Source: a virus. Taken from it: a stretch of DNA of 64,000 nt. Positions 1-64,000 of this stretch are shown in pieces. The stretch lies in IMG/VR virus record IMGVR_UViG_3300042879_003877, positions 38,003 to 102,002 of that record. One strand, given 5' to 3'. A program made the position numbers and the translations under genes. Position 1 is the first letter of the stretch, and every line of letters begins with the position of its first letter. The notes under the pieces were generated by a model. That model did no database searches, was not told the DNA's origin, and worked only from the letters and a program-made list of their open reading frames with translations.

Positions 1-3000
1 GATAATAAAGTTCATAAACTGCCTATTACAGTAGATATGTATAGCGTCTTTAGATCAGCTTTAGTTCAAGATGATTTAAATACTATGGTTTCTGAAATTG
101 ATGAAAAGTTAAATGATATTAAATCTGAATTATTAGCAGATCCACAATATTCACAAGATTATTTAAATCCTAATAATACATCAGAAGATGTATTAGATAT
201 AGCTAAAAAAGAAAACAATAATCCTTTATATCTTCAATATCAAGTATTAGAAAATCTTAAAAAGCAAGTAAGTGATTCTTTACAAAAAGAAAATAAAGCA
301 TTTGAAGAATTAACAGACGTTAAAAAATTAATTGAAAAAGCTCAAAAGTCAGAAAAAGCTATAAATTCAGAAATTGAAAATCCTGCTAAGTCAGAAGATC
401 TTCCAAAACCTAAACCAGTTACTGTTACTGAAAGTTCTCAAGAACCAGAAGATAATCCTGAAGAGAAAGTAGAACCTGTTGTTTCTACAGATGCTAAAGC
501 TGATATAGAAAGAATAGAAATACCACGTTATTTTACTTTTAATGAACTTGGAGGTGGCAAAGGTAAAAGCGGAAAAGCAATGTCATCCGTAGAGGCAGAT
601 AGAAATCAAGAGATAGAGGAAAACTTTAAAAAACAACTTAAAGAAGGAGATAAGTTGATTGAACCTAATGGAACAATAACTTATTTTAAAAATGGTAAAG
701 TTGTAAAAGCAGATGGTTCTCCTTATGGTATGGCTGATATACCAGCCTTTATAAATGGAGTTACTATTGAACGTACTAAAGTTGTTTCTACAGATGCTAA
801 AGCTGATATAGAAAGAATAAGACAAGAGAATGACTCTTTAGGTAAATCTATTTTACAAAAATTAGGATATAAAAATGAAAATAGATTACCTAATGGTAAT
901 GTTAAAGGAGGGCAATCAGGTTGGAAAATAAGATTTAATATTAAATCTCCTACTGGTGGAAATTATTTTAATACTGATAATAAAACTGTTAAAAACGATA
1001 AACATTATAATGAGCAAGCACAAAAACTTGTTGATTGGTTAAATAGTTATTTTGGAACAAAGAGTAAAGGGAGTGTATCAGAAGCTATTAAAGGATATAC
1101 CCTTTTTGGTTTTACTGATGAACATCCATCTAGCATATGGAAGTTTCTTTCAGGTGGTGAGCAGGGGGAATCTGATTTTACTATTTATATAGGAAGTGCT
1201 GATGATGTTTTGAAATTTGTAGAAGATGTTAAAAAGTCACCTATAGCTGATTTATTAGTTGCTGGTAATCAAGGCTCTGACGTTAATATTACACCAGATG
1301 GTATTTTTAAAGCAAGAATTGAAGGTTCAAAGATAGGATTTAGTGGTTATGGAGCACCAATAGATTTAAATGTAGTTACGGGAGAAGAAAATTTTACTTT
1401 TGTTTTTGATGGGAGAAGAGTAAACATAAATTATGGTAAAACTAAAGGACCTAGTGATATTTCAATTACAGTAGAGGGAGGAAATTCAGAAGGAATAAAT
1501 TGGAATTATAAAGTAGTAGGAGATGATAACTTAAAGAAAGATTTTCCTGAACTTTATAAAAATATTAGAAATATAATAGGTTTTCAATTATATGGAGATT
1601 ATTTACAAGGTAGTAATAACGAGTTTTTAAAATTAACAGGTGTAGATAAAATCAATGCTAAATATGATGCAGAACTAAAAGAATTAGAACAAAAACCTAT
1701 ATCTACTACTCAATCGGGAAGTAGCCCTGCATTAAGAGATGTAGAACAATTTAATAGAGCTAAAGAAGGTTCTTTAAAAAGAATAAAAAATTCTAATGAC
1801 CCACAAACAATATTTAGTGAAATAAATAGACTACAAGAAACTTTAAAAAAATCTCAAAGTTTTGTATTAACACCAGAAGAACAAACTCTTATTGATGAAA
1901 AGTTAAAAGAATTAAAAGATAAAGGGTATAGCTTAAAAACAAAAAAGGGGGAAATACTTAGAGAGGGTGACAAAGTAAGAGTTGATGACAACGTAACTTT
2001 ACTAAAAGCAAGTGATGTAACAGAAGTAGAAAAATCTTTATTAGGAAAAGAACTTAATAGGAGGAATAGCCTTAAGCAAGAACTAATAAAAAATGGTTAT
2101 TCTGAACAAGAAGCTACTATTGAAGCTGGATTAAGTCCAGAAGAAAAAATAGACATAGTTTCACAAGACATAGAAGTTGCTGTAATTAAAAACGGTGTTC
2201 AAGAAAAATCAGGTAAAGTAGCAATCAGAGTTATTTCAATAGAAGCAGTTGAATCCCTACTATCTAATGAACAACCTATATCTACTACTCAATCTGATAT
2301 AGAAAGTAAAACAAAAGAAGAATTATTTCCTATAGATTCTTTACATAAAGGAAAAGAGTCTGGTGACATCCTTAAAGTTATTGGTTATATTAAAGATGGT
2401 GTTAAATTTGAAATCCAAACCAAAGGAACTCTTAAACCTAAAAAAAATTTAATTATTTCTGAATTAAAGAGATTAATAATAGAAGGCAAACTAGCTGCTT
2501 TAGAACAACCTACAAATGGAGATCCTGCATTAGGAGGAGAATCAGCTCAAAGACCACCTATACAAGGTCCTGTTGAATATGGTGATCCTGATAATGATAA
2601 TAGTTCTTTAGAGGAAGAAGATTATAGAGCTGATGCTTCTAGGACTCCTTTAAGTCAAACTACTATATTTAAGACATATGGGGCTGATTTTAGAAATGGG
2701 AAAATCCAGTTAAATAATATAGCTAAATCATATTTTTATGATCAAATTCTAGATTTAAAAAAAGATCATTTCTTTTTACCTATTCCAGTTAGTTCTGAAT
2801 TAGCATTATCAATTGTAAAAGATAAAGAAGGAGATTTTTATAAGGATTATAAAGCTAATCCTACTGATTTAATTTATTTACTTGTTGGGATAGACAATGA
2901 CAATAATCCTATTGTATATAATCTTCCTACTGGAAAAACTATTCCTGAACAAATACCATTAATAGATATTTTATCTAATAAAACTATTCCTACAGGATTA

Positions 3001-6000
3001 ATTTATGATAAATCATCTACTTTCCCTATTGATAGAATTACTGAAAAATTTTCTAGAACTGAAAAATATTCTACACAAGACATTGATAAAATATATAATA
3101 ATTATATTTTAGGATTAAATCAGATGGCTATAGATTCTCTATCTTTAGTAGAAGAATATAATAAAGACGTTATAAATGTAAATAAATTAAGAATTGCTGT
3201 TCAGAATAATTTAAAACCTATTATTGGTATAACTCCAGGGGTTCAGGATGGTCGTGTATCTAAAGTAAAATATGAAAAATTATCAGAAGATTATAGTATT
3301 CATATTCCAACTTTAGAAACTGCTATTGAGACTAAATATCATGAATTAAAGTTAGGAACTGTTTATGCTTATCAAAATGGGAAATACACTAAGACTTTAA
3401 GAAGGAAGTTTAATAAAAACGAAGCTCAAGTTTTAGCTAATTTAATTAAAAAAAGTTTATCAGGAGAGATTCTTGAAACTTCTGAAGAATTATATTTAAA
3501 AAGTGTATTAAATTGGTTTGATAATTTAACAACACCAACAGCATATAATAAAAATTCTGTTGGAATAGTAAATGGTCAATTTATAGCTGCTCCTTATTTT
3601 GGAAATAATAATAATCCTAAGTTAGGATTTACGTGGTCTATAGATGATTCTATGGATCGTTTAGTAGAATTTTTTTCATCTCATTATCCACATATTAATA
3701 AAACAAAATTAAATACTGCATATCAATATTTTCAAGATAAAGAAACTGATACAATATATGAAAATTATGAAGAATATTTAATAGAGAGAGAAATTATAAC
3801 AATTCCAACTCCTGTAAATGATAGATTACCTGTTAAAAGTAATAGACAATTAATATTTGATCCTCAGTTTGGATTTGATAACATTCAAACTAATGATGAG
3901 AAAAATATATATAGAACAAGTAAAATTAAATTGATTAAAGATAATTTTACAGATCCTATGTCTATACAACATTTCTTTACAAACGATTTAAAGAAAACAA
4001 CTCCATCAGAAGAAAAGAATGGGAATAAAATATATTATTTTAATAATATATATCTATCTATAGTAGGTCCTAATGATATATTATTAGCAGGTAATGTAAG
4101 TAAATATTTTGATAATGATATATGGAATAATACTTCTATAAATGCAGCTCAAGTTACTAAAGATGAATTTGATCAAGATGTAATACCTTATGGTATTAAA
4201 TTTAATTTAATGGTTACTATTGATAGTAATGATGAAGTTACTATTAATATTGAAAAATTAAAGAAAAACGAATCAACTGAAGAATCTGAAGATCCTGGTA
4301 CTGATGAAGTTAAAAATGAAAGAGAATCTCCTGAAGAAACTCCTGAAGCTCAAAAAGAAACTTCTGAAAATGAAGAAGATGAGTTTTATGAAGATAGTGA
4401 TGAGGGCATAGATGAGGAACCTCCATTTAGATTATTTACAGATAGTACAGATATAGAAAATATAGAAGAGTTCAAAGTATGGTTATCTGAAATATTACCT
4501 CAATTTTCTGTTCAAGTTAGTTCTGATGCTATTAAAGGTGTAGCTCAAGGAGCTTTGATTGGTAGTTTTATTACTTTATGGAAAAACGCAGGATCTGGTA
4601 CAGGATATCATGAAGCTTTTGAAGCTGTGTGGGGTTATTTTATTGATAGTGATACTAAAGAAAAATTAATAAAAGAATTCAAATCTAAAGAAGGTACTTA
4701 TAAAAATCCTTTTAATAAAAAAACAGTTAAATATTCTGAAAGTACTGATAATGATGTCAAAGAGATGTTAGCTGAAGGATTTATTGATTTCATGAAAAAT
4801 CGTAAATTACAACCAAAAGCACCTATTCAAAATAACTTCTTTTTAAAATTATTAGATTTATTAAAACGTTTATTTAGTAATATTAGTAAGATTTTTAAAA
4901 AATCTGAAAAAGAAGCTATTGATAATATTAATGATATATATGAAAAAATAGCATCTGGAAATTATTCTCAAGAAGTAATTAGTGATTTTAATTTAGGAAT
5001 TCAGTTTAGACAACGTTTTGCAGCAGAAGATATAGATTTAAATCATGTACATTTATTTAATTCTATGCTTTATGATAGAGTTATGTCTTTATTAGGTTTT
5101 TCTAATATTTATGATATTATTGATAATAATATTGAAAATGATGTTACGACATCAGAATTAATAGGAAAACATATTATAGAACAAGGAAATGCATTATTAA
5201 CAGAACTTCAATCTGAGTTCAAAACTAAAAAAATTAAAGGTTTTTCCTTTTTTGATGACAATTTTGAATTTAAAAATGATTCCTTAAGAAAAGAGTTATT
5301 AGAAAACGCTACTCAAGTCTTTTTACAAAAAAGTAAATTAGATTCTTTTGTAAGTATTGATAGTTTAGATGAAATGGAAGTATCTTCAAAAGAAGGTATA
5401 GTTCCTACAAATGAAATAAATCCAACTTCTAATGTAAATAATGTTACTCGATTTCTTTTAAATAATTTAAAATATTATACTGCTAATGAAGCAGGTGTTT
5501 TACAACCTGCTGTTGTAAATACTTATTTTGGGAAAACAAGGGATATAACATTAACTATTAATAAAAAACCTGATTTTACTACTATTCAAACATTCTTATT
5601 AAATAAGCTAGCTAATGTAGTTCCTTATTATAAAGATGGTCAAGAAGTAGCATTATTTGATGCTATGATGGAAAAGCTATCTCTTTATGAAAATAAAGAA
5701 ACTTGGATTAAAGATTTAAAATATAAATTAGGAATAGGATATAGTTCATTAAGTGATAATATTATCAAAATGAGATTAGCTTTTGTAACATCATTTAAAA
5801 ATGCTGAATATGAACCGATTGTGTTACGTAGTTCTGATAATGTTGTATATATGGAAAATCCTGTATATGAAAGTTCTCAAACAGCATTACTTGAAAGTTG
5901 GATAAGTAATGTACAAGATAAAGCTTCTTTAAGTTCTTCAGTTAATATTACTTTAAATAAAGATTTAAATAAAGGACAGGTTATTTTTCCAAAAAAAGGT

Positions 6001-9000
6001 TTAACAAATAAGTATGAACAAAGAGACTATTTTAAAGATATTTTAGGTATTGATATTGGTGATCCAAAAGAAGATGAAATAATACAAGCTCTTGATACTA
6101 TTTTAAGTATTATAAAATTTAGACAAGTTGTTATATTTGATGATTTAGTAAAAGATTACGCTCAATCAAGTTTTAGAACATTATCAAAATATATAGCATC
6201 AAAAGAATCAAGTTCTTCTAAATCTTATAAAAATTCAGATGGTAAAGCTGAATTTTCAATCATTAATCCTACTTTTATTTCTGACATTATTAATGTATAT
6301 AATTCTGTAGATAATTATAATGATTTTTTATTGTCTTATCCTCATTTTCATAATAACTTTGAATTAAAGCTAGGATTAAAAAATAATTATTTCCTTAAAA
6401 AAGGAGGATTTTTATTTGATAAAAATGGACTTAAATATAAAAATTCAAAGATTACTTTAAAATTATTAAGTGGAATCCAAGATAAAACTAATGTTAAAGG
6501 GTTTTCTTTTTCTAAAATGTCTTTAGAAGATAAATTAGTTTTTAAAGCAGTTGCAGCTTTATCAGGTAATTATTCATTATTAATGAATTCTGATAAGAAT
6601 ATGGAAAATTCTTTATCATTTAATGATAAATATTTACTAAAATCTTTAGATTTAAATCCTTCTTTCTTTTCTAAAGACTATAATTCAAGTTCTTCTTTAA
6701 ATACAGAAGCTGTTAAAATCATAGAAAATTATTTCTTACCTCAACTTAAAGATGAGATTGACTTACTGTTTTCAAAAGATGCTTTAAACGTTCAATTTTT
6801 AAAAGATAAAATAAAAAATAAAGAACTTGGTTATTATCAAGATATTGTAAACTTTTCAAAAGAAGATTTTGAAAAGATTGCAAATGATTATAATTCAACT
6901 CAATCAGGATTATATTCTTATTTACAATCTGCTATACCTTCTATCTATGTATATTTAAGAAATCAAATTGAAAATGATTATCAGAATTTATATAAAGCAG
7001 GATTCTTTAAGAATATTGATGGTAGAGTATTAATATCTCGACAAATATTAAATTCTAAAGAAATTGAATTTATGAACCAGGGTTTAAACGCATATTTAGA
7101 TTTTAAAGGTATAAAAGGAAAAGAACGAGAAAAGTATATTCAAAGAATTACTGGTAAAAATCAAAATACTAGTATAGCTAGTGGAAGATTAGCTAGTTTT
7201 TTCTTTAAAAAGATTGATGAAATATATATGATCTATGCTCAAGCTGGATATAAAGATGTTACTGCATCTAATTTAGAACATATATTTAGAAAAATAGCTA
7301 TTCAAGTTACTGTAAATTACGAGATATATAATAAAGACATACAAGGATTTTTATATGGACCATTTAGTGCTTATAAAAAAGGAGATTTTGGTAAACGAGC
7401 AGGTTTCTTAGCTAGTTCTAAGCAAAGTCAAGATAATTCAATTACAATTAATAATCATTTAAATTTAACATCTAAAAGATTAGATGGAAAAAACAGAGAT
7501 GGTTTATTATCTTTTGTCTCTTATAAAGATCCTATTGTCGTATCAGCAAGAATAACTTCTATTGCTGAAGATTTCTATAAAGTATTAAAAAATGATAAAC
7601 ATAGTCATGATACTATTGAAAGACTTGTAGGAGCTAAATTTAAGAAAGATGGAACATTAAAAGAAATCACAGCTGAACCAGGTACATTATTAGCTCCTTA
7701 TGAAGAATTAAAACTAGCAGATGCCCAAGCTTATATAATGTTAGATACATTTCATGATTTATTATATAAATCAGGAAAATTAACTAGATCTCAAAAAGTA
7801 CATATCCAATATGAAATGGCTTTAGAAAGAATAGAAAGATCTGAATTACCAAAAACTGATCCTGCTTATAGACCTTTAACAGCAAAGCAAAAAGTTAAAG
7901 ATTTAGAATTTATAAACAATCCTCAAATTAAAAAAGAGGCTAATTCTGCTGTATTACAAGTTTTAAAACCTCAAGGATCTGGTTTTAATCAAAATAATTT
8001 AGATGTAGCTATTCCTATATTTTTAAAAAACTCAGTAGTTCCATTATCTTGGTCTCGTGTTAAAAATAATCCTATTTTACGAGATAAGTATATTACTTGG
8101 CAAAAAAATCAAATTGATTTAATTGGTTTTGAATCTGGTCAAAAAATAGGAGCTATTTTAAAAGATGGTAATTCTACTCCATTATATAATATTGATGGAT
8201 TTAATGCTGAAATTCCTTTTATTCAAAAAATGAAATTTAATGATTTTGGTATTCAACAAGAAACTCCAAATGAATTTAAGAATTCTGTAAATAGAGGAGT
8301 ACAAATTACTAAACTTATTGTAGGTAATTTATCTCATCATTTTAAAAATAAACCACATATTAAAGAATTAGTAGATGAATATTATGCAAACTTAAATGAA
8401 CTTTATCAAAGAGGTTATGATAGTTTAATGAAGAAATTAGGTTTAAAATTAGAAGGAAATTATTACGTAACAGATAATTTATCAAATCTAGTAGAAACTT
8501 TATCTGAACAAGCAAAATTATTAAAATTACCAATTAATGTTAAAGACATGTTTGTTGTAGATAGTTCTACTGGGAAATTACCTTATAAATTTGATGCTTC
8601 TACAGAACGTCATAGAATAGAATATATATTGAATTCTATTTTAGATAGAACATTAATTCATCAAAAAGTTAAAGGAACTCAAGCTCCTCAGATATCTTCT
8701 GTATTTGAACAGTCTAATTTAAAACCATTATTTAAACGTAAAGGTATTTGGACTGAATATACTCAAGGAATGAAATTATCCGCAGATGAAGAAAAATCTA
8801 TAAGATATTCATCTACAGATTTAAAAATATTAGAAGATGGAACAATTGAAGTAAAAATACCTTCATATTTAAAAGGTTTAGTAAATCTCAATACTTCTAA
8901 AATAGATCCAGAATTATTAGAATTAATAGGATATCGTATTCCTACTCAGTCATTCGGACAAGTAGAAAAAATTAAAATTGTAGGATTTTTAGATCAATCT

Positions 9001-12000
9001 TATGGTGATGCTATTATTGTTCCAGCTGAATTAGTCGGTAAATCTGGATCGGATTTTGATATAGATAAATTAAATTTATATTTCCCACATTATTATAAAG
9101 ATAAGCAAGGAAACTATAGATATATTTCGTATTCTACATCTGATGAAGAATTAGGTTTACGATATAATAATTATATTAAATCAAATGAAGAGAAAGTTTA
9201 TAGAAAATTAAAACAATGGATATTTGATGCTATTAAAGACATGGCTTCAGATTTAAATATTAATTTAAATAAAGAAGATTTATCTAAGTTTTTTACTAAA
9301 AAAACATTTAGACAATTACCTAATATTATCAAAGAAGAGTATTTTGATTTACAAGAAACTCTTCAAAATAGTGAAAGTAAAATATTAGAAAAAACAATAG
9401 CTCATATTCAAAAAACTTCAGAATTAATTTCTGAATATGAAGAAGCTTTAGCTAATAAAGAAGAAATTGAATATGAAGATAAAGATGGAAATATAGTTAT
9501 ATCACCATTTGATGTATTACCTTTATTATATACATTACAAACTGAATATGATACTTTATTAAATGCAGCTGGTTACAATAAAGATCAGATTGAGTTAATT
9601 CGTGAAAAATTAAAAGAATTTAACGAGTATAAAACAGAGTTATTAACACAAGATCTTCCAAATATTCCAAATGAGATAGCTATAACATATGGTTATATGT
9701 CTATTGATGATTTTTCTAAACTTCCTATTTTAAAACAAAATAGTCTAGAAGCTTTAGAAAATAGAAATATAGAATTAATGAAACGACTTATTTCATTACC
9801 TGAAAATAGACTTCAGCACTTAGCTCCTAATTCTGCTTCTACTATTGAAGCTATGGATAAAATTATTAATTCTTCAGAAGTTAAAAAGAAATCTTATCAT
9901 CTTTCAACGTTTTATGGTTCTACAGAGTTTAGAAATATCATGGTAAGTGCTAAGAATCTTGTTGGTGCAGGTGCTCTTCATATTACAGGACATCAAATAA
10001 CTCAAATGTTTAATGTATCCTTTTCAGATGAAGATACTTTTAAACACATTCCGTTTATTAAATCTAATAGATTAGATAAAGTATATGATAGTAAAGGAAG
10101 ATTAATCTCTTCAAATCTATCAGAATTTTTATCAGCTTTTGTGGATGCTGCTAAAGATCCTTTTGCTGTAAGATTAAATTTAAATAATTCTACTATTAAT
10201 GTAGCTTTAATGTTAATTCGATTAGGTGTATCTATTGAAGAAGTATTATATTTTATTAATCAACCTTCAATTAAGAGATATGTAGCAAGATATAATAATG
10301 TTAGTTCCTTATTAAGGAAATCTTCTAATGAATCCCAGAATAGAGCTATGGCAGAAGCTTATGTATTATGGGAATCTAATAGAGGAATGTATGGAAAAGA
10401 TAGTTTAAAACATTTAAGAATACCATTTAATGCAGAAAAAATTAATACTCAAGATGAATTAGATCTTTATTCAGCTGAAGAAAAGAAAACAGAATATATT
10501 TCTTTAACAGATAAAACTATAGAGACTATATTTAATTATGGTACGTTTGAAGAGATAAATAGAATATCTTACATGATTAAGAAAAGTGTAGCTCTTCCTA
10601 ATATATCTACTTCTGAAGGGAGTGAAAATTATCTTAAAAATTTAGAAAAATCACTAACAGGAAATATATCTAATGAAATAAAACATGAAACAGATATTTA
10701 TTCATTAGGATTATTTATGAGTTTATTAAAACCTGCCCAAGAATTATCTACTTTAAATACGGCAATTAATATAGAGTCAAAGAAAACCAAAACTCTTATT
10801 GAAAATAGAAGTTTACTAAATACTGTAGATAGTTTATTAAGAAGATTATCCCCTCCATTTACTAATTTAGATGCTATATTTAGTCAAAGTCACTTATCAA
10901 CTGTATATAGAAATAGGCAGGATTTTGATAAATATTTAGCACCATATTTAATGGTTGCGGATCCTACTTTTTCTAATTTGTTAGATAGTATTGCTACTCA
11001 GGGTTATATATCATTAGCATATGGTCAAGCTAAAAACGATTTAGTTTATAAATTTAATACATTTTTATTATCTTATTTAGTTCAAAATAATCCTAATTTC
11101 CGACCTACTCAAGATCATGAAACTATGTTTAAACGATTAGCTTCTCGAATAAAAGCTATTCAAACTAGTGAACATTATAAACCTTTTAAATCTCATAATT
11201 TATTTAAAAATATATCTTATACATTAAGAGGACAGTTTGGAGGAGATTTAAAGACTCAAATTAGATTATTAAAATATCAGGAAGAAGAGACAATTGATAG
11301 AGATATTGAAATTCAAAAACATGAAAATGCCTATGAATTAGCGTTATCAAGAATGAAATCTTCTAGATTACCTGCAAAAAAAGAATTCTATGAAGAATTA
11401 GTTAGTATTTATGAAGATTTAGTAGATTATAGTATATTACAATCTGGATTATCTGCTCAGTTTACATCTTTAGCAGGAATATTACCTGCTGATTTATTTG
11501 CTAAAAAAGTATCTAAATACTTAGATTTAACTAATTTAAATGTAGACTTAAGTAATTTATGGGATATATTTGTTAGGAATAATCATAGAAATCCTTTATT
11601 AGTTGACATTAAACCTGAAGTAATAAGAAATTCTAATATTATTGATTATAATGGAAATACTTATTATAGAGTATATTCAAGAGTTCCATATATTAAAAGA
11701 AATATTTCAAATTTAATAGAATCTGAAGATATATTTTCATTTGAAGAAACTGAGAAATTAGAATCTAAGTTTTTAAGAGTTCTTCCAAATGAAGAAATTA
11801 AAGGAATTGTTGAAGAGTTAGATTTACCTAAATCAACAAATTGGAAACTATATGAAGAAATAACCGCTTTAGGTGATCAACAATGGTATTTAGAAACTAA
11901 AGATATATATGATTCATTATCTTCAAGAATTCCAGGATATATTGAAGAAGATTATTCTTTACCAGAAGAAACTATAGAATCTGAAAAAATACAACTTTCT

Positions 12001-12201
12001 CAGACACAAATAGATACATATGTGTTTTATAAAGAATTATACACGAATGATGCAGATATTAGAGAATTATTCTATATATTTGCTGATAATTACGATATAT
12101 CATATAATGATATTAACAGTTTGTTAAAAACATTGATTTTAGATCACAATGATGTATTACAACCTATTATAGAAAAAACATTAATTGAAAAAGCATGTTA
12201 A
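1..12201 (+). CDS. Giant virion-associated multidomain protein with crAss-type RNA polymerase (5' end outside window)
   Basis: The frame is open from base 1, so the gene probably begins upstream; residues here are numbered from the Met codon at 37 (4054 aa). The strongest motif is DFDID at residues 3006-3010 (9052-9066), preceded by a YRIPTQSF segment. This matches the metal-binding loop of the crAss-like phage virion RNA polymerase (phi14:2 gp66 type, distantly related to YonO and two-barrel polymerases), which is injected and transcribes early genes. The N-terminal ~900 residues are modular: VVSTDAKADIERI and PISTTQS linkers each occur twice, and an acidic GDPDNDN linker follows. A GTGYHEAFEAVW segment at residue 1525 resembles a zincin helix but has Glu where the second His is expected. 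At more than 4000 aa it is about twice the length of gp66, so other activities are likely fused to it. The stop codon overlaps the ferritin start. The polymerase call is firm; the functions of the remaining regions are unknown. Confidence 0.9.
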   Translation, partial: DNKVHKLPITVDMYSVFRSALVQDDLNTMVSEIDEKLNDIKSELLADPQYSQDYLNPNNTSEDVLDIAKKENNNPLYLQYQVLENLKKQVSDSLQKENKAFEELTDVKKLIEKAQKSEKAINSEIENPAKSEDLPKPKPVTVTESSQEPEDNPEEKVEPVVSTDAKADIERIEIPRYFTFNELGGGKGKSGKAMSSVEADRNQEIEENFKKQLKEGDKLIEPNGTITYFKNGKVVKADGSPYGMADIPAFINGVTIERTKVVSTDAKADIERIRQENDSLGKSILQKLGYKNENRLPNGNVKGGQSGWKIRFNIKSPTGGNYFNTDNKTVKNDKHYNEQAQKLVDWLNSYFGTKSKGSVSEAIKGYTLFGFTDEHPSSIWKFLSGGEQGESDFTIYIGSADDVLKFVEDVKKSPIADLLVAGNQGSDVNITPDGIFKARIEGSKIGFSGYGAPIDLNVVTGEENFTFVFDGRRVNINYGKTKGPSDISITVEGGNSEGINWNYKVVGDDNLKKDFPELYKNIRNIIGFQLYGDYLQGSNNEFLKLTGVDKINAKYDAELKELEQKPISTTQSGSSPALRDVEQFNRAKEGSLKRIKNSNDPQTIFSEINRLQETLKKSQSFVLTPEEQTLIDEKLKELKDKGYSLKTKKGEILREGDKVRVDDNVTLLKASDVTEVEKSLLGKELNRRNSLKQELIKNGYSEQEATIEAGLSPEEKIDIVSQDIEVAVIKNGVQEKSGKVAIRVISIEAVESLLSNEQPISTTQSDIESKTKEELFPIDSLHKGKESGDILKVIGYIKDGVKFEIQTKGTLKPKKNLIISELKRLIIEGKLAALEQPTNGDPALGGESAQRPPIQGPVEYGDPDNDNSSLEEEDYRADASRTPLSQTTIFKTYGADFRNGKIQLNNIAKSYFYDQILDLKKDHFFLPIPVSSELALSIVKDKEGDFYKDYKANPTDLIYLLVGIDNDNNPIVYNLPTGKTIPEQIPLIDILSNKTIPTGLIYDKSSTFPIDRITEKFSRTEKYSTQDIDKIYNNYILGLNQMAIDSLSLVEEYNKDVINVNKLRIAVQNNLKPIIGITPGVQDGRVSKVKYEKLSEDYSIHIPTLETAIETKYHELKLGTVYAYQNGKYTKTLRRKFNKNEAQVLANLIKKSLSGEILETSEELYLKSVLNWFDNLTTPTAYNKNSVGIVNGQFIAAPYFGNNNNPKLGFTWSIDDSMDRLVEFFSSHYPHINKTKLNTAYQYFQDKETDTIYENYEEYLIEREIITIPTPVNDRLPVKSNRQLIFDPQFGFDNIQTNDEKNIYRTSKIKLIKDNFTDPMSIQHFFTNDLKKTTPSEEKNGNKIYYFNNIYLSIVGPNDILLAGNVSKYFDNDIWNNTSINAAQVTKDEFDQDVIPYGIKFNLMVTIDSNDEVTINIEKLKKNESTEESEDPGTDEVKNERESPEETPEAQKETSENEEDEFYEDSDEGIDEEPPFRLFTDSTDIENIEEFKVWLSEILPQFSVQVSSDAIKGVAQGALIGSFITLWKNAGSGTGYHEAFEAVWGYFIDSDTKEKLIKEFKSKEGTYKNPFNKKTVKYSESTDNDVKEMLAEGFIDFMKNRKLQPKAPIQNNFFLKLLDLLKRLFSNISKIFKKSEKEAIDNINDIYEKIASGNYSQEVISDFNLGIQFRQRFAAEDIDLNHVHLFNSMLYDRVMSLLGFSNIYDIIDNNIENDVTTSELIGKHIIEQGNALLTELQSEFKTKKIKGFSFFDDNFEFKNDSLRKELLENATQVFLQKSKLDSFVSIDSLDEMEVSSKEGIVPTNEINPTSNVNNVTRFLLNNLKYYTANEAGVLQPAVVNTYFGKTRDITLTINKKPDFTTIQTFLLNKLANVVPYYKDGQEVALFDAMMEKLSLYENKETWIKDLKYKLGIGYSSLSDNIIKMRLAFVTSFKNAEYEPIVLRSSDNVVYMENPVYESSQTALLESWISNVQDKASLSSSVNITLNKDLNKGQVIFPKKGLTNKYEQRDYFKDILGIDIGDPKEDEIIQALDTILSIIKFRQVVIFDDLVKDYAQSSFRTLSKYIASKESSSSKSYKNSDGKAEFSIINPTFISDIINVYNSVDNYNDFLLSYPHFHNNFELKLGLKNNYFLKKGGFLFDKNGLKYKNSKITLKLLSGIQDKTNVKGFSFSKMSLEDKLVFKAVAALSGNYSLLMNSDKNMENSLSFNDKYLLKSLDLNPSFFSKDYNSSSSLNTEAVKIIENYFLPQLKDEIDLLFSKDALNVQFLKDKIKNKELGYYQDIVNFSKEDFEKIANDYNSTQSGLYSYLQSAIPSIYVYLRNQIENDYQNLYKAGFFKNIDGRVLISRQILNSKEIEFMNQGLNAYLDFKGIKGKEREKYIQRITGKNQNTSIASGRLASFFFKKIDEIYMIYAQAGYKDVTASNLEHIFRKIAIQVTVNYEIYNKDIQGFLYGPFSAYKKGDFGKRAGFLASSKQSQDNSITINNHLNLTSKRLDGKNRDGLLSFVSYKDPIVVSARITSIAEDFYKVLKNDKHSHDTIERLVGAKFKKDGTLKEITAEPGTLLAPYEELKLADAQAYIMLDTFHDLLYKSGKLTRSQKVHIQYEMALERIERSELPKTDPAYRPLTAKQKVKDLEFINNPQIKKEANSAVLQVLKPQGSGFNQNNLDVAIPIFLKNSVVPLSWSRVKNNPILRDKYITWQKNQIDLIGFESGQKIGAILKDGNSTPLYNIDGFNAEIPFIQKMKFNDFGIQQETPNEFKNSVNRGVQITKLIVGNLSHHFKNKPHIKELVDEYYANLNELYQRGYDSLMKKLGLKLEGNYYVTDNLSNLVETLSEQAKLLKLPINVKDMFVVDSSTGKLPYKFDASTERHRIEYILNSILDRTLIHQKVKGTQAPQISSVFEQSNLKPLFKRKGIWTEYTQGMKLSADEEKSIRYSSTDLKILEDGTIEVKIPSYLKGLVNLNTSKIDPELLELIGYRIPTQSFGQVEKIKIVGFLDQSYGDAIIVPAELVGKSGSDFDIDKLNLYFPHYYKDKQGNYRYISYSTSDEELGLRYNNYIKSNEEKVYRKLKQWIFDAIKDMASDLNINLNKEDLSKFFTKKTFRQLPNIIKEEYFDLQETLQNSESKILEKTIAHIQKTSELISEYEEALANKEEIEYEDKDGNIVISPFDVLPLLYTLQTEYDTLLNAAGYNKDQIELIREKLKEFNEYKTELLTQDLPNIPNEIAITYGYMSIDDFSKLPILKQNSLEALENRNIELMKRLISLPENRLQHLAPNSASTIEAMDKIINSSEVKKKSYHLSTFYGSTEFRNIMVSAKNLVGAGALHITGHQITQMFNVSFSDEDTFKHIPFIKSNRLDKVYDSKGRLISSNLSEFLSAFVDAAKDPFAVRLNLNNSTINVALMLIRLGVSIEEVLYFINQPSIKRYVARYNNVSSLLRKSSNESQNRAMAEAYVLWESNRGMYGKDSLKHLRIPFNAEKINTQDELDLYSAEEKKTEYISLTDKTIETIFNYGTFEEINRISYMIKKSVALPNISTSEGSENYLKNLEKSLTGNISNEIKHETDIYSLGLFMSLLKPAQELSTLNTAINIESKKTKTLIENRSLLNTVDSLLRRLSPPFTNLDAIFSQSHLSTVYRNRQDFDKYLAPYLMVADPTFSNLLDSIATQGYISLAYGQAKNDLVYKFNTFLLSYLVQNNPNFRPTQDHETMFKRLASRIKAIQTSEHYKPFKSHNLFKNISYTLRGQFGGDLKTQIRLLKYQEEETIDRDIEIQKHENAYELALSRMKSSRLPAKKEFYEELVSIYEDLVDYSILQSGLSAQFTSLAGILPADLFAKKVSKYLDLTNLNVDLSNLWDIFVRNNHRNPLLVDIKPEVIRNSNIIDYNGNTYYRVYSRVPYIKRNISNLIESEDIFSFEETEKLESKFLRVLPNEEIKGIVEELDLPKSTNWKLYEEITALGDQQWYLETKDIYDSLSSRIPGYIEEDYSLPEETIESEKIQLSQTQIDTYVFYKELYTNDADIRELFYIFADNYDISYNDINSLLKTLILDHNDVLQPIIEKTLIEKAC
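478..819 (+). repeat. Pair of 39-bp perfect direct repeats (478-516 and 781-819) inside the giant gene
   Basis: The same 39 bases, encoding VVSTDAKADIERI, occur at 478-516 and 781-819. The copies are 303 bp apart, exactly 101 codons, so recombination between them would delete or add a module in frame. The segment between them is Gly/Lys-rich and unlike its flanks. Confidence 0.9.
1695..2294 (+). repeat. Pair of 21-bp direct repeats (1695-1715 and 2274-2294) inside the giant gene
   Basis: The 21-base string encoding PISTTQS is repeated 579 bp apart (193 codons, in frame). It brackets a charged, helical segment. Together with the 39-bp pair it marks the N-terminal part of the giant protein as a set of linker-separated cassettes. 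Confidence 0.85.
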
Positions 12202-12683
12202 CAAGTAAAATAATTGAACAACTAAATTACAGAATTCAACAAGAAGAATTCTCATCAAGATTATATAAACAAATGAGTTTATGGTTAAATGATGAAGGTT
12301 TTATAAATCTTAGTAAAATATATAATAAATATTCTCAAGAAGAATTAGATCATGCTCAATGGGCTGCTGATTTTCTTTTAGCTCATGGTATTAAACCTGA
12401 TTTAAAAGAATTAAATGCTCCTAATGATATTTATGAGATAAGTTCATTAAAAGATATATTAGATTTAACCTTATCTCATGAAAAAGAAATTACAAATCAA
12501 TGTAATGATTTAGCTTCTTTAGCATTAAAAGAAAACTCTCATACATTATATTCTTTAGCATCTAAATATTGTCATGAACAAGTAGAAGAATTAGAAAAAG
12601 CTATTACTTTTTTAGATATATATTCTAAAACTAAAGATGAGTTATTTTATGATCATTATATTGGAGAAAATTATTTAGATTAA
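12195..12683 (+). CDS. Ferritin (non-haem, FtnA-like)
   Basis: This 162-aa protein has the normal length and sequence pattern of a bacterial four-helix ferritin. Ferritins oxidise Fe(II) at a di-iron centre and store it in a 24-subunit cage. All ferroxidase-site positions known from E. coli FtnA appear to be present: E17, E50, H53, E96, Q129 and E132, within QQEEFSS, QEELDHA, SHEKEIT and HEQVEE. Its ATG overlaps the end of the giant RNA polymerase gene by 7 bp and the next gene follows after 2 bp, so it is co-expressed with virion genes. That position suggests a role late in infection or inside the virion, such as removing iron, limiting oxidative damage to DNA, or using the cage structurally; this is inference. 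The ferritin assignment is strong. Confidence 0.88.
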   Translation: MLTSKIIEQLNYRIQQEEFSSRLYKQMSLWLNDEGFINLSKIYNKYSQEELDHAQWAADFLLAHGIKPDLKELNAPNDIYEISSLKDILDLTLSHEKEITNQCNDLASLALKENSHTLYSLASKYCHEQVEELEKAITFLDIYSKTKDELFYDHYIGENYLD

Positions 12684-12685
12684 TT

Positions 12686-14437
12686 ATGTTGTGTCCCATA
12701 GAACAAGATAAACGCTGGATTAAATTGCTTTCTTTCTTAAAAAATAGACAGAAAGCAATATTTTATTGGAATATGTATAAAGAGAATATTCCAGATTATT
12801 TTTATTCAGATCCAAGTATTATATCTCAAATTCCTGAATCTTCAGAAGAAGTTACTAATCCTTCAGAAGCAGTTCTTATTAAACCAGCAATAGAAGAAAA
12901 CTTAAAAACTTTCTTTACTCAATTTGGTTTTCAATTTAAAGAAGGTGATTCTCCTACTGATTTATTACAAAAAATAATTTATACCAGTAAAGAAGATGAC
13001 AATATATTTATTGATAATTCAGTAAAAGCATTGTCTCAATTACTATTAGCTAATACTAATATAGATTTTAATAAATTACAAGATTTAATAGAAGAAACTT
13101 CAGAATTTAAAAACTTATTAAAAAATTCTTCGGAGTATGTAAAAAATACACACAAATATTTAAAAGATGGTAACAGAATACCTATGGAAGAATGGGTATC
13201 TTATGTTAAAGAATACAATAAAATTAAAAATACTGTTCTTGAAAAGTACATTAAAGAATCTTTATTAGATAAAAACAATTCTACAGGACTACATCAATTA
13301 ATTAACGTTTTTTTAAAATTTTTTAAAGATTTATTTAGCAATGCAACAAATTTAAAAGAAGTTACAGACTCTCTAATTCAACAAGTATTATTGAATCAAA
13401 AAGAAGTCATTATTAATTCTCAAGATTTAAAAAATAAAGAAAGAGTTACTTTAGCTAAAGCATTAGAAGAAACTACTCATGGTAAAGATATAATTAAAAC
13501 TTTTGGTGAATTTGGATTAATACTTACAGGTAGTGTTAGTGCTGCTGAACAAGGTTCTGTGTTTAGAAAAGTAGGTAAACTTTTACATGATATTGATTGG
13601 GTTGTACCAAAAGGATTTACCAAAGATTTTAATAAAAAACTAAAAGATACTTTTACAGGAGCTACTTTAGTAAGAGAATTTGATAGTCAAACTTACTACA
13701 CTCAAACTTATATTGTTCCCCCAAAAGGATACACTATTTCTAATTTAACATTCTTTAAACCAGAAATTTATGGTAAAAATAAATATATTGCTTCTTATGA
13801 TGTATTAGATAAAAATGGCAATGTAGTTTCTAATTACAGAAGATATTACGATGTTAAAAAATCAGGAAAAGTTATTGAAAATCGAGAAGTATATAACGAA
13901 GGATTGCAAAATGTTGATAAAAATTTAGAAGCAGTTTCTGTAGATTTTTTCCAAAATAAAGAAGAATTAAAATTTAAACCTTATACTGTAAATGTAGAGG
14001 GTATAGAATTACAACTATCAAATTGGATGTCTTCTTTTACAGAAAAATTAAAATATGGCAGAGCTAAAGACTTATTAGACTACGCTAATTTTATTCCTAA
14101 CAATTTAATTTCATCAGAAATTAAACCAGGAGTAGAAGAATTATTTGATTCTAATCCTGAATTAGCTAATCAAGTATATGAAGCTTTAGGGTTTAAAACT
14201 ATTAATGAATCTGAAATAACTTATACAGATGATGAAGGTAATCCTTGTGCTGTCAATGGATTAAAAGGTAGTAAGTTTAAAAAAGGAGGTAATTGGGAAA
14301 TTATTAAGGAATTTAAAGGTAAGTCTCACGCTCAAGGAGGTATTGATATAGAAATAGGAAAAGGTGGTATTAAAATGTCAAATAAACAAGGTAAATTTGA
14401 AGCTAAATATGGTTTAATAATTCCTAAAAATAATTAA
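12686..14437 (+). CDS. Virion-block protein with nucleotidyltransferase-like domain
   Basis: This 583-aa protein has an unrecognised, Glu/Lys-rich helical N-terminal half. Around residues 282-304 the pattern LTGSVSAAEQG followed by HDID resembles the GS...DxD signature of DNA polymerase beta-type nucleotidyltransferases, with G282, S283, D302 and D304 as candidate metal/nucleotide residues. The last ~50 residues carry an FKGKSHAQGGIDIEIG segment of a kind seen in virion proteins of Bacteroidota phages. It lies 2 bp after the ferritin gene and 2 bp before the transpeptidase/lysozyme gene, in one operon. A packaged or injected protein is likely. The activity is a motif-level guess; the fold could be a degenerate, non-catalytic nucleotidyltransferase. 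Confidence 0.55.
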   Translation: MLCPIEQDKRWIKLLSFLKNRQKAIFYWNMYKENIPDYFYSDPSIISQIPESSEEVTNPSEAVLIKPAIEENLKTFFTQFGFQFKEGDSPTDLLQKIIYTSKEDDNIFIDNSVKALSQLLLANTNIDFNKLQDLIEETSEFKNLLKNSSEYVKNTHKYLKDGNRIPMEEWVSYVKEYNKIKNTVLEKYIKESLLDKNNSTGLHQLINVFLKFFKDLFSNATNLKEVTDSLIQQVLLNQKEVIINSQDLKNKERVTLAKALEETTHGKDIIKTFGEFGLILTGSVSAAEQGSVFRKVGKLLHDIDWVVPKGFTKDFNKKLKDTFTGATLVREFDSQTYYTQTYIVPPKGYTISNLTFFKPEIYGKNKYIASYDVLDKNGNVVSNYRRYYDVKKSGKVIENREVYNEGLQNVDKNLEAVSVDFFQNKEELKFKPYTVNVEGIELQLSNWMSSFTEKLKYGRAKDLLDYANFIPNNLISSEIKPGVEELFDSNPELANQVYEALGFKTINESEITYTDDEGNPCAVNGLKGSKFKKGGNWEIIKEFKGKSHAQGGIDIEIGKGGIKMSNKQGKFEAKYGLIIPKNN

Positions 14438-14439
14438 TT

Positions 14440-16326
14440 ATGAAACAAGTAGAAGTAGAATCAGGCGAATTAGCCTTAAAAAATAGTTTTGGAGATATAG
14501 TTATTATTCCTAAGAAAAATAGATTAGAAGTTGAAGGAATGATTAAAGATAAGTGTTGGGGTTGTATTGATGCTTTTGTAGATAAACTTCCTGTAATGGA
14601 AGATTATGCAGAAGGTGGAACTATTGTATCAGAGTTATATAAACAAAAAACAGGTAAAGATTGGAATACTGCAAAACAAGAAGGATTAACTTCTGGTAGT
14701 TTTGATGATAATATGAAATTAAGAGATAGATTATTAAAAGGAGAGTTAGATGGTAATAAAGTAAATACAACTGTTAATAAAGTAAATAGCAATAATAGTA
14801 CAGTAAATAATAATAGTCAAGAAGATTATACAAAGGCTAAAAATTTTAATGAAGCTTTTAGTATTGCAAGAAAACAATTAGGAGCTAATCAAATATTTGA
14901 ATATCAAGGTAGAAAATATGGTACTAATTTAGAAGGGGAAAAGTTTGAACCTAGTGAAGAAGTACTTACTAAAGCAAATATGAATAAACCAGAAGTAAAA
15001 GAAAGATTAAATAATCAAAATAAACTTACTGAATCTGTTTATTCCACTAAAAAAACTACAAAAGTAGAACCTGAATATCAAGATTGGGATAAAGTAAAAC
15101 AAAGAAAAGGTGAAATAAATAAGATGAAGCAGGCTGATATTATAAAACAATATCATAAAAATTCACAAGAGCAATATTTAATAGTTGATAAAAAAAGAGG
15201 TAAAATGCACCTTATGAAAGGTGATAAAGAAATTACTTCATATAATATAGGTACTGGTGAAAATGTTGGAGATGAGCAAACAAGAACTTGGGTAGATAAA
15301 GAAACTAAAAAAGTTGATTGGTCTAAAGGCAATAAACAAACTGGTGCTGGTATTTATACAGTAAGTGCAAAACAAGCTAAAAATAGTCATTATTCAAATG
15401 TTCCTTCATGGAATTTTACTAATGAATATGGTATTGAAGTACCAATGGCTATTCATGCTGCTCCACAAGGAAGAGTAGGTAAAATAGCAGATAAAGATGA
15501 AACTAATAATCGTGTGTCTAATGGTTGTATAAATGGTATTTGTTCTAATCTTGAAGATTTATATAAAAAAGGTTATAAAGAAGGTCAAAAATTATATGTT
15601 TTACCTGATGATGATAATAATAAATATGAACTAAAAAATGGTAAATTAGTATTTTCTTCTAAAAACCCAGATGTGAATAAAACAGTAAAAACTTTAAATT
15701 ACAAACCTATTAAATTAGAAATAGATGAAAAAACCTTTAGAGATAAAGTATTTACAGCAATGGATTTTAATGATGAAGATGAGTTTGAAACAACTAAATC
15801 TTATGTGAAAGCTCTCCAGGATAATAAACAAAAAATAATGAAATCTGCACAAATAGATGGCGATACATATAATGATATTGCTAAAATAGCATTTGGTATT
15901 TATGGTACTGAAAGTAATTTTGGAGATACTCATTCAGCAGCAGGAAATTTAATGAGAGCTGCTAATAAATATTTTGACCCTAAATCTTCATCTTCTCCAG
16001 ATGTTAAAAGTAAAGCAACTACTTATGGAGCAGATAAGAATAATAATTCTGTGGGTTATACGCAAATTAGATGGTCGCAATTAAACGAAAGAGAATTAAA
16101 AGTTTTAAAAGAACTTGGTATTAAATCTAATAAAGATTTATTACAAGCTGATAAATCGGCAGTAGCTACAGCAGCAATTTTAGCTATTAGATATCATGAA
16201 CAATTAACTCCTGAACAGAAAAAAGATATAGATACATACTTACCTATTAAATGGAATAATAGAGCTAATTATTCTGCAAGAGTAAAAACTAATAGTCAAT
16301 ATTTAACAATTAAAGAATTAAATTAA
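14440..16326 (+). CDS. Virion peptidoglycan enzyme: L,D-transpeptidase (YkuD-like) plus lysozyme/transglycosylase domain
   Basis: The N-terminus (ELALKNSFGDIVIIPKK, then a KCWGCID segment) resembles a conserved virion-protein start in this phage group. An Asn/Ser-rich linker follows at about residues 105-135. Residues ~245-395 form a YkuD-type domain: H339 in AIHAAPQGR and C363 in SNGCIN are the expected catalytic pair. This family cross-links peptidoglycan or hydrolyses it in reverse. Residues ~480-625 look like a lysozyme/lytic transglycosylase, with E491 in GTESNFG as the probable acid followed by SVGYTQIRW. The gene sits inside the virion block, far from the lysis genes at 26.9-28.1 kb, so a role in cell-wall penetration at entry is more likely than lysis. 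Combining a wall-cutting domain with an L,D-transpeptidase in one chain is unusual and could allow local opening and resealing. Confidence 0.8.
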   Translation: MKQVEVESGELALKNSFGDIVIIPKKNRLEVEGMIKDKCWGCIDAFVDKLPVMEDYAEGGTIVSELYKQKTGKDWNTAKQEGLTSGSFDDNMKLRDRLLKGELDGNKVNTTVNKVNSNNSTVNNNSQEDYTKAKNFNEAFSIARKQLGANQIFEYQGRKYGTNLEGEKFEPSEEVLTKANMNKPEVKERLNNQNKLTESVYSTKKTTKVEPEYQDWDKVKQRKGEINKMKQADIIKQYHKNSQEQYLIVDKKRGKMHLMKGDKEITSYNIGTGENVGDEQTRTWVDKETKKVDWSKGNKQTGAGIYTVSAKQAKNSHYSNVPSWNFTNEYGIEVPMAIHAAPQGRVGKIADKDETNNRVSNGCINGICSNLEDLYKKGYKEGQKLYVLPDDDNNKYELKNGKLVFSSKNPDVNKTVKTLNYKPIKLEIDEKTFRDKVFTAMDFNDEDEFETTKSYVKALQDNKQKIMKSAQIDGDTYNDIAKIAFGIYGTESNFGDTHSAAGNLMRAANKYFDPKSSSSPDVKSKATTYGADKNNNSVGYTQIRWSQLNERELKVLKELGIKSNKDLLQADKSAVATAAILAIRYHEQLTPEQKKDIDTYLPIKWNNRANYSARVKTNSQYLTIKELN

Positions 16327-16327
16327 T

Positions 16328-19300
16328 ATGAGCTGTAAACCTACATATAAAGGGGTAAGATATAATTCTTTAGAAGAATTAAAATCCTCTGTAATAACTC
16401 CACAACAAAAACAAGAAGCTTTACAACAATACTCTGCATACCTTGATACTATATTTCCTGATAGTAAAGTAAAAGATATTGTTTATCATGGAAAAAATGA
16501 AGGAAACTCTTTAGATTTAACTCTTTATGAAAAAGATCATGATATATATTTTGCTCCTTCTAAAGAAGAAGCTGAGTATTGGGGGGGAAGACCTGGTAAA
16601 ACAGGATACTTGAAAAAGAATACAAACCCTGAAACTTTCAATATCATGATAAATGGTAGAGATGCAAATTTAGAAGAAAAAAAAGAGTATCTTAAAAAAT
16701 TATTTGAAATCAAAATTACACCAGCTATTATAAATAATCCGTACAGCGGTATAACTCAAACTGATGATGGACGAAATTTAAAAGAATATTCTAGTAAACC
16801 AGAACAAATACACATATTAGGAAGTAAACGAGATATAGAAGGATTTAAAGAGTTTGTAAGTAAAAAAGAAGTAGAGGGAGAAAAAAACAATCTTACTACA
16901 CATGCTAAAGTTTTAGAAACTACTATTAAAGAACAACTTCCAAAGGAAATAGCTGATACAATTACTATACTTGAAACTATTCCAGAAGAAATTTTAGGAA
17001 GAGATGATTTGTATTTAGCAATGAAAGATGTGTTAGAAGCAAATGGAATTACAGATCCAGCCTTAATAAACTGGTTAGGTATAAATAAAGGTAATAAACA
17101 TCCTAAAAATTTTACATCAGAAGATCAAGTAAAAAAACTTATTGAAGATACTTATAATGAGCTATTAAAACAAGAATATGCAGAGTTTAAAAAAAATCCC
17201 ATAGCTAAGGAATCTTATGAAAAATGGAAAGCAGCGTTAGAAAAGTACCCTACTTGGTTTAAACATCCAATGCTTAAACACGCTATCAAATATCTTAATC
17301 CTCAAAGAAGAGATAAGTTTGTTCTCCAACTCAGTGAAACAGCTCTACAAAATACTTATGGGTTAGTAATAGGTAAACCTCATGAACTTAATAGAATTGG
17401 AAAATTGTACGACAAGGAAGTTTTAGCTGTTGTAGCAGAGGTTGGGAAACATGAGAGATCAGCTAGTGGTAGAGGTTATTGGGTACATGTACCGAGAACA
17501 CAGCAACCTTTAAGCGACGAGGGTCTTGTAAGTTACTCTGAAATACTTAAAGGGTTAAAAGATCCAAGTCTTATAAAGACGACTTTTCTTTATAAAAATA
17601 TACGTTACTTTGTAGAAGATAATAAAATAAAAAAACTATTAAGTGATTTGACATTAAGTTCAGAAGAGGTAAATTTATTAATTAAAGATATAGAAAATGA
17701 ACTTACAAAAGCAAATAATTCTCAGTTCAAAGCTAACGTAGAACTTCTTCGTAAACTATCTCCTGCAAAATGGTGTACAGCTACTTACAAGGCTCCTTAT
17801 TATGTAGAAAACTTTGACAACTATATTCTCATAGTAGATGGTGTAACAGTAGTTGGAATTGAAGCATACCCATCTTTGATAAAAGCTAGATTTACACGAA
17901 ATGAGAATGATAGCACATATGAAAAGACATTTGAAAATGAAGAGTCTCTTTATGAATATGCTAAAAAAACCAATGAAGAGTTTGTAATTCAACAAAGCAA
18001 AAAAAAAGTACAAGAAGTCACTTCTGTTAACAACAATGGAATAGCTTCTATAGACCACTTAGAAGATACAATAGCTTTTTTTGAAAAGCATGGGTTAGAT
18101 ACTAATAATCCTACAATCCAAGCTGCTATTAAAGCTAAGGAAAGTGGTGGTAAAGATAAAGATTTCAAAGACAATGGTGATCCTGATGAAGACAATGGTG
18201 ATCCTGATGAATACTATAACCTTGCTTACGGACCTTATGCAGAAATAGAAAATAGAGCAGCTGCTATAAACACGTTAGAAGAAGCTAGAACTTTTTTATT
18301 TGAAAGAGTTGGAGGAACACCTAACACTGAATTCTATTATGCTCTTAAACCTGAGTTTCAAGCTGATTATGAACTAGCCAAATTTACTATAGAGCAGAGT
18401 CCACAGATGATAGGATATATAGAACCAGAATTACCTTTCTACTTAGAATTAGCTAAGTTAGCTATGCAAAAAGATTATAGTCTTTTTCAGTATTTAAGAG
18501 TTGAAGCTAAAGTTGATCCAGATAATATAGCTGCAAATGAAGCTTTTATCGTTGAAAGAAATAGACGACAAGCAATATATCTTCAATTACCAGAGCAACA
18601 AAAAGAAGAAGTAAATCTTATAGTAAATAATTTAGATGGTACAGAAGAAGAAAAAGCTCGTATTTTAGACCAATATACTACAAGGGAAATTTTAGATACT
18701 CTTAATAAGTATATTAATATAGACACAATTCAAACTTTAAGACTAAAACTAAATATAGATTATTTACCTTTGTCTAAAACAAACGAGAATAGAATACAGG
18801 GTTACTACGATGCCACAAATGATAAAGTAGTTATTATAGCTGCTAATGTCAAAAAAGAAGAAGCAGCTAAAGTAGCTATTCATGAAGTAGCACATAGAGG
18901 TATGCTTCGTATGGCTAAAGAATTAGGAGGTGTAAAGCAATTACATGACGCTCTTATAGGAGCAGAGCAAGAGTTAATAAAGAAGCTACCAGAACTTTTA
19001 AAAAGAACTGGACATACTTCTTTAGAAAATTTAATGATTGATTACGGCTTTGATAAAGACAGTAGAGAGGGAAAGACAAAACTTCTTATGGAGCTTGCTG
19101 CAAGGTGGGCTGAAACTTTAGTTGATAAACCTAAACCTACTTGGTGGGTTAAATTACTGCAAAAACTTGGAGATTGGCTTAAAATATTTACTGGTAAAAC
19201 TTTAACGGAAGATGAAGTTAACAGTCTTGTAGGAGGTTTTGTAAAATACGGGAGTAAAAAGAAAGAAAATAACTCAGAAGAATCAGAATCAGGAATGAAA

Positions 19301-20785
19301 GCTTTACCTACATTATCAAGCAATAAATCTCCTGTATATTCTGCTGTTTTTGTTGATACTAATGTTCTTATACAAAAATATGGTCAAGTTTATGAGAATT
19401 TATATTCTCATCATTCTACTATTGAATTTAAACCTAAAGATATAAGTAATCTTCCTATTGGTGATCCAATAGAAATTAAAATTATAGGAAGATTAACTAC
19501 TGATAAATTAGATGTATTATTAGTTGATAATCCTCTTTCTAAGAATAAATATCCACATATTACATTATCTACAATAAATGGTATAAGGCCAGTTGAAAGT
19601 AATTCAGAAATTGAAAAAAATCAAAAAAAGATAAAACCGTTAAATGATAGTATTGAAGGAATAATAGGTTATTCTGATGGCGTTAAAAAAATTACAACTC
19701 CATTACCAAAAAAAGTAACACCTGCTGTTAAACAATCTATTATAAATAGAATTAATTCATTTAATACATTAGAAGAATTAAATCAAGCCTGGGAGTCACC
19801 TAAATTTACAAATGATCAAAAAGCAGAATATAAAGAATATTTTACTAAACGTAAAGAAGTTATATTAGCTTATATGAAGAGAGCGGAAGACTTTAAAAAC
19901 TATGTAAAAAATAACATAGGAATATTTAAAACTATTAAATTAGGTGAAAAATATACTGAATTTGAAGCTCAAATCACAGGAAATATAAGCGGAGGCCAAA
20001 TAGAAGTTAGAACTAATACAGGTAAAATTATTTTAGTTAATAGAAATCAAGTCATAGATAAAATAGAAACCTCTCCAAGTATTAATGTTGAACTTGAAAA
20101 TTATGTAAATTCTAATAAGAATATATTTAAAACTGTAATATTAGGAGGGAAATATGAAATATTTGAAGCTCAAGTTACAGGAAAAATAAGTAAAGGAAAA
20201 GTAGAACTTAAAACTAATACAGGGAAATTAATACAAGCAAGTTTAGATCAATTAAGGGATTTAAATAAATCTACTAATAATAAGGATTTATCAAGACTAA
20301 ATCATAGATTATCTAAATTTGAGTTTTCTGATGAATTAAGAGTTCTATACGATCAATTAATAGAATCATATAATTATGATACAAATAAAGTTCATAAAGA
20401 TATTATTTCAAGATCAGATGTAATGTTTCAACCATATTTTGTTAATGAGCAGAATGAATTAGTTGGAGTATATTATTATGAATCAGAAACAAATCCTACC
20501 TTTGGCAGATTTGCTAAAAGTCTTTCAGATGCAAGAGCTAGTTTTTTAAGAAATGCTATGAATAATGGTTTTAAACTTAATATTATTCAAAAGTATTCTC
20601 CTTTAGCAAAATACTATCCTGCAAAACTTGTATCGTTTTATTATTCTTTAACTGAAGATCAATTAAAAAAAATTGATAGTATGTTAAAAAAAGAAGGGTA
20701 TGAAAAGATAGAAGATTTATTTAATAATAAAATAGCTTTAATATCAGAAGATGATATTATTGAAATATTAAAATGTCATATATAA
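16328..20785 (+). CDS. Polyvalent injected protein: ART-like, KWCTA, zincin and 2H phosphoesterase-like domains
   Basis: This 1485-aa protein contains several effector-like modules in order. Residues ~50-110 (VYHGKNEG, then IYFAPSKEEAEYWGG) match the start of ADP-ribosyltransferase domains found in phage polyvalent proteins. A KWCTAT motif at W482-C483 marks an uncharacterised domain. An acidic linker with two tandem 21-bp units follows at 18170-18211. A zincin metalloprotease motif AIHEVAHRG lies at H852-E853-H856. Residues ~1000-1095 contain HST (H1029) and HIT (H1077), the paired HxT motifs of the 2H phosphoesterase superfamily. Two related beta-rich repeats lie near residues 1190-1250 and 1257-1312. 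Polyvalent proteins are typically injected to protect the phage genome or disarm the host. It directly abuts its neighbours. The zincin is confident, the ART and 2H domains moderate. Confidence 0.7.
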   Translation: MSCKPTYKGVRYNSLEELKSSVITPQQKQEALQQYSAYLDTIFPDSKVKDIVYHGKNEGNSLDLTLYEKDHDIYFAPSKEEAEYWGGRPGKTGYLKKNTNPETFNIMINGRDANLEEKKEYLKKLFEIKITPAIINNPYSGITQTDDGRNLKEYSSKPEQIHILGSKRDIEGFKEFVSKKEVEGEKNNLTTHAKVLETTIKEQLPKEIADTITILETIPEEILGRDDLYLAMKDVLEANGITDPALINWLGINKGNKHPKNFTSEDQVKKLIEDTYNELLKQEYAEFKKNPIAKESYEKWKAALEKYPTWFKHPMLKHAIKYLNPQRRDKFVLQLSETALQNTYGLVIGKPHELNRIGKLYDKEVLAVVAEVGKHERSASGRGYWVHVPRTQQPLSDEGLVSYSEILKGLKDPSLIKTTFLYKNIRYFVEDNKIKKLLSDLTLSSEEVNLLIKDIENELTKANNSQFKANVELLRKLSPAKWCTATYKAPYYVENFDNYILIVDGVTVVGIEAYPSLIKARFTRNENDSTYEKTFENEESLYEYAKKTNEEFVIQQSKKKVQEVTSVNNNGIASIDHLEDTIAFFEKHGLDTNNPTIQAAIKAKESGGKDKDFKDNGDPDEDNGDPDEYYNLAYGPYAEIENRAAAINTLEEARTFLFERVGGTPNTEFYYALKPEFQADYELAKFTIEQSPQMIGYIEPELPFYLELAKLAMQKDYSLFQYLRVEAKVDPDNIAANEAFIVERNRRQAIYLQLPEQQKEEVNLIVNNLDGTEEEKARILDQYTTREILDTLNKYINIDTIQTLRLKLNIDYLPLSKTNENRIQGYYDATNDKVVIIAANVKKEEAAKVAIHEVAHRGMLRMAKELGGVKQLHDALIGAEQELIKKLPELLKRTGHTSLENLMIDYGFDKDSREGKTKLLMELAARWAETLVDKPKPTWWVKLLQKLGDWLKIFTGKTLTEDEVNSLVGGFVKYGSKKKENNSEESESGMKALPTLSSNKSPVYSAVFVDTNVLIQKYGQVYENLYSHHSTIEFKPKDISNLPIGDPIEIKIIGRLTTDKLDVLLVDNPLSKNKYPHITLSTINGIRPVESNSEIEKNQKKIKPLNDSIEGIIGYSDGVKKITTPLPKKVTPAVKQSIINRINSFNTLEELNQAWESPKFTNDQKAEYKEYFTKRKEVILAYMKRAEDFKNYVKNNIGIFKTIKLGEKYTEFEAQITGNISGGQIEVRTNTGKIILVNRNQVIDKIETSPSINVELENYVNSNKNIFKTVILGGKYEIFEAQVTGKISKGKVELKTNTGKLIQASLDQLRDLNKSTNNKDLSRLNHRLSKFEFSDELRVLYDQLIESYNYDTNKVHKDIISRSDVMFQPYFVNEQNELVGVYYYESETNPTFGRFAKSLSDARASFLRNAMNNGFKLNIIQKYSPLAKYYPAKLVSFYYSLTEDQLKKIDSMLKKEGYEKIEDLFNNKIALISEDDIIEILKCHI
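18170..18211 (+). repeat. Tandem 2 x 21-bp repeat in acidic linker
   Basis: Two identical adjacent 21-bp units encode DNGDPDE twice. The unit resembles the GDPDNDN linker of the giant RNA polymerase gene near 2580, so related linkers join domains in two different proteins. Replication slippage or module shuffling is the probable origin. Confidence 0.8.
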
Positions 20786-23700
20786 ATGAAGTGTATAAAT
20801 AAAAGTCATCCTAATTTTTTAAAATTAGAAAAACGTTTAGGTAAATTAGGTGCAGAATTAGCGGTAAGACATTATTCTAGAGTTAAATCTAGAACAGGAG
20901 ATTTTATATATCCTGAAGTTAAAGATTTAAATGCTTTTTATTCTTCATTTAAATCAGTACAAGAAAGATTGATTTCTTCATTAGTAAGTTTAGATCCAAA
21001 TATATCTAAAGGAGTTTTAATGCATGCTTTAACTGGAATTGTAACTGGTCCTCGAGAAAAGATTAAAGCTGATCATATTGTAATGGGTTTTAATGATAAT
21101 AATCAATTAAAAAACCAGAATCTTGAAATCTTTCAAAGATTATCTAATTCATTTCCAGATATTTTTCAATTTAAAGAAGGAGGAATTAATTCACAACATG
21201 TTTATATAAGAGAAGGTAAATATAATCCTAACATATCTTTAGAAGAAATATCTAGTTATTTAACATTTGATAATTCTATTTCTGATTTTATAGGATCTTT
21301 AAAATCCATAAATAAAGCAAATCCTCGTTTTGAAGCAGCTTTAGAAGTTTTATTATATAAATTAGAGTCTAAATTTAATATTTCTTGGAAATTTGATTAT
21401 AGAACTCCCAAAAAAGGATATATTAAAGATGGGGTAGTTTATATTAATCCTAATTATGCAACAGCTGATACAGCTATTCATGAATATTTACATCCATTTA
21501 TAGAATTAGTAAGACTAAATAATAGTACTTTATACACTTTATTAAGTAATAAAGCTAAAACACTTGAATATAACGGATCTAAATTAATAGATCAAATTAA
21601 ATTATCTTATCCTGAATATTCTGAACAAGCTTTAATTTATGAAACAATTGTAACTGCCGCAGGTTTAATATCTACAGGAGAATTAACTGAACCAGTAGTT
21701 CAATCTTATTCTCTCTTTGATTTAATTGATAGAGTTGTTTCATTTTTTATGAAACTATTTGGAAAAATAAAAGACTTTGAAGTAAATCTATCTACTCCAT
21801 TAACTACATTATTAAATGGATTTTTAAATGATGATTTTTCTGTTAATTTGAAAGACTATGCTTTTGCAGCTGATCAACGTTTATCTCCTACAGAAGTTAA
21901 TAAAGTATTAGATGATATAAATGATAATATTGAAGTAACCTTTGTAAAAGGTGAATTAGATATAGATGAGCCAAAACGTAAATATATTGATAAACGTAGT
22001 CAGCAAATATTTAAATCTGTGCATGAAGCTATTATAGATGTCTTTTATAAACAAACTTTTAAAAAAACATTTTCTCCAACAGAAAAAAGTGAATATTTAA
22101 AGAATGTAGGAACTGTTTTTCATAATTATATAGAACAATTATTATCTGATAAATTTACTATTGTAGATAAAGATGGTTATTTGAATGAAAATTTAAAGAA
22201 ATTAAGTTCAGAAGAAAGAAGTGAAGCAATTCAAGACATGTTAATGAGTTTAGTAAATGATTTTGCTATTACTTCTCCAGAAGATGAAAATAAAATATTA
22301 TTAGATTCTGATGCAGCTAATATATTAAAAACAGTTGTTGCTGAGTTTTTACCAGGAATGATTGAATTTTACATTCAAAGACATGGAATAGATGTTCAAT
22401 TTAGAACTGAACAAAAAGTAATTAATCCTGAAACAGGAATAGCTGGTACTATAGATTTATTAGTTTTAGGTAATGGAAGTTTTTCTATTGTAGATTGGAA
22501 GACTTTATCTGCTAGTAGATATGATAAGTATAATACTACCTTTAGAGAAATTGAAATATTATCAGATAAAAAAGAAACAGCTTATGCTTTACAGTTATCA
22601 GAGTATGCTAAAATGGTTAAACGATTAACTGGATTAGAATTTATTGATGGTAGAGCTATACCTGTAGGTCTTTTTGTAGGTAAAAAGAGTGAATTCAACA
22701 TATTTACAGGAGAATATGATAAATCTGATGATTATACATTAAATTCTTTTAATCCTGATAGAGATCCTATTACAATTCAACCTTTTGGATCCACTGAAAT
22801 TAAACAAGAAGGGGAAGTTCCTCAACGTTACTTACTACCAATTATTGTATCTGATGAGAATGAAGATCATATTAATACATTAATTAATAAGCTTGAATCA
22901 TTATTACAGAACTATATTAAACAACAAGAAGAATCTAGAGAAGATAGAGAATTCTTAAAATCTTTAAGATTTAGAGAAATTAGAAAGATTATTCAGGATT
23001 TAAAAGTCAGAAAAAGTGCTGATGCTGCTAAAAGACGTATTAACATGTTAATATCGGAAGCAGAAAAAGAGTTAACTAAAAAAACTGAAGACATTAATCT
23101 AAAGAAAATACAAGATTTAATTTATGAATTAAATGTATATAGTAACTTATCTACTTATTTTCCTTTAGAAGATCAAGATAACACAGAAGATAAAAATGCT
23201 TTAGCTTTATTAGAAAGAAAGATATTTTTAAGTGTAAAAAGTTTAAAAAATCTTAGAAATCAGATATTATCTGAACAAGCTCAAGGTTTTGGTATATATA
23301 ATTTAACAAGTAATGAAAAAGCATATACAGGTGCTAAAAGGCATTTTAGAGAGTTTTCTGCTATATCAGATGTAAAAACAATAGCTTTTTTAAATGCAAA
23401 ACAAACATTATTATTTAATAAAGCTAATATTGAGAAATTAAAACATTTTAAGAATCTTAATGAGTTTTCTAAATTATCCCAATCAGATTTTAATTATTTC
23501 TTTCAAAAGAACAGACAAGGAAAAAGAATTCCAAAGTTAATAGCTAAAATTGATAAAGGTAAAATATTAGCTGAAGCTAATGGATTTGAAACTTTAGATG
23601 AGTTATATGCTTTTGAAGATGATAATTTTATTAGAAATGATGAAGCTTATCAAAAAGCTAAAAACGCATATCGAGATTTTTTAATGTCTACATTAGATTT

Positions 23701-26146
23701 TATAGATGTAGAATTAGAAGAAGAAACCGAGGAGGAATATTATCATAATCAAGCATTACGAGATAAATTAAATCAATTGCTAGATGTTTGGGAGCTTGAA
23801 AATAACAAAGCTTTTATTGAAAGAGAAGGTGTAATAACAAATATTAATTGGAGATTTTTTAATTTAACTGAAGAAGCCGAAAGTAAGTTTCATACTAAAG
23901 ATTATATTAAATTAAAAGAATCTGAAGACAGAGTCAATTTATATAATACTCTTATAGATATAAATACTAAAGCATTTGAAGAAGGTTTAATCCCTAATAA
24001 ATTTACTTTCTATCCATCAGCTTATGCTACAATAACTGAAAAAGTACAGGATAAGAACTTTTCAGATATATCTCTTCAGAATTATTATAGAAAACTAAAA
24101 GAGAATATTAATGATGAAGATAGTTTGGCTGAGACTATTATAAATCCTATTACAGGTGAAGAAGAGTTAGTTATTCCTAAATTATTCCAACAAGATATAT
24201 CTAATATTAAAGAAAAAGATTTATTTTCTAAAATAATTAGCTTAGATGATGAAGATTTTGCAGTTAGACTGGAAGAATATGGATTAAGAAAAACGTTAGA
24301 AACTTTTGATTTTACTATTGATGAGATAAATAAAGTTTTAAATTTAGGATTTGATCCAAAATCAAAAGTCATTGATAAATATGATATTATTAATGAATTA
24401 AAAGATTATAGCAATCAATCATTTAATTTATTAAAAGTATATTCATTATTTTCTTCTCATTTAGAAGAATTTAAAGCCAAACAATCCTTAGAAGAATTAT
24501 CTAGAATTTTAATTGAAATTGAAAAAGATAAAGAAAATCTTCAAGTTAATAAAGATGGAAATATAGTATATAGTACAAATATTTCTGGTGAAAAGATTCC
24601 TCAAGTTATTAAAGGACATAATGAAAATACTGAATTATTAAGACGTTTTATTAATTATTCAGTATATGGTAAATCAGGATTTTCAGAATTAGCAAAGTTT
24701 GCAGGTAACACTATCTTAAATACTAATATCTCTACAGTTAAAACTGTTAAAAAGTTAATGGCTTGGAGAAGTATGACTACATTAGGTTTTAATATTTTGT
24801 CAGCTAGTTCAGCTTTATTTGGAGGTATGTCCAATCTTTTATTAGAAGCCAATAGAAATGGATATTTTACAAAGTCAGATATAGCTTCTTCCAAAGTAAG
24901 TTTAGCAAACTCACTATTAAACGATACAGCAAAGGAAAGAATGAGATTATTAGATTCAATTGACTCTTTTATTGAAGATTCAGATAGAATTAGAGGTAAT
25001 AAACTTTCAAAAGTAACGTTTGAGAAACATTTTACTCAGGAAAAGTTATATTTCATGTTAAGAAATGTAGATAAATACATTCAAAATGTAATAGGTTTAT
25101 CTACTTTGAATAATTTTATTCTTAGAAATAATGAATTATATAATATTAGAGATTTAGCTAAAGAAGAATTAAATTATGAGGCTCAGTTTAATAATATGAT
25201 GAGTCTTAAAGAATTTGAAAATGTTAGTAAATTAGATATAGAACTAGAAAATAAAATAAAAGAATTACAAAAAGAATCCTTATTTAACAATCCTTCTGTT
25301 GAATTATCAGAAGATCATATTATTAAATTAAGACCTTTGATTCAAAAATTAACTACAAAAGTCATAGGTAATGCTTCACATGAGGATAAAAATGCGTTTG
25401 GATTAAGTGCATTAGGTGTAATATCTATGCAATTTAAAAATTGGATGCCTAGATTAGTTACAGAAAGATTTGGTGATCCTGAAATAGATAATGTAACTAA
25501 ACGATTAAATTGGGGAAAATATATGACGTTTAAAGATTTAATAGGAAAGGATTTTTTACAATTAACAAAAGCAGCATTTTCTCAAATGAATGAAGTTTCT
25601 TATGAAAAAATCCTAACAAAATATAATAACTTAAAAGAACAACATTTATTAAATGGAGGATCAGAAAATAACTTTATTTCTTTTTCAGATTTTACTCATG
25701 TATATATAAATAATATTAGATCTACTTTTAAAGAATTATTAATTATAACTAGTTTACTGATAGCTATATTATCCATAGGAATGGCCTGGGATGATGATGA
25801 ACCTAAGTCTGGTTATCAAAGATTAGTATTAAATATGTTAGGTAAATTTAAAAATGAGTTAACCTTCTATATAAATCCTGTTTCTTTTACAGATTTAGTA
25901 AATAAACCTTTCCCAGTAGTTCAGACATTAGTAGATGGAATGAGATTTGGAGAACATATGACTCGATATAGCTTTAATCAAGTTCAAAATATTTTCACGA
26001 ATGATGAACAAGAAGATTTAGAAAAAACCCACCCTTTTAAATATTTTAGTAAATTATTTCCAATTTCTAAAGAAATGATGAATTGGATGGCTATTATAGA
26101 TGAAGATTTTAGAAAAAAACATAATATAACTTTAAGATATAATTAA
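20786..26146 (+). CDS. Large virion-block protein with zincin metalloprotease and PD-(D/E)XK nuclease domains
   Basis: This 1786-aa protein starts at the base after the preceding stop codon. An AIHEYLHPF zincin motif (H232-E233-H236) suggests a zinc protease. Residues ~545-575 carry a PD-(D/E)XK nuclease core: D557 in GTIDLLVL and D570-W-K572 in IVDWKT. Long Lys/Glu-rich coiled-coil-like stretches follow (about residues 690-850 and 900-1060). A hydrophobic segment at about 1650-1668 (LIITSLLIAILSIGMAW) is a likely membrane segment near the C-terminus. Nuclease plus protease in a virion-block protein is consistent with an injected host-takeover protein, or with processing of virion proteins. 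The C-terminal membrane helix could serve passage across the inner membrane. The domain calls rest on motifs; the overall role is inferred. Confidence 0.7.
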   Translation: MKCINKSHPNFLKLEKRLGKLGAELAVRHYSRVKSRTGDFIYPEVKDLNAFYSSFKSVQERLISSLVSLDPNISKGVLMHALTGIVTGPREKIKADHIVMGFNDNNQLKNQNLEIFQRLSNSFPDIFQFKEGGINSQHVYIREGKYNPNISLEEISSYLTFDNSISDFIGSLKSINKANPRFEAALEVLLYKLESKFNISWKFDYRTPKKGYIKDGVVYINPNYATADTAIHEYLHPFIELVRLNNSTLYTLLSNKAKTLEYNGSKLIDQIKLSYPEYSEQALIYETIVTAAGLISTGELTEPVVQSYSLFDLIDRVVSFFMKLFGKIKDFEVNLSTPLTTLLNGFLNDDFSVNLKDYAFAADQRLSPTEVNKVLDDINDNIEVTFVKGELDIDEPKRKYIDKRSQQIFKSVHEAIIDVFYKQTFKKTFSPTEKSEYLKNVGTVFHNYIEQLLSDKFTIVDKDGYLNENLKKLSSEERSEAIQDMLMSLVNDFAITSPEDENKILLDSDAANILKTVVAEFLPGMIEFYIQRHGIDVQFRTEQKVINPETGIAGTIDLLVLGNGSFSIVDWKTLSASRYDKYNTTFREIEILSDKKETAYALQLSEYAKMVKRLTGLEFIDGRAIPVGLFVGKKSEFNIFTGEYDKSDDYTLNSFNPDRDPITIQPFGSTEIKQEGEVPQRYLLPIIVSDENEDHINTLINKLESLLQNYIKQQEESREDREFLKSLRFREIRKIIQDLKVRKSADAAKRRINMLISEAEKELTKKTEDINLKKIQDLIYELNVYSNLSTYFPLEDQDNTEDKNALALLERKIFLSVKSLKNLRNQILSEQAQGFGIYNLTSNEKAYTGAKRHFREFSAISDVKTIAFLNAKQTLLFNKANIEKLKHFKNLNEFSKLSQSDFNYFFQKNRQGKRIPKLIAKIDKGKILAEANGFETLDELYAFEDDNFIRNDEAYQKAKNAYRDFLMSTLDFIDVELEEETEEEYYHNQALRDKLNQLLDVWELENNKAFIEREGVITNINWRFFNLTEEAESKFHTKDYIKLKESEDRVNLYNTLIDINTKAFEEGLIPNKFTFYPSAYATITEKVQDKNFSDISLQNYYRKLKENINDEDSLAETIINPITGEEELVIPKLFQQDISNIKEKDLFSKIISLDDEDFAVRLEEYGLRKTLETFDFTIDEINKVLNLGFDPKSKVIDKYDIINELKDYSNQSFNLLKVYSLFSSHLEEFKAKQSLEELSRILIEIEKDKENLQVNKDGNIVYSTNISGEKIPQVIKGHNENTELLRRFINYSVYGKSGFSELAKFAGNTILNTNISTVKTVKKLMAWRSMTTLGFNILSASSALFGGMSNLLLEANRNGYFTKSDIASSKVSLANSLLNDTAKERMRLLDSIDSFIEDSDRIRGNKLSKVTFEKHFTQEKLYFMLRNVDKYIQNVIGLSTLNNFILRNNELYNIRDLAKEELNYEAQFNNMMSLKEFENVSKLDIELENKIKELQKESLFNNPSVELSEDHIIKLRPLIQKLTTKVIGNASHEDKNAFGLSALGVISMQFKNWMPRLVTERFGDPEIDNVTKRLNWGKYMTFKDLIGKDFLQLTKAAFSQMNEVSYEKILTKYNNLKEQHLLNGGSENNFISFSDFTHVYINNIRSTFKELLIITSLLIAILSIGMAWDDDEPKSGYQRLVLNMLGKFKNELTFYINPVSFTDLVNKPFPVVQTLVDGMRFGEHMTRYSFNQVQNIFTNDEQEDLEKTHPFKYFSKLFPISKEMMNWMAIIDEDFRKKHNITLRYN

Positions 26147-26147
26147 T

Positions 26148-26384
26148 ATGTTAATAAATGTAGAACTCCCTAATGGAATGACTGTTAAAGTAGAATCCGA
26201 TTGGTTTTATTTATTATCAGATAATGAATTAGAAAAATTTTATGATAATCAAACAGTAAATTTTGAATATCATCAAATAATTAAAAACCCATTTGATAAC
26301 TCAGCTTTAGAAGTTTTTAAACAAGATGCTGAAGATGAATTTGAAGATTTAGATATCTCTATAGATTATATAGAAGAAGATTAA
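26148..26384 (+). CDS. Small acidic protein, unknown
   Basis: This 78-aa protein is very acidic at its C-terminus (EDEFEDLD...EED) and begins with a beta-rich half (MLINVELPNGMTVKVE). It starts 1 bp after the large zincin/nuclease gene and is the last gene before the structured leader at 26437. No family is recognised; it could be a small chaperone or inhibitor of a neighbouring protein. Confidence 0.6.
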   Translation: MLINVELPNGMTVKVESDWFYLLSDNELEKFYDNQTVNFEYHQIIKNPFDNSALEVFKQDAEDEFEDLDISIDYIEED

Positions 26385-26436
26385 TTTTTAAAATTAATAT
26401 ACTTTATAGATTAAAAATCAGTAACTTATATTATAG

Positions 26437-26473
26437 TTAGTGTCATATACACTAAGGAATTATTATTCCTAAG
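26437..26473 (+). promoter_or_regulatory. Overlapping, mutually exclusive hairpins in leader of the structural/lysis operon
   Basis: The 116-bp gap 26385-26500 contains two hairpins that share bases. TTAGTGT (26437-26443) pairs perfectly with ACACTAA (26449-26455) around a 5-nt loop. CTAAGGAAT (26452-26460) pairs with ATTCCTAAG (26465-26473) with one mismatch. No U-tract follows, so this is not a plain terminator. It may be an attenuator, RNA-processing site or inverted-repeat protein-binding site ahead of the gene at 26501. Confidence 0.5.
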
Positions 26474-26500
26474 ATTTACTCTTATTTTAAAATAAATACT

Positions 26501-26875
26501 ATGCAAAGTTCATTACATACAGCTACAGCTCAGAAATTACTTTCTGATATACGAGGTATATTAGGTCAAGGATTTAAACAATTATGTTGTAAATTAGAAC
26601 CAACTCCAGATGGGGTTAGTTTAGCCCATTTTGATTCTTTTTTAGGAAATAGTGCTATTATGAGTGGTATAATTGGGAATACTTTTTCTATTTTTAAATT
26701 AACTAATCAAGTTGTACAGTTAAATACAAGTATAGGAACTGTTATTCTTCCTGCTGGTCCTACTTTCTATCAAACTCCTGTTTATACAAATCCATTTTAT
26801 ATTGGTTCAGTAACTATATTATCAGGAGGAGGTACTTTAACAGATATTACTATTGTTTCTAGTTTATTACATTAA
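26501..26875 (+). CDS. Probable small structural protein
   Basis: This 124-aa protein has an alpha-helical start with a QLCCKL motif. Its remainder is Gly/Thr/Ser-rich and beta-type, with no charge clusters, as in phage tail or fibre-associated proteins. It follows the structured leader and precedes the lysis cassette. The CC dipeptide recurs in the products of 28159 and 28587, hinting at related small virion proteins. No specific family is recognised. Confidence 0.5.
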   Translation: MQSSLHTATAQKLLSDIRGILGQGFKQLCCKLEPTPDGVSLAHFDSFLGNSAIMSGIIGNTFSIFKLTNQVVQLNTSIGTVILPAGPTFYQTPVYTNPFYIGSVTILSGGGTLTDITIVSSLLH

Positions 26876-26883
26876 TTTTATTT

Positions 26884-27270
26884 ATGTTTCAAGGTTTAAT
26901 AAATATATGGAAATACTTTATAAAACTGAAAGCTGAAAAACAAATAATAGGCGTAATTGGAGGAGCTTTATTATTTATTGGTTTCTTGTTTTTTAAAGAA
27001 AGAAGTTCTAATTTAAATAGTTCTAATGAATATAAAAAACATATTCAAAAAATGAACGATACTTGTCAATTAGAAAAGAAAGAGCTTCAAAGACAGGTTG
27101 CTTATTGGAAAGATTCATTAGCTTCTGAGAAGTTATTTAATGCTATTAATGAAATAAATGAAATGAAAAAAATAGCTAATGACGTTAAAGTTATTGAAAA
27201 TAGAGTTTCTAAAAAGACTCAAGAAATAAAACAAAAACAATCTAATTTATTAAAAAAAATAAATAAATAA
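26884..27270 (+). CDS. Membrane-anchored coiled-coil protein, possible inner-membrane spanin
   Basis: This 128-aa protein has one N-terminal membrane helix (about residues 21-39, IIGVIGGALLFIGFLFF) followed by ~85 residues of charged, heptad-like sequence. That is the layout of an inner-membrane spanin or a phage lysis accessory protein. It is directly followed by another small membrane-targeted protein and then the endolysin, so the three form a likely lysis cassette. No sequence homology to a named spanin was recognised; the call rests on topology and neighbours. Confidence 0.5.
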   Translation: MFQGLINIWKYFIKLKAEKQIIGVIGGALLFIGFLFFKERSSNLNSSNEYKKHIQKMNDTCQLEKKELQRQVAYWKDSLASEKLFNAINEINEMKKIANDVKVIENRVSKKTQEIKQKQSNLLKKINK

Positions 27271-27582
27271 ATGAAAAATTTATTAGTTTCTGTGTCTAGT
27301 TCTTTATTGGCTTTTATTGCTTTAGGTTTATTATCAAATAAACAACCTACTATTAATCAAGTTGATATACAACCCATTTATGGACCTCAATTAAAAATAA
27401 GTTCTAATAAACTTCTTGATTCAATAGAAAATTTTAAAATATCAAAACATAATCAATATGAATCTCAGATTAAAAAGTCATTTGAGAATGTTAAAAATCA
27501 AGAAAAGAAACAAGAAGAACTTAATATGTCAATTGATTCGATATCTTGCATGGTTGATACTAGTAGTTCTATAAATAAGTAA
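27271..27582 (+). CDS. Small exported or membrane-anchored protein of the lysis cassette
   Basis: This 103-aa protein starts at the base after the preceding stop. It has an N-terminal hydrophobic stretch (LLVSVSSSLLAFIALGLL) that could be a signal peptide or a membrane anchor, then a charged, helical region. There is no lipobox cysteine next to the hydrophobic segment, so an outer-membrane lipoprotein spanin is not supported. It may partner the 128-aa membrane protein upstream; a holin role is a weaker option. Confidence 0.45.
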   Translation: MKNLLVSVSSSLLAFIALGLLSNKQPTINQVDIQPIYGPQLKISSNKLLDSIENFKISKHNQYESQIKKSFENVKNQEKKQEELNMSIDSISCMVDTSSSINK

Positions 27583-27584
27583 AA

Positions 27585-28124
27585 ATGACATCAATATTAA
27601 ATCATTTAAAACAAATACTACCTCCTAAAATTGTTAGAGAAGCGTTAGCTTTATATGGTATTATAGAAACGCCAGGATCTAAATCAAATCCAGTTATTGT
27701 AAATTGGGCTAAAGAAACTAAAAATAAAGCTGATGATTGGTATAATGCAGATTCTATTCCGTGGTGTTCTTTATTTATGATCGTTATAGCACAACGAGCT
27801 GATAAAGATAGTTCTATGGTAGATTTATCTGCTTTATCTTGGAGGAAGTTTGGTGGAGAAATTGCTATTAAAGATGCTGCTTTAGGAGATGTTTTAATCT
27901 TTACAAGAAAAGGTGGAGGTCATGTAGGAATATATGTAGGAGAAGATAAAAACTTTTTTTATGTATTAGGTGGTAATCAATCTGATCGAGTTAATATAGC
28001 TAAAATATCTAAGTCTAGATGTACTGCTGTAAGAAGACCAATATATAATATTCAACCTGAATCTGTTAAAAAAATAATTGTAACAGACGGTAAAACAATA
28101 AAAGAATCTACAAACGAACAATAA
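27585..28124 (+). CDS. Endolysin, NlpC/P60-CHAP-like cysteine peptidase (TIGR02594-type)
   Basis: This 179-aa protein shows the hallmarks of the TIGR02594 branch of NlpC/P60-CHAP peptidases. C61 in PWCSLF is the probable nucleophile, H113 in GGGHVGIYVG the base, and N131 in LGGNQSD the third catalytic residue. These enzymes cut peptide bonds in peptidoglycan. There is no signal peptide, so export would depend on a holin-like partner, and two small membrane proteins lie directly upstream. The C-terminal ~30 residues extend beyond the domain and are polar. Confidence 0.82.
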   Translation: MTSILNHLKQILPPKIVREALALYGIIETPGSKSNPVIVNWAKETKNKADDWYNADSIPWCSLFMIVIAQRADKDSSMVDLSALSWRKFGGEIAIKDAALGDVLIFTRKGGGHVGIYVGEDKNFFYVLGGNQSDRVNIAKISKSRCTAVRRPIYNIQPESVKKIIVTDGKTIKESTNEQ

Positions 28125-28129
28125 CCTTC

Positions 28130-28148
28130 TCTATTTTGGTTAAATAGA
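28130..28148 (+). promoter_or_regulatory. Short hairpin between endolysin and next gene
   Basis: TCTATTT (28130-28136) and AAATAGA (28142-28148) form a 7-bp stem with a 5-nt loop, 10 bp before the ATG at 28159. It is AT-rich and has no U-tract. It could be an RNA-processing site or translation-modulating structure, or chance in such AT-rich DNA. Confidence 0.3.
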
Positions 28149-28158
28149 TATTATTACT

Positions 28159-28584
28159 ATGAGATTAACATTAAAAGTAGGATCATATTATAAAGAACGA
28201 TATGATCATAAACGTAATTTCAATTTATTTAATTTTGTTTTAAGGGAATTAAATAAATATAATGTACCTTATACTTCTAAAAGTTTAAGTGAATTATGTT
28301 GTACACAATCTTTATTTATTTTTAACGGTTATGTAAAGAAATCCACAAAAAAATTAAGTGGATATATTAACTTAACTAAATGGTTAGCTAATGAACTTAT
28401 CGATCAAGAAATTATAATACCAGAAACCTATCAAGTAACTTGTTGTCCAGAAAAACCTGATGTATATGTACATTCAGATATTTTTCATTTTAAAAAAGTA
28501 GGAAAGTTAAATAAATGGCTTTATGCAAAATTACAACAATTGGTTATAGATGCTGCTGACACATGTTGTGTACCTAATCCTTAA
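28159..28584 (+). CDS. Unknown small protein, probably virion-associated
   Basis: This 141-aa, Lys-rich, mainly helical protein contains three CC dipeptides (ELCCTQ, VTCCPE, DTCCVP), a distinctive feature shared with its neighbours at 26501 (LCC) and 28587 (SCC). No family is recognised. It lies between the endolysin and the fibre-like genes. A tail-adaptor or fibre-attachment role is possible but unproven. Confidence 0.5.
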   Translation: MRLTLKVGSYYKERYDHKRNFNLFNFVLRELNKYNVPYTSKSLSELCCTQSLFIFNGYVKKSTKKLSGYINLTKWLANELIDQEIIIPETYQVTCCPEKPDVYVHSDIFHFKKVGKLNKWLYAKLQQLVIDAADTCCVPNP

Positions 28585-28586
28585 TA

Positions 28587-28943
28587 ATGAATATTGAAAT
28601 TTTAAATAAACAAATGATTGTTAATAAACTATCAGCTGTCTTGGGTATTACAAAACAAGATGCTGATTTTTTATATAGGCTTCTACCTTCCAGTTGTTGT
28701 CCTAGAGATTTTGTATTTAATATGTTTCGAGATGAGTTTATTAATCCTTTAGCAGGTACAACTGATTTTACTTTAACTTATACTCCTACAACAGGTTATC
28801 CTGAAGTAGTAACAAGAGGAGGTAAACAATTACTGTCATCTGAATATACTATAGCTGCTAATATCTTAACTTTAATTAATCCTATTTCTGTAACACCTGG
28901 AGGAGCAGGTGGAGAAGACATTGCAATAACTTATTCATATTAA
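28587..28943 (+). CDS. Small virion protein ending in a shared beta module
   Basis: This 118-aa protein begins with a helical part (NKLSAVLGITKQDADFLYRLL) with an SSCCPRD motif. It ends in a beta-rich domain closing with GGAGGEDIAITYSY. The end of the next protein (GGAGSENIQINYTY) is clearly related, so a C-terminal module is shared. The gene is 2 bp after its upstream neighbour and 1 bp before the next gene. A short fibre, spike or appendage subunit is likely. Confidence 0.55.
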   Translation: MNIEILNKQMIVNKLSAVLGITKQDADFLYRLLPSSCCPRDFVFNMFRDEFINPLAGTTDFTLTYTPTTGYPEVVTRGGKQLLSSEYTIAANILTLINPISVTPGGAGGEDIAITYSY

Positions 28944-28944
28944 C

Positions 28945-29775
28945 ATGAGCAATAATAGTATTATAATTTCAACTCAATTAGAGAAATCTGCTAATCCAGG
29001 GTCTATTATTGTTACAGATAGTAATAATAAACAAAAATATATAGCTCCAGGTTCAAATGGATATATTTTAACATCTAATGGACCTGGAAATGAACCATCT
29101 TGGCAATCTTCTATATTAAATAGTAGTTTTACCATAACTGATGGTACTACAAGTCAAGTAGTAAATTCAGGAGATACATTAACAATTACTAGTGGAAACG
29201 GTATTACTGCTACTGTAAGTGCTACAGATTTATTAACTATTTTAGTTAAAATATCTACTGATGCTAATAATGATATTACAATAGGAACAGATGGTGGTAT
29301 TTATTTATCTAAGAATAATTTATTAACAAATGTTACTTGGAATGATGCTACTAATAATTTAGTATTAACATTTGATTCAGGAGCTACTGTTAATGTCCCT
29401 ATAGTAGATAATATTGCTAACTTTCTTTTTGATTTTACAATTTCTGATGGGGTTAATACAGATCTATTAAATAATCATGAAACTTTATTATTTCATGGTA
29501 CAAATGGATTAATACCTACAGTATCTTCTAATCGAATATCTTATGGTCTTAGAATTCAAAGAGATAGTTTTTTAGGTTTAACTTCTGGATCGACTGTAAC
29601 ATTAACTCAAACTCCTTTAGAAATATTATTTGTTTCTAGAAACGGTCAAATTAAATTACCAGGTGTAGGTAATGATTATACTATATCTGGAACAACTGTA
29701 ACTTTTTCTACTTCTTTTGGTCCTTCTGTTGGAGGAGCAGGAAGTGAAAATATTCAAATAAATTATACATACTAA
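28945..29775 (+). CDS. Fibre-like structural protein
   Basis: This 276-aa protein is rich in Ser, Thr, Asn and Gly with repeating beta-strand patterns, as in tail fibre or appendage proteins. Its N-terminus (IISTQLEKSANPGS...FIAPGSNG-like) is related to that of the next gene, and its C-terminal ~60 residues to the end of the 118-aa protein before it. It therefore links two modules that are otherwise encoded separately. Its stop overlaps the next ATG (TAATG). It is probably part of the host-contacting apparatus. Confidence 0.6.
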   Translation: MSNNSIIISTQLEKSANPGSIIVTDSNNKQKYIAPGSNGYILTSNGPGNEPSWQSSILNSSFTITDGTTSQVVNSGDTLTITSGNGITATVSATDLLTILVKISTDANNDITIGTDGGIYLSKNNLLTNVTWNDATNNLVLTFDSGATVNVPIVDNIANFLFDFTISDGVNTDLLNNHETLLFHGTNGLIPTVSSNRISYGLRIQRDSFLGLTSGSTVTLTQTPLEILFVSRNGQIKLPGVGNDYTISGTTVTFSTSFGPSVGGAGSENIQINYTY

Positions 29776-30980
29776 TGGCAAACAATAGACTTATATTAAA
29801 AAACGATCTTGAAAAGTCATCTGTTGCTCAATCATTATTAAGTACAAATGTGAGTAATGAATGTCAATTTTTAGCTCCTGGGTCTAATGGTACATTTCTT
29901 GGAATATCTGGTGGAAATTTAAGTTATTTATCATTAACTGCAAATAATGGATTAAATAAGTCCACAGATACTAATTGGCAATTAGGAGGTAATTTATTAC
30001 AAAATACAACCATTACCAATAATGGATTTAATTTATTAATAGCAGGAACTACTACTTCTTCTTTTTTATCTGATGGTAGATTATTAATTAATAATAATGG
30101 TGTTGCTCCTGCAAACTTAAGTCCTTCAGGGGCATTAAGAGTTCAAATAGGAGATAATGGTAACCATTTAACATCAGGAGTATATATTAATGGAGCAAGT
30201 GGTAGCGTAGGTTTAAGAATGAATTTCTTGAATTATATACAATTAGGAGATGGTAATGTAGCAGGTGTTAATACTGCTAATATTAGAGAGGAATCAGGAG
30301 TTCTTGTTGTAAGAACAGGAAATAGTAATCCTTCTTTATCTTTATCTACAAATCCTTCATTTTCAGCAGCTACAAGAATATATAATACCACAAACATTAT
30401 TCCTCAACAATTAGGATATGCTCCTGATCAATTAGGAAATGCTCATTTTAATGTATGGTGTGCTTTAAATAGTATTGCTCAACAACAAACAGGAATAAGA
30501 ATTATTAGAGGTGTACCTCCTACAGCAAATTATTTTACTCAATATATCCAATCTTCAAATGCTAGTTTAGCATGGAATAGTGGAGTTCAAGGAGCAGGTA
30601 ATAATGATGTTGGAGATGCAAAACGAATGGAATTAACAAATGATGGTAAATTAGGAATAAATACCTCATCTGTACCATTATCAAACTTAGAAGTTAATGG
30701 ATCTTTTGGATCTAGTATTACTACTCATAATTCACTTGATCCTACAATTACTGATGCTTATACTCAATATTTTATTACAGGAGCTTCAGGTACATTTACG
30801 TTAACTCCTGGAGCAGTTGTAGGTCGTATATATAATTTAATTAATTATTCTGGGGTTAATCTTACACTAACTAGTAATGTTGAAAATGGAAATGGTTCTA
30901 CTACTACTACTTTAAATAGTAATGCCAGGTTTCAAATTCAATGGACGGGTGCAAAATGGATTCTTTTAAATGAAGCATAA
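29775..30980 (+). CDS. Fibre-like structural protein, possible receptor-binding protein
   Basis: This 401-aa protein shares its first ~45 residues (LEKSSVAQ...FLAPGSNGTFLG) with the protein encoded at 28945, suggesting a common virion-attachment domain. The middle is Asn/Gly/Thr-rich with beta repeats. The C-terminus (RIYNLINYSGVNLTL...WTGAKWILLNEA) resembles the terminal domain of many phage fibre proteins. It is the largest fibre candidate here and a likely host-recognition protein; the receptor cannot be told. Confidence 0.6.
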   Translation: MANNRLILKNDLEKSSVAQSLLSTNVSNECQFLAPGSNGTFLGISGGNLSYLSLTANNGLNKSTDTNWQLGGNLLQNTTITNNGFNLLIAGTTTSSFLSDGRLLINNNGVAPANLSPSGALRVQIGDNGNHLTSGVYINGASGSVGLRMNFLNYIQLGDGNVAGVNTANIREESGVLVVRTGNSNPSLSLSTNPSFSAATRIYNTTNIIPQQLGYAPDQLGNAHFNVWCALNSIAQQQTGIRIIRGVPPTANYFTQYIQSSNASLAWNSGVQGAGNNDVGDAKRMELTNDGKLGINTSSVPLSNLEVNGSFGSSITTHNSLDPTITDAYTQYFITGASGTFTLTPGAVVGRIYNLINYSGVNLTLTSNVENGNGSTTTTLNSNARFQIQWTGAKWILLNEA

Positions 30981-32546
30981 ATGAAAAAATCATATACTAT
31001 ATTATTATTAACTTTATTATTAATAGTTTCTTGTCAAAAAACAGTTATACCAAATCTATCTTTTTTTAATAGTTCTTTTAATATAGAATCTATTAATGAA
31101 CCTTCTGGTCCTATTATAGATATATTTGAATCTATTACTTCTCCAATTTTAATTGTTAGAAGAAATGCTACAGAATCAACTGCTGATTATGGAGTAGTAA
31201 TACCTACATCTGTAAAAACTCAAGCTTTATTCTTCCCATTAGGAAAAATAAATGCTAGTGCTAATTCAGGAGCAGCAGAAATATTTCAATATGGTTTAGT
31301 TAATATATTAGGAGGTGTTCACATTAATAATGCCACTCGTTTAGGAGCGTGGGCTGTAAATACAGCAGTTACTCAATATGGCTCATCATATAGAACTTCA
31401 GCATCAATTAATGGATATGCTCAATTTAAAACTACAGGACCTTGTACAGCAATTGGAGTATATGATGTTGCTACAAGTTCTGTAAGTGGATTTTTAAAAG
31501 TATTAATAGATAATAATGCTACCTTAGCTAATATGTTACCTACAGCTCAACAATTTGTTAACAATGGAACATTATCTTCAAGTTGTTTAACTACTAATGG
31601 TGGTTTATTAGCTCCAACAGATAGACTATTATATGGAAAAAGTCCTGGTTCTAATGCTATATTACCTATACATTCTGATTTAAGTTATTTTACTAGTAGT
31701 AGACGATTAATAATAGCTAATAATCTACCTTTAGATACTCATATTGTTAGATTTATAATTACTCCATATTCTGCAATTAATAATTCTACTAAAACTGTTA
31801 GATTAACAGGTATTTGGTTTAATGATAGTTCTATAAATATAACAAAACCTGGAGTAAGTTTTGAACCTATATCAAATTCTAATTTGATGTCTACTAACTC
31901 TGATAATAATTTTGCGTTTTCTTTTATTCCACAAGGTTTAAGTGTAACTCAAGCAGAATGGTTAGGTCATTCTGGTTCTCAGTTTAAATCTACAACATCT
32001 ATGTATAAAGACGGTTATTTATTAACTAGTGTCCCACAAGGTAATTATACACATTTATGTAATGAATTTAAATTTAATATAACAGGATATTGTAAACATT
32101 CTTTAATAGGAAAAGTTTCTACATATAGTCAATCTTATACTTTTACAGCTAAAGATGGTGTAAAAATTAATACTGTATATGTATGGGGTTATCCTGGAAC
32201 AGCAACAGGATATTTACCACAACTTGCTGTAAATGAACCAGTTAATAAAGCTACTGCATGGGAAGCCAATCAAAATTATATATTAAATAATGATGATGAA
32301 TCATATAAATATAATCAAAATGCAACTGCTGGATATATTTGGAATCCTTTAACTAGTTGGGGTATATTATGTGCTATTGGAGATACAACAAATCTTTTAA
32401 TTCAAGATAGATCTGGAGGTATTATTAATAAATTATATTTTAGACGATATAATCAAAGTATTGTAAATATAAATGATACTATTAAAGTTGAATCAGTTTA
32501 TAAATTTAAAAAATTCACTAATGCTGATTTAGAATTATCTAAATAA
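30981..32546 (+). CDS. Phage-encoded lipoprotein, beta-rich, unknown role
   Basis: This 521-aa protein begins with a clear lipoprotein signal: KK, a hydrophobic core, then LIVSC with the lipobox cysteine at C18. Lipidation and export by the host, probably to the outer membrane, are predicted. The rest is Ser/Thr/Asn-rich beta sequence like a fibre or carbohydrate-binding protein. It starts at the base after the fibre gene stop and ends the + operon before the terminator at 32566. A surface lipoprotein made late could block superinfection or receptor rebinding, or alter the host surface. A virion component is less likely given the lipid signal. Confidence 0.6.
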   Translation: MKKSYTILLLTLLLIVSCQKTVIPNLSFFNSSFNIESINEPSGPIIDIFESITSPILIVRRNATESTADYGVVIPTSVKTQALFFPLGKINASANSGAAEIFQYGLVNILGGVHINNATRLGAWAVNTAVTQYGSSYRTSASINGYAQFKTTGPCTAIGVYDVATSSVSGFLKVLIDNNATLANMLPTAQQFVNNGTLSSSCLTTNGGLLAPTDRLLYGKSPGSNAILPIHSDLSYFTSSRRLIIANNLPLDTHIVRFIITPYSAINNSTKTVRLTGIWFNDSSINITKPGVSFEPISNSNLMSTNSDNNFAFSFIPQGLSVTQAEWLGHSGSQFKSTTSMYKDGYLLTSVPQGNYTHLCNEFKFNITGYCKHSLIGKVSTYSQSYTFTAKDGVKINTVYVWGYPGTATGYLPQLAVNEPVNKATAWEANQNYILNNDDESYKYNQNATAGYIWNPLTSWGILCAIGDTTNLLIQDRSGGIINKLYFRRYNQSIVNINDTIKVESVYKFKKFTNADLELSK

Positions 32547-32565
32547 ACAATTTAAAATAAAAATA

Positions 32566-32597
32566 AAAAAAGGGAAACAGAAATGTCTCCCTTTTTT
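32566..32597. terminator. Bidirectional terminator between convergent operons
   Basis: A 14-position stem (AAAAAAGGG... with ...CCCTTTTTT, one mismatch, GAAA loop) lies between the + operon ending at 32546 and the - strand recA-like gene ending at 32613. The A and T tracts make it a rho-independent terminator on both strands. Confidence 0.88.
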
Positions 32598-32612
32598 ATT
32601 TAAAAATAAAAA

Positions 32613-33635
32613 TTATTGCACATCAGGTTCTTCAACTATTTCTTCACTATTATTTAGTTTATTTTCTACTAATGGTTGTAAAACAGTAGATACATAATCT
32701 GGATTATTTTTTAAATATTCTACTACTTTTTTCTTTCCTGTTATACTTTCTTCAATATTAGGTAATGTATATTTCTTTCCAGAAATATTTATAATACCAA
32801 ATTCTAATGCTAAATCACCACATTCACTAGCAGAATCAAATCCTTCTTTCCAATCATATAATGTAACTCCAATTTTAAATGGAACACTCATTTTATTTTT
32901 AACAAAGTTGAATTTAATTTTATTTTTTCCTAACTCTCTATCAATTTCACTTCTTGTAACCCATACTCGTACATGAGAATAAAAAGGAATAGCTGTACCA
33001 CCACTAACTGTAATCGGATTACCAAATCCACCAATACTTTGTCTACTTTGTCGTAATAACAATAAACATGTATTAGATTTAGGCATAAGATTATTAATTA
33101 ATCTCATTTTATCAGAGTTTACACGAGCTTCTACACCCATTACAGCTGAATCTTCAAATTTAGATTGTGGAGCAAAAGATGTGACTGAATCTACTACTAT
33201 AACACCAAATTTATTAGATTCAATAGCTTTTCTTAAAACATCATACATATCTTCTAATGATTCAATTTTAGAAGACTTATTATTCATAACAATAAGTTTT
33301 TCATTATCTATTCCCATTGCTGCTCCATAATTAGGAGAGTAAGAATCTTCTTTATCAATTAATAAAGCCCATTCTCCAAATTTCTTCTGACAATTACCAA
33401 TTAAATCATATCCTAATGTACTTTTACCAGCAGAAGGATCTGCATAAATATCATATATTTTTTTCTTTGCTACTCCTCCAATACCACTAGCATAATTAAA
33501 AGAAAAAGAAGATGAAGGAATGATATCTCCATAAGGTTCTTTATCTATACCTAATAAGACAGTTCCTTTTCCAAAAAGTTTCTCTAATTCTTCAATCATG
33601 CTTTCTGCTTGTGCTGAATATTTCTCTTTACTCAT
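32613..33635 (-). CDS. RecA/UvsX-like recombinase
   Basis: This 340-aa RecA-fold ATPase would catalyse strand exchange in phage recombination and repair. Walker A is ADPSAGKST (K71, S72), with Ala in place of the usual first Gly. Walker B is GVIVVDS. A downstream LLRQSRQ...GGTAIPFYSHVRVWVTR segment fits the DNA-binding loop and following strand of RecA-like proteins. It is the last gene before the convergent terminator. It appears to have its own promoter, since an upstream terminator (33671-33698) and a TATTTTTG box (33650-33657) separate it from the MazG-like gene. The acidic C-terminus is like that of RecA. Confidence 0.88.
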   Translation of the reverse strand: MSKEKYSAQAESMIEELEKLFGKGTVLLGIDKEPYGDIIPSSSFSFNYASGIGGVAKKKIYDIYADPSAGKSTLGYDLIGNCQKKFGEWALLIDKEDSYSPNYGAAMGIDNEKLIVMNNKSSKIESLEDMYDVLRKAIESNKFGVIVVDSVTSFAPQSKFEDSAVMGVEARVNSDKMRLINNLMPKSNTCLLLLRQSRQSIGGFGNPITVSGGTAIPFYSHVRVWVTRSEIDRELGKNKIKFNFVKNKMSVPFKIGVTLYDWKEGFDSASECGDLALEFGIINISGKKYTLPNIEESITGKKKVVEYLKNNPDYVSTVLQPLVENKLNNSEEIVEEPDVQ

Positions 33636-33649
33636 ATTATTATTTTAAT

Positions 33650-33657
33650 CAAAAATA
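33650..33657 (-). promoter_or_regulatory. Putative Bacteroidota-type -7 box upstream of recA-like gene
   Basis: On the - strand this reads TATTTTTG, matching TAnnTTTG. It lies 14 bp upstream of the recA-like ATG and downstream of the preceding terminator. No clear -33 element was seen. Confidence 0.4.
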
Positions 33658-33670
33658 CTATTAAAAAATG

Positions 33671-33698
33671 AAAAATCCCCATATTTCAGGGGATTTTT
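33671..33698 (-). terminator. Rho-independent terminator after MazG-like gene
   Basis: AAAAATCCCC and GGGGATTTTT form a perfect 10-bp stem with an 8-nt loop, followed on the - strand by a T-rich stretch. It ends the transcript of the MazG-like/ribonucleotide reductase cluster. Confidence 0.85.
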
Positions 33699-33703
33699 TG
33701 TTA

Positions 33704-34246
33704 TCATTTTTCTAATTCTTTTCTTTCTTCTTCTATATTTCTATTCAATGCAGAATGTTCTGAAAACTTATCAGGAAATCTAACTTTTAGTTTATCTATA
33801 TTATTCTGCAAAGCAGAATAAACATCTCCGCCTACTTCTTCAATATCACTACAAATTATATCTATAATCATTCTTAATGAATTAATCTCATTATTAGGAT
33901 CAAGAGGTTTTTTATAAGCTATAAACTTTTTAACATAATCTGCAAGTTTAGATGCATGAATTTCATATGGAGTCACTTCTGTTTCCCAGGCTTCTATAAC
34001 AACATCGTTTCTGTTATTATAAATATCTTCTAAATCAAAATTACGAAACGTACAATAATTAGCTATATACCATAAAACATCAGCTGATTCTTCAATTATA
34101 TTTATTTTATCATGATTTACTATAGCTTTTAAGAATTCTTCTTGTTCAGAAATAATTCCTAAAATCATATGAGATAAATTCATCTCTAATGAACCTAAAT
34201 CAGCACAGGTTCTTTTGGCATTGGATTGATACTCTTTAAATGTCAT
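33704..34246 (-). CDS. MazG-like nucleotide pyrophosphohydrolase
   Basis: This 180-aa protein has the all-alpha NTP pyrophosphatase pattern: E34/E37 in ISEQEEF and E53/D56 in IEESADVLWYI, the ExxE and ExxD metal-binding motifs. The family hydrolyses (d)NTPs to monophosphates, and phage versions may adjust nucleotide pools or (p)ppGpp signalling. The C-terminal region (KLKVRFPDKFS...NRNIEEERKEL) is typical of the MazG-like subfamily. It overlaps the upstream gene by 11 bp and lies in the same operon as the ribonucleotide reductase, which supports a nucleotide-metabolism role. Confidence 0.8.
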   Translation of the reverse strand: MTFKEYQSNAKRTCADLGSLEMNLSHMILGIISEQEEFLKAIVNHDKINIIEESADVLWYIANYCTFRNFDLEDIYNNRNDVVIEAWETEVTPYEIHASKLADYVKKFIAYKKPLDPNNEINSLRMIIDIICSDIEEVGGDVYSALQNNIDKLKVRFPDKFSEHSALNRNIEEERKELEK

Positions 34247-34601
34247 TTTCTATTATATTTATTAATTTTTCTATTTTTTGTATTACTTCTAATGTATCAT
34301 CTCCTTTAAAATAATCTGAAGATACTATAATACATTCTCTTTCTTTTAACCAACCTTTGTTAATGGTCCATTCTCCGTATAATCCTCCATATAATTTTTC
34401 CTGAAGAAATATATTTGCAGATAAGAATTCGATTGAATTACTAGTAATATTATTTGCTTTTAATAAACTATAAAATTCATTCATTTCTTTTCCATCTTTA
34501 AATTCAATCCAATATTTAGAGTAGTTATTATCATTTAAATGATTTTTCTCAATATTTGGATATAAATCCATATATGCTTTTATTTTATTAAAATTAAACA
34601 T
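34236..34601 (-). CDS. Unknown protein in nucleotide-metabolism cluster
   Basis: This 121-aa mixed alpha/beta protein has an aromatic-rich centre (LYGGLYGEWTINKGW). It lies 1 bp after the ribonucleotide reductase gene and overlaps the MazG-like gene. No family is recognised. Its position suggests, but does not prove, a link to nucleotide supply. Confidence 0.55.
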   Translation of the reverse strand: MFNFNKIKAYMDLYPNIEKNHLNDNNYSKYWIEFKDGKEMNEFYSLLKANNITSNSIEFLSANIFLQEKLYGGLYGEWTINKGWLKERECIIVSSDYFKGDDTLEVIQKIEKLINIIENDI

Positions 34602-34602
34602 T

Positions 34603-36528
34603 TTATTTTATTGGACAAGATCCATTATCACAATCTTGTAATTCAAATGAGTTATCATCTAAATTAACATTTGTAATAGGAGTTATCAACTTAATTTCTT
34701 TTTCATATGTTTCTTTAGAAATTGTTTCATAAGGAGCTTGAAGAAAACCATGACCTTGTTGTAATAAGAATGATACTGTTTTTATTTCTGAGTTAAAATA
34801 TTTGTATAAATATTCTTTTAATTCAGGAAGTTCTTCTTTATTATAATAAACTGTACAACTTACAGAATTATCACTCCATTCTGCTTGAAGTCTTCTAACC
34901 ATATCTAATTGTTCTTTAAATGAGAAATTAGATGCTACAGGTGTAGTTTCTGGTACTTTACAAGGAAATGTAACAACCATTGTAGTTTTACTTTGACTAT
35001 TATCAAACTCTATAGCAGGTTCAACATGATATCCGTGTTTTCTACATAAATCAATTAAAGGAGATCCTGTAGCCATTCTTACTCTTCTATAATAATAAGG
35101 TCCAGCAGGATTAGGATGTACTCCAGGAGTTACTCCAGCTAATAAAGACAATGTTCCAGAAGGTTTAACAGTTGTTAATTTAATAGATTCAGGGAATCCA
35201 TTTAATTCAGAATATTGTTTATCATATTCTCTTAAAAATACATATGCGTCTTTTAACCAATTTCTTTGTTCTTCAGTAGCTTGTAAGATTCCTGTCATAC
35301 CAATTCCCATTCTCATATTTTTATGAACAACATCTTCTGTTTCTTTTAAAGAACATGTTAAACTTAAAGAATGTTTATTTACTCGATATGTATAAGTTAA
35401 AACATCAAATAATTCTTCTTTAGATGTTATATTAGGTAAATAAACTTCACTTAAACAACAAGTCTCAAAATTATTTAATCCTTGTTCACCACATGGATTA
35501 AATCCTTCTACATTTGGATCTGGATATTTTGTTTCTCCAGTTCTACCACAAGAACGTGCTAAATCCAAATTTATCAATCCATAAGGTTCTCCTTGCTCAT
35601 ATGTATCCCAAAACTCTTGAGGTAATAATTTTAAGTTTGAAGGAGTATAAATAGAATTATTACTCATACTTCTCCAATTAGGTATTGGTCCTAAATCCCA
35701 ACGTTTAGCTGTTAAAAATTCTATATCATCAAAATCACCAATAGCAATTTCTGCACTTCTTCTAACATTACCACTTACAACAATATATCCTATGATATTC
35801 ATAATATCAAGACAATCTATAGGTCTTAATTTTTTATTACTACGATTATTTAATATTTTATGAATTTCATTTATTCCCCAACATAAATCTTCTGGTCCAG
35901 AAGAAGTACCACCAAAACCTTTTATAGGAGCACCTTTACCCCTCACACATATAGTAGAATAAGAAAAACTCTCACCTGAGTAAAAATGAGCTTTTAATAC
36001 TTTTCCTAAAAGTTTAACCCATCCTTCTCGTGTATCAGGAACAATAAAATCAGCATCTTTAGTATCTTTTCTTTCAATTTTAATTTTATTCTTTAATTTA
36101 GGTAATTGATATACATTTTCTTTTTGAATGTTAAAACCAACCCCTGAACCTAACATTAACATTTCAAATGCCCAAGTAAATGGTCTAATAGGTTGATTTA
36201 CAGTTACATAAGAACAATTTTGTAAGCTAGGTAAACCTAATTTATCAACAGTTTTGGTTCCTAATTGCCACATAAATCTACCTGCTGTACTAAATTTAAG
36301 TCCTAATCTATATCTTGCGTATTGTTCTTCTTCTTGAGGCGTAAATTTAATTTTTAATTGTTTTTTACAAGCATCAAGTTCTCTTTCAATGACTTGAAAG
36401 AATTCTTCAGTCTTTGAATTAGGATCATCTTCTTTTAATTTTCTAGCATATGTTCTTTTAAAAACAACGTAACCTATCTCTCCAAAAGGAGTTATAACCT
36501 CCTTTGATAATTTTTCTATATCTACCAT
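34603..36528 (-). CDS. nrdJ: Adenosylcobalamin-dependent (class II) ribonucleoside-triphosphate reductase
   Basis: This 641-aa protein converts ribonucleotides to deoxyribonucleotides. NPCGEQ contains the active-site C346 and E348, and C-terminal C633/C638 (CDNGSC) are the redox pair that re-reduces the enzyme. The FMWQLGT, GSGVGFN, VRRSAEI and MRMGIGMTG segments match the monomeric B12-dependent RTPR branch. No class I small subunit or class III activase lies nearby, which fits an enzyme that needs only cobalamin. It is shorter than the ~740-aa bacterial enzyme, as in other phages. The phage would depend on host or environmental B12. Confidence 0.9.
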   Translation of the reverse strand: MVDIEKLSKEVITPFGEIGYVVFKRTYARKLKEDDPNSKTEEFFQVIERELDACKKQLKIKFTPQEEEQYARYRLGLKFSTAGRFMWQLGTKTVDKLGLPSLQNCSYVTVNQPIRPFTWAFEMLMLGSGVGFNIQKENVYQLPKLKNKIKIERKDTKDADFIVPDTREGWVKLLGKVLKAHFYSGESFSYSTICVRGKGAPIKGFGGTSSGPEDLCWGINEIHKILNNRSNKKLRPIDCLDIMNIIGYIVVSGNVRRSAEIAIGDFDDIEFLTAKRWDLGPIPNWRSMSNNSIYTPSNLKLLPQEFWDTYEQGEPYGLINLDLARSCGRTGETKYPDPNVEGFNPCGEQGLNNFETCCLSEVYLPNITSKEELFDVLTYTYRVNKHSLSLTCSLKETEDVVHKNMRMGIGMTGILQATEEQRNWLKDAYVFLREYDKQYSELNGFPESIKLTTVKPSGTLSLLAGVTPGVHPNPAGPYYYRRVRMATGSPLIDLCRKHGYHVEPAIEFDNSQSKTTMVVTFPCKVPETTPVASNFSFKEQLDMVRRLQAEWSDNSVSCTVYYNKEELPELKEYLYKYFNSEIKTVSFLLQQGHGFLQAPYETISKETYEKEIKLITPITNVNLDDNSFELQDCDNGSCPIK

Positions 36529-36588
36529 TTTTCTATTTTTTGTAAAATTAAATAATTAGAATATAAGATACAACTTATTTCTAATATT

Positions 36589-36930
36589 TTATACAATTTC
36601 TTCTAATTTATTTAAGATTAAATCTAGATTCTTAAAAAACGTAAGATTAAGACTAGGAATAAGGAGAATTTTAATATTATCTTTCTTCAAGTAGTCTATC
36701 ATTGATATTTTACTAGTATCTCTTCTAAACCAATATAATGTTTTTCTTTTAGCTGAAATAGCATAAACAGTATGATTTCCAGCTAATATATCTTCTTTTA
36801 TATCCAAATATTCTTTTAAACCTGGTCCTACTTTTGTCCGATAACCTTTATTAATTCGTTTAACATTCAAACCTTTTAAAGAGGTTACTTGATCTAATTC
36901 TTTTAAATTTTCAACTAAATAACATTCCAT
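36589..36930 (-). CDS. Unknown small protein
   Basis: This 113-aa basic protein has a YWFRRDTSKIS segment and alternating hydrophobic strands. It lies downstream of the terminator at 36948-36973 and 60 bp upstream of the ribonucleotide reductase, probably as the first gene of that transcript. The KTLYWFRRD context is faintly nuclease-like, but no catalytic set can be defined. Confidence 0.5.
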   Translation of the reverse strand: MECYLVENLKELDQVTSLKGLNVKRINKGYRTKVGPGLKEYLDIKEDILAGNHTVYAISAKRKTLYWFRRDTSKISMIDYLKKDNIKILLIPSLNLTFFKNLDLILNKLEEIV

Positions 36931-36947
36931 AATTATAAAATAAAAGA

Positions 36948-36973
36948 AAAAAGTAAGAATTAACTTACTTTTT
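36948..36973 (-). terminator. Terminator overlapping the 3' end of the 123-aa gene
   Basis: AAAAAGTAAG and CTTACTTTTT form a perfect 10-bp stem with a 6-nt loop. The stop codon of the 123-aa gene (36960) lies in the loop, so the gene's last codons build one arm. A T-rich tract follows on the - strand. Confidence 0.75.
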
Positions 36974-37331
36974 CTTTATTAATTTGAGGACTATATAATA
37001 TTTCTATTCTAGAAGGTTTTTTTCCTGTTTTATGTGTGTATTTTACTATTTCAGTATTTTCATCTGTGATTATATATACTTTTTTATAATATCTAGATTT
37101 ACACCATCTAAAAAAGTCACTTGCATCAGTTCCTTTAAAGTTAAAGGCTTCATAATGAACAGTTTCTCCTTCTTTTATCTTATTATATAATTCTCTAGCT
37201 TTTTTTTTATTAAATTGATCTTTTTTTGAACATGGAATTATAGTAATTGCCATGTTATCATTGATCACTTCACCAAAAATAGCTAATCTTTGATTACTTT
37301 TATTAAAGTATTTATATGTTACGTATGTCAT
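36960..37331 (-). CDS. Unknown protein
   Basis: This 123-aa Lys-rich protein has beta strands at both ends (VYIITDENTEIVKY) and an FRWCKSRYYKK segment. It overlaps the upstream exonuclease-like gene by 4 bp, so it is translationally coupled to it and may be a partner. Its 3' end doubles as a terminator. No family is recognised. Confidence 0.5.
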   Translation of the reverse strand: MTYVTYKYFNKSNQRLAIFGEVINDNMAITIIPCSKKDQFNKKKARELYNKIKEGETVHYEAFNFKGTDASDFFRWCKSRYYKKVYIITDENTEIVKYTHKTGKKPSRIEILYSPQINKEKVS

Positions 37332-38383
37332 AATTTTATATTTAAATATCCATTATTTTCATGTAAAGAAATGTGATCATAAAATCCATTTTTCTTACAA
37401 TATTCTATTTCTTTAATTAATTGTTTTACTCCTTTATAATCAGTATAACTATCTGAAAAACCATTTAAACCTTTATCTATTATATCTTTACTACATATAT
37501 AAAAATGTGGTAAATAAGTCAATGAACTATCACAAATTAAGAACATAAATCTATCATCAACTGTATAATCAGTTAAATTATTATCAATAATATATTGAGA
37601 TAATAAACTATGATATAAACTAGCTTGTAAATAATATCCCATTTTCTTAAAATTAAAAGAGAAATTAGTCATTTGCCAGGTTGTTTTTAAATCAATACCT
37701 AACACAGTTTTAGATGTATGATCAATTTTAATAATATCAATTAAACCTTTAACTTCTACTCCATCTATAATAGATACGATTGCAGTTTGATATTTTAATT
37801 CTATAGTTCTAGAAGGTATAAATAAATTATTAGTATATTTTCCATGAATTATATTATTAACAATTTTTTCTGCTTTATCATATGTTCTTTGATCTATTGT
37901 AACTTTACCATATTCTTTAATAAGGTTGATATAATATAATTGTGGAGAGTTTCCATTTTTATCTTCTATTTTAAAGTTTTCTACAAGATAATTAAAATCT
38001 TTTCCTTTGAATTTATTTGGATTTTTTTGTTTAAATACATCCCAGGTAAATTCTAATCTTTCTTTCATAGAAATTGTAATAGTTCCATCTTGATCAATAT
38101 ATCTTTGAGTTATTGCCCATAATTCATCAATGAATTCACCTAATTGTCCTATTGGTTTTTCACAAACAGTTATACTAAACTTTTCATTAAATCTTTCTTT
38201 TTCTAACAAAAGACAATCTACAAGCATTCCGATTTTAACAGAATCACTTAAAGTTTCATCTTCTTTTTGTTTTAGAATGTATTTATTATAATAACTATAA
38301 GGGTTTTCTGCAAAGAGTTTTAACCCTGAATAATTATATGCTTCATATTTTCTATAATCTACTTCACAACACTCAATGATCAT
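37328..38383 (-). CDS. PD-(D/E)XK exonuclease-like protein (RecE/Cas4 type)
   Basis: This 351-aa protein has a nuclease core: D216 in KGLIDIIKID and D231-L-K233 in GIDLKTT, with Gln/Tyr residues in the following helix (MGYYLQASLYH). This fits the PDDEXK family often found beside phage recombinases, acting as a 5'-3' exonuclease that makes single strands. The N-terminal YNYSGLKLFAENPYSYY segment is usual for the group. The RecA-like protein and SSB are plausible partners. It overlaps small genes on both sides. Confidence 0.78.
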   Translation of the reverse strand: MIIECCEVDYRKYEAYNYSGLKLFAENPYSYYNKYILKQKEDETLSDSVKIGMLVDCLLLEKERFNEKFSITVCEKPIGQLGEFIDELWAITQRYIDQDGTITISMKERLEFTWDVFKQKNPNKFKGKDFNYLVENFKIEDKNGNSPQLYYINLIKEYGKVTIDQRTYDKAEKIVNNIIHGKYTNNLFIPSRTIELKYQTAIVSIIDGVEVKGLIDIIKIDHTSKTVLGIDLKTTWQMTNFSFNFKKMGYYLQASLYHSLLSQYIIDNNLTDYTVDDRFMFLICDSSLTYLPHFYICSKDIIDKGLNGFSDSYTDYKGVKQLIKEIEYCKKNGFYDHISLHENNGYLNIKL

Positions 38384-38519
38384 ATGCTAATTTTATATAT
38401 TTTTCAATAATTGGAATTACAACTTCTACTTCTACTAAATTTAATACTTGATGAGAATCTTTATCAACTAATATATATTGATCCATTTCCTCTCTCATTT
38501 GTTTTAACAATTCTTCCAT
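38373..38519 (-). CDS. Small ORF, 48 aa, unknown
   Basis: MEELLKQMREEMDQYILVDK... is an acidic, amphipathic helix followed by a hydrophobic, Val-rich strand. It overlaps the exonuclease start by 11 bp and the upstream 50-aa ORF by 16 bp. This tight packing and the absence of other content in the 269-bp gap support it as a real coupled gene. Confidence 0.55.
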   Translation of the reverse strand: MEELLKQMREEMDQYILVDKDSHQVLNLVEVEVVIPIIEKYIKLAYDH

Positions 38520-38656
38520 AATTCTTTAATTCTTTTAATTAATGCAGTTTTACTTAAATTTAATCCTTCTTCTTTTAAATATTTTTTAATATTCCAAAAA
38601 TTTAAAGTTCCAATTCTTAATAATCTGTCTATTTTTTCATTTAAATAATCTTTCAT
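38504..38656 (-). CDS. Small ORF, 50 aa, possible helix-turn-helix
   Basis: MKDYLNEKIDRLL...KYLKEEGLNLSKTALIKRIKEL reads as a basic, helical, HTH-like peptide. Its ATG overlaps the stop of the upstream receiver-like gene as ATGA, a classic coupling signal. It may bind DNA, but no family is assigned. Confidence 0.55.
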   Translation of the reverse strand: MKDYLNEKIDRLLRIGTLNFWNIKKYLKEEGLNLSKTALIKRIKELWKNC

Positions 38657-39045
38657 TTAAAAACATTTATAATATTTTGAGTCCCAACAGGATTCATACT
38701 ATGAACAAACATTGTTGGTAATACTAAATTATTCTCTTTATATATTTCTTTTGTAAATAAAGCACAATCTAAACCTGTTTTTTCTTTAAAGTCTTCATAT
38801 CCTATAATATCATTTCCATTACCTTGATGTTTATGATAATCTAACATATGTTCATCTGCTAAATCATGATCAAAAGAAATGACTTCTATTTCCTGAAAAT
38901 GGTTTTTTAAAACATCACAAAATTCATCATAATTTCTAACAATAACCCAATCATCTTCATAAAACTTTGCTAAATGTCCTATTCTTCTATGCATATAATC
39001 TATGCAACCTTTAGGATACCTAATATCATCTAAAAATAATTTCAT
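38653..39045 (-). CDS. Cyclic-phosphate-processing receiver-like protein (cREC type)
   Basis: The protein starts at MKLFLDDIRYP (ATG at 39045, overlapping the upstream stop as TAATG); an earlier in-frame ATG at 39093 lies inside the upstream gene and is less likely. The ~130-aa domain has LDD near the N-terminus, ISFDHDL in the centre and FVHSMNPVGTQNI near the end. This matches the receiver-like family proposed to process cyclic phosphate ends of RNA in repair or conflict systems. The biochemical role of the family is a published prediction, not proven here. It sits near a metallophosphoesterase. Confidence 0.7.
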   Translation of the reverse strand: MKLFLDDIRYPKGCIDYMHRRIGHLAKFYEDDWVIVRNYDEFCDVLKNHFQEIEVISFDHDLADEHMLDYHKHQGNGNDIIGYEDFKEKTGLDCALFTKEIYKENNLVLPTMFVHSMNPVGTQNIINVFK

Positions 39046-39455
39046 TATGTTAATTCTTTTTGATTTGTACTTATTTTCTGACCAAAAAACCAAGGACTAA
39101 TATATACTTCAGTTGTAATCTCTCCATCTGAGTTTAAATAATCATCTACATATGTAGCAGGTTGTTGTTCAAAACCTTCTCCTATACCATCAGACCATTG
39201 CCCTTGTGTATATTCTTCTAATGTTAGCAATTCTTCTTCTGTTAATTTACAATTACAATCATAGACTGTTAATGTATATAATTTTCCATTTTCATAACTA
39301 AAACTCATATAACCTGAGTCTATTTTATCTTTAAATGTAAATTCATCATCAAAATAGTCTGTAAAATCTTCTTCACATTGTATTCCATGTAATTCTACTA
39401 AATGAGGGTAATCACATTTAGCCTCTCCTTTTATTATTACGGTTGTATTTTTCAT
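39045..39455 (-). CDS. Conserved unknown protein
   Basis: This 136-aa acidic protein has beta strands, then LTEEELLTLEEYTQGQWSDG and a GEGFEQQPA motif, then EVYISPWFFGQK. The central segment looks like a conserved phage family, but no function is known to me. It is the first gene of a transcript that includes the receiver-like gene, with a putative promoter box at 39477. Confidence 0.6.
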   Translation of the reverse strand: MKNTTVIIKGEAKCDYPHLVELHGIQCEEDFTDYFDDEFTFKDKIDSGYMSFSYENGKLYTLTVYDCNCKLTEEELLTLEEYTQGQWSDGIGEGFEQQPATYVDDYLNSDGEITTEVYISPWFFGQKISTNQKELT

Positions 39456-39476
39456 ATTATTTTATTTAATCTATAT

Positions 39477-39484
39477 CAAATCTA
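39477..39484 (-). promoter_or_regulatory. Putative -7 box upstream of the 136-aa gene
   Basis: On the - strand this reads TAGATTTG (TAnnTTTG), 21 bp upstream of the ATG at 39455. No clear -33 box was found. Confidence 0.35.
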
Positions 39485-39494
39485 TCTATGTTAA

Positions 39495-39578
39495 TTACCA
39501 CTGAAAATCATATACATAAATAGGTTGTTTTTCTCTACCGCTATAACCTCTACCTGGGTTTTTTATAATTCTAGCCAT
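39495..39578 (-). CDS. Possible 27-aa peptide
   Basis: MARIIKNPGRGYSGREKQ... is a short basic peptide whose ATG follows the metallophosphoesterase stop by 1 bp (TAATATG). It is one of few options in this gap, and its composition is unlike random AT-rich DNA. It is too short for a firm call and overlaps the putative promoter of the next gene only at its downstream side. Confidence 0.35.
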   Translation of the reverse strand: MARIIKNPGRGYSGREKQPIYVYDFQW

Positions 39579-39579
39579 A

Positions 39580-40173
39580 TTAATGTCTATTTATTAATTT
39601 TTTATTTTTTAATTTTTCTTTTACTTCTTTATAAGAATAAGGTTTCCATTCTTTATATTCTTCATAATAGCAGTCTATTCCTACTTCCATTGATTTATAT
39701 TTATGGATTTCTTTCAATACAGCACATTCATAACCATGATTATGTCCATGTAACATAAAACTACCATCTTTTTGATAATTCCAATGCATCATTGGATAAT
39801 GAGAGCAGATTATGTCTTGTTTATCGACTTGGATCTCAAGATAATATCCGTGATATAATAAATTTGAAGCTGTAACTTCTTTAAATCTATTAATATTACA
39901 ATGATTTCCATATAATATTATTAAATTGCAATTAATATTAGAACAAAAATCATTATAATCTTTATTACCCATTAATGTATCTCCTAATAATATTAATAAA
40001 TCTGTAGGTTGACATACTTTATTAATATTATCAATAATAGTTCTATTCATATGAGATACATTTTTGAAATCTCTACCGAATTTAATAATATTCTCATGAT
40101 TTAAATGTAAATCAGAAGAAAAATAAACATTATTAAAATCTCCTATTGCTTTATTAAATAATCTTACTTTCAT
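39580..40173 (-). CDS. Calcineurin-like metallophosphoesterase
   Basis: This 197-aa protein has the full di-metal motif set: D21 and H23 in SDLHLNHEN, D65 in LGDTLMG, N90-H91 in GNHC, H125 in CSHYPM, and H142/H144 in HGHNHG. The family cleaves phosphoesters in nucleic acids, nucleotides or phosphoproteins. In this short phage form the substrate is unknown. Being close to a cyclic-phosphate receiver-like gene makes an RNA-end or cyclic-nucleotide substrate worth considering. Confidence 0.85.
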   Translation of the reverse strand: MKVRLFNKAIGDFNNVYFSSDLHLNHENIIKFGRDFKNVSHMNRTIIDNINKVCQPTDLLILLGDTLMGNKDYNDFCSNINCNLIILYGNHCNINRFKEVTASNLLYHGYYLEIQVDKQDIICSHYPMMHWNYQKDGSFMLHGHNHGYECAVLKEIHKYKSMEVGIDCYYEEYKEWKPYSYKEVKEKLKNKKLINRH

Positions 40174-40201
40174 GTTTTTCTACCTTCTAATATTTTTAAA
40201 T

Positions 40202-40429
40202 TCATTCCCATAATTTTTTATAAATTTCTTCTTCATTATATAATTCTACTTCATTAGGATTCTCTTCTAATATAAATTCATCAATAGAAAAACTACCATC
40301 TAAATAATTATCATCAGGTATAGATAAAAATTCTTTTAATGCTAAGATACATGCTTCATTTATATTAGAAGCTTGAACTGTTATTGTACAATAAGATTCC
40401 CATCTGATTGGGACTGAGTATTCTTTCAT
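40202..40429 (-). CDS. Small acidic protein, unknown
   Basis: This 75-aa protein has a beta strand (YCTITVQASNINEACILAL) and an acidic C-terminus. Its ATG overlaps the DnaB-like helicase stop (4 bp), so it is translationally coupled to the helicase. It could be a small helicase or replication accessory factor; no family is recognised. Confidence 0.5.
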   Translation of the reverse strand: MKEYSVPIRWESYCTITVQASNINEACILALKEFLSIPDDNYLDGSFSIDEFILEENPNEVELYNEEEIYKKLWE

Positions 40430-41328
40430 TTTGTTAAAAATTTATCAAAATAGAATATATCTTGATCATTCATATCAGTATATCTATTTGTTAATCTATT
40501 AAATTTAAATTTCATTTCTTGTGGTATTCCTACCAATTTTTGTTTTTTAATCTTCTGAGAACCAAATAATACAGTATCATCCATTTTATCTTTAGAATAG
40601 AAAGGTCTTTGAACAAATACAAGATTATCAGCACCATCATTCCAAGAACCTCCTCCTTTAACATTATACATATTAGGTTTAGGATAATATCCTGTACTTT
40701 CTACTATTTTAGGAGTATTTTGATGCATAACCATATGCATGGATATATTGTGTCTTCTAGCAAAATCTACTAAAAGAGTACCAATATATCCTGCATAACG
40801 ATCATCTCTATCTGGAGCATTTTCTGAAGGAGTAAATTTTAAAATAGGATCTATTACACAACCATAAATCTCTTCTTTTTTTATTAACTCTTCCATATGA
40901 AATAGAACATTTTCAATAGTATTAAATGGAGGTTTAAGATATAAAAAATAGAATTTATCTTTAATTAAATCAAAACATTTATCATAAAGATCTTTAGATA
41001 TATAGTTTTTTCTATCTTTATCTGTAGATCCGCCTGAAATTGTATGTATCATATCATCAAAAAATTCTTCAGGAGGGTAATCCTCGGGTGAAGAAAAAAT
41101 AAATTTCTTACCCTCCTCAAGTGCTTTTATTAGACATAATTGTTTTAACATTAAGCTTTTTCCTTCATTTGCATATCCAGTCCATATATTAAACTCTTGT
41201 AATCTCCAAGTCCATGCTTCATCAATATTTTTATTATAGGTTGTAGTACCTTTGACTTTTCCTTTTTGATATTGATGAATCATTTTATCATAACAATGTC
41301 CAGGTTGATATATTTCTATTTTACTCAT
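40426..41328 (-). CDS. DnaB-like replicative helicase (RecA-fold core)
   Basis: This 300-aa protein has Walker A GYANEGKS (G51-S58) and a Walker B-like CVIDPILKF. Downstream are MHMVMHQN and VKGGGSWNDGADNLVFVQR segments typical of DnaB/Twinkle C-terminal domains. It lacks the usual DnaB N-terminal domain, so the ring probably forms through the RecA core alone. It would unwind DNA at the fork. It overlaps the 348-aa unknown upstream by 4 bp, which may supply loading or a missing domain. Confidence 0.8.
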   Translation of the reverse strand: MSKIEIYQPGHCYDKMIHQYQKGKVKGTTTYNKNIDEAWTWRLQEFNIWTGYANEGKSLMLKQLCLIKALEEGKKFIFSSPEDYPPEEFFDDMIHTISGGSTDKDRKNYISKDLYDKCFDLIKDKFYFLYLKPPFNTIENVLFHMEELIKKEEIYGCVIDPILKFTPSENAPDRDDRYAGYIGTLLVDFARRHNISMHMVMHQNTPKIVESTGYYPKPNMYNVKGGGSWNDGADNLVFVQRPFYSKDKMDDTVLFGSQKIKKQKLVGIPQEMKFKFNRLTNRYTDMNDQDIFYFDKFLTK

Positions 41329-42371
41329 CCAAATAAATCTTTATTTTTTATAACTTCTTTAATTCTCTCATTCATATTATCTTCTTCAAAAGATTGATAA
41401 TCTGTAGCTAATTGACTTCCTCTTTCTTTATGTAATATATAATAATGTAATAATGGAGGTTGTAATTTATCTAAATGATTTTTTAGACATTTTTCAACTT
41501 TATTCATATCTGTTAAATTATATTGTTTACATGCTTTTTTTAATTTAGCTGCAAAATCCTTTTCATTAGGTAATATAGAAAATTTAGTTCCTAAAATATC
41601 AATTCTATACTGTTTTTTACCTGTTTTTTCTTCTAAATATGATTCTAATCTTTGATGTAAAGATTTAAAATCATAATCTTCTTTATAATGTAAAGCTTGT
41701 AAGCCTGTTATTGCTGGAGCTGTAATTTCAAAACTATGCTTTAATACTTTTTCATATACAATTTTATCATATTTAGAAGCTTTATTTAATTGTTCTAAAA
41801 TCCATTCTTCATTGTATCCAAGTATTTTCATGTTTGATATTTTATCCAAATCTAAGACTTCTTCTTCTTTTAAATACGCTTTCCAATATATATTTCTTTT
41901 TTTAACATCTTCTCCGATATATAGTTCTAATAAATTAGCTAATTTATCAGATTTAGTAATGATAGAATTATGGATATTAGCACCTTGATTCCATCTAGAT
42001 TCATTAAATAATAAATCTTTAAAATCATAATAATTACTTTGTTGTAATGATTGCCATTCATCTCCACTCATATAACTCCATTTATTCATTACTACTACTA
42101 TATAATAACCAACATGTATAGTATCTTCATGTTCATCCAAACTCTCAAAATGTTTTTCTATTAATTTTTCACATTCTGGAGAGTATTTAAATACATGAAA
42201 TACATAATCATCTGTTAAATTCCCTGATTTTTCAACATAAGCTGTACATTGACTATAAGAATTTTTATAATATTTCTCAAAATCATAATACAATAATCTA
42301 TGTTTTAAAATCATAGTAAATAAAGATGTTACATTGTAACTCATTAATTTATGTAACTCATCTAATGTCAT
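41325..42371 (-). CDS. Unknown replication-block protein
   Basis: This 348-aa, mostly helical, Lys/Leu/Tyr-rich protein sits between the GIY-YIG-like endonuclease and the DnaB-like helicase, overlapping both by 4 bp. Motifs seen include SYMSGDEWQSLQQSNYYDFKDLLFNESRW and ITGLQALHYKEDYDFKSL; neither points to a family. A helicase loader or replication-initiation role is possible from position only. Confidence 0.55.
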   Translation of the reverse strand: MTLDELHKLMSYNVTSLFTMILKHRLLYYDFEKYYKNSYSQCTAYVEKSGNLTDDYVFHVFKYSPECEKLIEKHFESLDEHEDTIHVGYYIVVVMNKWSYMSGDEWQSLQQSNYYDFKDLLFNESRWNQGANIHNSIITKSDKLANLLELYIGEDVKKRNIYWKAYLKEEEVLDLDKISNMKILGYNEEWILEQLNKASKYDKIVYEKVLKHSFEITAPAITGLQALHYKEDYDFKSLHQRLESYLEEKTGKKQYRIDILGTKFSILPNEKDFAAKLKKACKQYNLTDMNKVEKCLKNHLDKLQPPLLHYYILHKERGSQLATDYQSFEEDNMNERIKEVIKNKDLFG

Positions 42372-42790
42372 TCTATAAAATCTTTTTTAAATATCCTACC
42401 TAATATATTACCATTATAAGATAATTTATCAGGAAACCCACTTTTAAATATATAATAAAGTTCCCAAGCTGTAGCTTGTTTTTTACCTTTAACATACTTA
42501 AGAATATCTCTTTTAAACTTATCTTTTCCTTTTTTTAATATATCGTTCTTTAAATCTATTGAACTACCATAATAATCTTTCCAATCACTTTCCTTAATGA
42601 TATATTCATATATTTTTCTTGTATTTAATTCAAGTCTTCTTTTTTTACTTAATTTAACTCGTTTTTTATTGAAAAATATCTTTTTACCAACATACCATTG
42701 TCCTGTATCTATATTAGTAATAATATAAATAAAATGATCGTAATTTTTTGGAATATTCTTAACTTCTTTATTTTTATAACGCCAATTCAT
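42368..42790 (-). CDS. GIY-YIG-like endonuclease
   Basis: This 140-aa basic protein starts with FIYIITNIDTGQWYVGKK, a GIY-YIG variant in which the two strands are YII and YVG. It continues with SDWKDYYGSS and a helix containing FKRDIL, then WELYYIF. This is the pattern of small phage endonucleases related to T4 DenA. It may degrade host DNA or act as a homing-type nuclease. The catalytic Arg/Glu cannot be assigned with certainty. Confidence 0.7.
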   Translation of the reverse strand: MNWRYKNKEVKNIPKNYDHFIYIITNIDTGQWYVGKKIFFNKKRVKLSKKRRLELNTRKIYEYIIKESDWKDYYGSSIDLKNDILKKGKDKFKRDILKYVKGKKQATAWELYYIFKSGFPDKLSYNGNILGRIFKKDFIE

Positions 42791-43181
42791 CTAAAATAGA
42801 TCTTATTTCTTTTTCTGTATCAGACATTTCTTCTTTTTTTTCATACATAGTAATCATATCTAACATCTGATCTATAGCAGATATATTAGAATATCTTATT
42901 TTTTCAGATTGTAAATAGTTTGTATTTTGTCCATTATAACAAGCTCCACGATCTCTAATTGATACAAATCTAAATCTTTTCTTTTTTAAATTATTTTCTA
43001 AAACCTCTCTCCAATACTTTATCTGTGTTTCTGAATAAGGAGTTCCAAATAATTTATCATATCTATTTCTATCTTCTTCTATATATGCAATAAACTTATC
43101 TAATTCTGACATATTGCTAAATTTAATAGCATTATTATAATTATCTTTAAAATGTTTATCTTTTATTTCTGTTATTAACAT
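42774..43181 (-). CDS. Unknown protein
   Basis: This 135-aa helical, charged protein has a central FRFVSIRDRGACYNG segment. It overlaps the endonuclease start by 17 bp. No family is recognised; its placement in the primase-helicase operon suggests early expression. Confidence 0.5.
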   Translation of the reverse strand: MLITEIKDKHFKDNYNNAIKFSNMSELDKFIAYIEEDRNRYDKLFGTPYSETQIKYWREVLENNLKKKRFRFVSIRDRGACYNGQNTNYLQSEKIRYSNISAIDQMLDMITMYEKKEEMSDTEKEIRSILDELAL

Positions 43182-43186
43182 ATTAA

Positions 43187-43387
43187 TTATTTTACGTTTT
43201 CTAAAAATGTAAATACTTGTATTTCTACTTTTAATTTCTGTATTTCATCATCTTTTTCTTCTATTTTGTTTTCTAACTCTCTAATTGCTTGAGTTAACTC
43301 ATCAATTATGTCATTCTTAGTTTCTATTTCTGCAACTAAGTCATTAACATTTCCTATAATTACATCTCTTATTTTATCTGGATTCAT
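43187..43387 (-). CDS. Small coiled-coil protein
   Basis: This 66-aa protein is almost entirely heptad-patterned (NDLVAEIETKNDIIDELTQA...), predicting a dimeric coiled coil. Its start overlaps the preceding gene by 14 bp. Function unknown. Confidence 0.5.
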   Translation of the reverse strand: MNPDKIRDVIIGNVNDLVAEIETKNDIIDELTQAIRELENKIEEKDDEIQKLKVEIQVFTFLENVK

Positions 43388-43637
43388 AATTTTCTATTAT
43401 TTTTAACATATTATCAATTAACTCTGGGTCTTTTATTACATTTTCTATTTGATAATAATTCATATATCCAGTATCCCATTCAATTCCAACCCAATATTGA
43501 GTTTCAGAAGGAAAGCTCTTATATGGTTTTTCTACTATAGTTCCTATTGAGTAACAATCATTTTTAACATCATATGATTGTTCATAATACTGACAATTAG
43601 GTTTTAATGTAACTCTATCTCCTATTTTTAATTTCAT
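43374..43637 (-). CDS. Small SH3-like beta-barrel protein
   Basis: This 87-aa protein begins with KIGDRVTLKPN and continues with SIGTIVEKP and YWVGIEWD, the pattern of a KOW/SH3-like beta barrel. Its ATG overlaps the primase stop by 4 bp. Two other small proteins here (encoded at 53602 and 54168) open with a similar GDKV barrel. Function unknown; nucleic-acid or protein binding is possible. Confidence 0.5.
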   Translation of the reverse strand: MKLKIGDRVTLKPNCQYYEQSYDVKNDCYSIGTIVEKPYKSFPSETQYWVGIEWDTGYMNYYQIENVIKDPELIDNMLKIIENYESR

Positions 43638-44611
43638 AATTTCTTTCTTTTAAACATGCTTTCTAATTGTTTATAATTAAATCCGTTATTTAAATAATCA
43701 GCAAAATCTTCAATATTATAAAGATCATATAAATCATTAGGAATATTAAACCAACCCCAATTAGTTTGATTTGTTATGTTTATACTTTTTCTTTTTCCAT
43801 CAGGATCTGTTCCATAACACATTATAGGTTTTTTAAATATTTTCTCTATATTTTGAACATTATTATGTAATAAAATAACATCTGATTCATTATTTGTAGC
43901 TATAGCAGGTCTACCTGTTTTTTGAACAATAAGAGCATCTTTAACACTTTTTACTACAAATCCTACATCTTTAGGATATAAGTTAACATAATCATTATAA
44001 TACCATAAATAAGAATTAGGAGCGTTATTTCTCCATTTATCTTTGCTATCTATTTCAGGCCCTAATCTTAATATTTTACATTTATCAATATCAGCAGCAT
44101 AATAAGCAAATACATATTCATCTTGAGTAAATTGTATTATTTTTTTATTATGACCATAACCCATTGCCCATGATTTAACAGCAAATACATTTTTCTTTTC
44201 TAAGAAAGACTGATCCATTTCTAATTTAGCATAATATTCTATATGTTTATCTGTAAAAGGTCCATCTACAAAATCTATTTCTAAAGGCTTTATAATTTTA
44301 GGTTTTTTAATATTAATTTTTTGAGATTCTAAACCTTTATCTTTTTTTAAAACATTTAAAGCTTCTATAAAATTAATATTCTCCTTTTTCATTACAAAGT
44401 CTATAACTCCTGATCCTTTTATTTGACAAGCATAACATTGAAATGTATTGTTTTTAACAGAAAATGAAGGATTACTTTCATTATGAAATGGACATGATCC
44501 TATATAATAATGACCTTGCTTTTTTAAAGATGTATATCTAGATATATATTCAATAATATCAAATTTATTTTCTATATCTTTCCAATCTAATTCTCGGTTT
44601 AATCTACTCAT
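43634..44611 (-). CDS. DNA primase (CHC2 zinc finger plus TOPRIM)
   Basis: This 325-aa protein makes RNA primers. The CHC2-type zinc site is C40-x2-H43...C59-x2-C62 (SCPFH and QCYAC). The TOPRIM domain follows: VKSVKDALIV, where the usual acidic residue is replaced as in many phage primases, and CYGTDPDGKR with the DxD metal site. It lacks the C-terminal helicase-binding domain of DnaG. It is the first gene of the helicase operon, directly after the SSB terminator. Confidence 0.88.
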   Translation of the reverse strand: MSRLNRELDWKDIENKFDIIEYISRYTSLKKQGHYYIGSCPFHNESNPSFSVKNNTFQCYACQIKGSGVIDFVMKKENINFIEALNVLKKDKGLESQKINIKKPKIIKPLEIDFVDGPFTDKHIEYYAKLEMDQSFLEKKNVFAVKSWAMGYGHNKKIIQFTQDEYVFAYYAADIDKCKILRLGPEIDSKDKWRNNAPNSYLWYYNDYVNLYPKDVGFVVKSVKDALIVQKTGRPAIATNNESDVILLHNNVQNIEKIFKKPIMCYGTDPDGKRKSINITNQTNWGWFNIPNDLYDLYNIEDFADYLNNGFNYKQLESMFKRKKL

Positions 44612-44635
44612 ATTATTTTATATAAATATAAAAAA

Positions 44636-44658
44636 AAGACCTGAATTTATCAGGTCTT
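44636..44658 (-). terminator. Terminator after SSB-like gene
   Basis: AAGACCTGA and TCAGGTCTT form a perfect 9-bp stem with a 5-nt loop, followed by eight T on the - strand. It separates the SSB transcript from the primase operon. Confidence 0.9.
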
Positions 44659-44682
44659 AAAACAAATACAAATCAAAACAAA

Positions 44683-45441
44683 TTAAAACGGCAATTCTTC
44701 ATTGTAAGAAGCTTCTTTTGTTTCTACTTTTTCAGGATTAGAGGTAATTTCTTTACTAATTACTCTATTTAAGAAATAGTCATCAACTTTAATAGCTAAA
44801 GCATTAAATTCTTCATTTTGTTCTTGGTCCATAGCTTCATAATCAAATTCAGGTACAGTAAAATTAACTGCTCCATTTTTCTTAGATTTAGATCCATTAA
44901 CAATTATAAAATTATCATAAATAGCTTGTCTACCTTTTGCTTTAGACAAATTATTCATAAAATTAATCCATCCATCTGTTTCTTGACCAGGAAACGTCAC
45001 ACCTGTTTTTTTATCTTTTAAAATCCCACCAGTTAATGCAGATTTATTTAACATAATTCTACATATTTCCCATCCAGAACCAAAATTTGCAGCAGCATAT
45101 AATATTTGAGTATAATTAGCTGATTTAAATGCAGGACTATCTTTTACATTTTTCCATTCTGATTTTTTAAATTCACCTAATATTGATTCTCCTGATTTAA
45201 CAATTACCATTTCATTAGCATCTTTTACTTCATTTGACCAAATAGCTGTATTTGATTCTTCATCAAATCCATTAAATGATACATACTTTTCTTCCAAAAT
45301 AGCAAATTTAAAAGGTAAATCTACTGTTACATTCTGTTCTAAAGTTTTATCCCAATATTGGAATGAACCTTCAGATGATTTCCATTTTAAAAGTTTCTTT
45401 GCAGGATTTTCTGCAATTTCAATTCTTGTTGTTCTTGACAT
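44683..45441 (-). CDS. Single-stranded DNA-binding protein, phage type (probable)
   Basis: This 252-aa protein has a beta-rich body (LKWKSSEGSFQYWDKT...FKFAILEE) and an acidic tail ending NEELPF, similar to the DDDIPF tail through which bacterial SSBs recruit partners. It stands alone between a promoter-like box and a strong terminator next to the primase and a helicase. This suits a highly expressed SSB. The fold is inferred from the tail and context, not from a recognised OB signature. Confidence 0.65.
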   Translation of the reverse strand: MSRTTRIEIAENPAKKLLKWKSSEGSFQYWDKTLEQNVTVDLPFKFAILEEKYVSFNGFDEESNTAIWSNEVKDANEMVIVKSGESILGEFKKSEWKNVKDSPAFKSANYTQILYAAANFGSGWEICRIMLNKSALTGGILKDKKTGVTFPGQETDGWINFMNNLSKAKGRQAIYDNFIIVNGSKSKKNGAVNFTVPEFDYEAMDQEQNEEFNALAIKVDDYFLNRVISKEITSNPEKVETKEASYNEELPF

Positions 45442-45461
45442 TATTATTTATTTTTAGATTA

Positions 45462-45469
45462 CAAATATA
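45462..45469 (-). promoter_or_regulatory. Putative -7 box upstream of SSB-like gene
   Basis: On the - strand this reads TATATTTG (TAnnTTTG) within TTGTATATTTGTAA, 20 bp before the ATG. The near-identical TTTTGTATATTTG occurs upstream of the neighbouring helicase. Confidence 0.45.
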
Positions 45470-45474
45470 CAACA

Positions 45475-46575
45475 TTATTTAGATTCAATATAATTTACTT
45501 TACTCAAATTCATCATTTTAAGAGCATTTTGCAATTTCTTAACTTCAGCAGGTTCTGTTAAACATATAATATGTATATCAGCTACTTTATTTTTAAAATC
45601 CATGATTTGTGCTCTTGCAATAACTTGTGATAACTCACTTTCATTATGCGTAAATCCATTTAATATAATAGAATCTAAATAATTAAATGTGACACCAGAT
45701 TTAGCCATATTTACTAAAGCTAAATGATTAATAACTTTATGTTGAAATTTCTTAAATCCAGAGTCACTCACTTTACTGTGATACGAATCAATCCCTAAAC
45801 TATCAGCAACTTTAGCTAATCCATTAAAAACCAAGACTCTTTTATCTTTCATCTGTTTTAATAAATCTTTAACATAATTAATTTTAGAAATTGAATTTTG
45901 AGATATTCTATTTCTTTGTAAAGATAAAAACATAAAGTCTTTTTTTTGTCTTTTTAAACTTTCTATTACTGCTGAATAAGCATCATAATGATTTTTCTCA
46001 CTTCTCATGACACCATTTTTAGCTTTAGTTTTAAATTTCGTATCTAATTTAACATAATGTACAGTTATTTGATAATCAGCTATGATTTCATCATTAATTG
46101 CTGATTCTACACTATACTCATATGTTATAACCATACCTAGATATATTGATAATCTTTCATATGTTTTTTGAGAGATTGTACCTGATGGCATTAATATTTT
46201 AGAACATTTATCTTTTAATAAAACAACTTGTTCTAATTCAAAATCACTCAAAAATTGACATTCATCAATTACCAATATATCATAACTCTCATTAACATAT
46301 TTTTTTAAACTAGAAAAATTACAAAATGTAATATTTTCATTTTTATAATCCCATTTATCCATTTCAAATTCCCAACTTTCTTTAATTTTATTATCAGGAT
46401 AAGAAATTAATATCTTAGGTTTATTTTTTAACGTTTTAAAATAATTTATTAATGCTTTTGTTTTACCAAGTCTCATTGAGACATGAATACCTAAAACTTT
46501 ATTACTATCCTCTTGAATAGCTTTTACTATATTATTTTGTATTACTTCACGTTTTGTCATAAAGCAAATATACAA
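45475..46575 (-). CDS. SF2 (SNF2/DEAD-like) helicase
   Basis: This 366-aa protein has motif I MRLGKTK (G37-K38-T39), motif II DECQ (104-107), motif III-like PSGTIS and motif VI QVIARAQ, typical of compact phage SF2 helicases in crAss-like genomes. It would remodel DNA or RNA during replication or recombination. Two starts are possible: the Met at 46575, or Met6 at 46560. A promoter-like TATATTTG lies at 46565-46572, inside the first codons of the longer form, favouring 46560 and a very short leader if that promoter is real. Confidence 0.82.
   Translation of the reverse strand: MYICFMTKREVIQNNIVKAIQEDSNKVLGIHVSMRLGKTKALINYFKTLKNKPKILISYPDNKIKESWEFEMDKWDYKNENITFCNFSSLKKYVNESYDILVIDECQFLSDFELEQVVLLKDKCSKILMPSGTISQKTYERLSIYLGMVITYEYSVESAINDEIIADYQITVHYVKLDTKFKTKAKNGVMRSEKNHYDAYSAVIESLKRQKKDFMFLSLQRNRISQNSISKINYVKDLLKQMKDKRVLVFNGLAKVADSLGIDSYHSKVSDSGFKKFQHKVINHLALVNMAKSGVTFNYLDSIILNGFTHNESELSQVIARAQIMDFKNKVADIHIICLTEPAEVKKLQNALKMMNLSKVNYIESK
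46565..46572 (-). promoter_or_regulatory. Putative -7 box at the helicase start
   Basis: TATATTTG on the - strand, four bases upstream of the alternative start at 46560 and overlapping the longer reading frame. If active it would give an almost leaderless helicase mRNA. Confidence 0.35.
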
Positions 46576-46577
46576 AA

Positions 46578-46940
46578 TTATTCGTAAACTGTAATAGTTT
46601 TTTGTTTAGGAGATACTTCTCTTAAACAATCTTCATAAGAATCAAAATCAGTTCCACTATAACTTTGATAATATCCACTTATTTTAAAATACTGATTAGT
46701 TTTCTCCATATGTTTAATAGAAAACCAATTAGAACCGCCTCCTTCCCCACCAATTTGTTCAATTTCTCTTATAGGACCAAATCCTAACTTATTCTGATCA
46801 TAATTTTCATAAGCAAAATCTCCTGGTGTTATCTGAAGTTCTCTTAATTTAGCTATCAATTGTTCTCGTGTAATTTGAACAGTCTTAATACCTTGTATAT
46901 CTTGAATTAAATCTTTTAATTCATTTAAATCTTTATTCAT
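46578..46940 (-). CDS. Small tandem-family protein 1
   Basis: This 120-aa protein (MNKDLNELKDLIQD..., ending KTITVYE) has a helical start, a Gly-rich turn (IGGEGGGSNWF) and a beta-rich end. It resembles the two genes upstream in its MNK start and (I/V)YE end. Its ATG overlaps the upstream stop by 8 bp in the sequence ATGAATAA. Function unknown. Confidence 0.6.
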   Translation of the reverse strand: MNKDLNELKDLIQDIQGIKTVQITREQLIAKLRELQITPGDFAYENYDQNKLGFGPIREIEQIGGEGGGSNWFSIKHMEKTNQYFKISGYYQSYSGTDFDSYEDCLREVSPKQKTITVYE

Positions 46941-47280
46941 ATACTATTTTTTCTATTGTTTTAGGATTTACAATTTTTATATCTTTTTCTTTTAATACTT
47001 CTAAATCATCATAATTTTTAGATATTTTGATATAATTATTATTTAATTTATGTCTTAATATAATTATATCTTGATTATTTGTAAGATTTGAAGCTCTATA
47101 TTTTTGTATTAATTCAAAATTTTCAAATATATACATTCCATAAATAAAATCACTAAAATATAGATCTTTCTTACTTATAGCAGATTTAAATTCTTTTAAA
47201 ATCTCTTTAGGAGTTAAAGGATAAGCTATAGGTTTTAAGCTATCATTTAACAATTGTATAATTTCTTCTTCTTTATTCAT
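46933..47280 (-). CDS. Small tandem-family protein 2
   Basis: This 115-aa protein (MNKEEEIIQLLNDSL..., ending EKIVYE) has a helical start and beta strands after it. Both its ends overlap neighbours by the same ATGAATAA octamer. Probable distant paralogue of the adjacent genes; function unknown. Confidence 0.6.
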   Translation of the reverse strand: MNKEEEIIQLLNDSLKPIAYPLTPKEILKEFKSAISKKDLYFSDFIYGMYIFENFELIQKYRASNLTNNQDIIILRHKLNNNYIKISKNYDDLEVLKEKDIKIVNPKTIEKIVYE

Positions 47281-47563
47281 AAATAGTTACAGTTTTAGAT
47301 ATTGGTGTTACATATTTAATACTTTTAATATGTTCATTTTCTCCATAAGAATCGGTTTCTTTAGTAACTTGAAGATATAAATTTTCTTCATTATTATAAT
47401 ATACAGATGTAAGTATACCATAATCTCCTTGACTCTTTTCATCATAATATCCTGTTGATGTTTCTTCTTCAACTAATCCAAACTTAAAAAGTGCTAATCT
47501 ATTTGTTATAGCACTAGGATTAAGATCTTCTAATATCTTTTCTAAAATCTCTAATTTATTCAT
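47273..47563 (-). CDS. Small tandem-family protein 3
   Basis: This 96-aa protein (MNKLEILEKILEDLN..., ending KTVTIYE) resembles protein 1 in its end and the family in its start. Both junctions use ATGAATAA. It follows the nucleotidyltransferase-like gene. Function unknown. Confidence 0.6.
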   Translation of the reverse strand: MNKLEILEKILEDLNPSAITNRLALFKFGLVEEETSTGYYDEKSQGDYGILTSVYYNNEENLYLQVTKETDSYGENEHIKSIKYVTPISKTVTIYE

Positions 47564-48305
47564 TGTTTAAAAATTGTTTATAATTAAAAAAAGGTTTTAT
47601 TAATTTTGGATAATTAAATATAATAAATATAGCTTCCCATAAAGGAGCATGATTTAAAATAAATTTCTTTAACATTATATTATAATTAATCCTATAATCT
47701 GAATGGAAACTTCTTTCCATTGCCATAACCATTACTTCTTCCTGAACTAAATTCAGTTTTTCTTCAAAAGATAACATATTAAATTTATCTTCACTTACAT
47801 CTACTTCACTATTATCTTTTAATATTTTACAATATGTTGGAATTAACTGTCCTTTAAAATGAGAATGTTTGATCAACATTTCATGTAAATCATCATGTTT
47901 TATTGGATATTTAATAGCATTTGTAAAAAAATCACTAGCAGACATATCTAAATTACTTCGTTTATTCTTTTGATGTATTGTATTCCAAAATAAATACAAT
48001 TCATTAAATAATTCCATATCAAAAAGATAATTATATTCTGAATTAATAATTTTATGAATATCCCACATGTGCTTATCCCAACCAATATCGCAACCAACTA
48101 CATGACTAACTTTTAAAGTTAATAAATCATTTAAAGAACATATTTCATCATTTCTTCTTGTAATAATTGGATTATATAGATATTCAGTAATACCAATTTT
48201 ACCTGAATGCTGTTTATCATCAACAGCATAATCTACATCTTTTATAGGTCTATTACTTAGACCATAAAATTGAAGGGCTTTACTCCCTATTAATACTTTC
48301 TTCAT
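47556..48305 (-). CDS. Nucleotidyltransferase-like protein
   Basis: This 249-aa protein opens with VLIGSKALQFYG...RPIKDVDYAVDD, the GS...DxD signature of the polymerase-beta nucleotidyltransferase fold (G7, S8, D23, D25). The remainder is helical with His-rich segments (HDDLHEMLIKHSHFKG). Similar phage proteins are annotated only as nucleotidyltransferase-like; substrates could be RNA, proteins or small molecules. It heads the tandem small-gene run. An antitoxin-like or tRNA-modifying role is conceivable but unsupported. Confidence 0.65.
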   Translation of the reverse strand: MKKVLIGSKALQFYGLSNRPIKDVDYAVDDKQHSGKIGITEYLYNPIITRRNDEICSLNDLLTLKVSHVVGCDIGWDKHMWDIHKIINSEYNYLFDMELFNELYLFWNTIHQKNKRSNLDMSASDFFTNAIKYPIKHDDLHEMLIKHSHFKGQLIPTYCKILKDNSEVDVSEDKFNMLSFEEKLNLVQEEVMVMAMERSFHSDYRINYNIMLKKFILNHAPLWEAIFIIFNYPKLIKPFFNYKQFLNNE

Positions 48306-48645
48306 AATTTTTTATTGTTTCCTCAAAATAGTTAATAATACAATTATTTCTAACAGTTAAATATTCTTTATATATCTTTTGATAATTATCCTCAGAACGA
48401 TATAGATTATTACCATCTTTATGAAGAATTATATATCCATATTTATTTATTACATCATTTATCTTTGTATATTTATCTCCTGATAATTGTTTTAATTCAT
48501 TTAATATATCTTGCCATCTTGAATAATTTGATAATCTTATACTAGTTAAATGGTTTATTAATTGTTCTAATTCACTTATAAAAGTATTTATATCTCCCTG
48601 AAATATATAATAATGATGAGTATGACTACGAGTATAAGTTTTCAT
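48280..48645 (-). CDS. Small protein, paralogue of the 124-aa gene at 48960
   Basis: This 121-aa protein shares with the gene at 48960 an opening KxYT...YYIF..DI, a central YGYI(I/V), and a late DN...(I/V)Y(K/R)EY segment, so the two are diverged duplicates. It overlaps both neighbours. Function unknown. Confidence 0.55.
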   Translation of the reverse strand: MKTYTRSHTHHYYIFQGDINTFISELEQLINHLTSIRLSNYSRWQDILNELKQLSGDKYTKINDVINKYGYIILHKDGNNLYRSEDNYQKIYKEYLTVRNNCIINYFEETIKNYEESINRE

Positions 48646-48979
48646 TGTTATTTATTTTTTCAGCTTTTTCAAATAATTTATCTAATTTTATAGATATATT
48701 TTTATTATTATCATTCATTATATCAGAGACAGTAATAAAATCTGTTATATTACTATTAATTTCTATATAACTTTCTTTATCTTGTGAAATTATTTTTATA
48801 TATACTGTCTTATTTTTCAAATTAGTATAAATTATATCCTTCCATCCAGATCTAATTTCTCCTATATCATTAAACCATCCATCATATTCTTTTTGATCTA
48901 TGAATTCTTTATTAAGAGCGTCTTTTAATATGACTATAATATCTGAAATAAAATTAACTTTATAATAAATTTGTTTCAT
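48626..48979 (-). CDS. Unknown small protein between two paralogues
   Basis: This 117-aa protein is Ile/Asn/Lys-rich with alternating strands and a charged helical end. It overlaps the paralogous genes on both sides by 20 bp. Function unknown. Confidence 0.5.
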   Translation of the reverse strand: MKQIYYKVNFISDIIVILKDALNKEFIDQKEYDGWFNDIGEIRSGWKDIIYTNLKNKTVYIKIISQDKESYIEINSNITDFITVSDIMNDNNKNISIKLDKLFEKAEKINNNENLYS

Positions 48980-49334
48980 AAGTTCTTATTATATCTTCTA
49001 TTTTATTAATAGTTATCTCAGTTCTTTTAAATTTAGATTCTTGATATTCTCTATAAACGTTAGAGAAATTATCATTGCTATTATGATAAAGATAATAATT
49101 ACCGTTTTCATCTTGTTCTAATTCAAAAACTAAATAACCGTATTCTTGGTAACGTTTTTTAAGTGATACATATGATGTAAGCGGAGAAATTTTATTTTCT
49201 TTATCTATCCATGATCCATAATTTATTAAGTTATATAATTTATGTAAATCATTAACAAAATTAATTAGCATATCTTGATCTATATCTTCTTTAAAAATAT
49301 AGTATTTTTTACCTTTATAAGTATATATTTCCAT
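48960..49334 (-). CDS. Small protein, paralogue of the 121-aa gene at 48280
   Basis: This 124-aa protein (MEIYTYKGKKYYIFKEDI...) is related to the 121-aa protein two genes downstream. It is the first gene of its transcript, just after the VWA-gene terminator. Function unknown. Confidence 0.55.
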   Translation of the reverse strand: MEIYTYKGKKYYIFKEDIDQDMLINFVNDLHKLYNLINYGSWIDKENKISPLTSYVSLKKRYQEYGYLVFELEQDENGNYYLYHNSNDNFSNVYREYQESKFKRTEITINKIEDIIRTYETNLL

Positions 49335-49351
49335 TATTTAATATTTAAAAT

Positions 49352-49381
49352 AAAAAGGTTAGATGTTACTCTAACCTTTTT
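49352..49381 (-). terminator. Terminator after VWA gene
   Basis: AAAAAGGTTAGA pairs with TCTAACCTTTTT (12 bp, 6-nt loop), with a T-rich tail on the - strand. It ends the MoxR/VWA operon. Confidence 0.88.
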
Positions 49382-49387
49382 AAGAAT

Positions 49388-50629
49388 CTAATCATAATTA
49401 AATGAGATATAAGAACCTCCTGTATCTTCACATAATGCTTTTAATTGATCATTTGCTTGTGATATAGTTATAGCATTAGTTTTCCAGTTAACACTAGTTT
49501 TTACAGAATCATTCCCATCATTAACTATTAATATTTCAGGACGTTCATGAGAAAGATCTACATTTAAATTATATAGTTTTTTATTATTTACTATTTCCTT
49601 TTCAATAGAATTAATAACGTGTCCGACCTGAGTATCTCCTCCACCAGGATTAAAATTAAATGTTTTCCAAAATTCTAATGCGGATTGTTCATCATAAATA
49701 TGTGTAAATTTATAGGATTTTATAGTTCCTTCAGTTAAAAACATACTTATAAATACTTCACATTCTTTAATCATAGCATATTGTAATCTATTAGCTACAA
49801 TAGCATAAACCCATTCTTTTTTAAAATTCTCATTCATTGAACCGCTGTCGTCAATGAGGATAATAATCTTTTGTTTTTTAGTTTCAGGTTTAACAGGAAC
49901 ATTAGTAATTAACGTTTTCTGAGCTAATCTAATATCATAATCAGGCAACATTCTTTGATATAATGGACTTCTCATAATATCTTCAAAATGGGTTAATCGT
50001 TTCTGTTTAGTTTTAGGAGCATTTTGTACTCTTTTATCTGTAACTTTCTTTTTAACTTCAAAAGATTTACCAAAACTTTCTACTTTAGCTATACGTCTAA
50101 GAAAATCCACATTTTGTTTAAAAGTATTAATATCTTTTCTATTTTCTTTTAATTTTTGTAAATTAGGGTTTTCCCATTCTCCTTTTCCTGGTAGATTATC
50201 TCTCATTTCTTGCATGAAATCATCTTGAGTAGAAGGTTCTGCTCCTTCCATAAAACTTTCTGGATCTTGTTGACCAGCTATTTCTTTCATATATTGCAAT
50301 AAAAAGAGAGCTTTATCTATGAATGTATAACCTGGAATATATTCATTATATAAACCTTCATAAAAATTTGTTTTTTTAGCTAATTTTTCTTGTTGTTGCT
50401 CATTAAATTTACTCATGTCTTTAAAACTATCATCAATATAGTCTTTATTCCACATCATTTGATGAGAAAAAAATCTAGTTAGTTCCTGAAAAAATTCAGG
50501 TCTAACATAATTCATCTTATTATTTTGTAAGATAGAAGTACTATACCCCAAAGTAGGAGTATAGTACCATTCATTATCTTTAATAAATAAGGGTTTTTCT
50601 GTTTTTTCCTTAAAATTAAACCAATTCAT
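49388..50629 (-). CDS. von Willebrand factor A (VWA) domain protein, partner of MoxR-like ATPase
   Basis: This 413-aa protein has a helical, Lys/Glu-rich N-terminal region and a C-terminal VWA domain. MIDAS residues are D260-x-S262-x-S264 in DDSGSMN, then GGDTQ and IVNDGND. Its stop/start contact with the MoxR-like ATPase (1-bp overlap) reproduces the common MoxR-VWA gene pair, in which the ATPase remodels or inserts metal into a target complex through the VWA protein. The target in a phage is unknown. The organisation also resembles the CoxD/CoxE and GvpN/RavA-ViaA pairs. Confidence 0.82.
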   Translation of the reverse strand: MNWFNFKEKTEKPLFIKDNEWYYTPTLGYSTSILQNNKMNYVRPEFFQELTRFFSHQMMWNKDYIDDSFKDMSKFNEQQQEKLAKKTNFYEGLYNEYIPGYTFIDKALFLLQYMKEIAGQQDPESFMEGAEPSTQDDFMQEMRDNLPGKGEWENPNLQKLKENRKDINTFKQNVDFLRRIAKVESFGKSFEVKKKVTDKRVQNAPKTKQKRLTHFEDIMRSPLYQRMLPDYDIRLAQKTLITNVPVKPETKKQKIIILIDDSGSMNENFKKEWVYAIVANRLQYAMIKECEVFISMFLTEGTIKSYKFTHIYDEQSALEFWKTFNFNPGGGDTQVGHVINSIEKEIVNNKKLYNLNVDLSHERPEILIVNDGNDSVKTSVNWKTNAITISQANDQLKALCEDTGGSYISFNYD

Positions 50630-51807
50630 TATTTTTTATTTAATTGATCGAGTCCTGTTAATTTTTGCAACTCATTCATATTTTTCTCTAAAATTTGATT
50701 CCATTTCTCATCTAACATTGTTACTTTCTTCATTAATTCATCATCAGTTTTAGTTTTAGATAACTCTTCTTTAGATCTTTTAATTGTTTGTAACGCTTCT
50801 TTAAATACTGGTAAATTAATAGTTTGGAATCCACCAGAAAAATCAATAGTATTAATTTGTTTAATAGCCTCATCAACTTTATCTGTTAATTCATCAATTC
50901 GAGCTACAGATTTATATTTTTTAATACTTTCTTGAACTACAGATTTTGCTCTTTCAGAAGTAAATTCTGCAACATAAGACATATAATCTGTTCCTGCTTC
51001 TTCCATTCCTAATAATACTTTTACAGCAGTTCTTGGTGAAACAATAAGTTTATCTTTAGCCAATTCTCCTAAAATATATGCTAAAGTTTTATTACTTTTT
51101 CCAAAACATTCTTTAAACATATGAGAATAATTTTCTGCATTATAAGCAGGCCATTCTACTTTAACTTCCATTACAAAACGTTCCATTAAAGCTTTTAAAG
51201 ATGCATTATCTGTAGCAAAATCTGCACGAGATTTATTAGTACAAATTACAATCATTTTAGTCTTTAAAGGATGACGTTGTGTACCATTTCTAAATTCTTT
51301 AGAAGTCAATATATCTTTTAATGCTTCTAAAACAAAATCTGGAGCATCTAAAGCTTCTTCAAATACTACATATTCTTCATTCATAAATGAATTTTCAATT
51401 AAATATTCAATAGCTCCTGGTTTTTTTATATAAATAGGTTGAACATCATTAATATCTAATCCTGCTTCTAAAGCAGCTTTTTTAGCTTCTGCTGTAGCTT
51501 TATGATCAATAATACCATGACTAAATAAACCTAAATCTACACCACCTAATAGAGCATCAATAGTAGTACCACTACCTAAAGATTTTACATAAGGGTTAAT
51601 GCCTAAATCTTTGAAATATTTATTAACTATTTCAGATTTACCAAATCCACCCATTCCCCATAAAATAATATTTTCTCCTGATTTACGAGCTAATTCAAGT
51701 CCTTTAAATACATGATCTGCATATACAAATTTAGAAGGGACATGTTTTGTTTTAATTTCTTGTTGAATACCTTGTTCCATACTTGGGATTTCATTAATTG
51801 TTGCCAT
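50629..51807 (-). CDS. MoxR-like AAA+ ATPase
   Basis: This 392-aa protein has Walker A GMGGFGKS (G51-S58), a VVFEEALDAPD Walker B/sensor region, and a MIVICTNKSRAD segment with the sensor-1 Asn. The C-terminal ~120 residues are helical. The layout is that of MoxR-family AAA+ chaperones. It directly precedes the VWA gene, and four unknown genes upstream run in the same direction with small gaps, possibly belonging to the same system. Confidence 0.82.
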   Translation of the reverse strand: MATINEIPSMEQGIQQEIKTKHVPSKFVYADHVFKGLELARKSGENIILWGMGGFGKSEIVNKYFKDLGINPYVKSLGSGTTIDALLGGVDLGLFSHGIIDHKATAEAKKAALEAGLDINDVQPIYIKKPGAIEYLIENSFMNEEYVVFEEALDAPDFVLEALKDILTSKEFRNGTQRHPLKTKMIVICTNKSRADFATDNASLKALMERFVMEVKVEWPAYNAENYSHMFKECFGKSNKTLAYILGELAKDKLIVSPRTAVKVLLGMEEAGTDYMSYVAEFTSERAKSVVQESIKKYKSVARIDELTDKVDEAIKQINTIDFSGGFQTINLPVFKEALQTIKRSKEELSKTKTDDELMKKVTMLDEKWNQILEKNMNELQKLTGLDQLNKK

Positions 51808-51833
51808 TGTTTATAAGATTTTTTATTTGTTTG

Positions 51834-52376
51834 TTAAAAAGAGAGTAAATTAAAATTACTTTTTTGTTTATATAATATTTCTGTTCCATTGAATTTTCTA
51901 AATTCTATTATTTTTTTTATTTCTTCTAATGTTATATTAGTAGATACAGGATCATTAAAAAAGTCAATTCCTATTAATAATGCTTTATCAAAAATCATAT
52001 CTTTAGGATGTTGACCTTTCCATAAAAATCCATTTATATCTATATCGTGTTTTCTAAGCTTTTTAGAATTAATTATTTCTTGTTCAGCTTGTTGTTCTTC
52101 TTCACTTAATTTTTTTAGTTTATCTTCTGTATATTTTTCAATTTGAGAAGCAATATTTATTAAATTGTTTTTTTTAATATATAATATATGATTTAAACCA
52201 TCTTTTTCTTGCTCAATATCACTATCCCATTCATCTCTATCAAAAAATGAATACATATAATCAAAACAACTTCCTGCTTCAGAAACAGGAATATCTACTT
52301 CTTTAATGTCAAAAATATTAGGATCTATTTCAAAACCTTTAATTATCTTCATAAATATTTTCACTTCTTTGAGCAA
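51834..52376 (-). CDS. Unknown protein near MoxR/VWA pair
   Basis: This up to 180-aa protein contains an acidic FDRDEWDSDIEQEKDG segment and a Lys/Glu helix. The ATG at 52352 (MKIIKGFEID) may be the true start because it reduces overlap with the upstream gene. It lies 26 bp before the MoxR-like gene. No family is recognised. Confidence 0.5.
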   Translation of the reverse strand: MLKEVKIFMKIIKGFEIDPNIFDIKEVDIPVSEAGSCFDYMYSFFDRDEWDSDIEQEKDGLNHILYIKKNNLINIASQIEKYTEDKLKKLSEEEQQAEQEIINSKKLRKHDIDINGFLWKGQHPKDMIFDKALLIGIDFFNDPVSTNITLEEIKKIIEFRKFNGTEILYKQKSNFNLLSF

Positions 52377-52875
52377 AATTTTCTTTTACTAGCTCTCCTG
52401 AAGTTAAATCAAATGAAAGAGCTGCTGTTGTATCTTTTGTACGAATAATTGCAGTTAAACCTTTATTCATAGTAAACGTTTCATCACTCATTATTTCTTG
52501 TAATTCTTCTGCATCAAGTTTTTTCAATTCTTTTATAACATCTTTATCATCTTCCATGTATCCAATAGCTAAAAAATAATAACCTAATATATCCCAATTT
52601 TGAGTTTCTTTAACTTTTGTTAAAGAATAATTGAAAAATAAACCTAAATTTAATTCTTCTTCTTTTAGTTTATTATCCTTCGTAGTAGCTTCTAATTTCC
52701 AAATCATTTGTAATAACATAAATTTTTGGTGATCTATGTTCATTATTTTAATTTCATTAGTTTCTTGATCTTTAGCAATAATAACATATAAAGGATATTT
52801 AAAAGATTCATTATTTTTTAAGATATCACATGTTTTTTGTACATTTTTCTTAATGACATTATATAATTCCTGCAT
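52339..52875 (-). CDS. Unknown protein near MoxR/VWA pair
   Basis: This 178-aa, helical and acidic protein has a beta strand YPLYVIIAKD near its start. It overlaps both neighbouring genes. A loosely similar layout (PSVFILAYE, then a long helix) occurs in the 166-aa protein encoded at 54529, possibly a distant paralogue. Function unknown. Confidence 0.5.
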   Translation of the reverse strand: MQELYNVIKKNVQKTCDILKNNESFKYPLYVIIAKDQETNEIKIMNIDHQKFMLLQMIWKLEATTKDNKLKEEELNLGLFFNYSLTKVKETQNWDILGYYFLAIGYMEDDKDVIKELKKLDAEELQEIMSDETFTMNKGLTAIIRTKDTTAALSFDLTSGELVKENFAQRSENIYEDN

Positions 52876-53332
52876 CTCTTAATAATTCTAATTCATTTTT
52901 TAATTCTTCTAATTCTTTTTCAAATCTTTGCATTGATTCTTCAATTACATTCATATCTTCTCCAACAGGACTATACTTTCTATGTAATAATTTATTGACT
53001 TTCTTTACTATAACATCTAAATTTCTTCCTAAAAAGAAACATGTAGATGCTATTTCAGGCCATGTATAGTTTTCTTCTTTATCTAATTCTAATAAAAGAT
53101 TATTAAGTAAAGCTATAGTATTTCCTTTTACTGTAATACTATCTTCTTCTTGTTCAACGTTTAGAACACTTCCTATTCTTTCTAAGAAACTATCATCATT
53201 TAATAAATTATCTAATCTTTTCTTAGCAGGATCAAATTTTCCAAAAATATCCCATGCTTCAAATTCATCTCCACTTCCTAATTGTGAGTCTTGAAAAGAT
53301 AATAAATCTTCAAATTTATAAATTGTACTCAT
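52859..53332 (-). CDS. Helical protein, coiled-coil C-terminus
   Basis: This 157-aa acidic protein is helical throughout and ends in a coiled coil (SMQRFEKELEELKNELELLRD). It overlaps the upstream barrel-protein gene by 1 bp. Probably an oligomeric adaptor or structural protein; no family is recognised. Confidence 0.5.
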   Translation of the reverse strand: MSTIYKFEDLLSFQDSQLGSGDEFEAWDIFGKFDPAKKRLDNLLNDDSFLERIGSVLNVEQEEDSITVKGNTIALLNNLLLELDKEENYTWPEIASTCFFLGRNLDVIVKKVNKLLHRKYSPVGEDMNVIEESMQRFEKELEELKNELELLRDAGII

Positions 53333-53595
53333 TATTTTACTTTATATGTTATACCACTAATTTTTAATTCACTAATAGTTTGTAAATTAACATTACGTAA
53401 ACCAGATGTACCATCTTTAATATTAGTATCTCGTAATAATACATATCCTAATGGATTTGTTTCACGTTTACTGTATTGTGCATTCATAATTCTTTTTGAA
53501 CCGTCTTTTTCTGTAAAAGTCACTCCAAAAAAATGACCTTTAGTTTGCTGAATTAAATTGAATGCTGCTGTTTTGTTAATGAATTGCTTTGCCAT
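53332..53595 (-). CDS. SH3-barrel protein of the DUF2693/WYL_2 type
   Basis: This 87-aa protein shows HFFGVTFTEKDGSKRIMNAQ, then LGYVLLRD, LRNVNLQTISEL and a final GITYKV. This is the pattern of the small Sm/SH3-like barrel family (DUF2693) common in phages of Bacteroidota. Its role is unknown; such barrels often bind RNA or DNA. It abuts the coiled-coil gene. Confidence 0.65.
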   Translation of the reverse strand: MAKQFINKTAAFNLIQQTKGHFFGVTFTEKDGSKRIMNAQYSKRETNPLGYVLLRDTNIKDGTSGLRNVNLQTISELKISGITYKVK

Positions 53596-53601
53596 AATTT
53601 A

Positions 53602-54171
53602 TTATTTAATGTTATTTAATATGTTTTCTATGTTATTAATTATTTTATCAGTAGATAAACGTTGTTTTTTATCTAAATGACTTTCTTCTATAAGATATAT
53701 TCTATGATGTTTATCATAAACTAAATATACTCGTTCTCTTCTACCATTTATATCTGTGATTATATATTCATTATTTTTAACATATAATAAAGTTTCTTGA
53801 GTTAAACTTATTGGATCAGAAATTTTTTTACCCTTAATTCTATAAAAAGAACGTATTTTAGTGATATCTATTGCTACAAAAGAATATATAAAAATAAAAG
53901 AAGCTTTTATATATACTATAGATCCTTTTTCATATTTTGGTGGAATATATTCGAAATTTGGTACTAATTCAAAACTTGATTCACTAACAAATTTATCAAA
54001 ATGCCCTGTTTTTGGGTTTCCTTCATATTTTTCTTTAATTCTATATCCAAGAGAATTATTATAATATCCTGTTTCAGTAATTGTGGCTATTTTTCCTATT
54101 TGTGAAGGAGGAAAACCTGAACCCGCATTAATAATTTTTACTTTATCTCCTACTTTAAATTTATAGGTCAT
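53602..54171 (-). CDS. Duplicated GDKV barrel protein, long form
   Basis: This 189-aa protein opens with a ~65-residue domain (FKVGDKVKIINAGSGF...GKIATIT...GNP...FVSESSFEL). It is clearly duplicated in the next gene upstream (54168). A second, beta-rich part follows with an RRERVYLVYDKHHRIYLIEE segment. It overlaps the paralogue by 4 bp. Function unknown. Confidence 0.6.
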   Translation of the reverse strand: MTYKFKVGDKVKIINAGSGFPPSQIGKIATITETGYYNNSLGYRIKEKYEGNPKTGHFDKFVSESSFELVPNFEYIPPKYEKGSIVYIKASFIFIYSFVAIDITKIRSFYRIKGKKISDPISLTQETLLYVKNNEYIITDINGRRERVYLVYDKHHRIYLIEESHLDKKQRLSTDKIINNIENILNNIK

Positions 54172-54419
54172 ATTAATAATAATATAGAATTATTTTTTGG
54201 TGCTTTTTTATATAGTTTAAAACTTGCTTCTCCTACAAATCCATCAAGCTTACCTGATGTTGGATTTCCATAATATTTTTCTTCAATTAAATATCCTGGT
54301 CCAGAAAAGTATTGTCCTTTAGCAGTAATTGTAGCTATTTTTCCTACTTCTGAAGGCCAAAAACCTGAACCAGAATCATTAATTTGTACTTTATCTCCTA
54401 TGTTAAATTTGTATTTCAT
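54168..54419 (-). CDS. Duplicated GDKV barrel protein, short form
   Basis: This 83-aa protein consists almost only of the GDKV barrel domain shared with the 189-aa protein downstream; GSGF, GKIATIT, EKY.GNP and SFKL are conserved. A recent tandem duplication is likely. Function unknown. Confidence 0.6.
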   Translation of the reverse strand: MKYKFNIGDKVQINDSGSGFWPSEVGKIATITAKGQYFSGPGYLIEEKYYGNPTSGKLDGFVGEASFKLYKKAPKNNSILLLI

Positions 54420-54436
54420 TAATCATTTGTATTTTA

Positions 54437-54514
54437 TTAATTAAATATTAATATAAGTCCTTGTTCATTTAATATTGAAATTATTTCTTTTACTCCTTTA
54501 ATTTGTGTTGTCAT
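54437..54514 (-). CDS. Possible 25-aa peptide
   Basis: MTTQIKGVKEIISILNEQG... is a short amphipathic helix with a hydrophobic end, in the 109-bp gap between the 166-aa and 83-aa genes. Too short for certainty. Confidence 0.3.
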   Translation of the reverse strand: MTTQIKGVKEIISILNEQGLILIFN

Positions 54515-54528
54515 TTTATTTAGTAAAA

Positions 54529-55029
54529 TTATTTAAGTCTTTTTAGAATAAATTGAAATTCTCCATATTTTTCATTAGAATCATATATATCAATTCTTTC
54601 TATTAACTCTTCACTTTCTTCTTTTTTCATAATAGTAATTGATCGATCACTAAATTCACATGCTAAAACTAGACATGATTTTTTATCTGGATCTTCAGAT
54701 ACTTTAATATCATGTACTTCTTTAACTTCTTTTATATCTTTTTGTACATACCAAGCATTTAATATTGATATTAATAATATAGGTTTAATCTCCTCTTTTG
54801 ATTGCTTCAATGTCATTTCTAAAGCTATTTTAGACGCTTTTTTAGACGTTTCATCTTCTGTATCAAGAGCAAACTTTGTATATTCTATTTCTTGAGTATC
54901 TAATCTTTCATATGCTAATATAAATACACTCGGTATTTCACTACCATTCTTAATTGCCACATTATTAGCAATATTAACTTCTAATAAAAGTTTTTTTAAT
55001 CTGTTTGTCAATGTTTCTATATAAGTCAT
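54529..55029 (-). CDS. Unknown protein
   Basis: This 166-aa acidic alpha/beta protein has VFILAYERLDTQEIEYTKF and two long helices. No family is recognised. Its start overlaps a possible small gene (54974-55141) by 56 bp, so one of the two starts may be wrong. Confidence 0.5.
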   Translation of the reverse strand: MTYIETLTNRLKKLLLEVNIANNVAIKNGSEIPSVFILAYERLDTQEIEYTKFALDTEDETSKKASKIALEMTLKQSKEEIKPILLISILNAWYVQKDIKEVKEVHDIKVSEDPDKKSCLVLACEFSDRSITIMKKEESEELIERIDIYDSNEKYGEFQFILKRLK

Positions 55030-55141
55030 TATATATTGTTTTTATTTCATTTACATATAATATATATTTATAATATATGATGTTAATTTTTTTATTTTTT
55101 TGTTTAGCTTCTGCGTATTTAATAAGAAATTCTAAATTCAT
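54974..55141 (-). CDS. Possible 55-aa basic protein
   Basis: MNLEFLIKYAEAKQKNKKIN... is a basic, Tyr-rich peptide. Its ATG overlaps the stop of the 48-aa ORF upstream as ATGA, supporting translation. Its 3' end overlaps the 166-aa gene by 56 bp, which lowers confidence. Confidence 0.4.
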   Translation of the reverse strand: MNLEFLIKYAEAKQKNKKINIIYYKYILYVNEIKTIYNDLYRNIDKQIKKTFIRS

Positions 55142-55284
55142 GGAATATATAATATTGTAAGGTTGTTTTTATGAATATCAATTTCAGGATATTTATCTTT
55201 AAATGTTTTTGAATCAAATTTTTCAGTAATTAAATGATGACTTAATTCTTTCTGTATAAAATCATAACTACTCTTTTGCTTCAT
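55138..55284 (-). CDS. Small ORF, 48 aa, unknown
   Basis: MKQKSSYDFIQKELSHHLITE... is a helical, charged peptide ending in a hydrophobic strand. It overlaps the 132-aa gene by 17 bp upstream and the 55-aa ORF by 4 bp (ATGA) downstream, fitting the dense coupling seen in this region. Confidence 0.5.
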   Translation of the reverse strand: MKQKSSYDFIQKELSHHLITEKFDSKTFKDKYPEIDIHKNNLTILYIP

Positions 55285-55666
55285 ATTTAGCTTTTAATTT
55301 ATTATATAATTCTAATTCTTCTTGTGCTTGTTTTAACTTTCTTTCTTTTGCAGCTTTTTTTATAGCATTAGATCTTTTTTTCTGTAGTTCTTCTCTTTCA
55401 CGACACTCTTCATCTGTTTCTAATCTATATACTTCTATTTCTAAATCTAAATCGTTATAATCTCTTTTAATATATATTTCTTCATATAGTTCAAAAGGAG
55501 TAAACTTTTCAGCAGGAACATTCTTTTGTCGTTCTAAATATGCTAAATGTAAATTTTGTCTAATATTTAAAATATTAGCACTAACTTCAGTTATATCTCC
55601 TTCAATAATATCTATATCTAAATAAATATAAGGAACGTCTTTAATTCTTATTTTTTGTTTTTCCAT
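55268..55666 (-). CDS. Unknown protein with long charged helix
   Basis: This 132-aa protein begins with beta strands (IRIKDVPYIYLDIDIIEG). Its second half is a long Arg/Glu/Lys helix (EECREREELQKKRSNAIKK). It ends with TAG, which shows TAG is a normal stop here. It abuts the 63-aa gene. Function unknown. Confidence 0.5.
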   Translation of the reverse strand: MEKQKIRIKDVPYIYLDIDIIEGDITEVSANILNIRQNLHLAYLERQKNVPAEKFTPFELYEEIYIKRDYNDLDLEIEVYRLETDEECREREELQKKRSNAIKKAAKERKLKQAQEELELYNKLKAKYEAKE

Positions 55667-55857
55667 TAAAATAACTTTTTATAAGATTCTAACCAAATTT
55701 TAATATCTGTTACGACTTCTTCTTTATTAGTTGTAATTAATATATTACTTGTCCCTTCTTTTTTTATTTGTTCTATTACACTCATAATTAACTCCCAATT
55801 AGTTTCAGGAGTTAATATTTTCTCAATAATATTAATTAAACTTTCATTTTTTCTCAT
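55666..55857 (-). CDS. Small unknown protein
   Basis: This 63-aa protein has a helical start (NESLINIIEKIL) and a NILITTNKEEVVTDIKIW segment. It overlaps the upstream gene by 4 bp and the downstream gene by 1 bp. Function unknown. Confidence 0.45.
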   Translation of the reverse strand: MRKNESLINIIEKILTPETNWELIMSVIEQIKKEGTSNILITTNKEEVVTDIKIWLESYKKLF

Positions 55858-56066
55858 TGTTTTACTAATATTTCATGTAAAAAGACTTCAGCTTCAGAGT
55901 TTCCTTCATTATATTCTATTAATATAGGTGTATGTTTATCAAAATCTTCTATATTAATATCTTTTATATATGATATTGTATAATCGTTTCCTGGTATAGG
56001 ATCGGGATCATTCCAAATTAATGGAATATTATTATCAATACAATCTAATAATTGTTCTAAATTCAT
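55854..56066 (-). CDS. Small acidic unknown protein
   Basis: This 70-aa acidic protein contains a DPDPIPGNDY turn and ends in a short hydrophobic helix. It overlaps both neighbours by 4 bp. Function unknown. Confidence 0.45.
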   Translation of the reverse strand: MNLEQLLDCIDNNIPLIWNDPDPIPGNDYTISYIKDINIEDFDKHTPILIEYNEGNSEAEVFLHEILVKQ

Positions 56067-56368
56067 TTCTCTTTTTCTATAGTTGTTTTTCCTTCATGAT
56101 GATGAATACTAACAGAAGATGTTTCTTTTAAAGGAATTATATATGTAATCCATCCAAATAAGAAATTAATTACATTTACAACTTTTGTAAAAGTTATAAA
56201 GTTTTTATAATCATTTTCAGTTAATAAATTAGAATTACAGTTTGGACAAGGTTTATTGATATATTCTTTTATATTATTATCAATACTTGGGACTGTATAT
56301 GTACAGCTTGGATTGTCACACATAATTAAAGTTTCTTGTGACATTTCTATTATTTTTCCTTTTTTCAT
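56063..56368 (-). CDS. Zinc-ribbon protein with hydrophobic segment
   Basis: This 101-aa protein has a CDNPSC...CPNC four-cysteine set, fitting a zinc ribbon. A hydrophobic stretch (VVNVINFLFGWITYIIPL) follows and could be a membrane anchor, then a His-rich tail (SIHHHEGKT). It is the first gene after the terminator at 56386. A membrane-associated early protein is plausible; function unknown. Confidence 0.5.
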   Translation of the reverse strand: MKKGKIIEMSQETLIMCDNPSCTYTVPSIDNNIKEYINKPCPNCNSNLLTENDYKNFITFTKVVNVINFLFGWITYIIPLKETSSVSIHHHEGKTTIEKEK

Positions 56369-56385
56369 ATAAATTGTATTAAAAT

Positions 56386-56416
56386 AAAAAAGAGACCTAT
56401 TGTAGATCTCTTTTTT
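56386..56416 (-). terminator. Terminator after NAD-salvage transcript
   Basis: AAAAAAGAGACCT pairs with AGATCTCTTTTTT (one mismatch, 5-nt loop); on the - strand it ends in a T-rich tract. It closes the transcript containing the 134-aa gene and probably the NAD-salvage genes. Confidence 0.8.
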
Positions 56417-56425
56417 ATTATTTGT

Positions 56426-56830
56426 TTAAACGTTAATTAATTTTAAATTTTTTATAGCGTTACTTTTACCTGGTAAATGCTCTAATTGACCTTTATATTT
56501 GTTATATAAGCTATCCATAGTACATATATATGCTAATTTACCTGAATAAAACACCCAAACAGAATTAGAGAAGATATGTTCTATTATAATTGTAAATTGT
56601 GTTGTCATAGCTGCTCCTCCTATACTTTGCCATCCACCAGAAGTATTTCCCCATGTTTGATTAACTAAATGTATATTATAGGATAACCACATTTCATATG
56701 ATATTTTTTTAAAATTGATAGCATGTTCAGGTTTAATTAAAGTATAATTCTGACAAGCATGAATATCATTAAAAATATTAATAGCTTGTAACATATCACT
56801 AATTGTAGATATATTAAATTCATTTCTCAT
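56426..56830 (-). CDS. Unknown protein downstream of NAD-salvage genes
   Basis: This 134-aa protein has a Gly/Trp-rich middle (TWGNTSGGWQSIGGAAMTTQ) and beta strands around it. It overlaps the NAMPT-type gene stop by 1 bp, so it is co-translated with the NAD+ module and could belong to it. No family is recognised. Confidence 0.5.
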   Translation of the reverse strand: MRNEFNISTISDMLQAINIFNDIHACQNYTLIKPEHAINFKKISYEMWLSYNIHLVNQTWGNTSGGWQSIGGAAMTTQFTIIIEHIFSNSVWVFYSGKLAYICTMDSLYNKYKGQLEHLPGKSNAIKNLKLINV

Positions 56831-58224
56831 TATAAATATTTATTAGCTGTATTAATAATATCTTGAAAATGAGGTCTTTGAAATACTCCATTTTCAAATA
56901 TAGTTTCTAAACAATCTTGATATCCTGCAAATTGAGGTGCGGACATTTTTCCTGCTTCTAAAGTAGTAAATCCATGTAAAGATGTTGTAGTTTTAACTCT
57001 TCCTAATTTAGAATTCTTAGTAGGATCAGATAATGGTGTTTTTTGTACATTAACAATATCATCTCCAAATCTCATTTCAGAAGGCTTCATAGCTATTCTA
57101 TGTGTATCTCTAGTTAAGTTTTTAACTAATAATCCACCACCAGAACCAGTTACTAAATTATCTGCTGACCAACCTGCTTTAGTATATTCTTTATATAAAT
57201 TAGGAACAGTTTCATCAATATCATCACCTTGAATAAATCCTACATTATGATTTATTACTTTATAGCCTTTTCTATTAATAGAATAAGTATATGCAGCAGC
57301 AACTATATCAGAATATCTAGGAATATTAATATATTTATCTCCTGTATCAGGTCTCCATATTAATCTTCCTGTTCTTGATTTTTGTTTATCAATTACTTCT
57401 GGATGACAAGCTATATTTTTAATAAAATTATCCTGATCAAATGCATCTATAACAATAGAAACGTTAGCATCAGGAGGAGCTTGATATAATTGATGTAATA
57501 CATAATCTAATTCATTATTTCTACCAAAAGACATGGCTACACTATGTTCTGTAGCCCATACAGATTTTAATCTTCCTTTATATTGATAAATATCTTTAAT
57601 TACAGCTCTTGATGCAGCAATATTATCAGAACCAGGAAAATTAATCATATGTGCAAAACCATCTATAGCAGCAGCTTCAAAACATTTATCTCCTCTAAAT
57701 CCAAAATCATTTACAGCATAATCTAAATTATTTAATGTATCTGAAGATAATTCATAATAAGGTTTGATGTTTTTTTTCATTAGAAAACTTCGTGTAGCAA
57801 CAGCAGAAGGACTCCATGTATGTTGAAATAAACCTTCAAATTGTCCTACATATGGTGCAAACCAATCTTCAGTAGCTTCACAAGTTAAATAAGCTGTCCC
57901 AGGTCTAATAATAGTACCTTCAGGTAAAGCTTTAACTCTTAATGGTAAGTATCCTAATTTCATAACTTTCTTCCATACTTCTTCATCAATTAAATTATAA
58001 CCTGCTCCTGATATAGATTCTTCAATAGCCTCATCTATCATTTCTTGTGTTACTGGATTTAAAAAATGTTCATGAATAACTACCCCTATACCAGCTACTT
58101 GCATTATAGGTTGTTTTCCTATTCTATTTTCTAAATATTCATACATACCTGTTATACCAGGTTTTAATGCTTTAGGATGACATAATTTATAAAAATCAGT
58201 ATCCAGTATTATATTCTTTCTCAT
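56830..58224 (-). CDS. nadV: Nicotinamide phosphoribosyltransferase (NAMPT/NadV)
   Basis: This 464-aa enzyme, the usual family length, makes nicotinamide mononucleotide (NMN) from nicotinamide and PRPP. Family segments are clear: DTDFYKLCHPK at the start, NDFGFRG, NFPGSDNIAA, WATEHSVAMSFGR, IWRPDTGD, FIQGDDID and TGSGGGLLVK near the end. The next gene upstream is an NMN adenylyltransferase-Nudix protein that would turn NMN into NAD+. In phages this pair forms a two-step NAD+ reconstitution route (NARP2) shown to counter NAD+-depleting defences. All major motifs appear intact. Confidence 0.93.
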   Translation of the reverse strand: MRKNIILDTDFYKLCHPKALKPGITGMYEYLENRIGKQPIMQVAGIGVVIHEHFLNPVTQEMIDEAIEESISGAGYNLIDEEVWKKVMKLGYLPLRVKALPEGTIIRPGTAYLTCEATEDWFAPYVGQFEGLFQHTWSPSAVATRSFLMKKNIKPYYELSSDTLNNLDYAVNDFGFRGDKCFEAAAIDGFAHMINFPGSDNIAASRAVIKDIYQYKGRLKSVWATEHSVAMSFGRNNELDYVLHQLYQAPPDANVSIVIDAFDQDNFIKNIACHPEVIDKQKSRTGRLIWRPDTGDKYINIPRYSDIVAAAYTYSINRKGYKVINHNVGFIQGDDIDETVPNLYKEYTKAGWSADNLVTGSGGGLLVKNLTRDTHRIAMKPSEMRFGDDIVNVQKTPLSDPTKNSKLGRVKTTTSLHGFTTLEAGKMSAPQFAGYQDCLETIFENGVFQRPHFQDIINTANKYL

Positions 58225-58252
58225 ATTGTGTTAATTTTTGATTAAATTTTTT

Positions 58253-59134
58253 TTATTTTAATAATTTTAAAAAATGTTTATGATTATCTCCTAAGATATA
58301 ATATGCATCTTTAATAGAAAAGAATTCTAATCTTTCTAAATCATCTCCAGCAATTAAATCACCAGATACATATTCTGCTTGATATAAATGAGTTAATACA
58401 GAATCTTTAGAATTTATATATCTTCTATCAGCTATAACTACATCTTGGATATATTGTAATTTTTTATATTTGATATGAGGACATTCTTCTGATAATTCTC
58501 TTTTAATGGCTCCTTCTGAAGTTTCATAAAGGTCTATAAATCCTCCAGGAATACACCATTTTTGGGTATTATTTTTAAGACCTAATAATATTTGTTTTCC
58601 AAATAACCATGATTTTCTAATAATCATACAATCAACTGTAGAATAAACTATAGGAAATCTTGTATTTTGAGCATATATCATTCCTTTTAAGAAATCTTCA
58701 GATATTACTGGTTTTACATTACTTCTTAAAAATGAAGAAGATAAATATGATTTATTTTCAATATATTTTGATTTATATTTTCCATAATCTTGATATGTAT
58801 TTAAAAACGAGTCTCTACTACCATATAATTTAATATAATCAGTTGATTCTGTATTTATTGTTATTAATTCATCTAATTTGATAGTCCATACAAAATCATC
58901 TAATGGACAATCAGGTAATATTAAATATGATATATTATCATTATTTAATTGTTGTTCTATACTTTGTTTTATTAATTCTGCTGGAATTGGATTTCTATCT
59001 TCTAAATTAGATAAACTTTGTCCAATAATAATAATAACTCTATCATTTTCTTCTACTACTTCATTAATAAGATGATGATAACCATCATGTAATTTGTAAT
59101 TCTGAAATCGTCCTACGATTACACCTACATTCAT
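58253..59134 (-). CDS. nadM: Bifunctional NMN adenylyltransferase / Nudix hydrolase (NadM-like)
   Basis: The N-terminal ~150 residues are a nucleotidyltransferase: GVIVGRFQ (8-11 core), then KLHDGYHHLI, RNPIPAELIK and a YLSSSFLRS loop. This would adenylylate NMN to NAD+. The usual (H/T)xGH signature reads HDGY, with Tyr in place of the last His and two His right after, so activity needs checking. Residues ~160-290 are a Nudix domain with GGFIDLYE...RELSEE, a nearly complete Nudix box, which may hydrolyse ADP-ribose or NAD-related products. Together with the NAMPT gene 28 bp downstream it forms an NAD+ salvage operon. Confidence 0.87.
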   Translation of the reverse strand: MNVGVIVGRFQNYKLHDGYHHLINEVVEENDRVIIIIGQSLSNLEDRNPIPAELIKQSIEQQLNNDNISYLILPDCPLDDFVWTIKLDELITINTESTDYIKLYGSRDSFLNTYQDYGKYKSKYIENKSYLSSSFLRSNVKPVISEDFLKGMIYAQNTRFPIVYSTVDCMIIRKSWLFGKQILLGLKNNTQKWCIPGGFIDLYETSEGAIKRELSEECPHIKYKKLQYIQDVVIADRRYINSKDSVLTHLYQAEYVSGDLIAGDDLERLEFFSIKDAYYILGDNHKHFLKLLK

Positions 59135-59173
59135 AATTTTTAAGGTTTTTATTTAATGTTTGTTTTTAAAAAG

Positions 59174-59241
59174 GGGTTATAATAGGATTCGAACCTACAT
59201 CCGATTATTAATAATCATAATACCAATTATACTATATAACC
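59174..59241 (-). tRNA. tRNA-like gene with noncanonical anticodon arm
   Basis: On the - strand GGTTATA (acceptor 5') pairs with TATAACC (acceptor 3'), and one more G-C pair (59242/59174) is possible. The T arm is textbook: GTAGG-TTCGAAT-CCTAT. A D arm with ATTGGT is present. The element is only 68 nt, about 4 nt short. The anticodon hairpin TGATT-ATTAAT-AATCG has a 6-nt loop instead of 7, so the anticodon cannot be assigned (UAA by one reading). It lies between the NAD-salvage genes and the 76-aa gene. It is either a compact, altered tRNA or a decaying one. Confidence 0.65.
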
Positions 59242-59245
59242 CAAA

Positions 59246-59476
59246 TTAGAGCTTATCTAAAATAAACTCTGGAATAGAATAAGTGTATAAACTTGATTTA
59301 AATTCACTTATTCCAGGATTTTCACAATCACATACATTAGTATGTCCACAATAACATTCATTTCTTCTTATTTTATTATAATTATCAACAATCTCTTGTT
59401 GTTTTATAATATCTTCATTTTTTTCAGATTCAAATAAAAGAATTAATCTTTTATTTATAAAACCAGGTTTTGTCAT
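59246..59476 (-). CDS. Small cysteine-rich protein
   Basis: This 76-aa protein has a CYCGHTNVCDCENP cluster (four Cys plus His), a likely zinc site. A charged helix comes before it and a hydrophobic end after. Small phage proteins with CxCGHTN motifs exist, but their function is unknown to me. It ends 4 bp before the tRNA-like gene. Confidence 0.55.
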   Translation of the reverse strand: MTKPGFINKRLILLFESEKNEDIIKQQEIVDNYNKIRRNECYCGHTNVCDCENPGISEFKSSLYTYSIPEFILDKL

Positions 59477-59545
59477 TTCTTTTTAAATATATCTATCCAA
59501 TTCTCATCATTTATAGATAGAATCAATACAATAAATATTCTGTCA

Positions 59546-60121
59546 TTATTTTCTAAAACTAGTTTTAGGATCAAATCCTGCGGATAGAAGTCTTACTTTA
59601 TCGTCTCCAACAGGAACAATTGGTTCTCCTTCTGTTACTTTTCTAGATAAATATTCATTTAATATTAACCATATAGTATGAGGATCTAAAATAAAAGAAA
59701 TATTATAATCTGATAATTTAGGATATTTATATTTAACTCCAAGAATTACACTCTCTTTATATTTAGGGACTGTATATTCACATATTGCAAATTCTGTATC
59801 ATTGTTAAAACCTTTAATATTACAATTAAGTCTTGTGTCTAAAATCCAATGAGTTACACCTTCTTCTTCATCCCATCTATTTACTTTTTTACTTTTAGTT
59901 ATTTCATTTAACTTATCTAATCGTTTTTGTCCAAAATAATATTCATTATTATAATGATATCCTGCTAAAATTTTATCTCCAATAATTAATTGTACTTTTT
60001 CATTACATCTATCTTTTGGAATAGAATTAAAATCTCTTCGATCTAGAATTAATTTATCATCTATACCATATATACCCTGCAAGTAATCATAATAGTCTTT
60101 ATATTTACTTATTATTTTCAT
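59546..60121 (-). CDS. Unknown phage protein
   Basis: This 191-aa mixed alpha/beta protein has WILDTRLN in the middle and a distinctive end, VGDDKVRLLSAGFDPKTSFRK, that looks conserved. Its start overlaps the next gene upstream by 17 bp. No function is assigned. Confidence 0.55.
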   Translation of the reverse strand: MKIISKYKDYYDYLQGIYGIDDKLILDRRDFNSIPKDRCNEKVQLIIGDKILAGYHYNNEYYFGQKRLDKLNEITKSKKVNRWDEEEGVTHWILDTRLNCNIKGFNNDTEFAICEYTVPKYKESVILGVKYKYPKLSDYNISFILDPHTIWLILNEYLSRKVTEGEPIVPVGDDKVRLLSAGFDPKTSFRK

Positions 60122-60431
60122 AATCTTTAATCATTTTTAATATATATTCTACTTTATCCTCTAAAGTAGAAGACAAAAGAGGTTTAACATTGTGAATAGT
60201 AAAAAAATAATATCGTTCTTCTGGGTTTCTAGTATGATATATATCATTACCTTCTTCATCATACCAATAATCTTTTTGAGGTGCACTATGTCCTGTATTG
60301 ATAGAATCTTTAATTTTTTTAAATACACCTGCATCTTTTCGAGCATCTAAACCAACTAATTGCCAAATATTTTCTTTATCAGAAGATCTTATATCTCTAT
60401 AAAACTCATATAATTTAAGTTTTTGACTCAT
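60105..60431 (-). CDS. Unknown phage protein
   Basis: This 108-aa charged protein contains DYWYDEEGNDIYHTRNPEERYYFF and a final helix. It overlaps the genes on both sides by 17 bp. No family is recognised. Confidence 0.5.
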   Translation of the reverse strand: MSQKLKLYEFYRDIRSSDKENIWQLVGLDARKDAGVFKKIKDSINTGHSAPQKDYWYDEEGNDIYHTRNPEERYYFFTIHNVKPLLSSTLEDKVEYILKMIKDYENNK

Positions 60432-60759
60432 TTTTTTTTATTAAATCTAATAAATCATCTATATCTCTGAATAAATCATTACAATAAATATCCTTAATAT
60501 CAATCACCTTTCTATCTGTACTGTTAATAATATTTTCCAAACTTGTACTAGTCCACACTGAAGATGGATCATATAAATCAAATAACTTATTGCTACTGTT
60601 AATATATTTATTACTATCGGTTGCTTTAGTTTCTGTTATTTTCATTAAATAATCCCAATCTTTAGGTGTATGACATAATATAGAAACTCTCCTATTAAGA
60701 TATTGTTTAATATTAGAAGAATTAATAACCTTATTAAATTCTATACCGTTATGAGACAT
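60415..60759 (-). CDS. Unknown phage protein
   Basis: This 114-aa protein is Asn/Asp/Ser-rich and ends in an acidic helix (DLFRDIDDLLDLIKK). It begins at the base after the 213-aa gene stop and overlaps the 108-aa gene. No family is recognised. Confidence 0.5.
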   Translation of the reverse strand: MSHNGIEFNKVINSSNIKQYLNRRVSILCHTPKDWDYLMKITETKATDSNKYINSSNKLFDLYDPSSVWTSTSLENIINSTDRKVIDIKDIYCNDLFRDIDDLLDLIKKNESKT

Positions 60760-61401
60760 TTATTTTAATAATTTCATTATTTCTGGAGAATCTTTAATAA
60801 TTTGTTTAATAAATTTAGCTTTATAAGAATTATCTGAAGTAATTGTTAAAATCTCATATTCTAACTCATTAATCTCAATATATAGTTTTTCTAATACTTC
60901 TTCTGTAAAAGAATTATATTTTTTAATTAAATCTTCAATAATTTTATTAGATTTTAAAATAATATATTTACTTTTATTAATAATAAATCCTTCTGAGTCT
61001 TCATGTTGTTGATATATATTAACAAGAGAATTTTTTATATTGATAGTATTTGAAAATTTAATAGTTTTTTTAGAATTGATTGATTTTCTAAAGTTTTTTA
61101 ATTGAGATAGATATTCCATATCATACAATTGTACATACTTACCAGCTGTATTAAAGAAATAATCATGATTAAAATCTATTGGAATTTTATTTAATTTTTT
61201 GATTTTATTTATAATATCTTTTTTTATATTTTCTTGAGTATTTTCAATATCTTCAATTTGTTTTTTTAAATCATTAATTTTAATATTAATGTCTTGTATT
61301 TTTTCTTCTTGTAATACTAAATAAATATCATCTTTAGTTAAATTAAAGTCTACTTTAGCTTGTGTTTCTAAAGCTATACTTTTTGTTTGTTTTTCCATCA
61401 T
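60760..61401 (-). CDS. Coiled-coil protein upstream of small unknowns, downstream of PolB
   Basis: This 213-aa protein is dominated by Lys/Ile/Asp-rich heptads (about residues 35-65, IQDINIKINDLKKQIED) and a helical C-terminus. It follows PolB by 20 bp. It may be a replication-associated or scaffold-like early protein; no family is recognised. Confidence 0.5.
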   Translation of the reverse strand: MMEKQTKSIALETQAKVDFNLTKDDIYLVLQEEKIQDINIKINDLKKQIEDIENTQENIKKDIINKIKKLNKIPIDFNHDYFFNTAGKYVQLYDMEYLSQLKNFRKSINSKKTIKFSNTINIKNSLVNIYQQHEDSEGFIINKSKYIILKSNKIIEDLIKKYNSFTEEVLEKLYIEINELEYEILTITSDNSYKAKFIKQIIKDSPEIMKLLK

Positions 61402-61420
61402 TGTATTTTGTTTTTTAAGT

Positions 61421-63397
61421 TTAAAATAAAGAAATTTGATTAGGATCTTTAAATTTCTTGTTTTTTATTTTTTTATTTATAATAATAGGATTTATTATTT
61501 TATAACATTCTTCTATATACCAATCTCTATTAACTTTAGATAAATGATCAGAATATAAAGATTTAGGTAAATAATTACATGTAATTTTCTTTAATTCAGC
61601 AGGAGATAATAAAGTATTATTAGCATTTGTAGGATTTTTAGGATCCTTAATTTTCATTATTTTTTGTGCTGAATTATCATTTGAAGGATAATATCTAATT
61701 AAATAAGGTAATCTTTCTTTAGAAATAATATCTTCATGATAGAATTTATTTTTAGATGCTGTAGATCTACCTACAAAATCAAAAATATTATCATGAGATT
61801 TAATAAAATCCTCAACTTTAATATCATTTATAAAGTATTGTTCTAATGCTAAAGCAATAACTCTAAATGATTTGTTTTTATGTAATTCTGTAGAAGTTAA
61901 AAAACTACCTTTTTGTTTAATTTTCCCATCAAGTGTTAAAGCAGTATAACTATTAACGTTCTGAAAGAATATCTTTTTAAAATAAGTATATTCTAAAGAA
62001 TAAGTAGTATCCTTACACCATTTATCACAAATCTGGAAAAATAAGTCTTTTTTACTTTTTTTTACTTGAAAAGAAGCTCCATCGGTATTTGACATAAAAC
62101 ATTTAAAACCTTCAAGTTCTAATTGTTCAATTAACATTAAAATAGCTAATTGTCCTGCTATACAGATATGTAACCTACTTTGAGGATCATACATCCAATT
62201 AGAAGGGTCACCCATCTTGCCATATAATGACACAGCCGATTCTTTGTATCCTGCTACTAAAGCTTTATATTCAGGTTTGGTTTTTACTAAGGGTTTTAAT
62301 TTAATTCTTTCATTAAATAACCATTCTACTACATGTAAAAACTCTTTTTTTAAATGTTTAGGTACTATTTTTTGAGATATAATAGTCCAGATATAGTAGC
62401 CCGCGACATCTACATCTATTAATTCATATTCATCATCTTCAATAAATGATTCATTTTCTGTTACAGAGTGTAATCCTCCTAAAGCAAACGTATGTTTTCT
62501 ATCTCCTATCTTAATAGTTTTTTCATATTTGTCACTTGGTTTAATTTCTTTTAGTTTAAGATCATTTAAAAAATTATTAAGTGTAGAAGTCTGAAATTTA
62601 ATAAAGTCAGGGATACAATTTTTAAATATTAATTTCTTTCTAAATGTACCTTTTTTAGGTAAATCCTTTATATCTATTCCTAATTTCTCAGAATAGATTT
62701 TCTTCATTATTTCATCACCATATTTAGAATTAGAATAATTTAAACAATTAATATTAAAAGTTTTACTTAATGCTTCTCTTAATTCAATCATATTAGTACC
62801 TTGATAAAAAGCATTAGTAGTATCACCAATTAAATATTTATAATTATTATATGTTTCTTTAATATCATTATGACAATAATCTTTTAAATCTTTAACTTCA
62901 GCAGGTGTGAATGTAAGTTTTGTATGAGGAATATTCATTTCTCTTACATCTTCTGCATCCATTTCAAATTCTAATCTTTTTAGCCCGCATCTTCTATTTT
63001 TATTGTCAAAATGTTGTATTCTAAATAGATCTAATTGTTTAAAAGAAAAATCATGTTCTTGATATTTAACAAATCCTCCATGATTGCTAGTTTCTATAAT
63101 ATCTTGAGCATATTGCCATATTTCTTGATTAAATTCTTTAGAACTTAATAAGACTAATCTGTCTTTATTACGCCATAGATGTTCCTTAACTTGCGCATCA
63201 AAATTGATATTATTAAATCCAACAAAATATTTATCTTGATTCTGTTCTAAATATTTTAATAATTCTAAATATTCATTCTCATATTCATTAATACTAAAAT
63301 CAATGTATTCATCTAATATAGGATCATAAAAACTAAATAAAGTATAACCTAATATAGTTTCTATATCATATATTAATATATTATCATTATTTATCAT
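61421..63397 (-). CDS. Family B DNA polymerase (crAss-type)
   Basis: This 658-aa replicative polymerase has the 3'-5' exonuclease Exo I motif in YDIET (D11, E13), VGFNNINFDAQ as Exo II, and YCHNDIKETY as Exo III. Polymerase motif A is DVDVAGYY (D328/D330), motif B KESAVSLYG (K385) and motif C SNTDGASF (D439). Motif A lacks the common SLYP and motif C reads NTD, as in divergent phage PolB. The C-terminus ends PNQISLF, which fits a beta-clamp-binding peptide and suggests use of the host sliding clamp. It overlaps the 104-aa gene start by 4 bp. Confidence 0.92.
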   Translation of the reverse strand: MINNDNILIYDIETILGYTLFSFYDPILDEYIDFSINEYENEYLELLKYLEQNQDKYFVGFNNINFDAQVKEHLWRNKDRLVLLSSKEFNQEIWQYAQDIIETSNHGGFVKYQEHDFSFKQLDLFRIQHFDNKNRRCGLKRLEFEMDAEDVREMNIPHTKLTFTPAEVKDLKDYCHNDIKETYNNYKYLIGDTTNAFYQGTNMIELREALSKTFNINCLNYSNSKYGDEIMKKIYSEKLGIDIKDLPKKGTFRKKLIFKNCIPDFIKFQTSTLNNFLNDLKLKEIKPSDKYEKTIKIGDRKHTFALGGLHSVTENESFIEDDEYELIDVDVAGYYIWTIISQKIVPKHLKKEFLHVVEWLFNERIKLKPLVKTKPEYKALVAGYKESAVSLYGKMGDPSNWMYDPQSRLHICIAGQLAILMLIEQLELEGFKCFMSNTDGASFQVKKSKKDLFFQICDKWCKDTTYSLEYTYFKKIFFQNVNSYTALTLDGKIKQKGSFLTSTELHKNKSFRVIALALEQYFINDIKVEDFIKSHDNIFDFVGRSTASKNKFYHEDIISKERLPYLIRYYPSNDNSAQKIMKIKDPKNPTNANNTLLSPAELKKITCNYLPKSLYSDHLSKVNRDWYIEECYKIINPIIINKKIKNKKFKDPNQISLF

Positions 63398-63708
63398 ATG
63401 AGTATTAATATGTTATTATTTTCTTCTTCAAAAAACCAGGAAATAGGTTTAATAAGTATATTCTTACTTGTTGGTTTTTTTAAATATATCATTAAACCAT
63501 CAATATTATCACTAGTATCCCAATCATAGTTATTAGGACCTATTTTTTTTATTCCATAGTAATTAGTTGTACCATCAAAACATATATCACAATCTAAAGC
63601 GTTAGATATAATTTGATTTAATAAACCTGAATCTTTTCTGAAATTTTGGTTATGTATAATGACTTCTGTATTTTTTAATAGTTCAATTCTTTTTTCATTT
63701 AATTTCAT
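63394..63708 (-). CDS. Unknown small protein between UDG and PolB
   Basis: This 104-aa protein contains ALDCDICFDGTTNYYGI and YDWDTSDNIDGLMIYL, an alternating beta pattern. It overlaps both the uracil-DNA glycosylase and PolB genes by 4 bp, so it is tightly linked to replication. It may be a small accessory factor; no family is recognised. Confidence 0.5.
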   Translation of the reverse strand: MKLNEKRIELLKNTEVIIHNQNFRKDSGLLNQIISNALDCDICFDGTTNYYGIKKIGPNNYDWDTSDNIDGLMIYLKKPTSKNILIKPISWFFEEENNNILILI

Positions 63709-64000
63709 AATTCTTTATTTTCTTTTATTTGCATCCAATTTATTATATTTCCAGTTAATTGTTGAATTTGAGAAAAGCAATTAGTAGACATATTGGCTTC
63801 ATTTCTAGCATAATACGCTGGATGATTTTCTAAATATAAATAATGATGATTATTAAATTTAAATCCTCCTAAGCTATGTTGATTAATATATTTTTTATAA
63901 AACTGAGCTTCTTCTCCAAACATTACAATATGTATATCAGAAAACTGTTCATTTAGTAATTTAATAAAATACATAATAAATGGTTTCCATATATCTACAT
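63705..64000 (-). CDS. Uracil-DNA glycosylase, C-terminal part (5' end outside window)
   Basis: The frame stays open through the window edge, reading VDIWKPFI before the first Met, so only the C-terminal ~98 residues are present. Family features: the DxWxPF segment, IVMFGEEAQ (like the LWG.xA strand), ENHPAYYAR in the position of the HPS loop, and a final LTGNIINW helix. The enzyme removes uracil from DNA. It starts the segment coupled to the 104-aa gene and PolB. Uracil-DNA glycosylase beside PolB is typical of crAss-like replication modules. Confidence 0.8.
   Translation of the reverse strand, partial: VDIWKPFIMYFIKLLNEQFSDIHIVMFGEEAQFYKKYINQHSLGGFKFNNHHYLYLENHPAYYARNEANMSTNCFSQIQQLTGNIINWMQIKENKEL

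Follow-up and report, generated by a model that had tools for sequence, protein, structure and literature searches.

The window analyzed here, a stretch of 64,000 nucleotides corresponding to bases 38003–102002 of the 102,002-base record of an uncultured virus, contains three consecutive genes on its minus strand (table 1). Read 5' to 3', they encode a fusion of a NadM-like NMN adenylyltransferase (NMNAT) with a Nudix hydrolase, a nicotinamide phosphoribosyltransferase (NAMPT), and a protein of 134 amino acids. All three reading frames are present where the original prediction had placed them, and the overlap it reported between the 134-aa gene and the stop codon of NAMPT also exists, the two genes having one base in common (TAATG). 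The same prediction had recognized both enzymes and their strand correctly, but it had NAMPT followed by the fusion, which is the reverse of the order found.

Table 1. Features of the NAD+ salvage locus, in window coordinates.
Feature	Position	Strand	Evidence
First gene, 293 aa: NadM-like NMN adenylyltransferase (residues 1–~150) and Nudix hydrolase (~160–293)	58253..59134	-	NCBIfam, Pfam, AlphaFold/PDB
nadM codon 19, TAT (Tyr), at the second-His position of the HxGH motif (HDGY)	59078..59080	-	Alignment of 68 relatives; sibling contigs
Second gene, 464 aa: NAMPT (nicotinamide phosphoribosyltransferase, NadV type)	56830..58224	-	phrog_448; PDB; conserved residues
Third gene: P134, 134-aa protein of an unnamed viral family, core WGSTALGFGGIGGQA	56426..56830	-	Homologues in IMG/VR
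Terminator-like hairpin followed by T's, 3' of the 134-aa gene	56383..56419	-	-17.2 kcal/mol, z -7.35

Since a stable hairpin followed by T's (z score calculated against dinucleotide shuffles) ends the run after the 134-aa gene, the three genes are probably cotranscribed as a single unit. Promoter-like matches at the locus were no more frequent than expected by chance. Just upstream of nadM lies a tRNA gene (59173–59241, minus strand; 49.9 bits against the Rfam tRNA model), which is the same in both of the sibling contigs that we found. Its anticodon loop is shortened to six bases, for which reason ARAGORN assigns it no amino acid, and it is possibly an altered or decoy tRNA. Other genes of the window include a class II (B12-dependent) ribonucleotide reductase (34603–36528, minus strand), a single open reading frame of 4054 aa in the late plus-strand region (37–12201), and a gene for a MoxR-type AAA ATPase whose neighbor weakly matches von Willebrand factor A (49388–51807, minus strand), an odd pair for a phage.

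Homology searches confirmed the identity of the two enzymes. NAMPT matches phrog_448 (E 1e-102) and the Pfam families NAPRTase and NAMPT_N, as well as solved animal NAMPT structures in the PDB (E 4e-61). When aligned to the human enzyme, it shows all of the residues F193, R196, D219, H247, R311, D313, and R392; D219 of human NAMPT is the one favoring nicotinamide over nicotinate. It departs from consensus at 7 of the 48 positions conserved in at least 90% of the family, which is inside the range of the other members, and a comparison of sibling phages, with 3 nonsynonymous against 11 synonymous changes, indicates that the gene is under purifying constraint. The nearest NAMPT found belongs to locus L140 (49% identity), with that of locus L162 also among the closest. 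In the huge phage LR745206, a NAMPT-like protein encoded after NadM-Nudix (L007:6917–8590) is 23% identical to the present one and, judging from its sequence, is a candidate for changed specificity.

The fusion matches the NCBIfam model for bifunctional NMN adenylyltransferase/Nudix enzymes (E 4e-13) and the Pfam Nudix family (E 4e-10). Its AlphaFold model has a pLDDT of 94, and the top PDB matches of this model are the NadM-Nudix enzymes 2r5w, 2qjt, and 2qjo (E 2e-18 to 7e-16). The Nudix box G-x5-E-x7-REUxEE is complete, reading GGFIDLYETSEGAIKRELSEEC at residue 197.

A profile scan of IMG/VR for the fusion returned 122 relatives, the best 80 of which were used as loci. A same-strand NAMPT was found within 71 of these 80 loci, in 52 of them at a distance of at most 400 nt, and NadM-Nudix normally lies upstream. 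The two genes also adjoin in Tunturi_5, phiN3, SCTP-2, Cp1R7A-A1, and huge phage records. Along with the family and structure matches, this distribution bears out the suggestion of a NARP2-like NAD+ salvage pair. Phage NadV with NadM(Nudix) has already been described as an NAD+ salvage system by Iyer and colleagues (PMC9503650), who found NadV in 22% of medium-sized phages, in 33% of jumbo phages, and in all of the NadM-bearing phages that they surveyed. The pair of phage KVP40 is reported to be functional (Lee, Li and Miller 2017, as cited in PMC9503650 and PMC7139368) and to suffice for salvage (PMC7139368). The present genes are thus of an already known kind (KVP40-like, NARP2-like), which is a common arrangement in phages.

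NAMPT would convert nicotinamide and PRPP into NMN, which the adenylyltransferase half of the fusion would then adenylate to NAD+, while the Nudix domain probably hydrolyzes breakdown or overflow products of NAD+, such as ADP-ribose. The likely benefit to the phage would be that NAD+ is upheld during infection, including against defenses that deplete it; such counter-defense is plausible and, by analogy, would be the likeliest advantage. In our view, the locus is probably a two-enzyme nicotinamide salvage module read in one unit with an unrelated accessory gene, that of the 134-aa protein. The pair might instead serve ordinary phage metabolism, where extra NAD+ could increase the burst or supply those phage enzymes that use it. 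Such a role would fit the wide occurrence of NadV in large phages (22–33%; PMC9503650), and a defense context is not visible. On the other hand, neither the record nor a sibling, both possibly incomplete, encodes an NAD+-dependent DNA ligase, and PMC12300627, with the study cited there, ties this pathway to rescue from NAD+ depletion. A purely metabolic role is possible, if on the doubtful side.

Turning to ADP-ribose, the genome of the phage was searched for a macrodomain and none was found. A protein with a cREC (cyclic-phosphate-processing receiver) domain is encoded away from the NAD pair (38653–39093, minus strand; E 8e-18). This domain has been linked to the breakdown of cyclic ADP-ribose signals (PMC9503650).

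The adenylyltransferase half of the fusion is unusual. It retains the GRFQ, RNP, and SSSFLR motifs, but its HxGH motif reads H-D-G-Y, so that the second, catalytic histidine is lost. The term "intact" in the original prediction is accordingly a good description of the NAMPT residues and of the Nudix box, and not clearly of the adenylyltransferase. Among 68 aligned relatives, the second HxGH position is occupied by histidine in 67 and by tyrosine in one, L140, the same relative that carries the closest NAMPT; the fusion of L162, by contrast, keeps both histidines of the motif. The codon for Tyr19 is identical in both sibling contigs, making three contigs of the clade in all; a sequencing error was considered and ruled out, given the tyrosine in these three contigs and in L140. 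Moreover, the NMNAT domain is off-consensus at 7 of 28 strongly conserved positions, against a maximum of 5 and a median of 1 in the other members (68 relatives), and the fusion forms the longest branch of all NadM rows in the NadM tree. In E. coli NadD, the matching mutation H19A leaves 0.62% of the activity (PMC1249556). Similarly, replacement of either HxGH histidine in the FAD synthetase of C. ammoniagenes (CaFADS) removed its FMNAT activity, H31 being judged the more important of the two (PMC3509593).

With the second histidine of HxGH missing in this clade, the adenylation of NMN may be slow, or the host enzyme may take part in it. It is conceivable that the NMNAT activity of the fusion has been lost or much reduced, in which case NAMPT would supply NMN, a host NMNAT would finish the synthesis, and the fusion would be kept mainly for its Nudix half, clearing ADP-ribose or related signals. 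The substituted histidine in all three clade contigs and in L140, the most deviant NMNAT domain of the set with its long branch, the preserved Nudix box, and the mutant enzymes of E. coli and C. ammoniagenes all point in this direction. Nevertheless, the domain has been neither deleted nor stripped of its other motifs, its NadM fold is predicted with confidence, and the histidines H20 and H21, immediately after Tyr19, might compensate for the loss. As the replacement is tyrosine, not alanine, and is followed by H20–H21, we regard the NMNAT activity as uncertain rather than excluded, and its loss as rather improbable. Also unlikely is a modified salvage pair in which the adenylyltransferase half would be catalytically poor or altered, with the Nudix half and NAMPT under constraint, NMN being fed to the host enzyme and ADP-ribose-type products or signals being cleared by the fusion.

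The third gene is a real one, having homologues in many viruses. Searches with the single protein sequence or with a three-row profile recovered only its near-identical siblings and one homologue in LR745206 (E 4e-15), which adjoins an exonuclease gene at ~290 kb from the NadM/NAMPT genes of that phage. The wider family emerged with a degenerate DNA pattern designed on the core that these proteins share, WGSTALGFGGIGGQA..AYT...VYFGGRFAY. This pattern matched 107 stretches of IMG/VR (loci L017–L123), all 107 of which encode a family member. Across 84,980 genomes of bacteria and archaea it matched 12 stretches, five of them family members. Since the pattern derives from the motif itself, both counts are minimum values, biased to members that keep it. 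The low number in cellular genomes (5 in 84,980) points to a predominantly viral family. Large Rhodanobacter plasmids carry it as well, and it is nearly absent from the records of cultured phages. Six residues are invariant in 71 aligned members (W60, T63, G66, G71, G72, and T76).

The members tested had no meaningful match in Pfam, PHROGs, or NCBIfam, and PADLOC gave the 134-aa protein no identity. Its predicted structure (pLDDT 85, pTM 0.80) had no fold match in the PDB or BFVD at E 0.001. The homology and structure check proposed for this protein thus provided homologues, but neither a family model nor a fold. Between sibling phages (comparison with L003:6001–6405), its gene shows five nonsynonymous and no synonymous changes, as opposed to 3 and 11 in NAMPT, and some of these changes, at residues 55, 57, and 61, lie close to the invariant W60. 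Although the numbers are small, such a pattern suggests evolution that is relaxed or diversifying.

The 134-aa gene had been put forward as a possible third component of the NAD module, and its absence from related loci had been named as evidence that would speak against this. Searches over the full length of 50 other NadM-Nudix contigs, with a model that does recover this phage's own copy, gave no member of the family, and among the 80 loci (best 80 of 122) one has it, namely the locus of its own clade. The family was found neither beside the closest NAMPT relatives, L140 and L162, nor in the NadM/NAMPT neighborhood of LR745206. Conversely, NAMPT is present anywhere in 9 of 50 family-bearing contigs, which is about the background rate (cf. 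22% of medium-sized phages; PMC9503650). In the stretches fetched, the two are never adjacent outside the clade, and L024 is the only locus beyond it that has both, ~5 kb apart. Neighbor clustering revealed no constant neighbor of the family members, and the gene after NAMPT, in the 58 loci with a clear one, belongs to numerous unrelated clusters of at most three members each. On the basis of whole-contig co-occurrence and of neighbor clustering around both NAMPT and the 134-aa family, the idea of a third component was rejected. A functional third part is very unlikely on this evidence, for even though the one-base overlap with NAMPT and the common terminator suggest coexpression and two sibling contigs have the same arrangement, the siblings are 97–100% identical and count as a single observation.

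More probably, the 134-aa gene moves independently of the NAD pair, as an accessory gene of a widespread viral family that happens to share its transcription unit. In L162, the position that the 134-aa gene occupies here, overlapping the NAMPT stop, is taken by a gene that looks macrodomain-like by eye, though not by a model (L162:7115–7654). Such a gene would suit ADP-ribose metabolism better than the 134-aa gene does.

These results place another uncultured phage among those predicted to be able to rebuild NAD+ and show the pair as a standard, co-located module of environmental phages. They also remove a false lead, that of a third NAD component, and point out a natural NMNAT variant devoid of the catalytic histidine, which is directly testable. 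The discarded third gene, in turn, exposes a nameless viral protein family, present in more than 100 environmental phage contigs, that has no model or known fold.

Among the known systems, NARP1 (Adps and Namat) resembles the present pair in purpose, and its Namat works like NAMPT, although on another phosphoribosyl donor (PMC12774641). Here, the partner enzyme is an NMNAT-Nudix fusion instead of Adps, PRPP is the expected substrate, and no Adps-like gene (ADP-ribose pyrophosphokinase) was found among the neighbors scanned. The phage NAD+ reconstitution pathway 2 (NARP2), which leads from nicotinamide through NMN to NAD+, is closer, consisting like the present pair of NAMPT and NMNAT; in the phage studied here, the catalytic histidine of the latter is lost. 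The pair of Vibrio phage KVP40 likewise combines NAMPT with a bifunctional NMNAT/Nudix fusion. Its enzymes have been tested, whereas ours are sequence predictions that differ by the HDGY motif and by the 134-aa gene of an unrelated family that follows them. Finally, the bacterial NadM-Nudix enzymes (2qjt/2r5w, of Francisella, and 2qjo) share the two-domain fold and are the best structural matches, but at ~20% identity; in the phage clade, the loop from GRFQ to HxGH is two residues longer, and the present fusion carries Tyr19 at the end of that motif.
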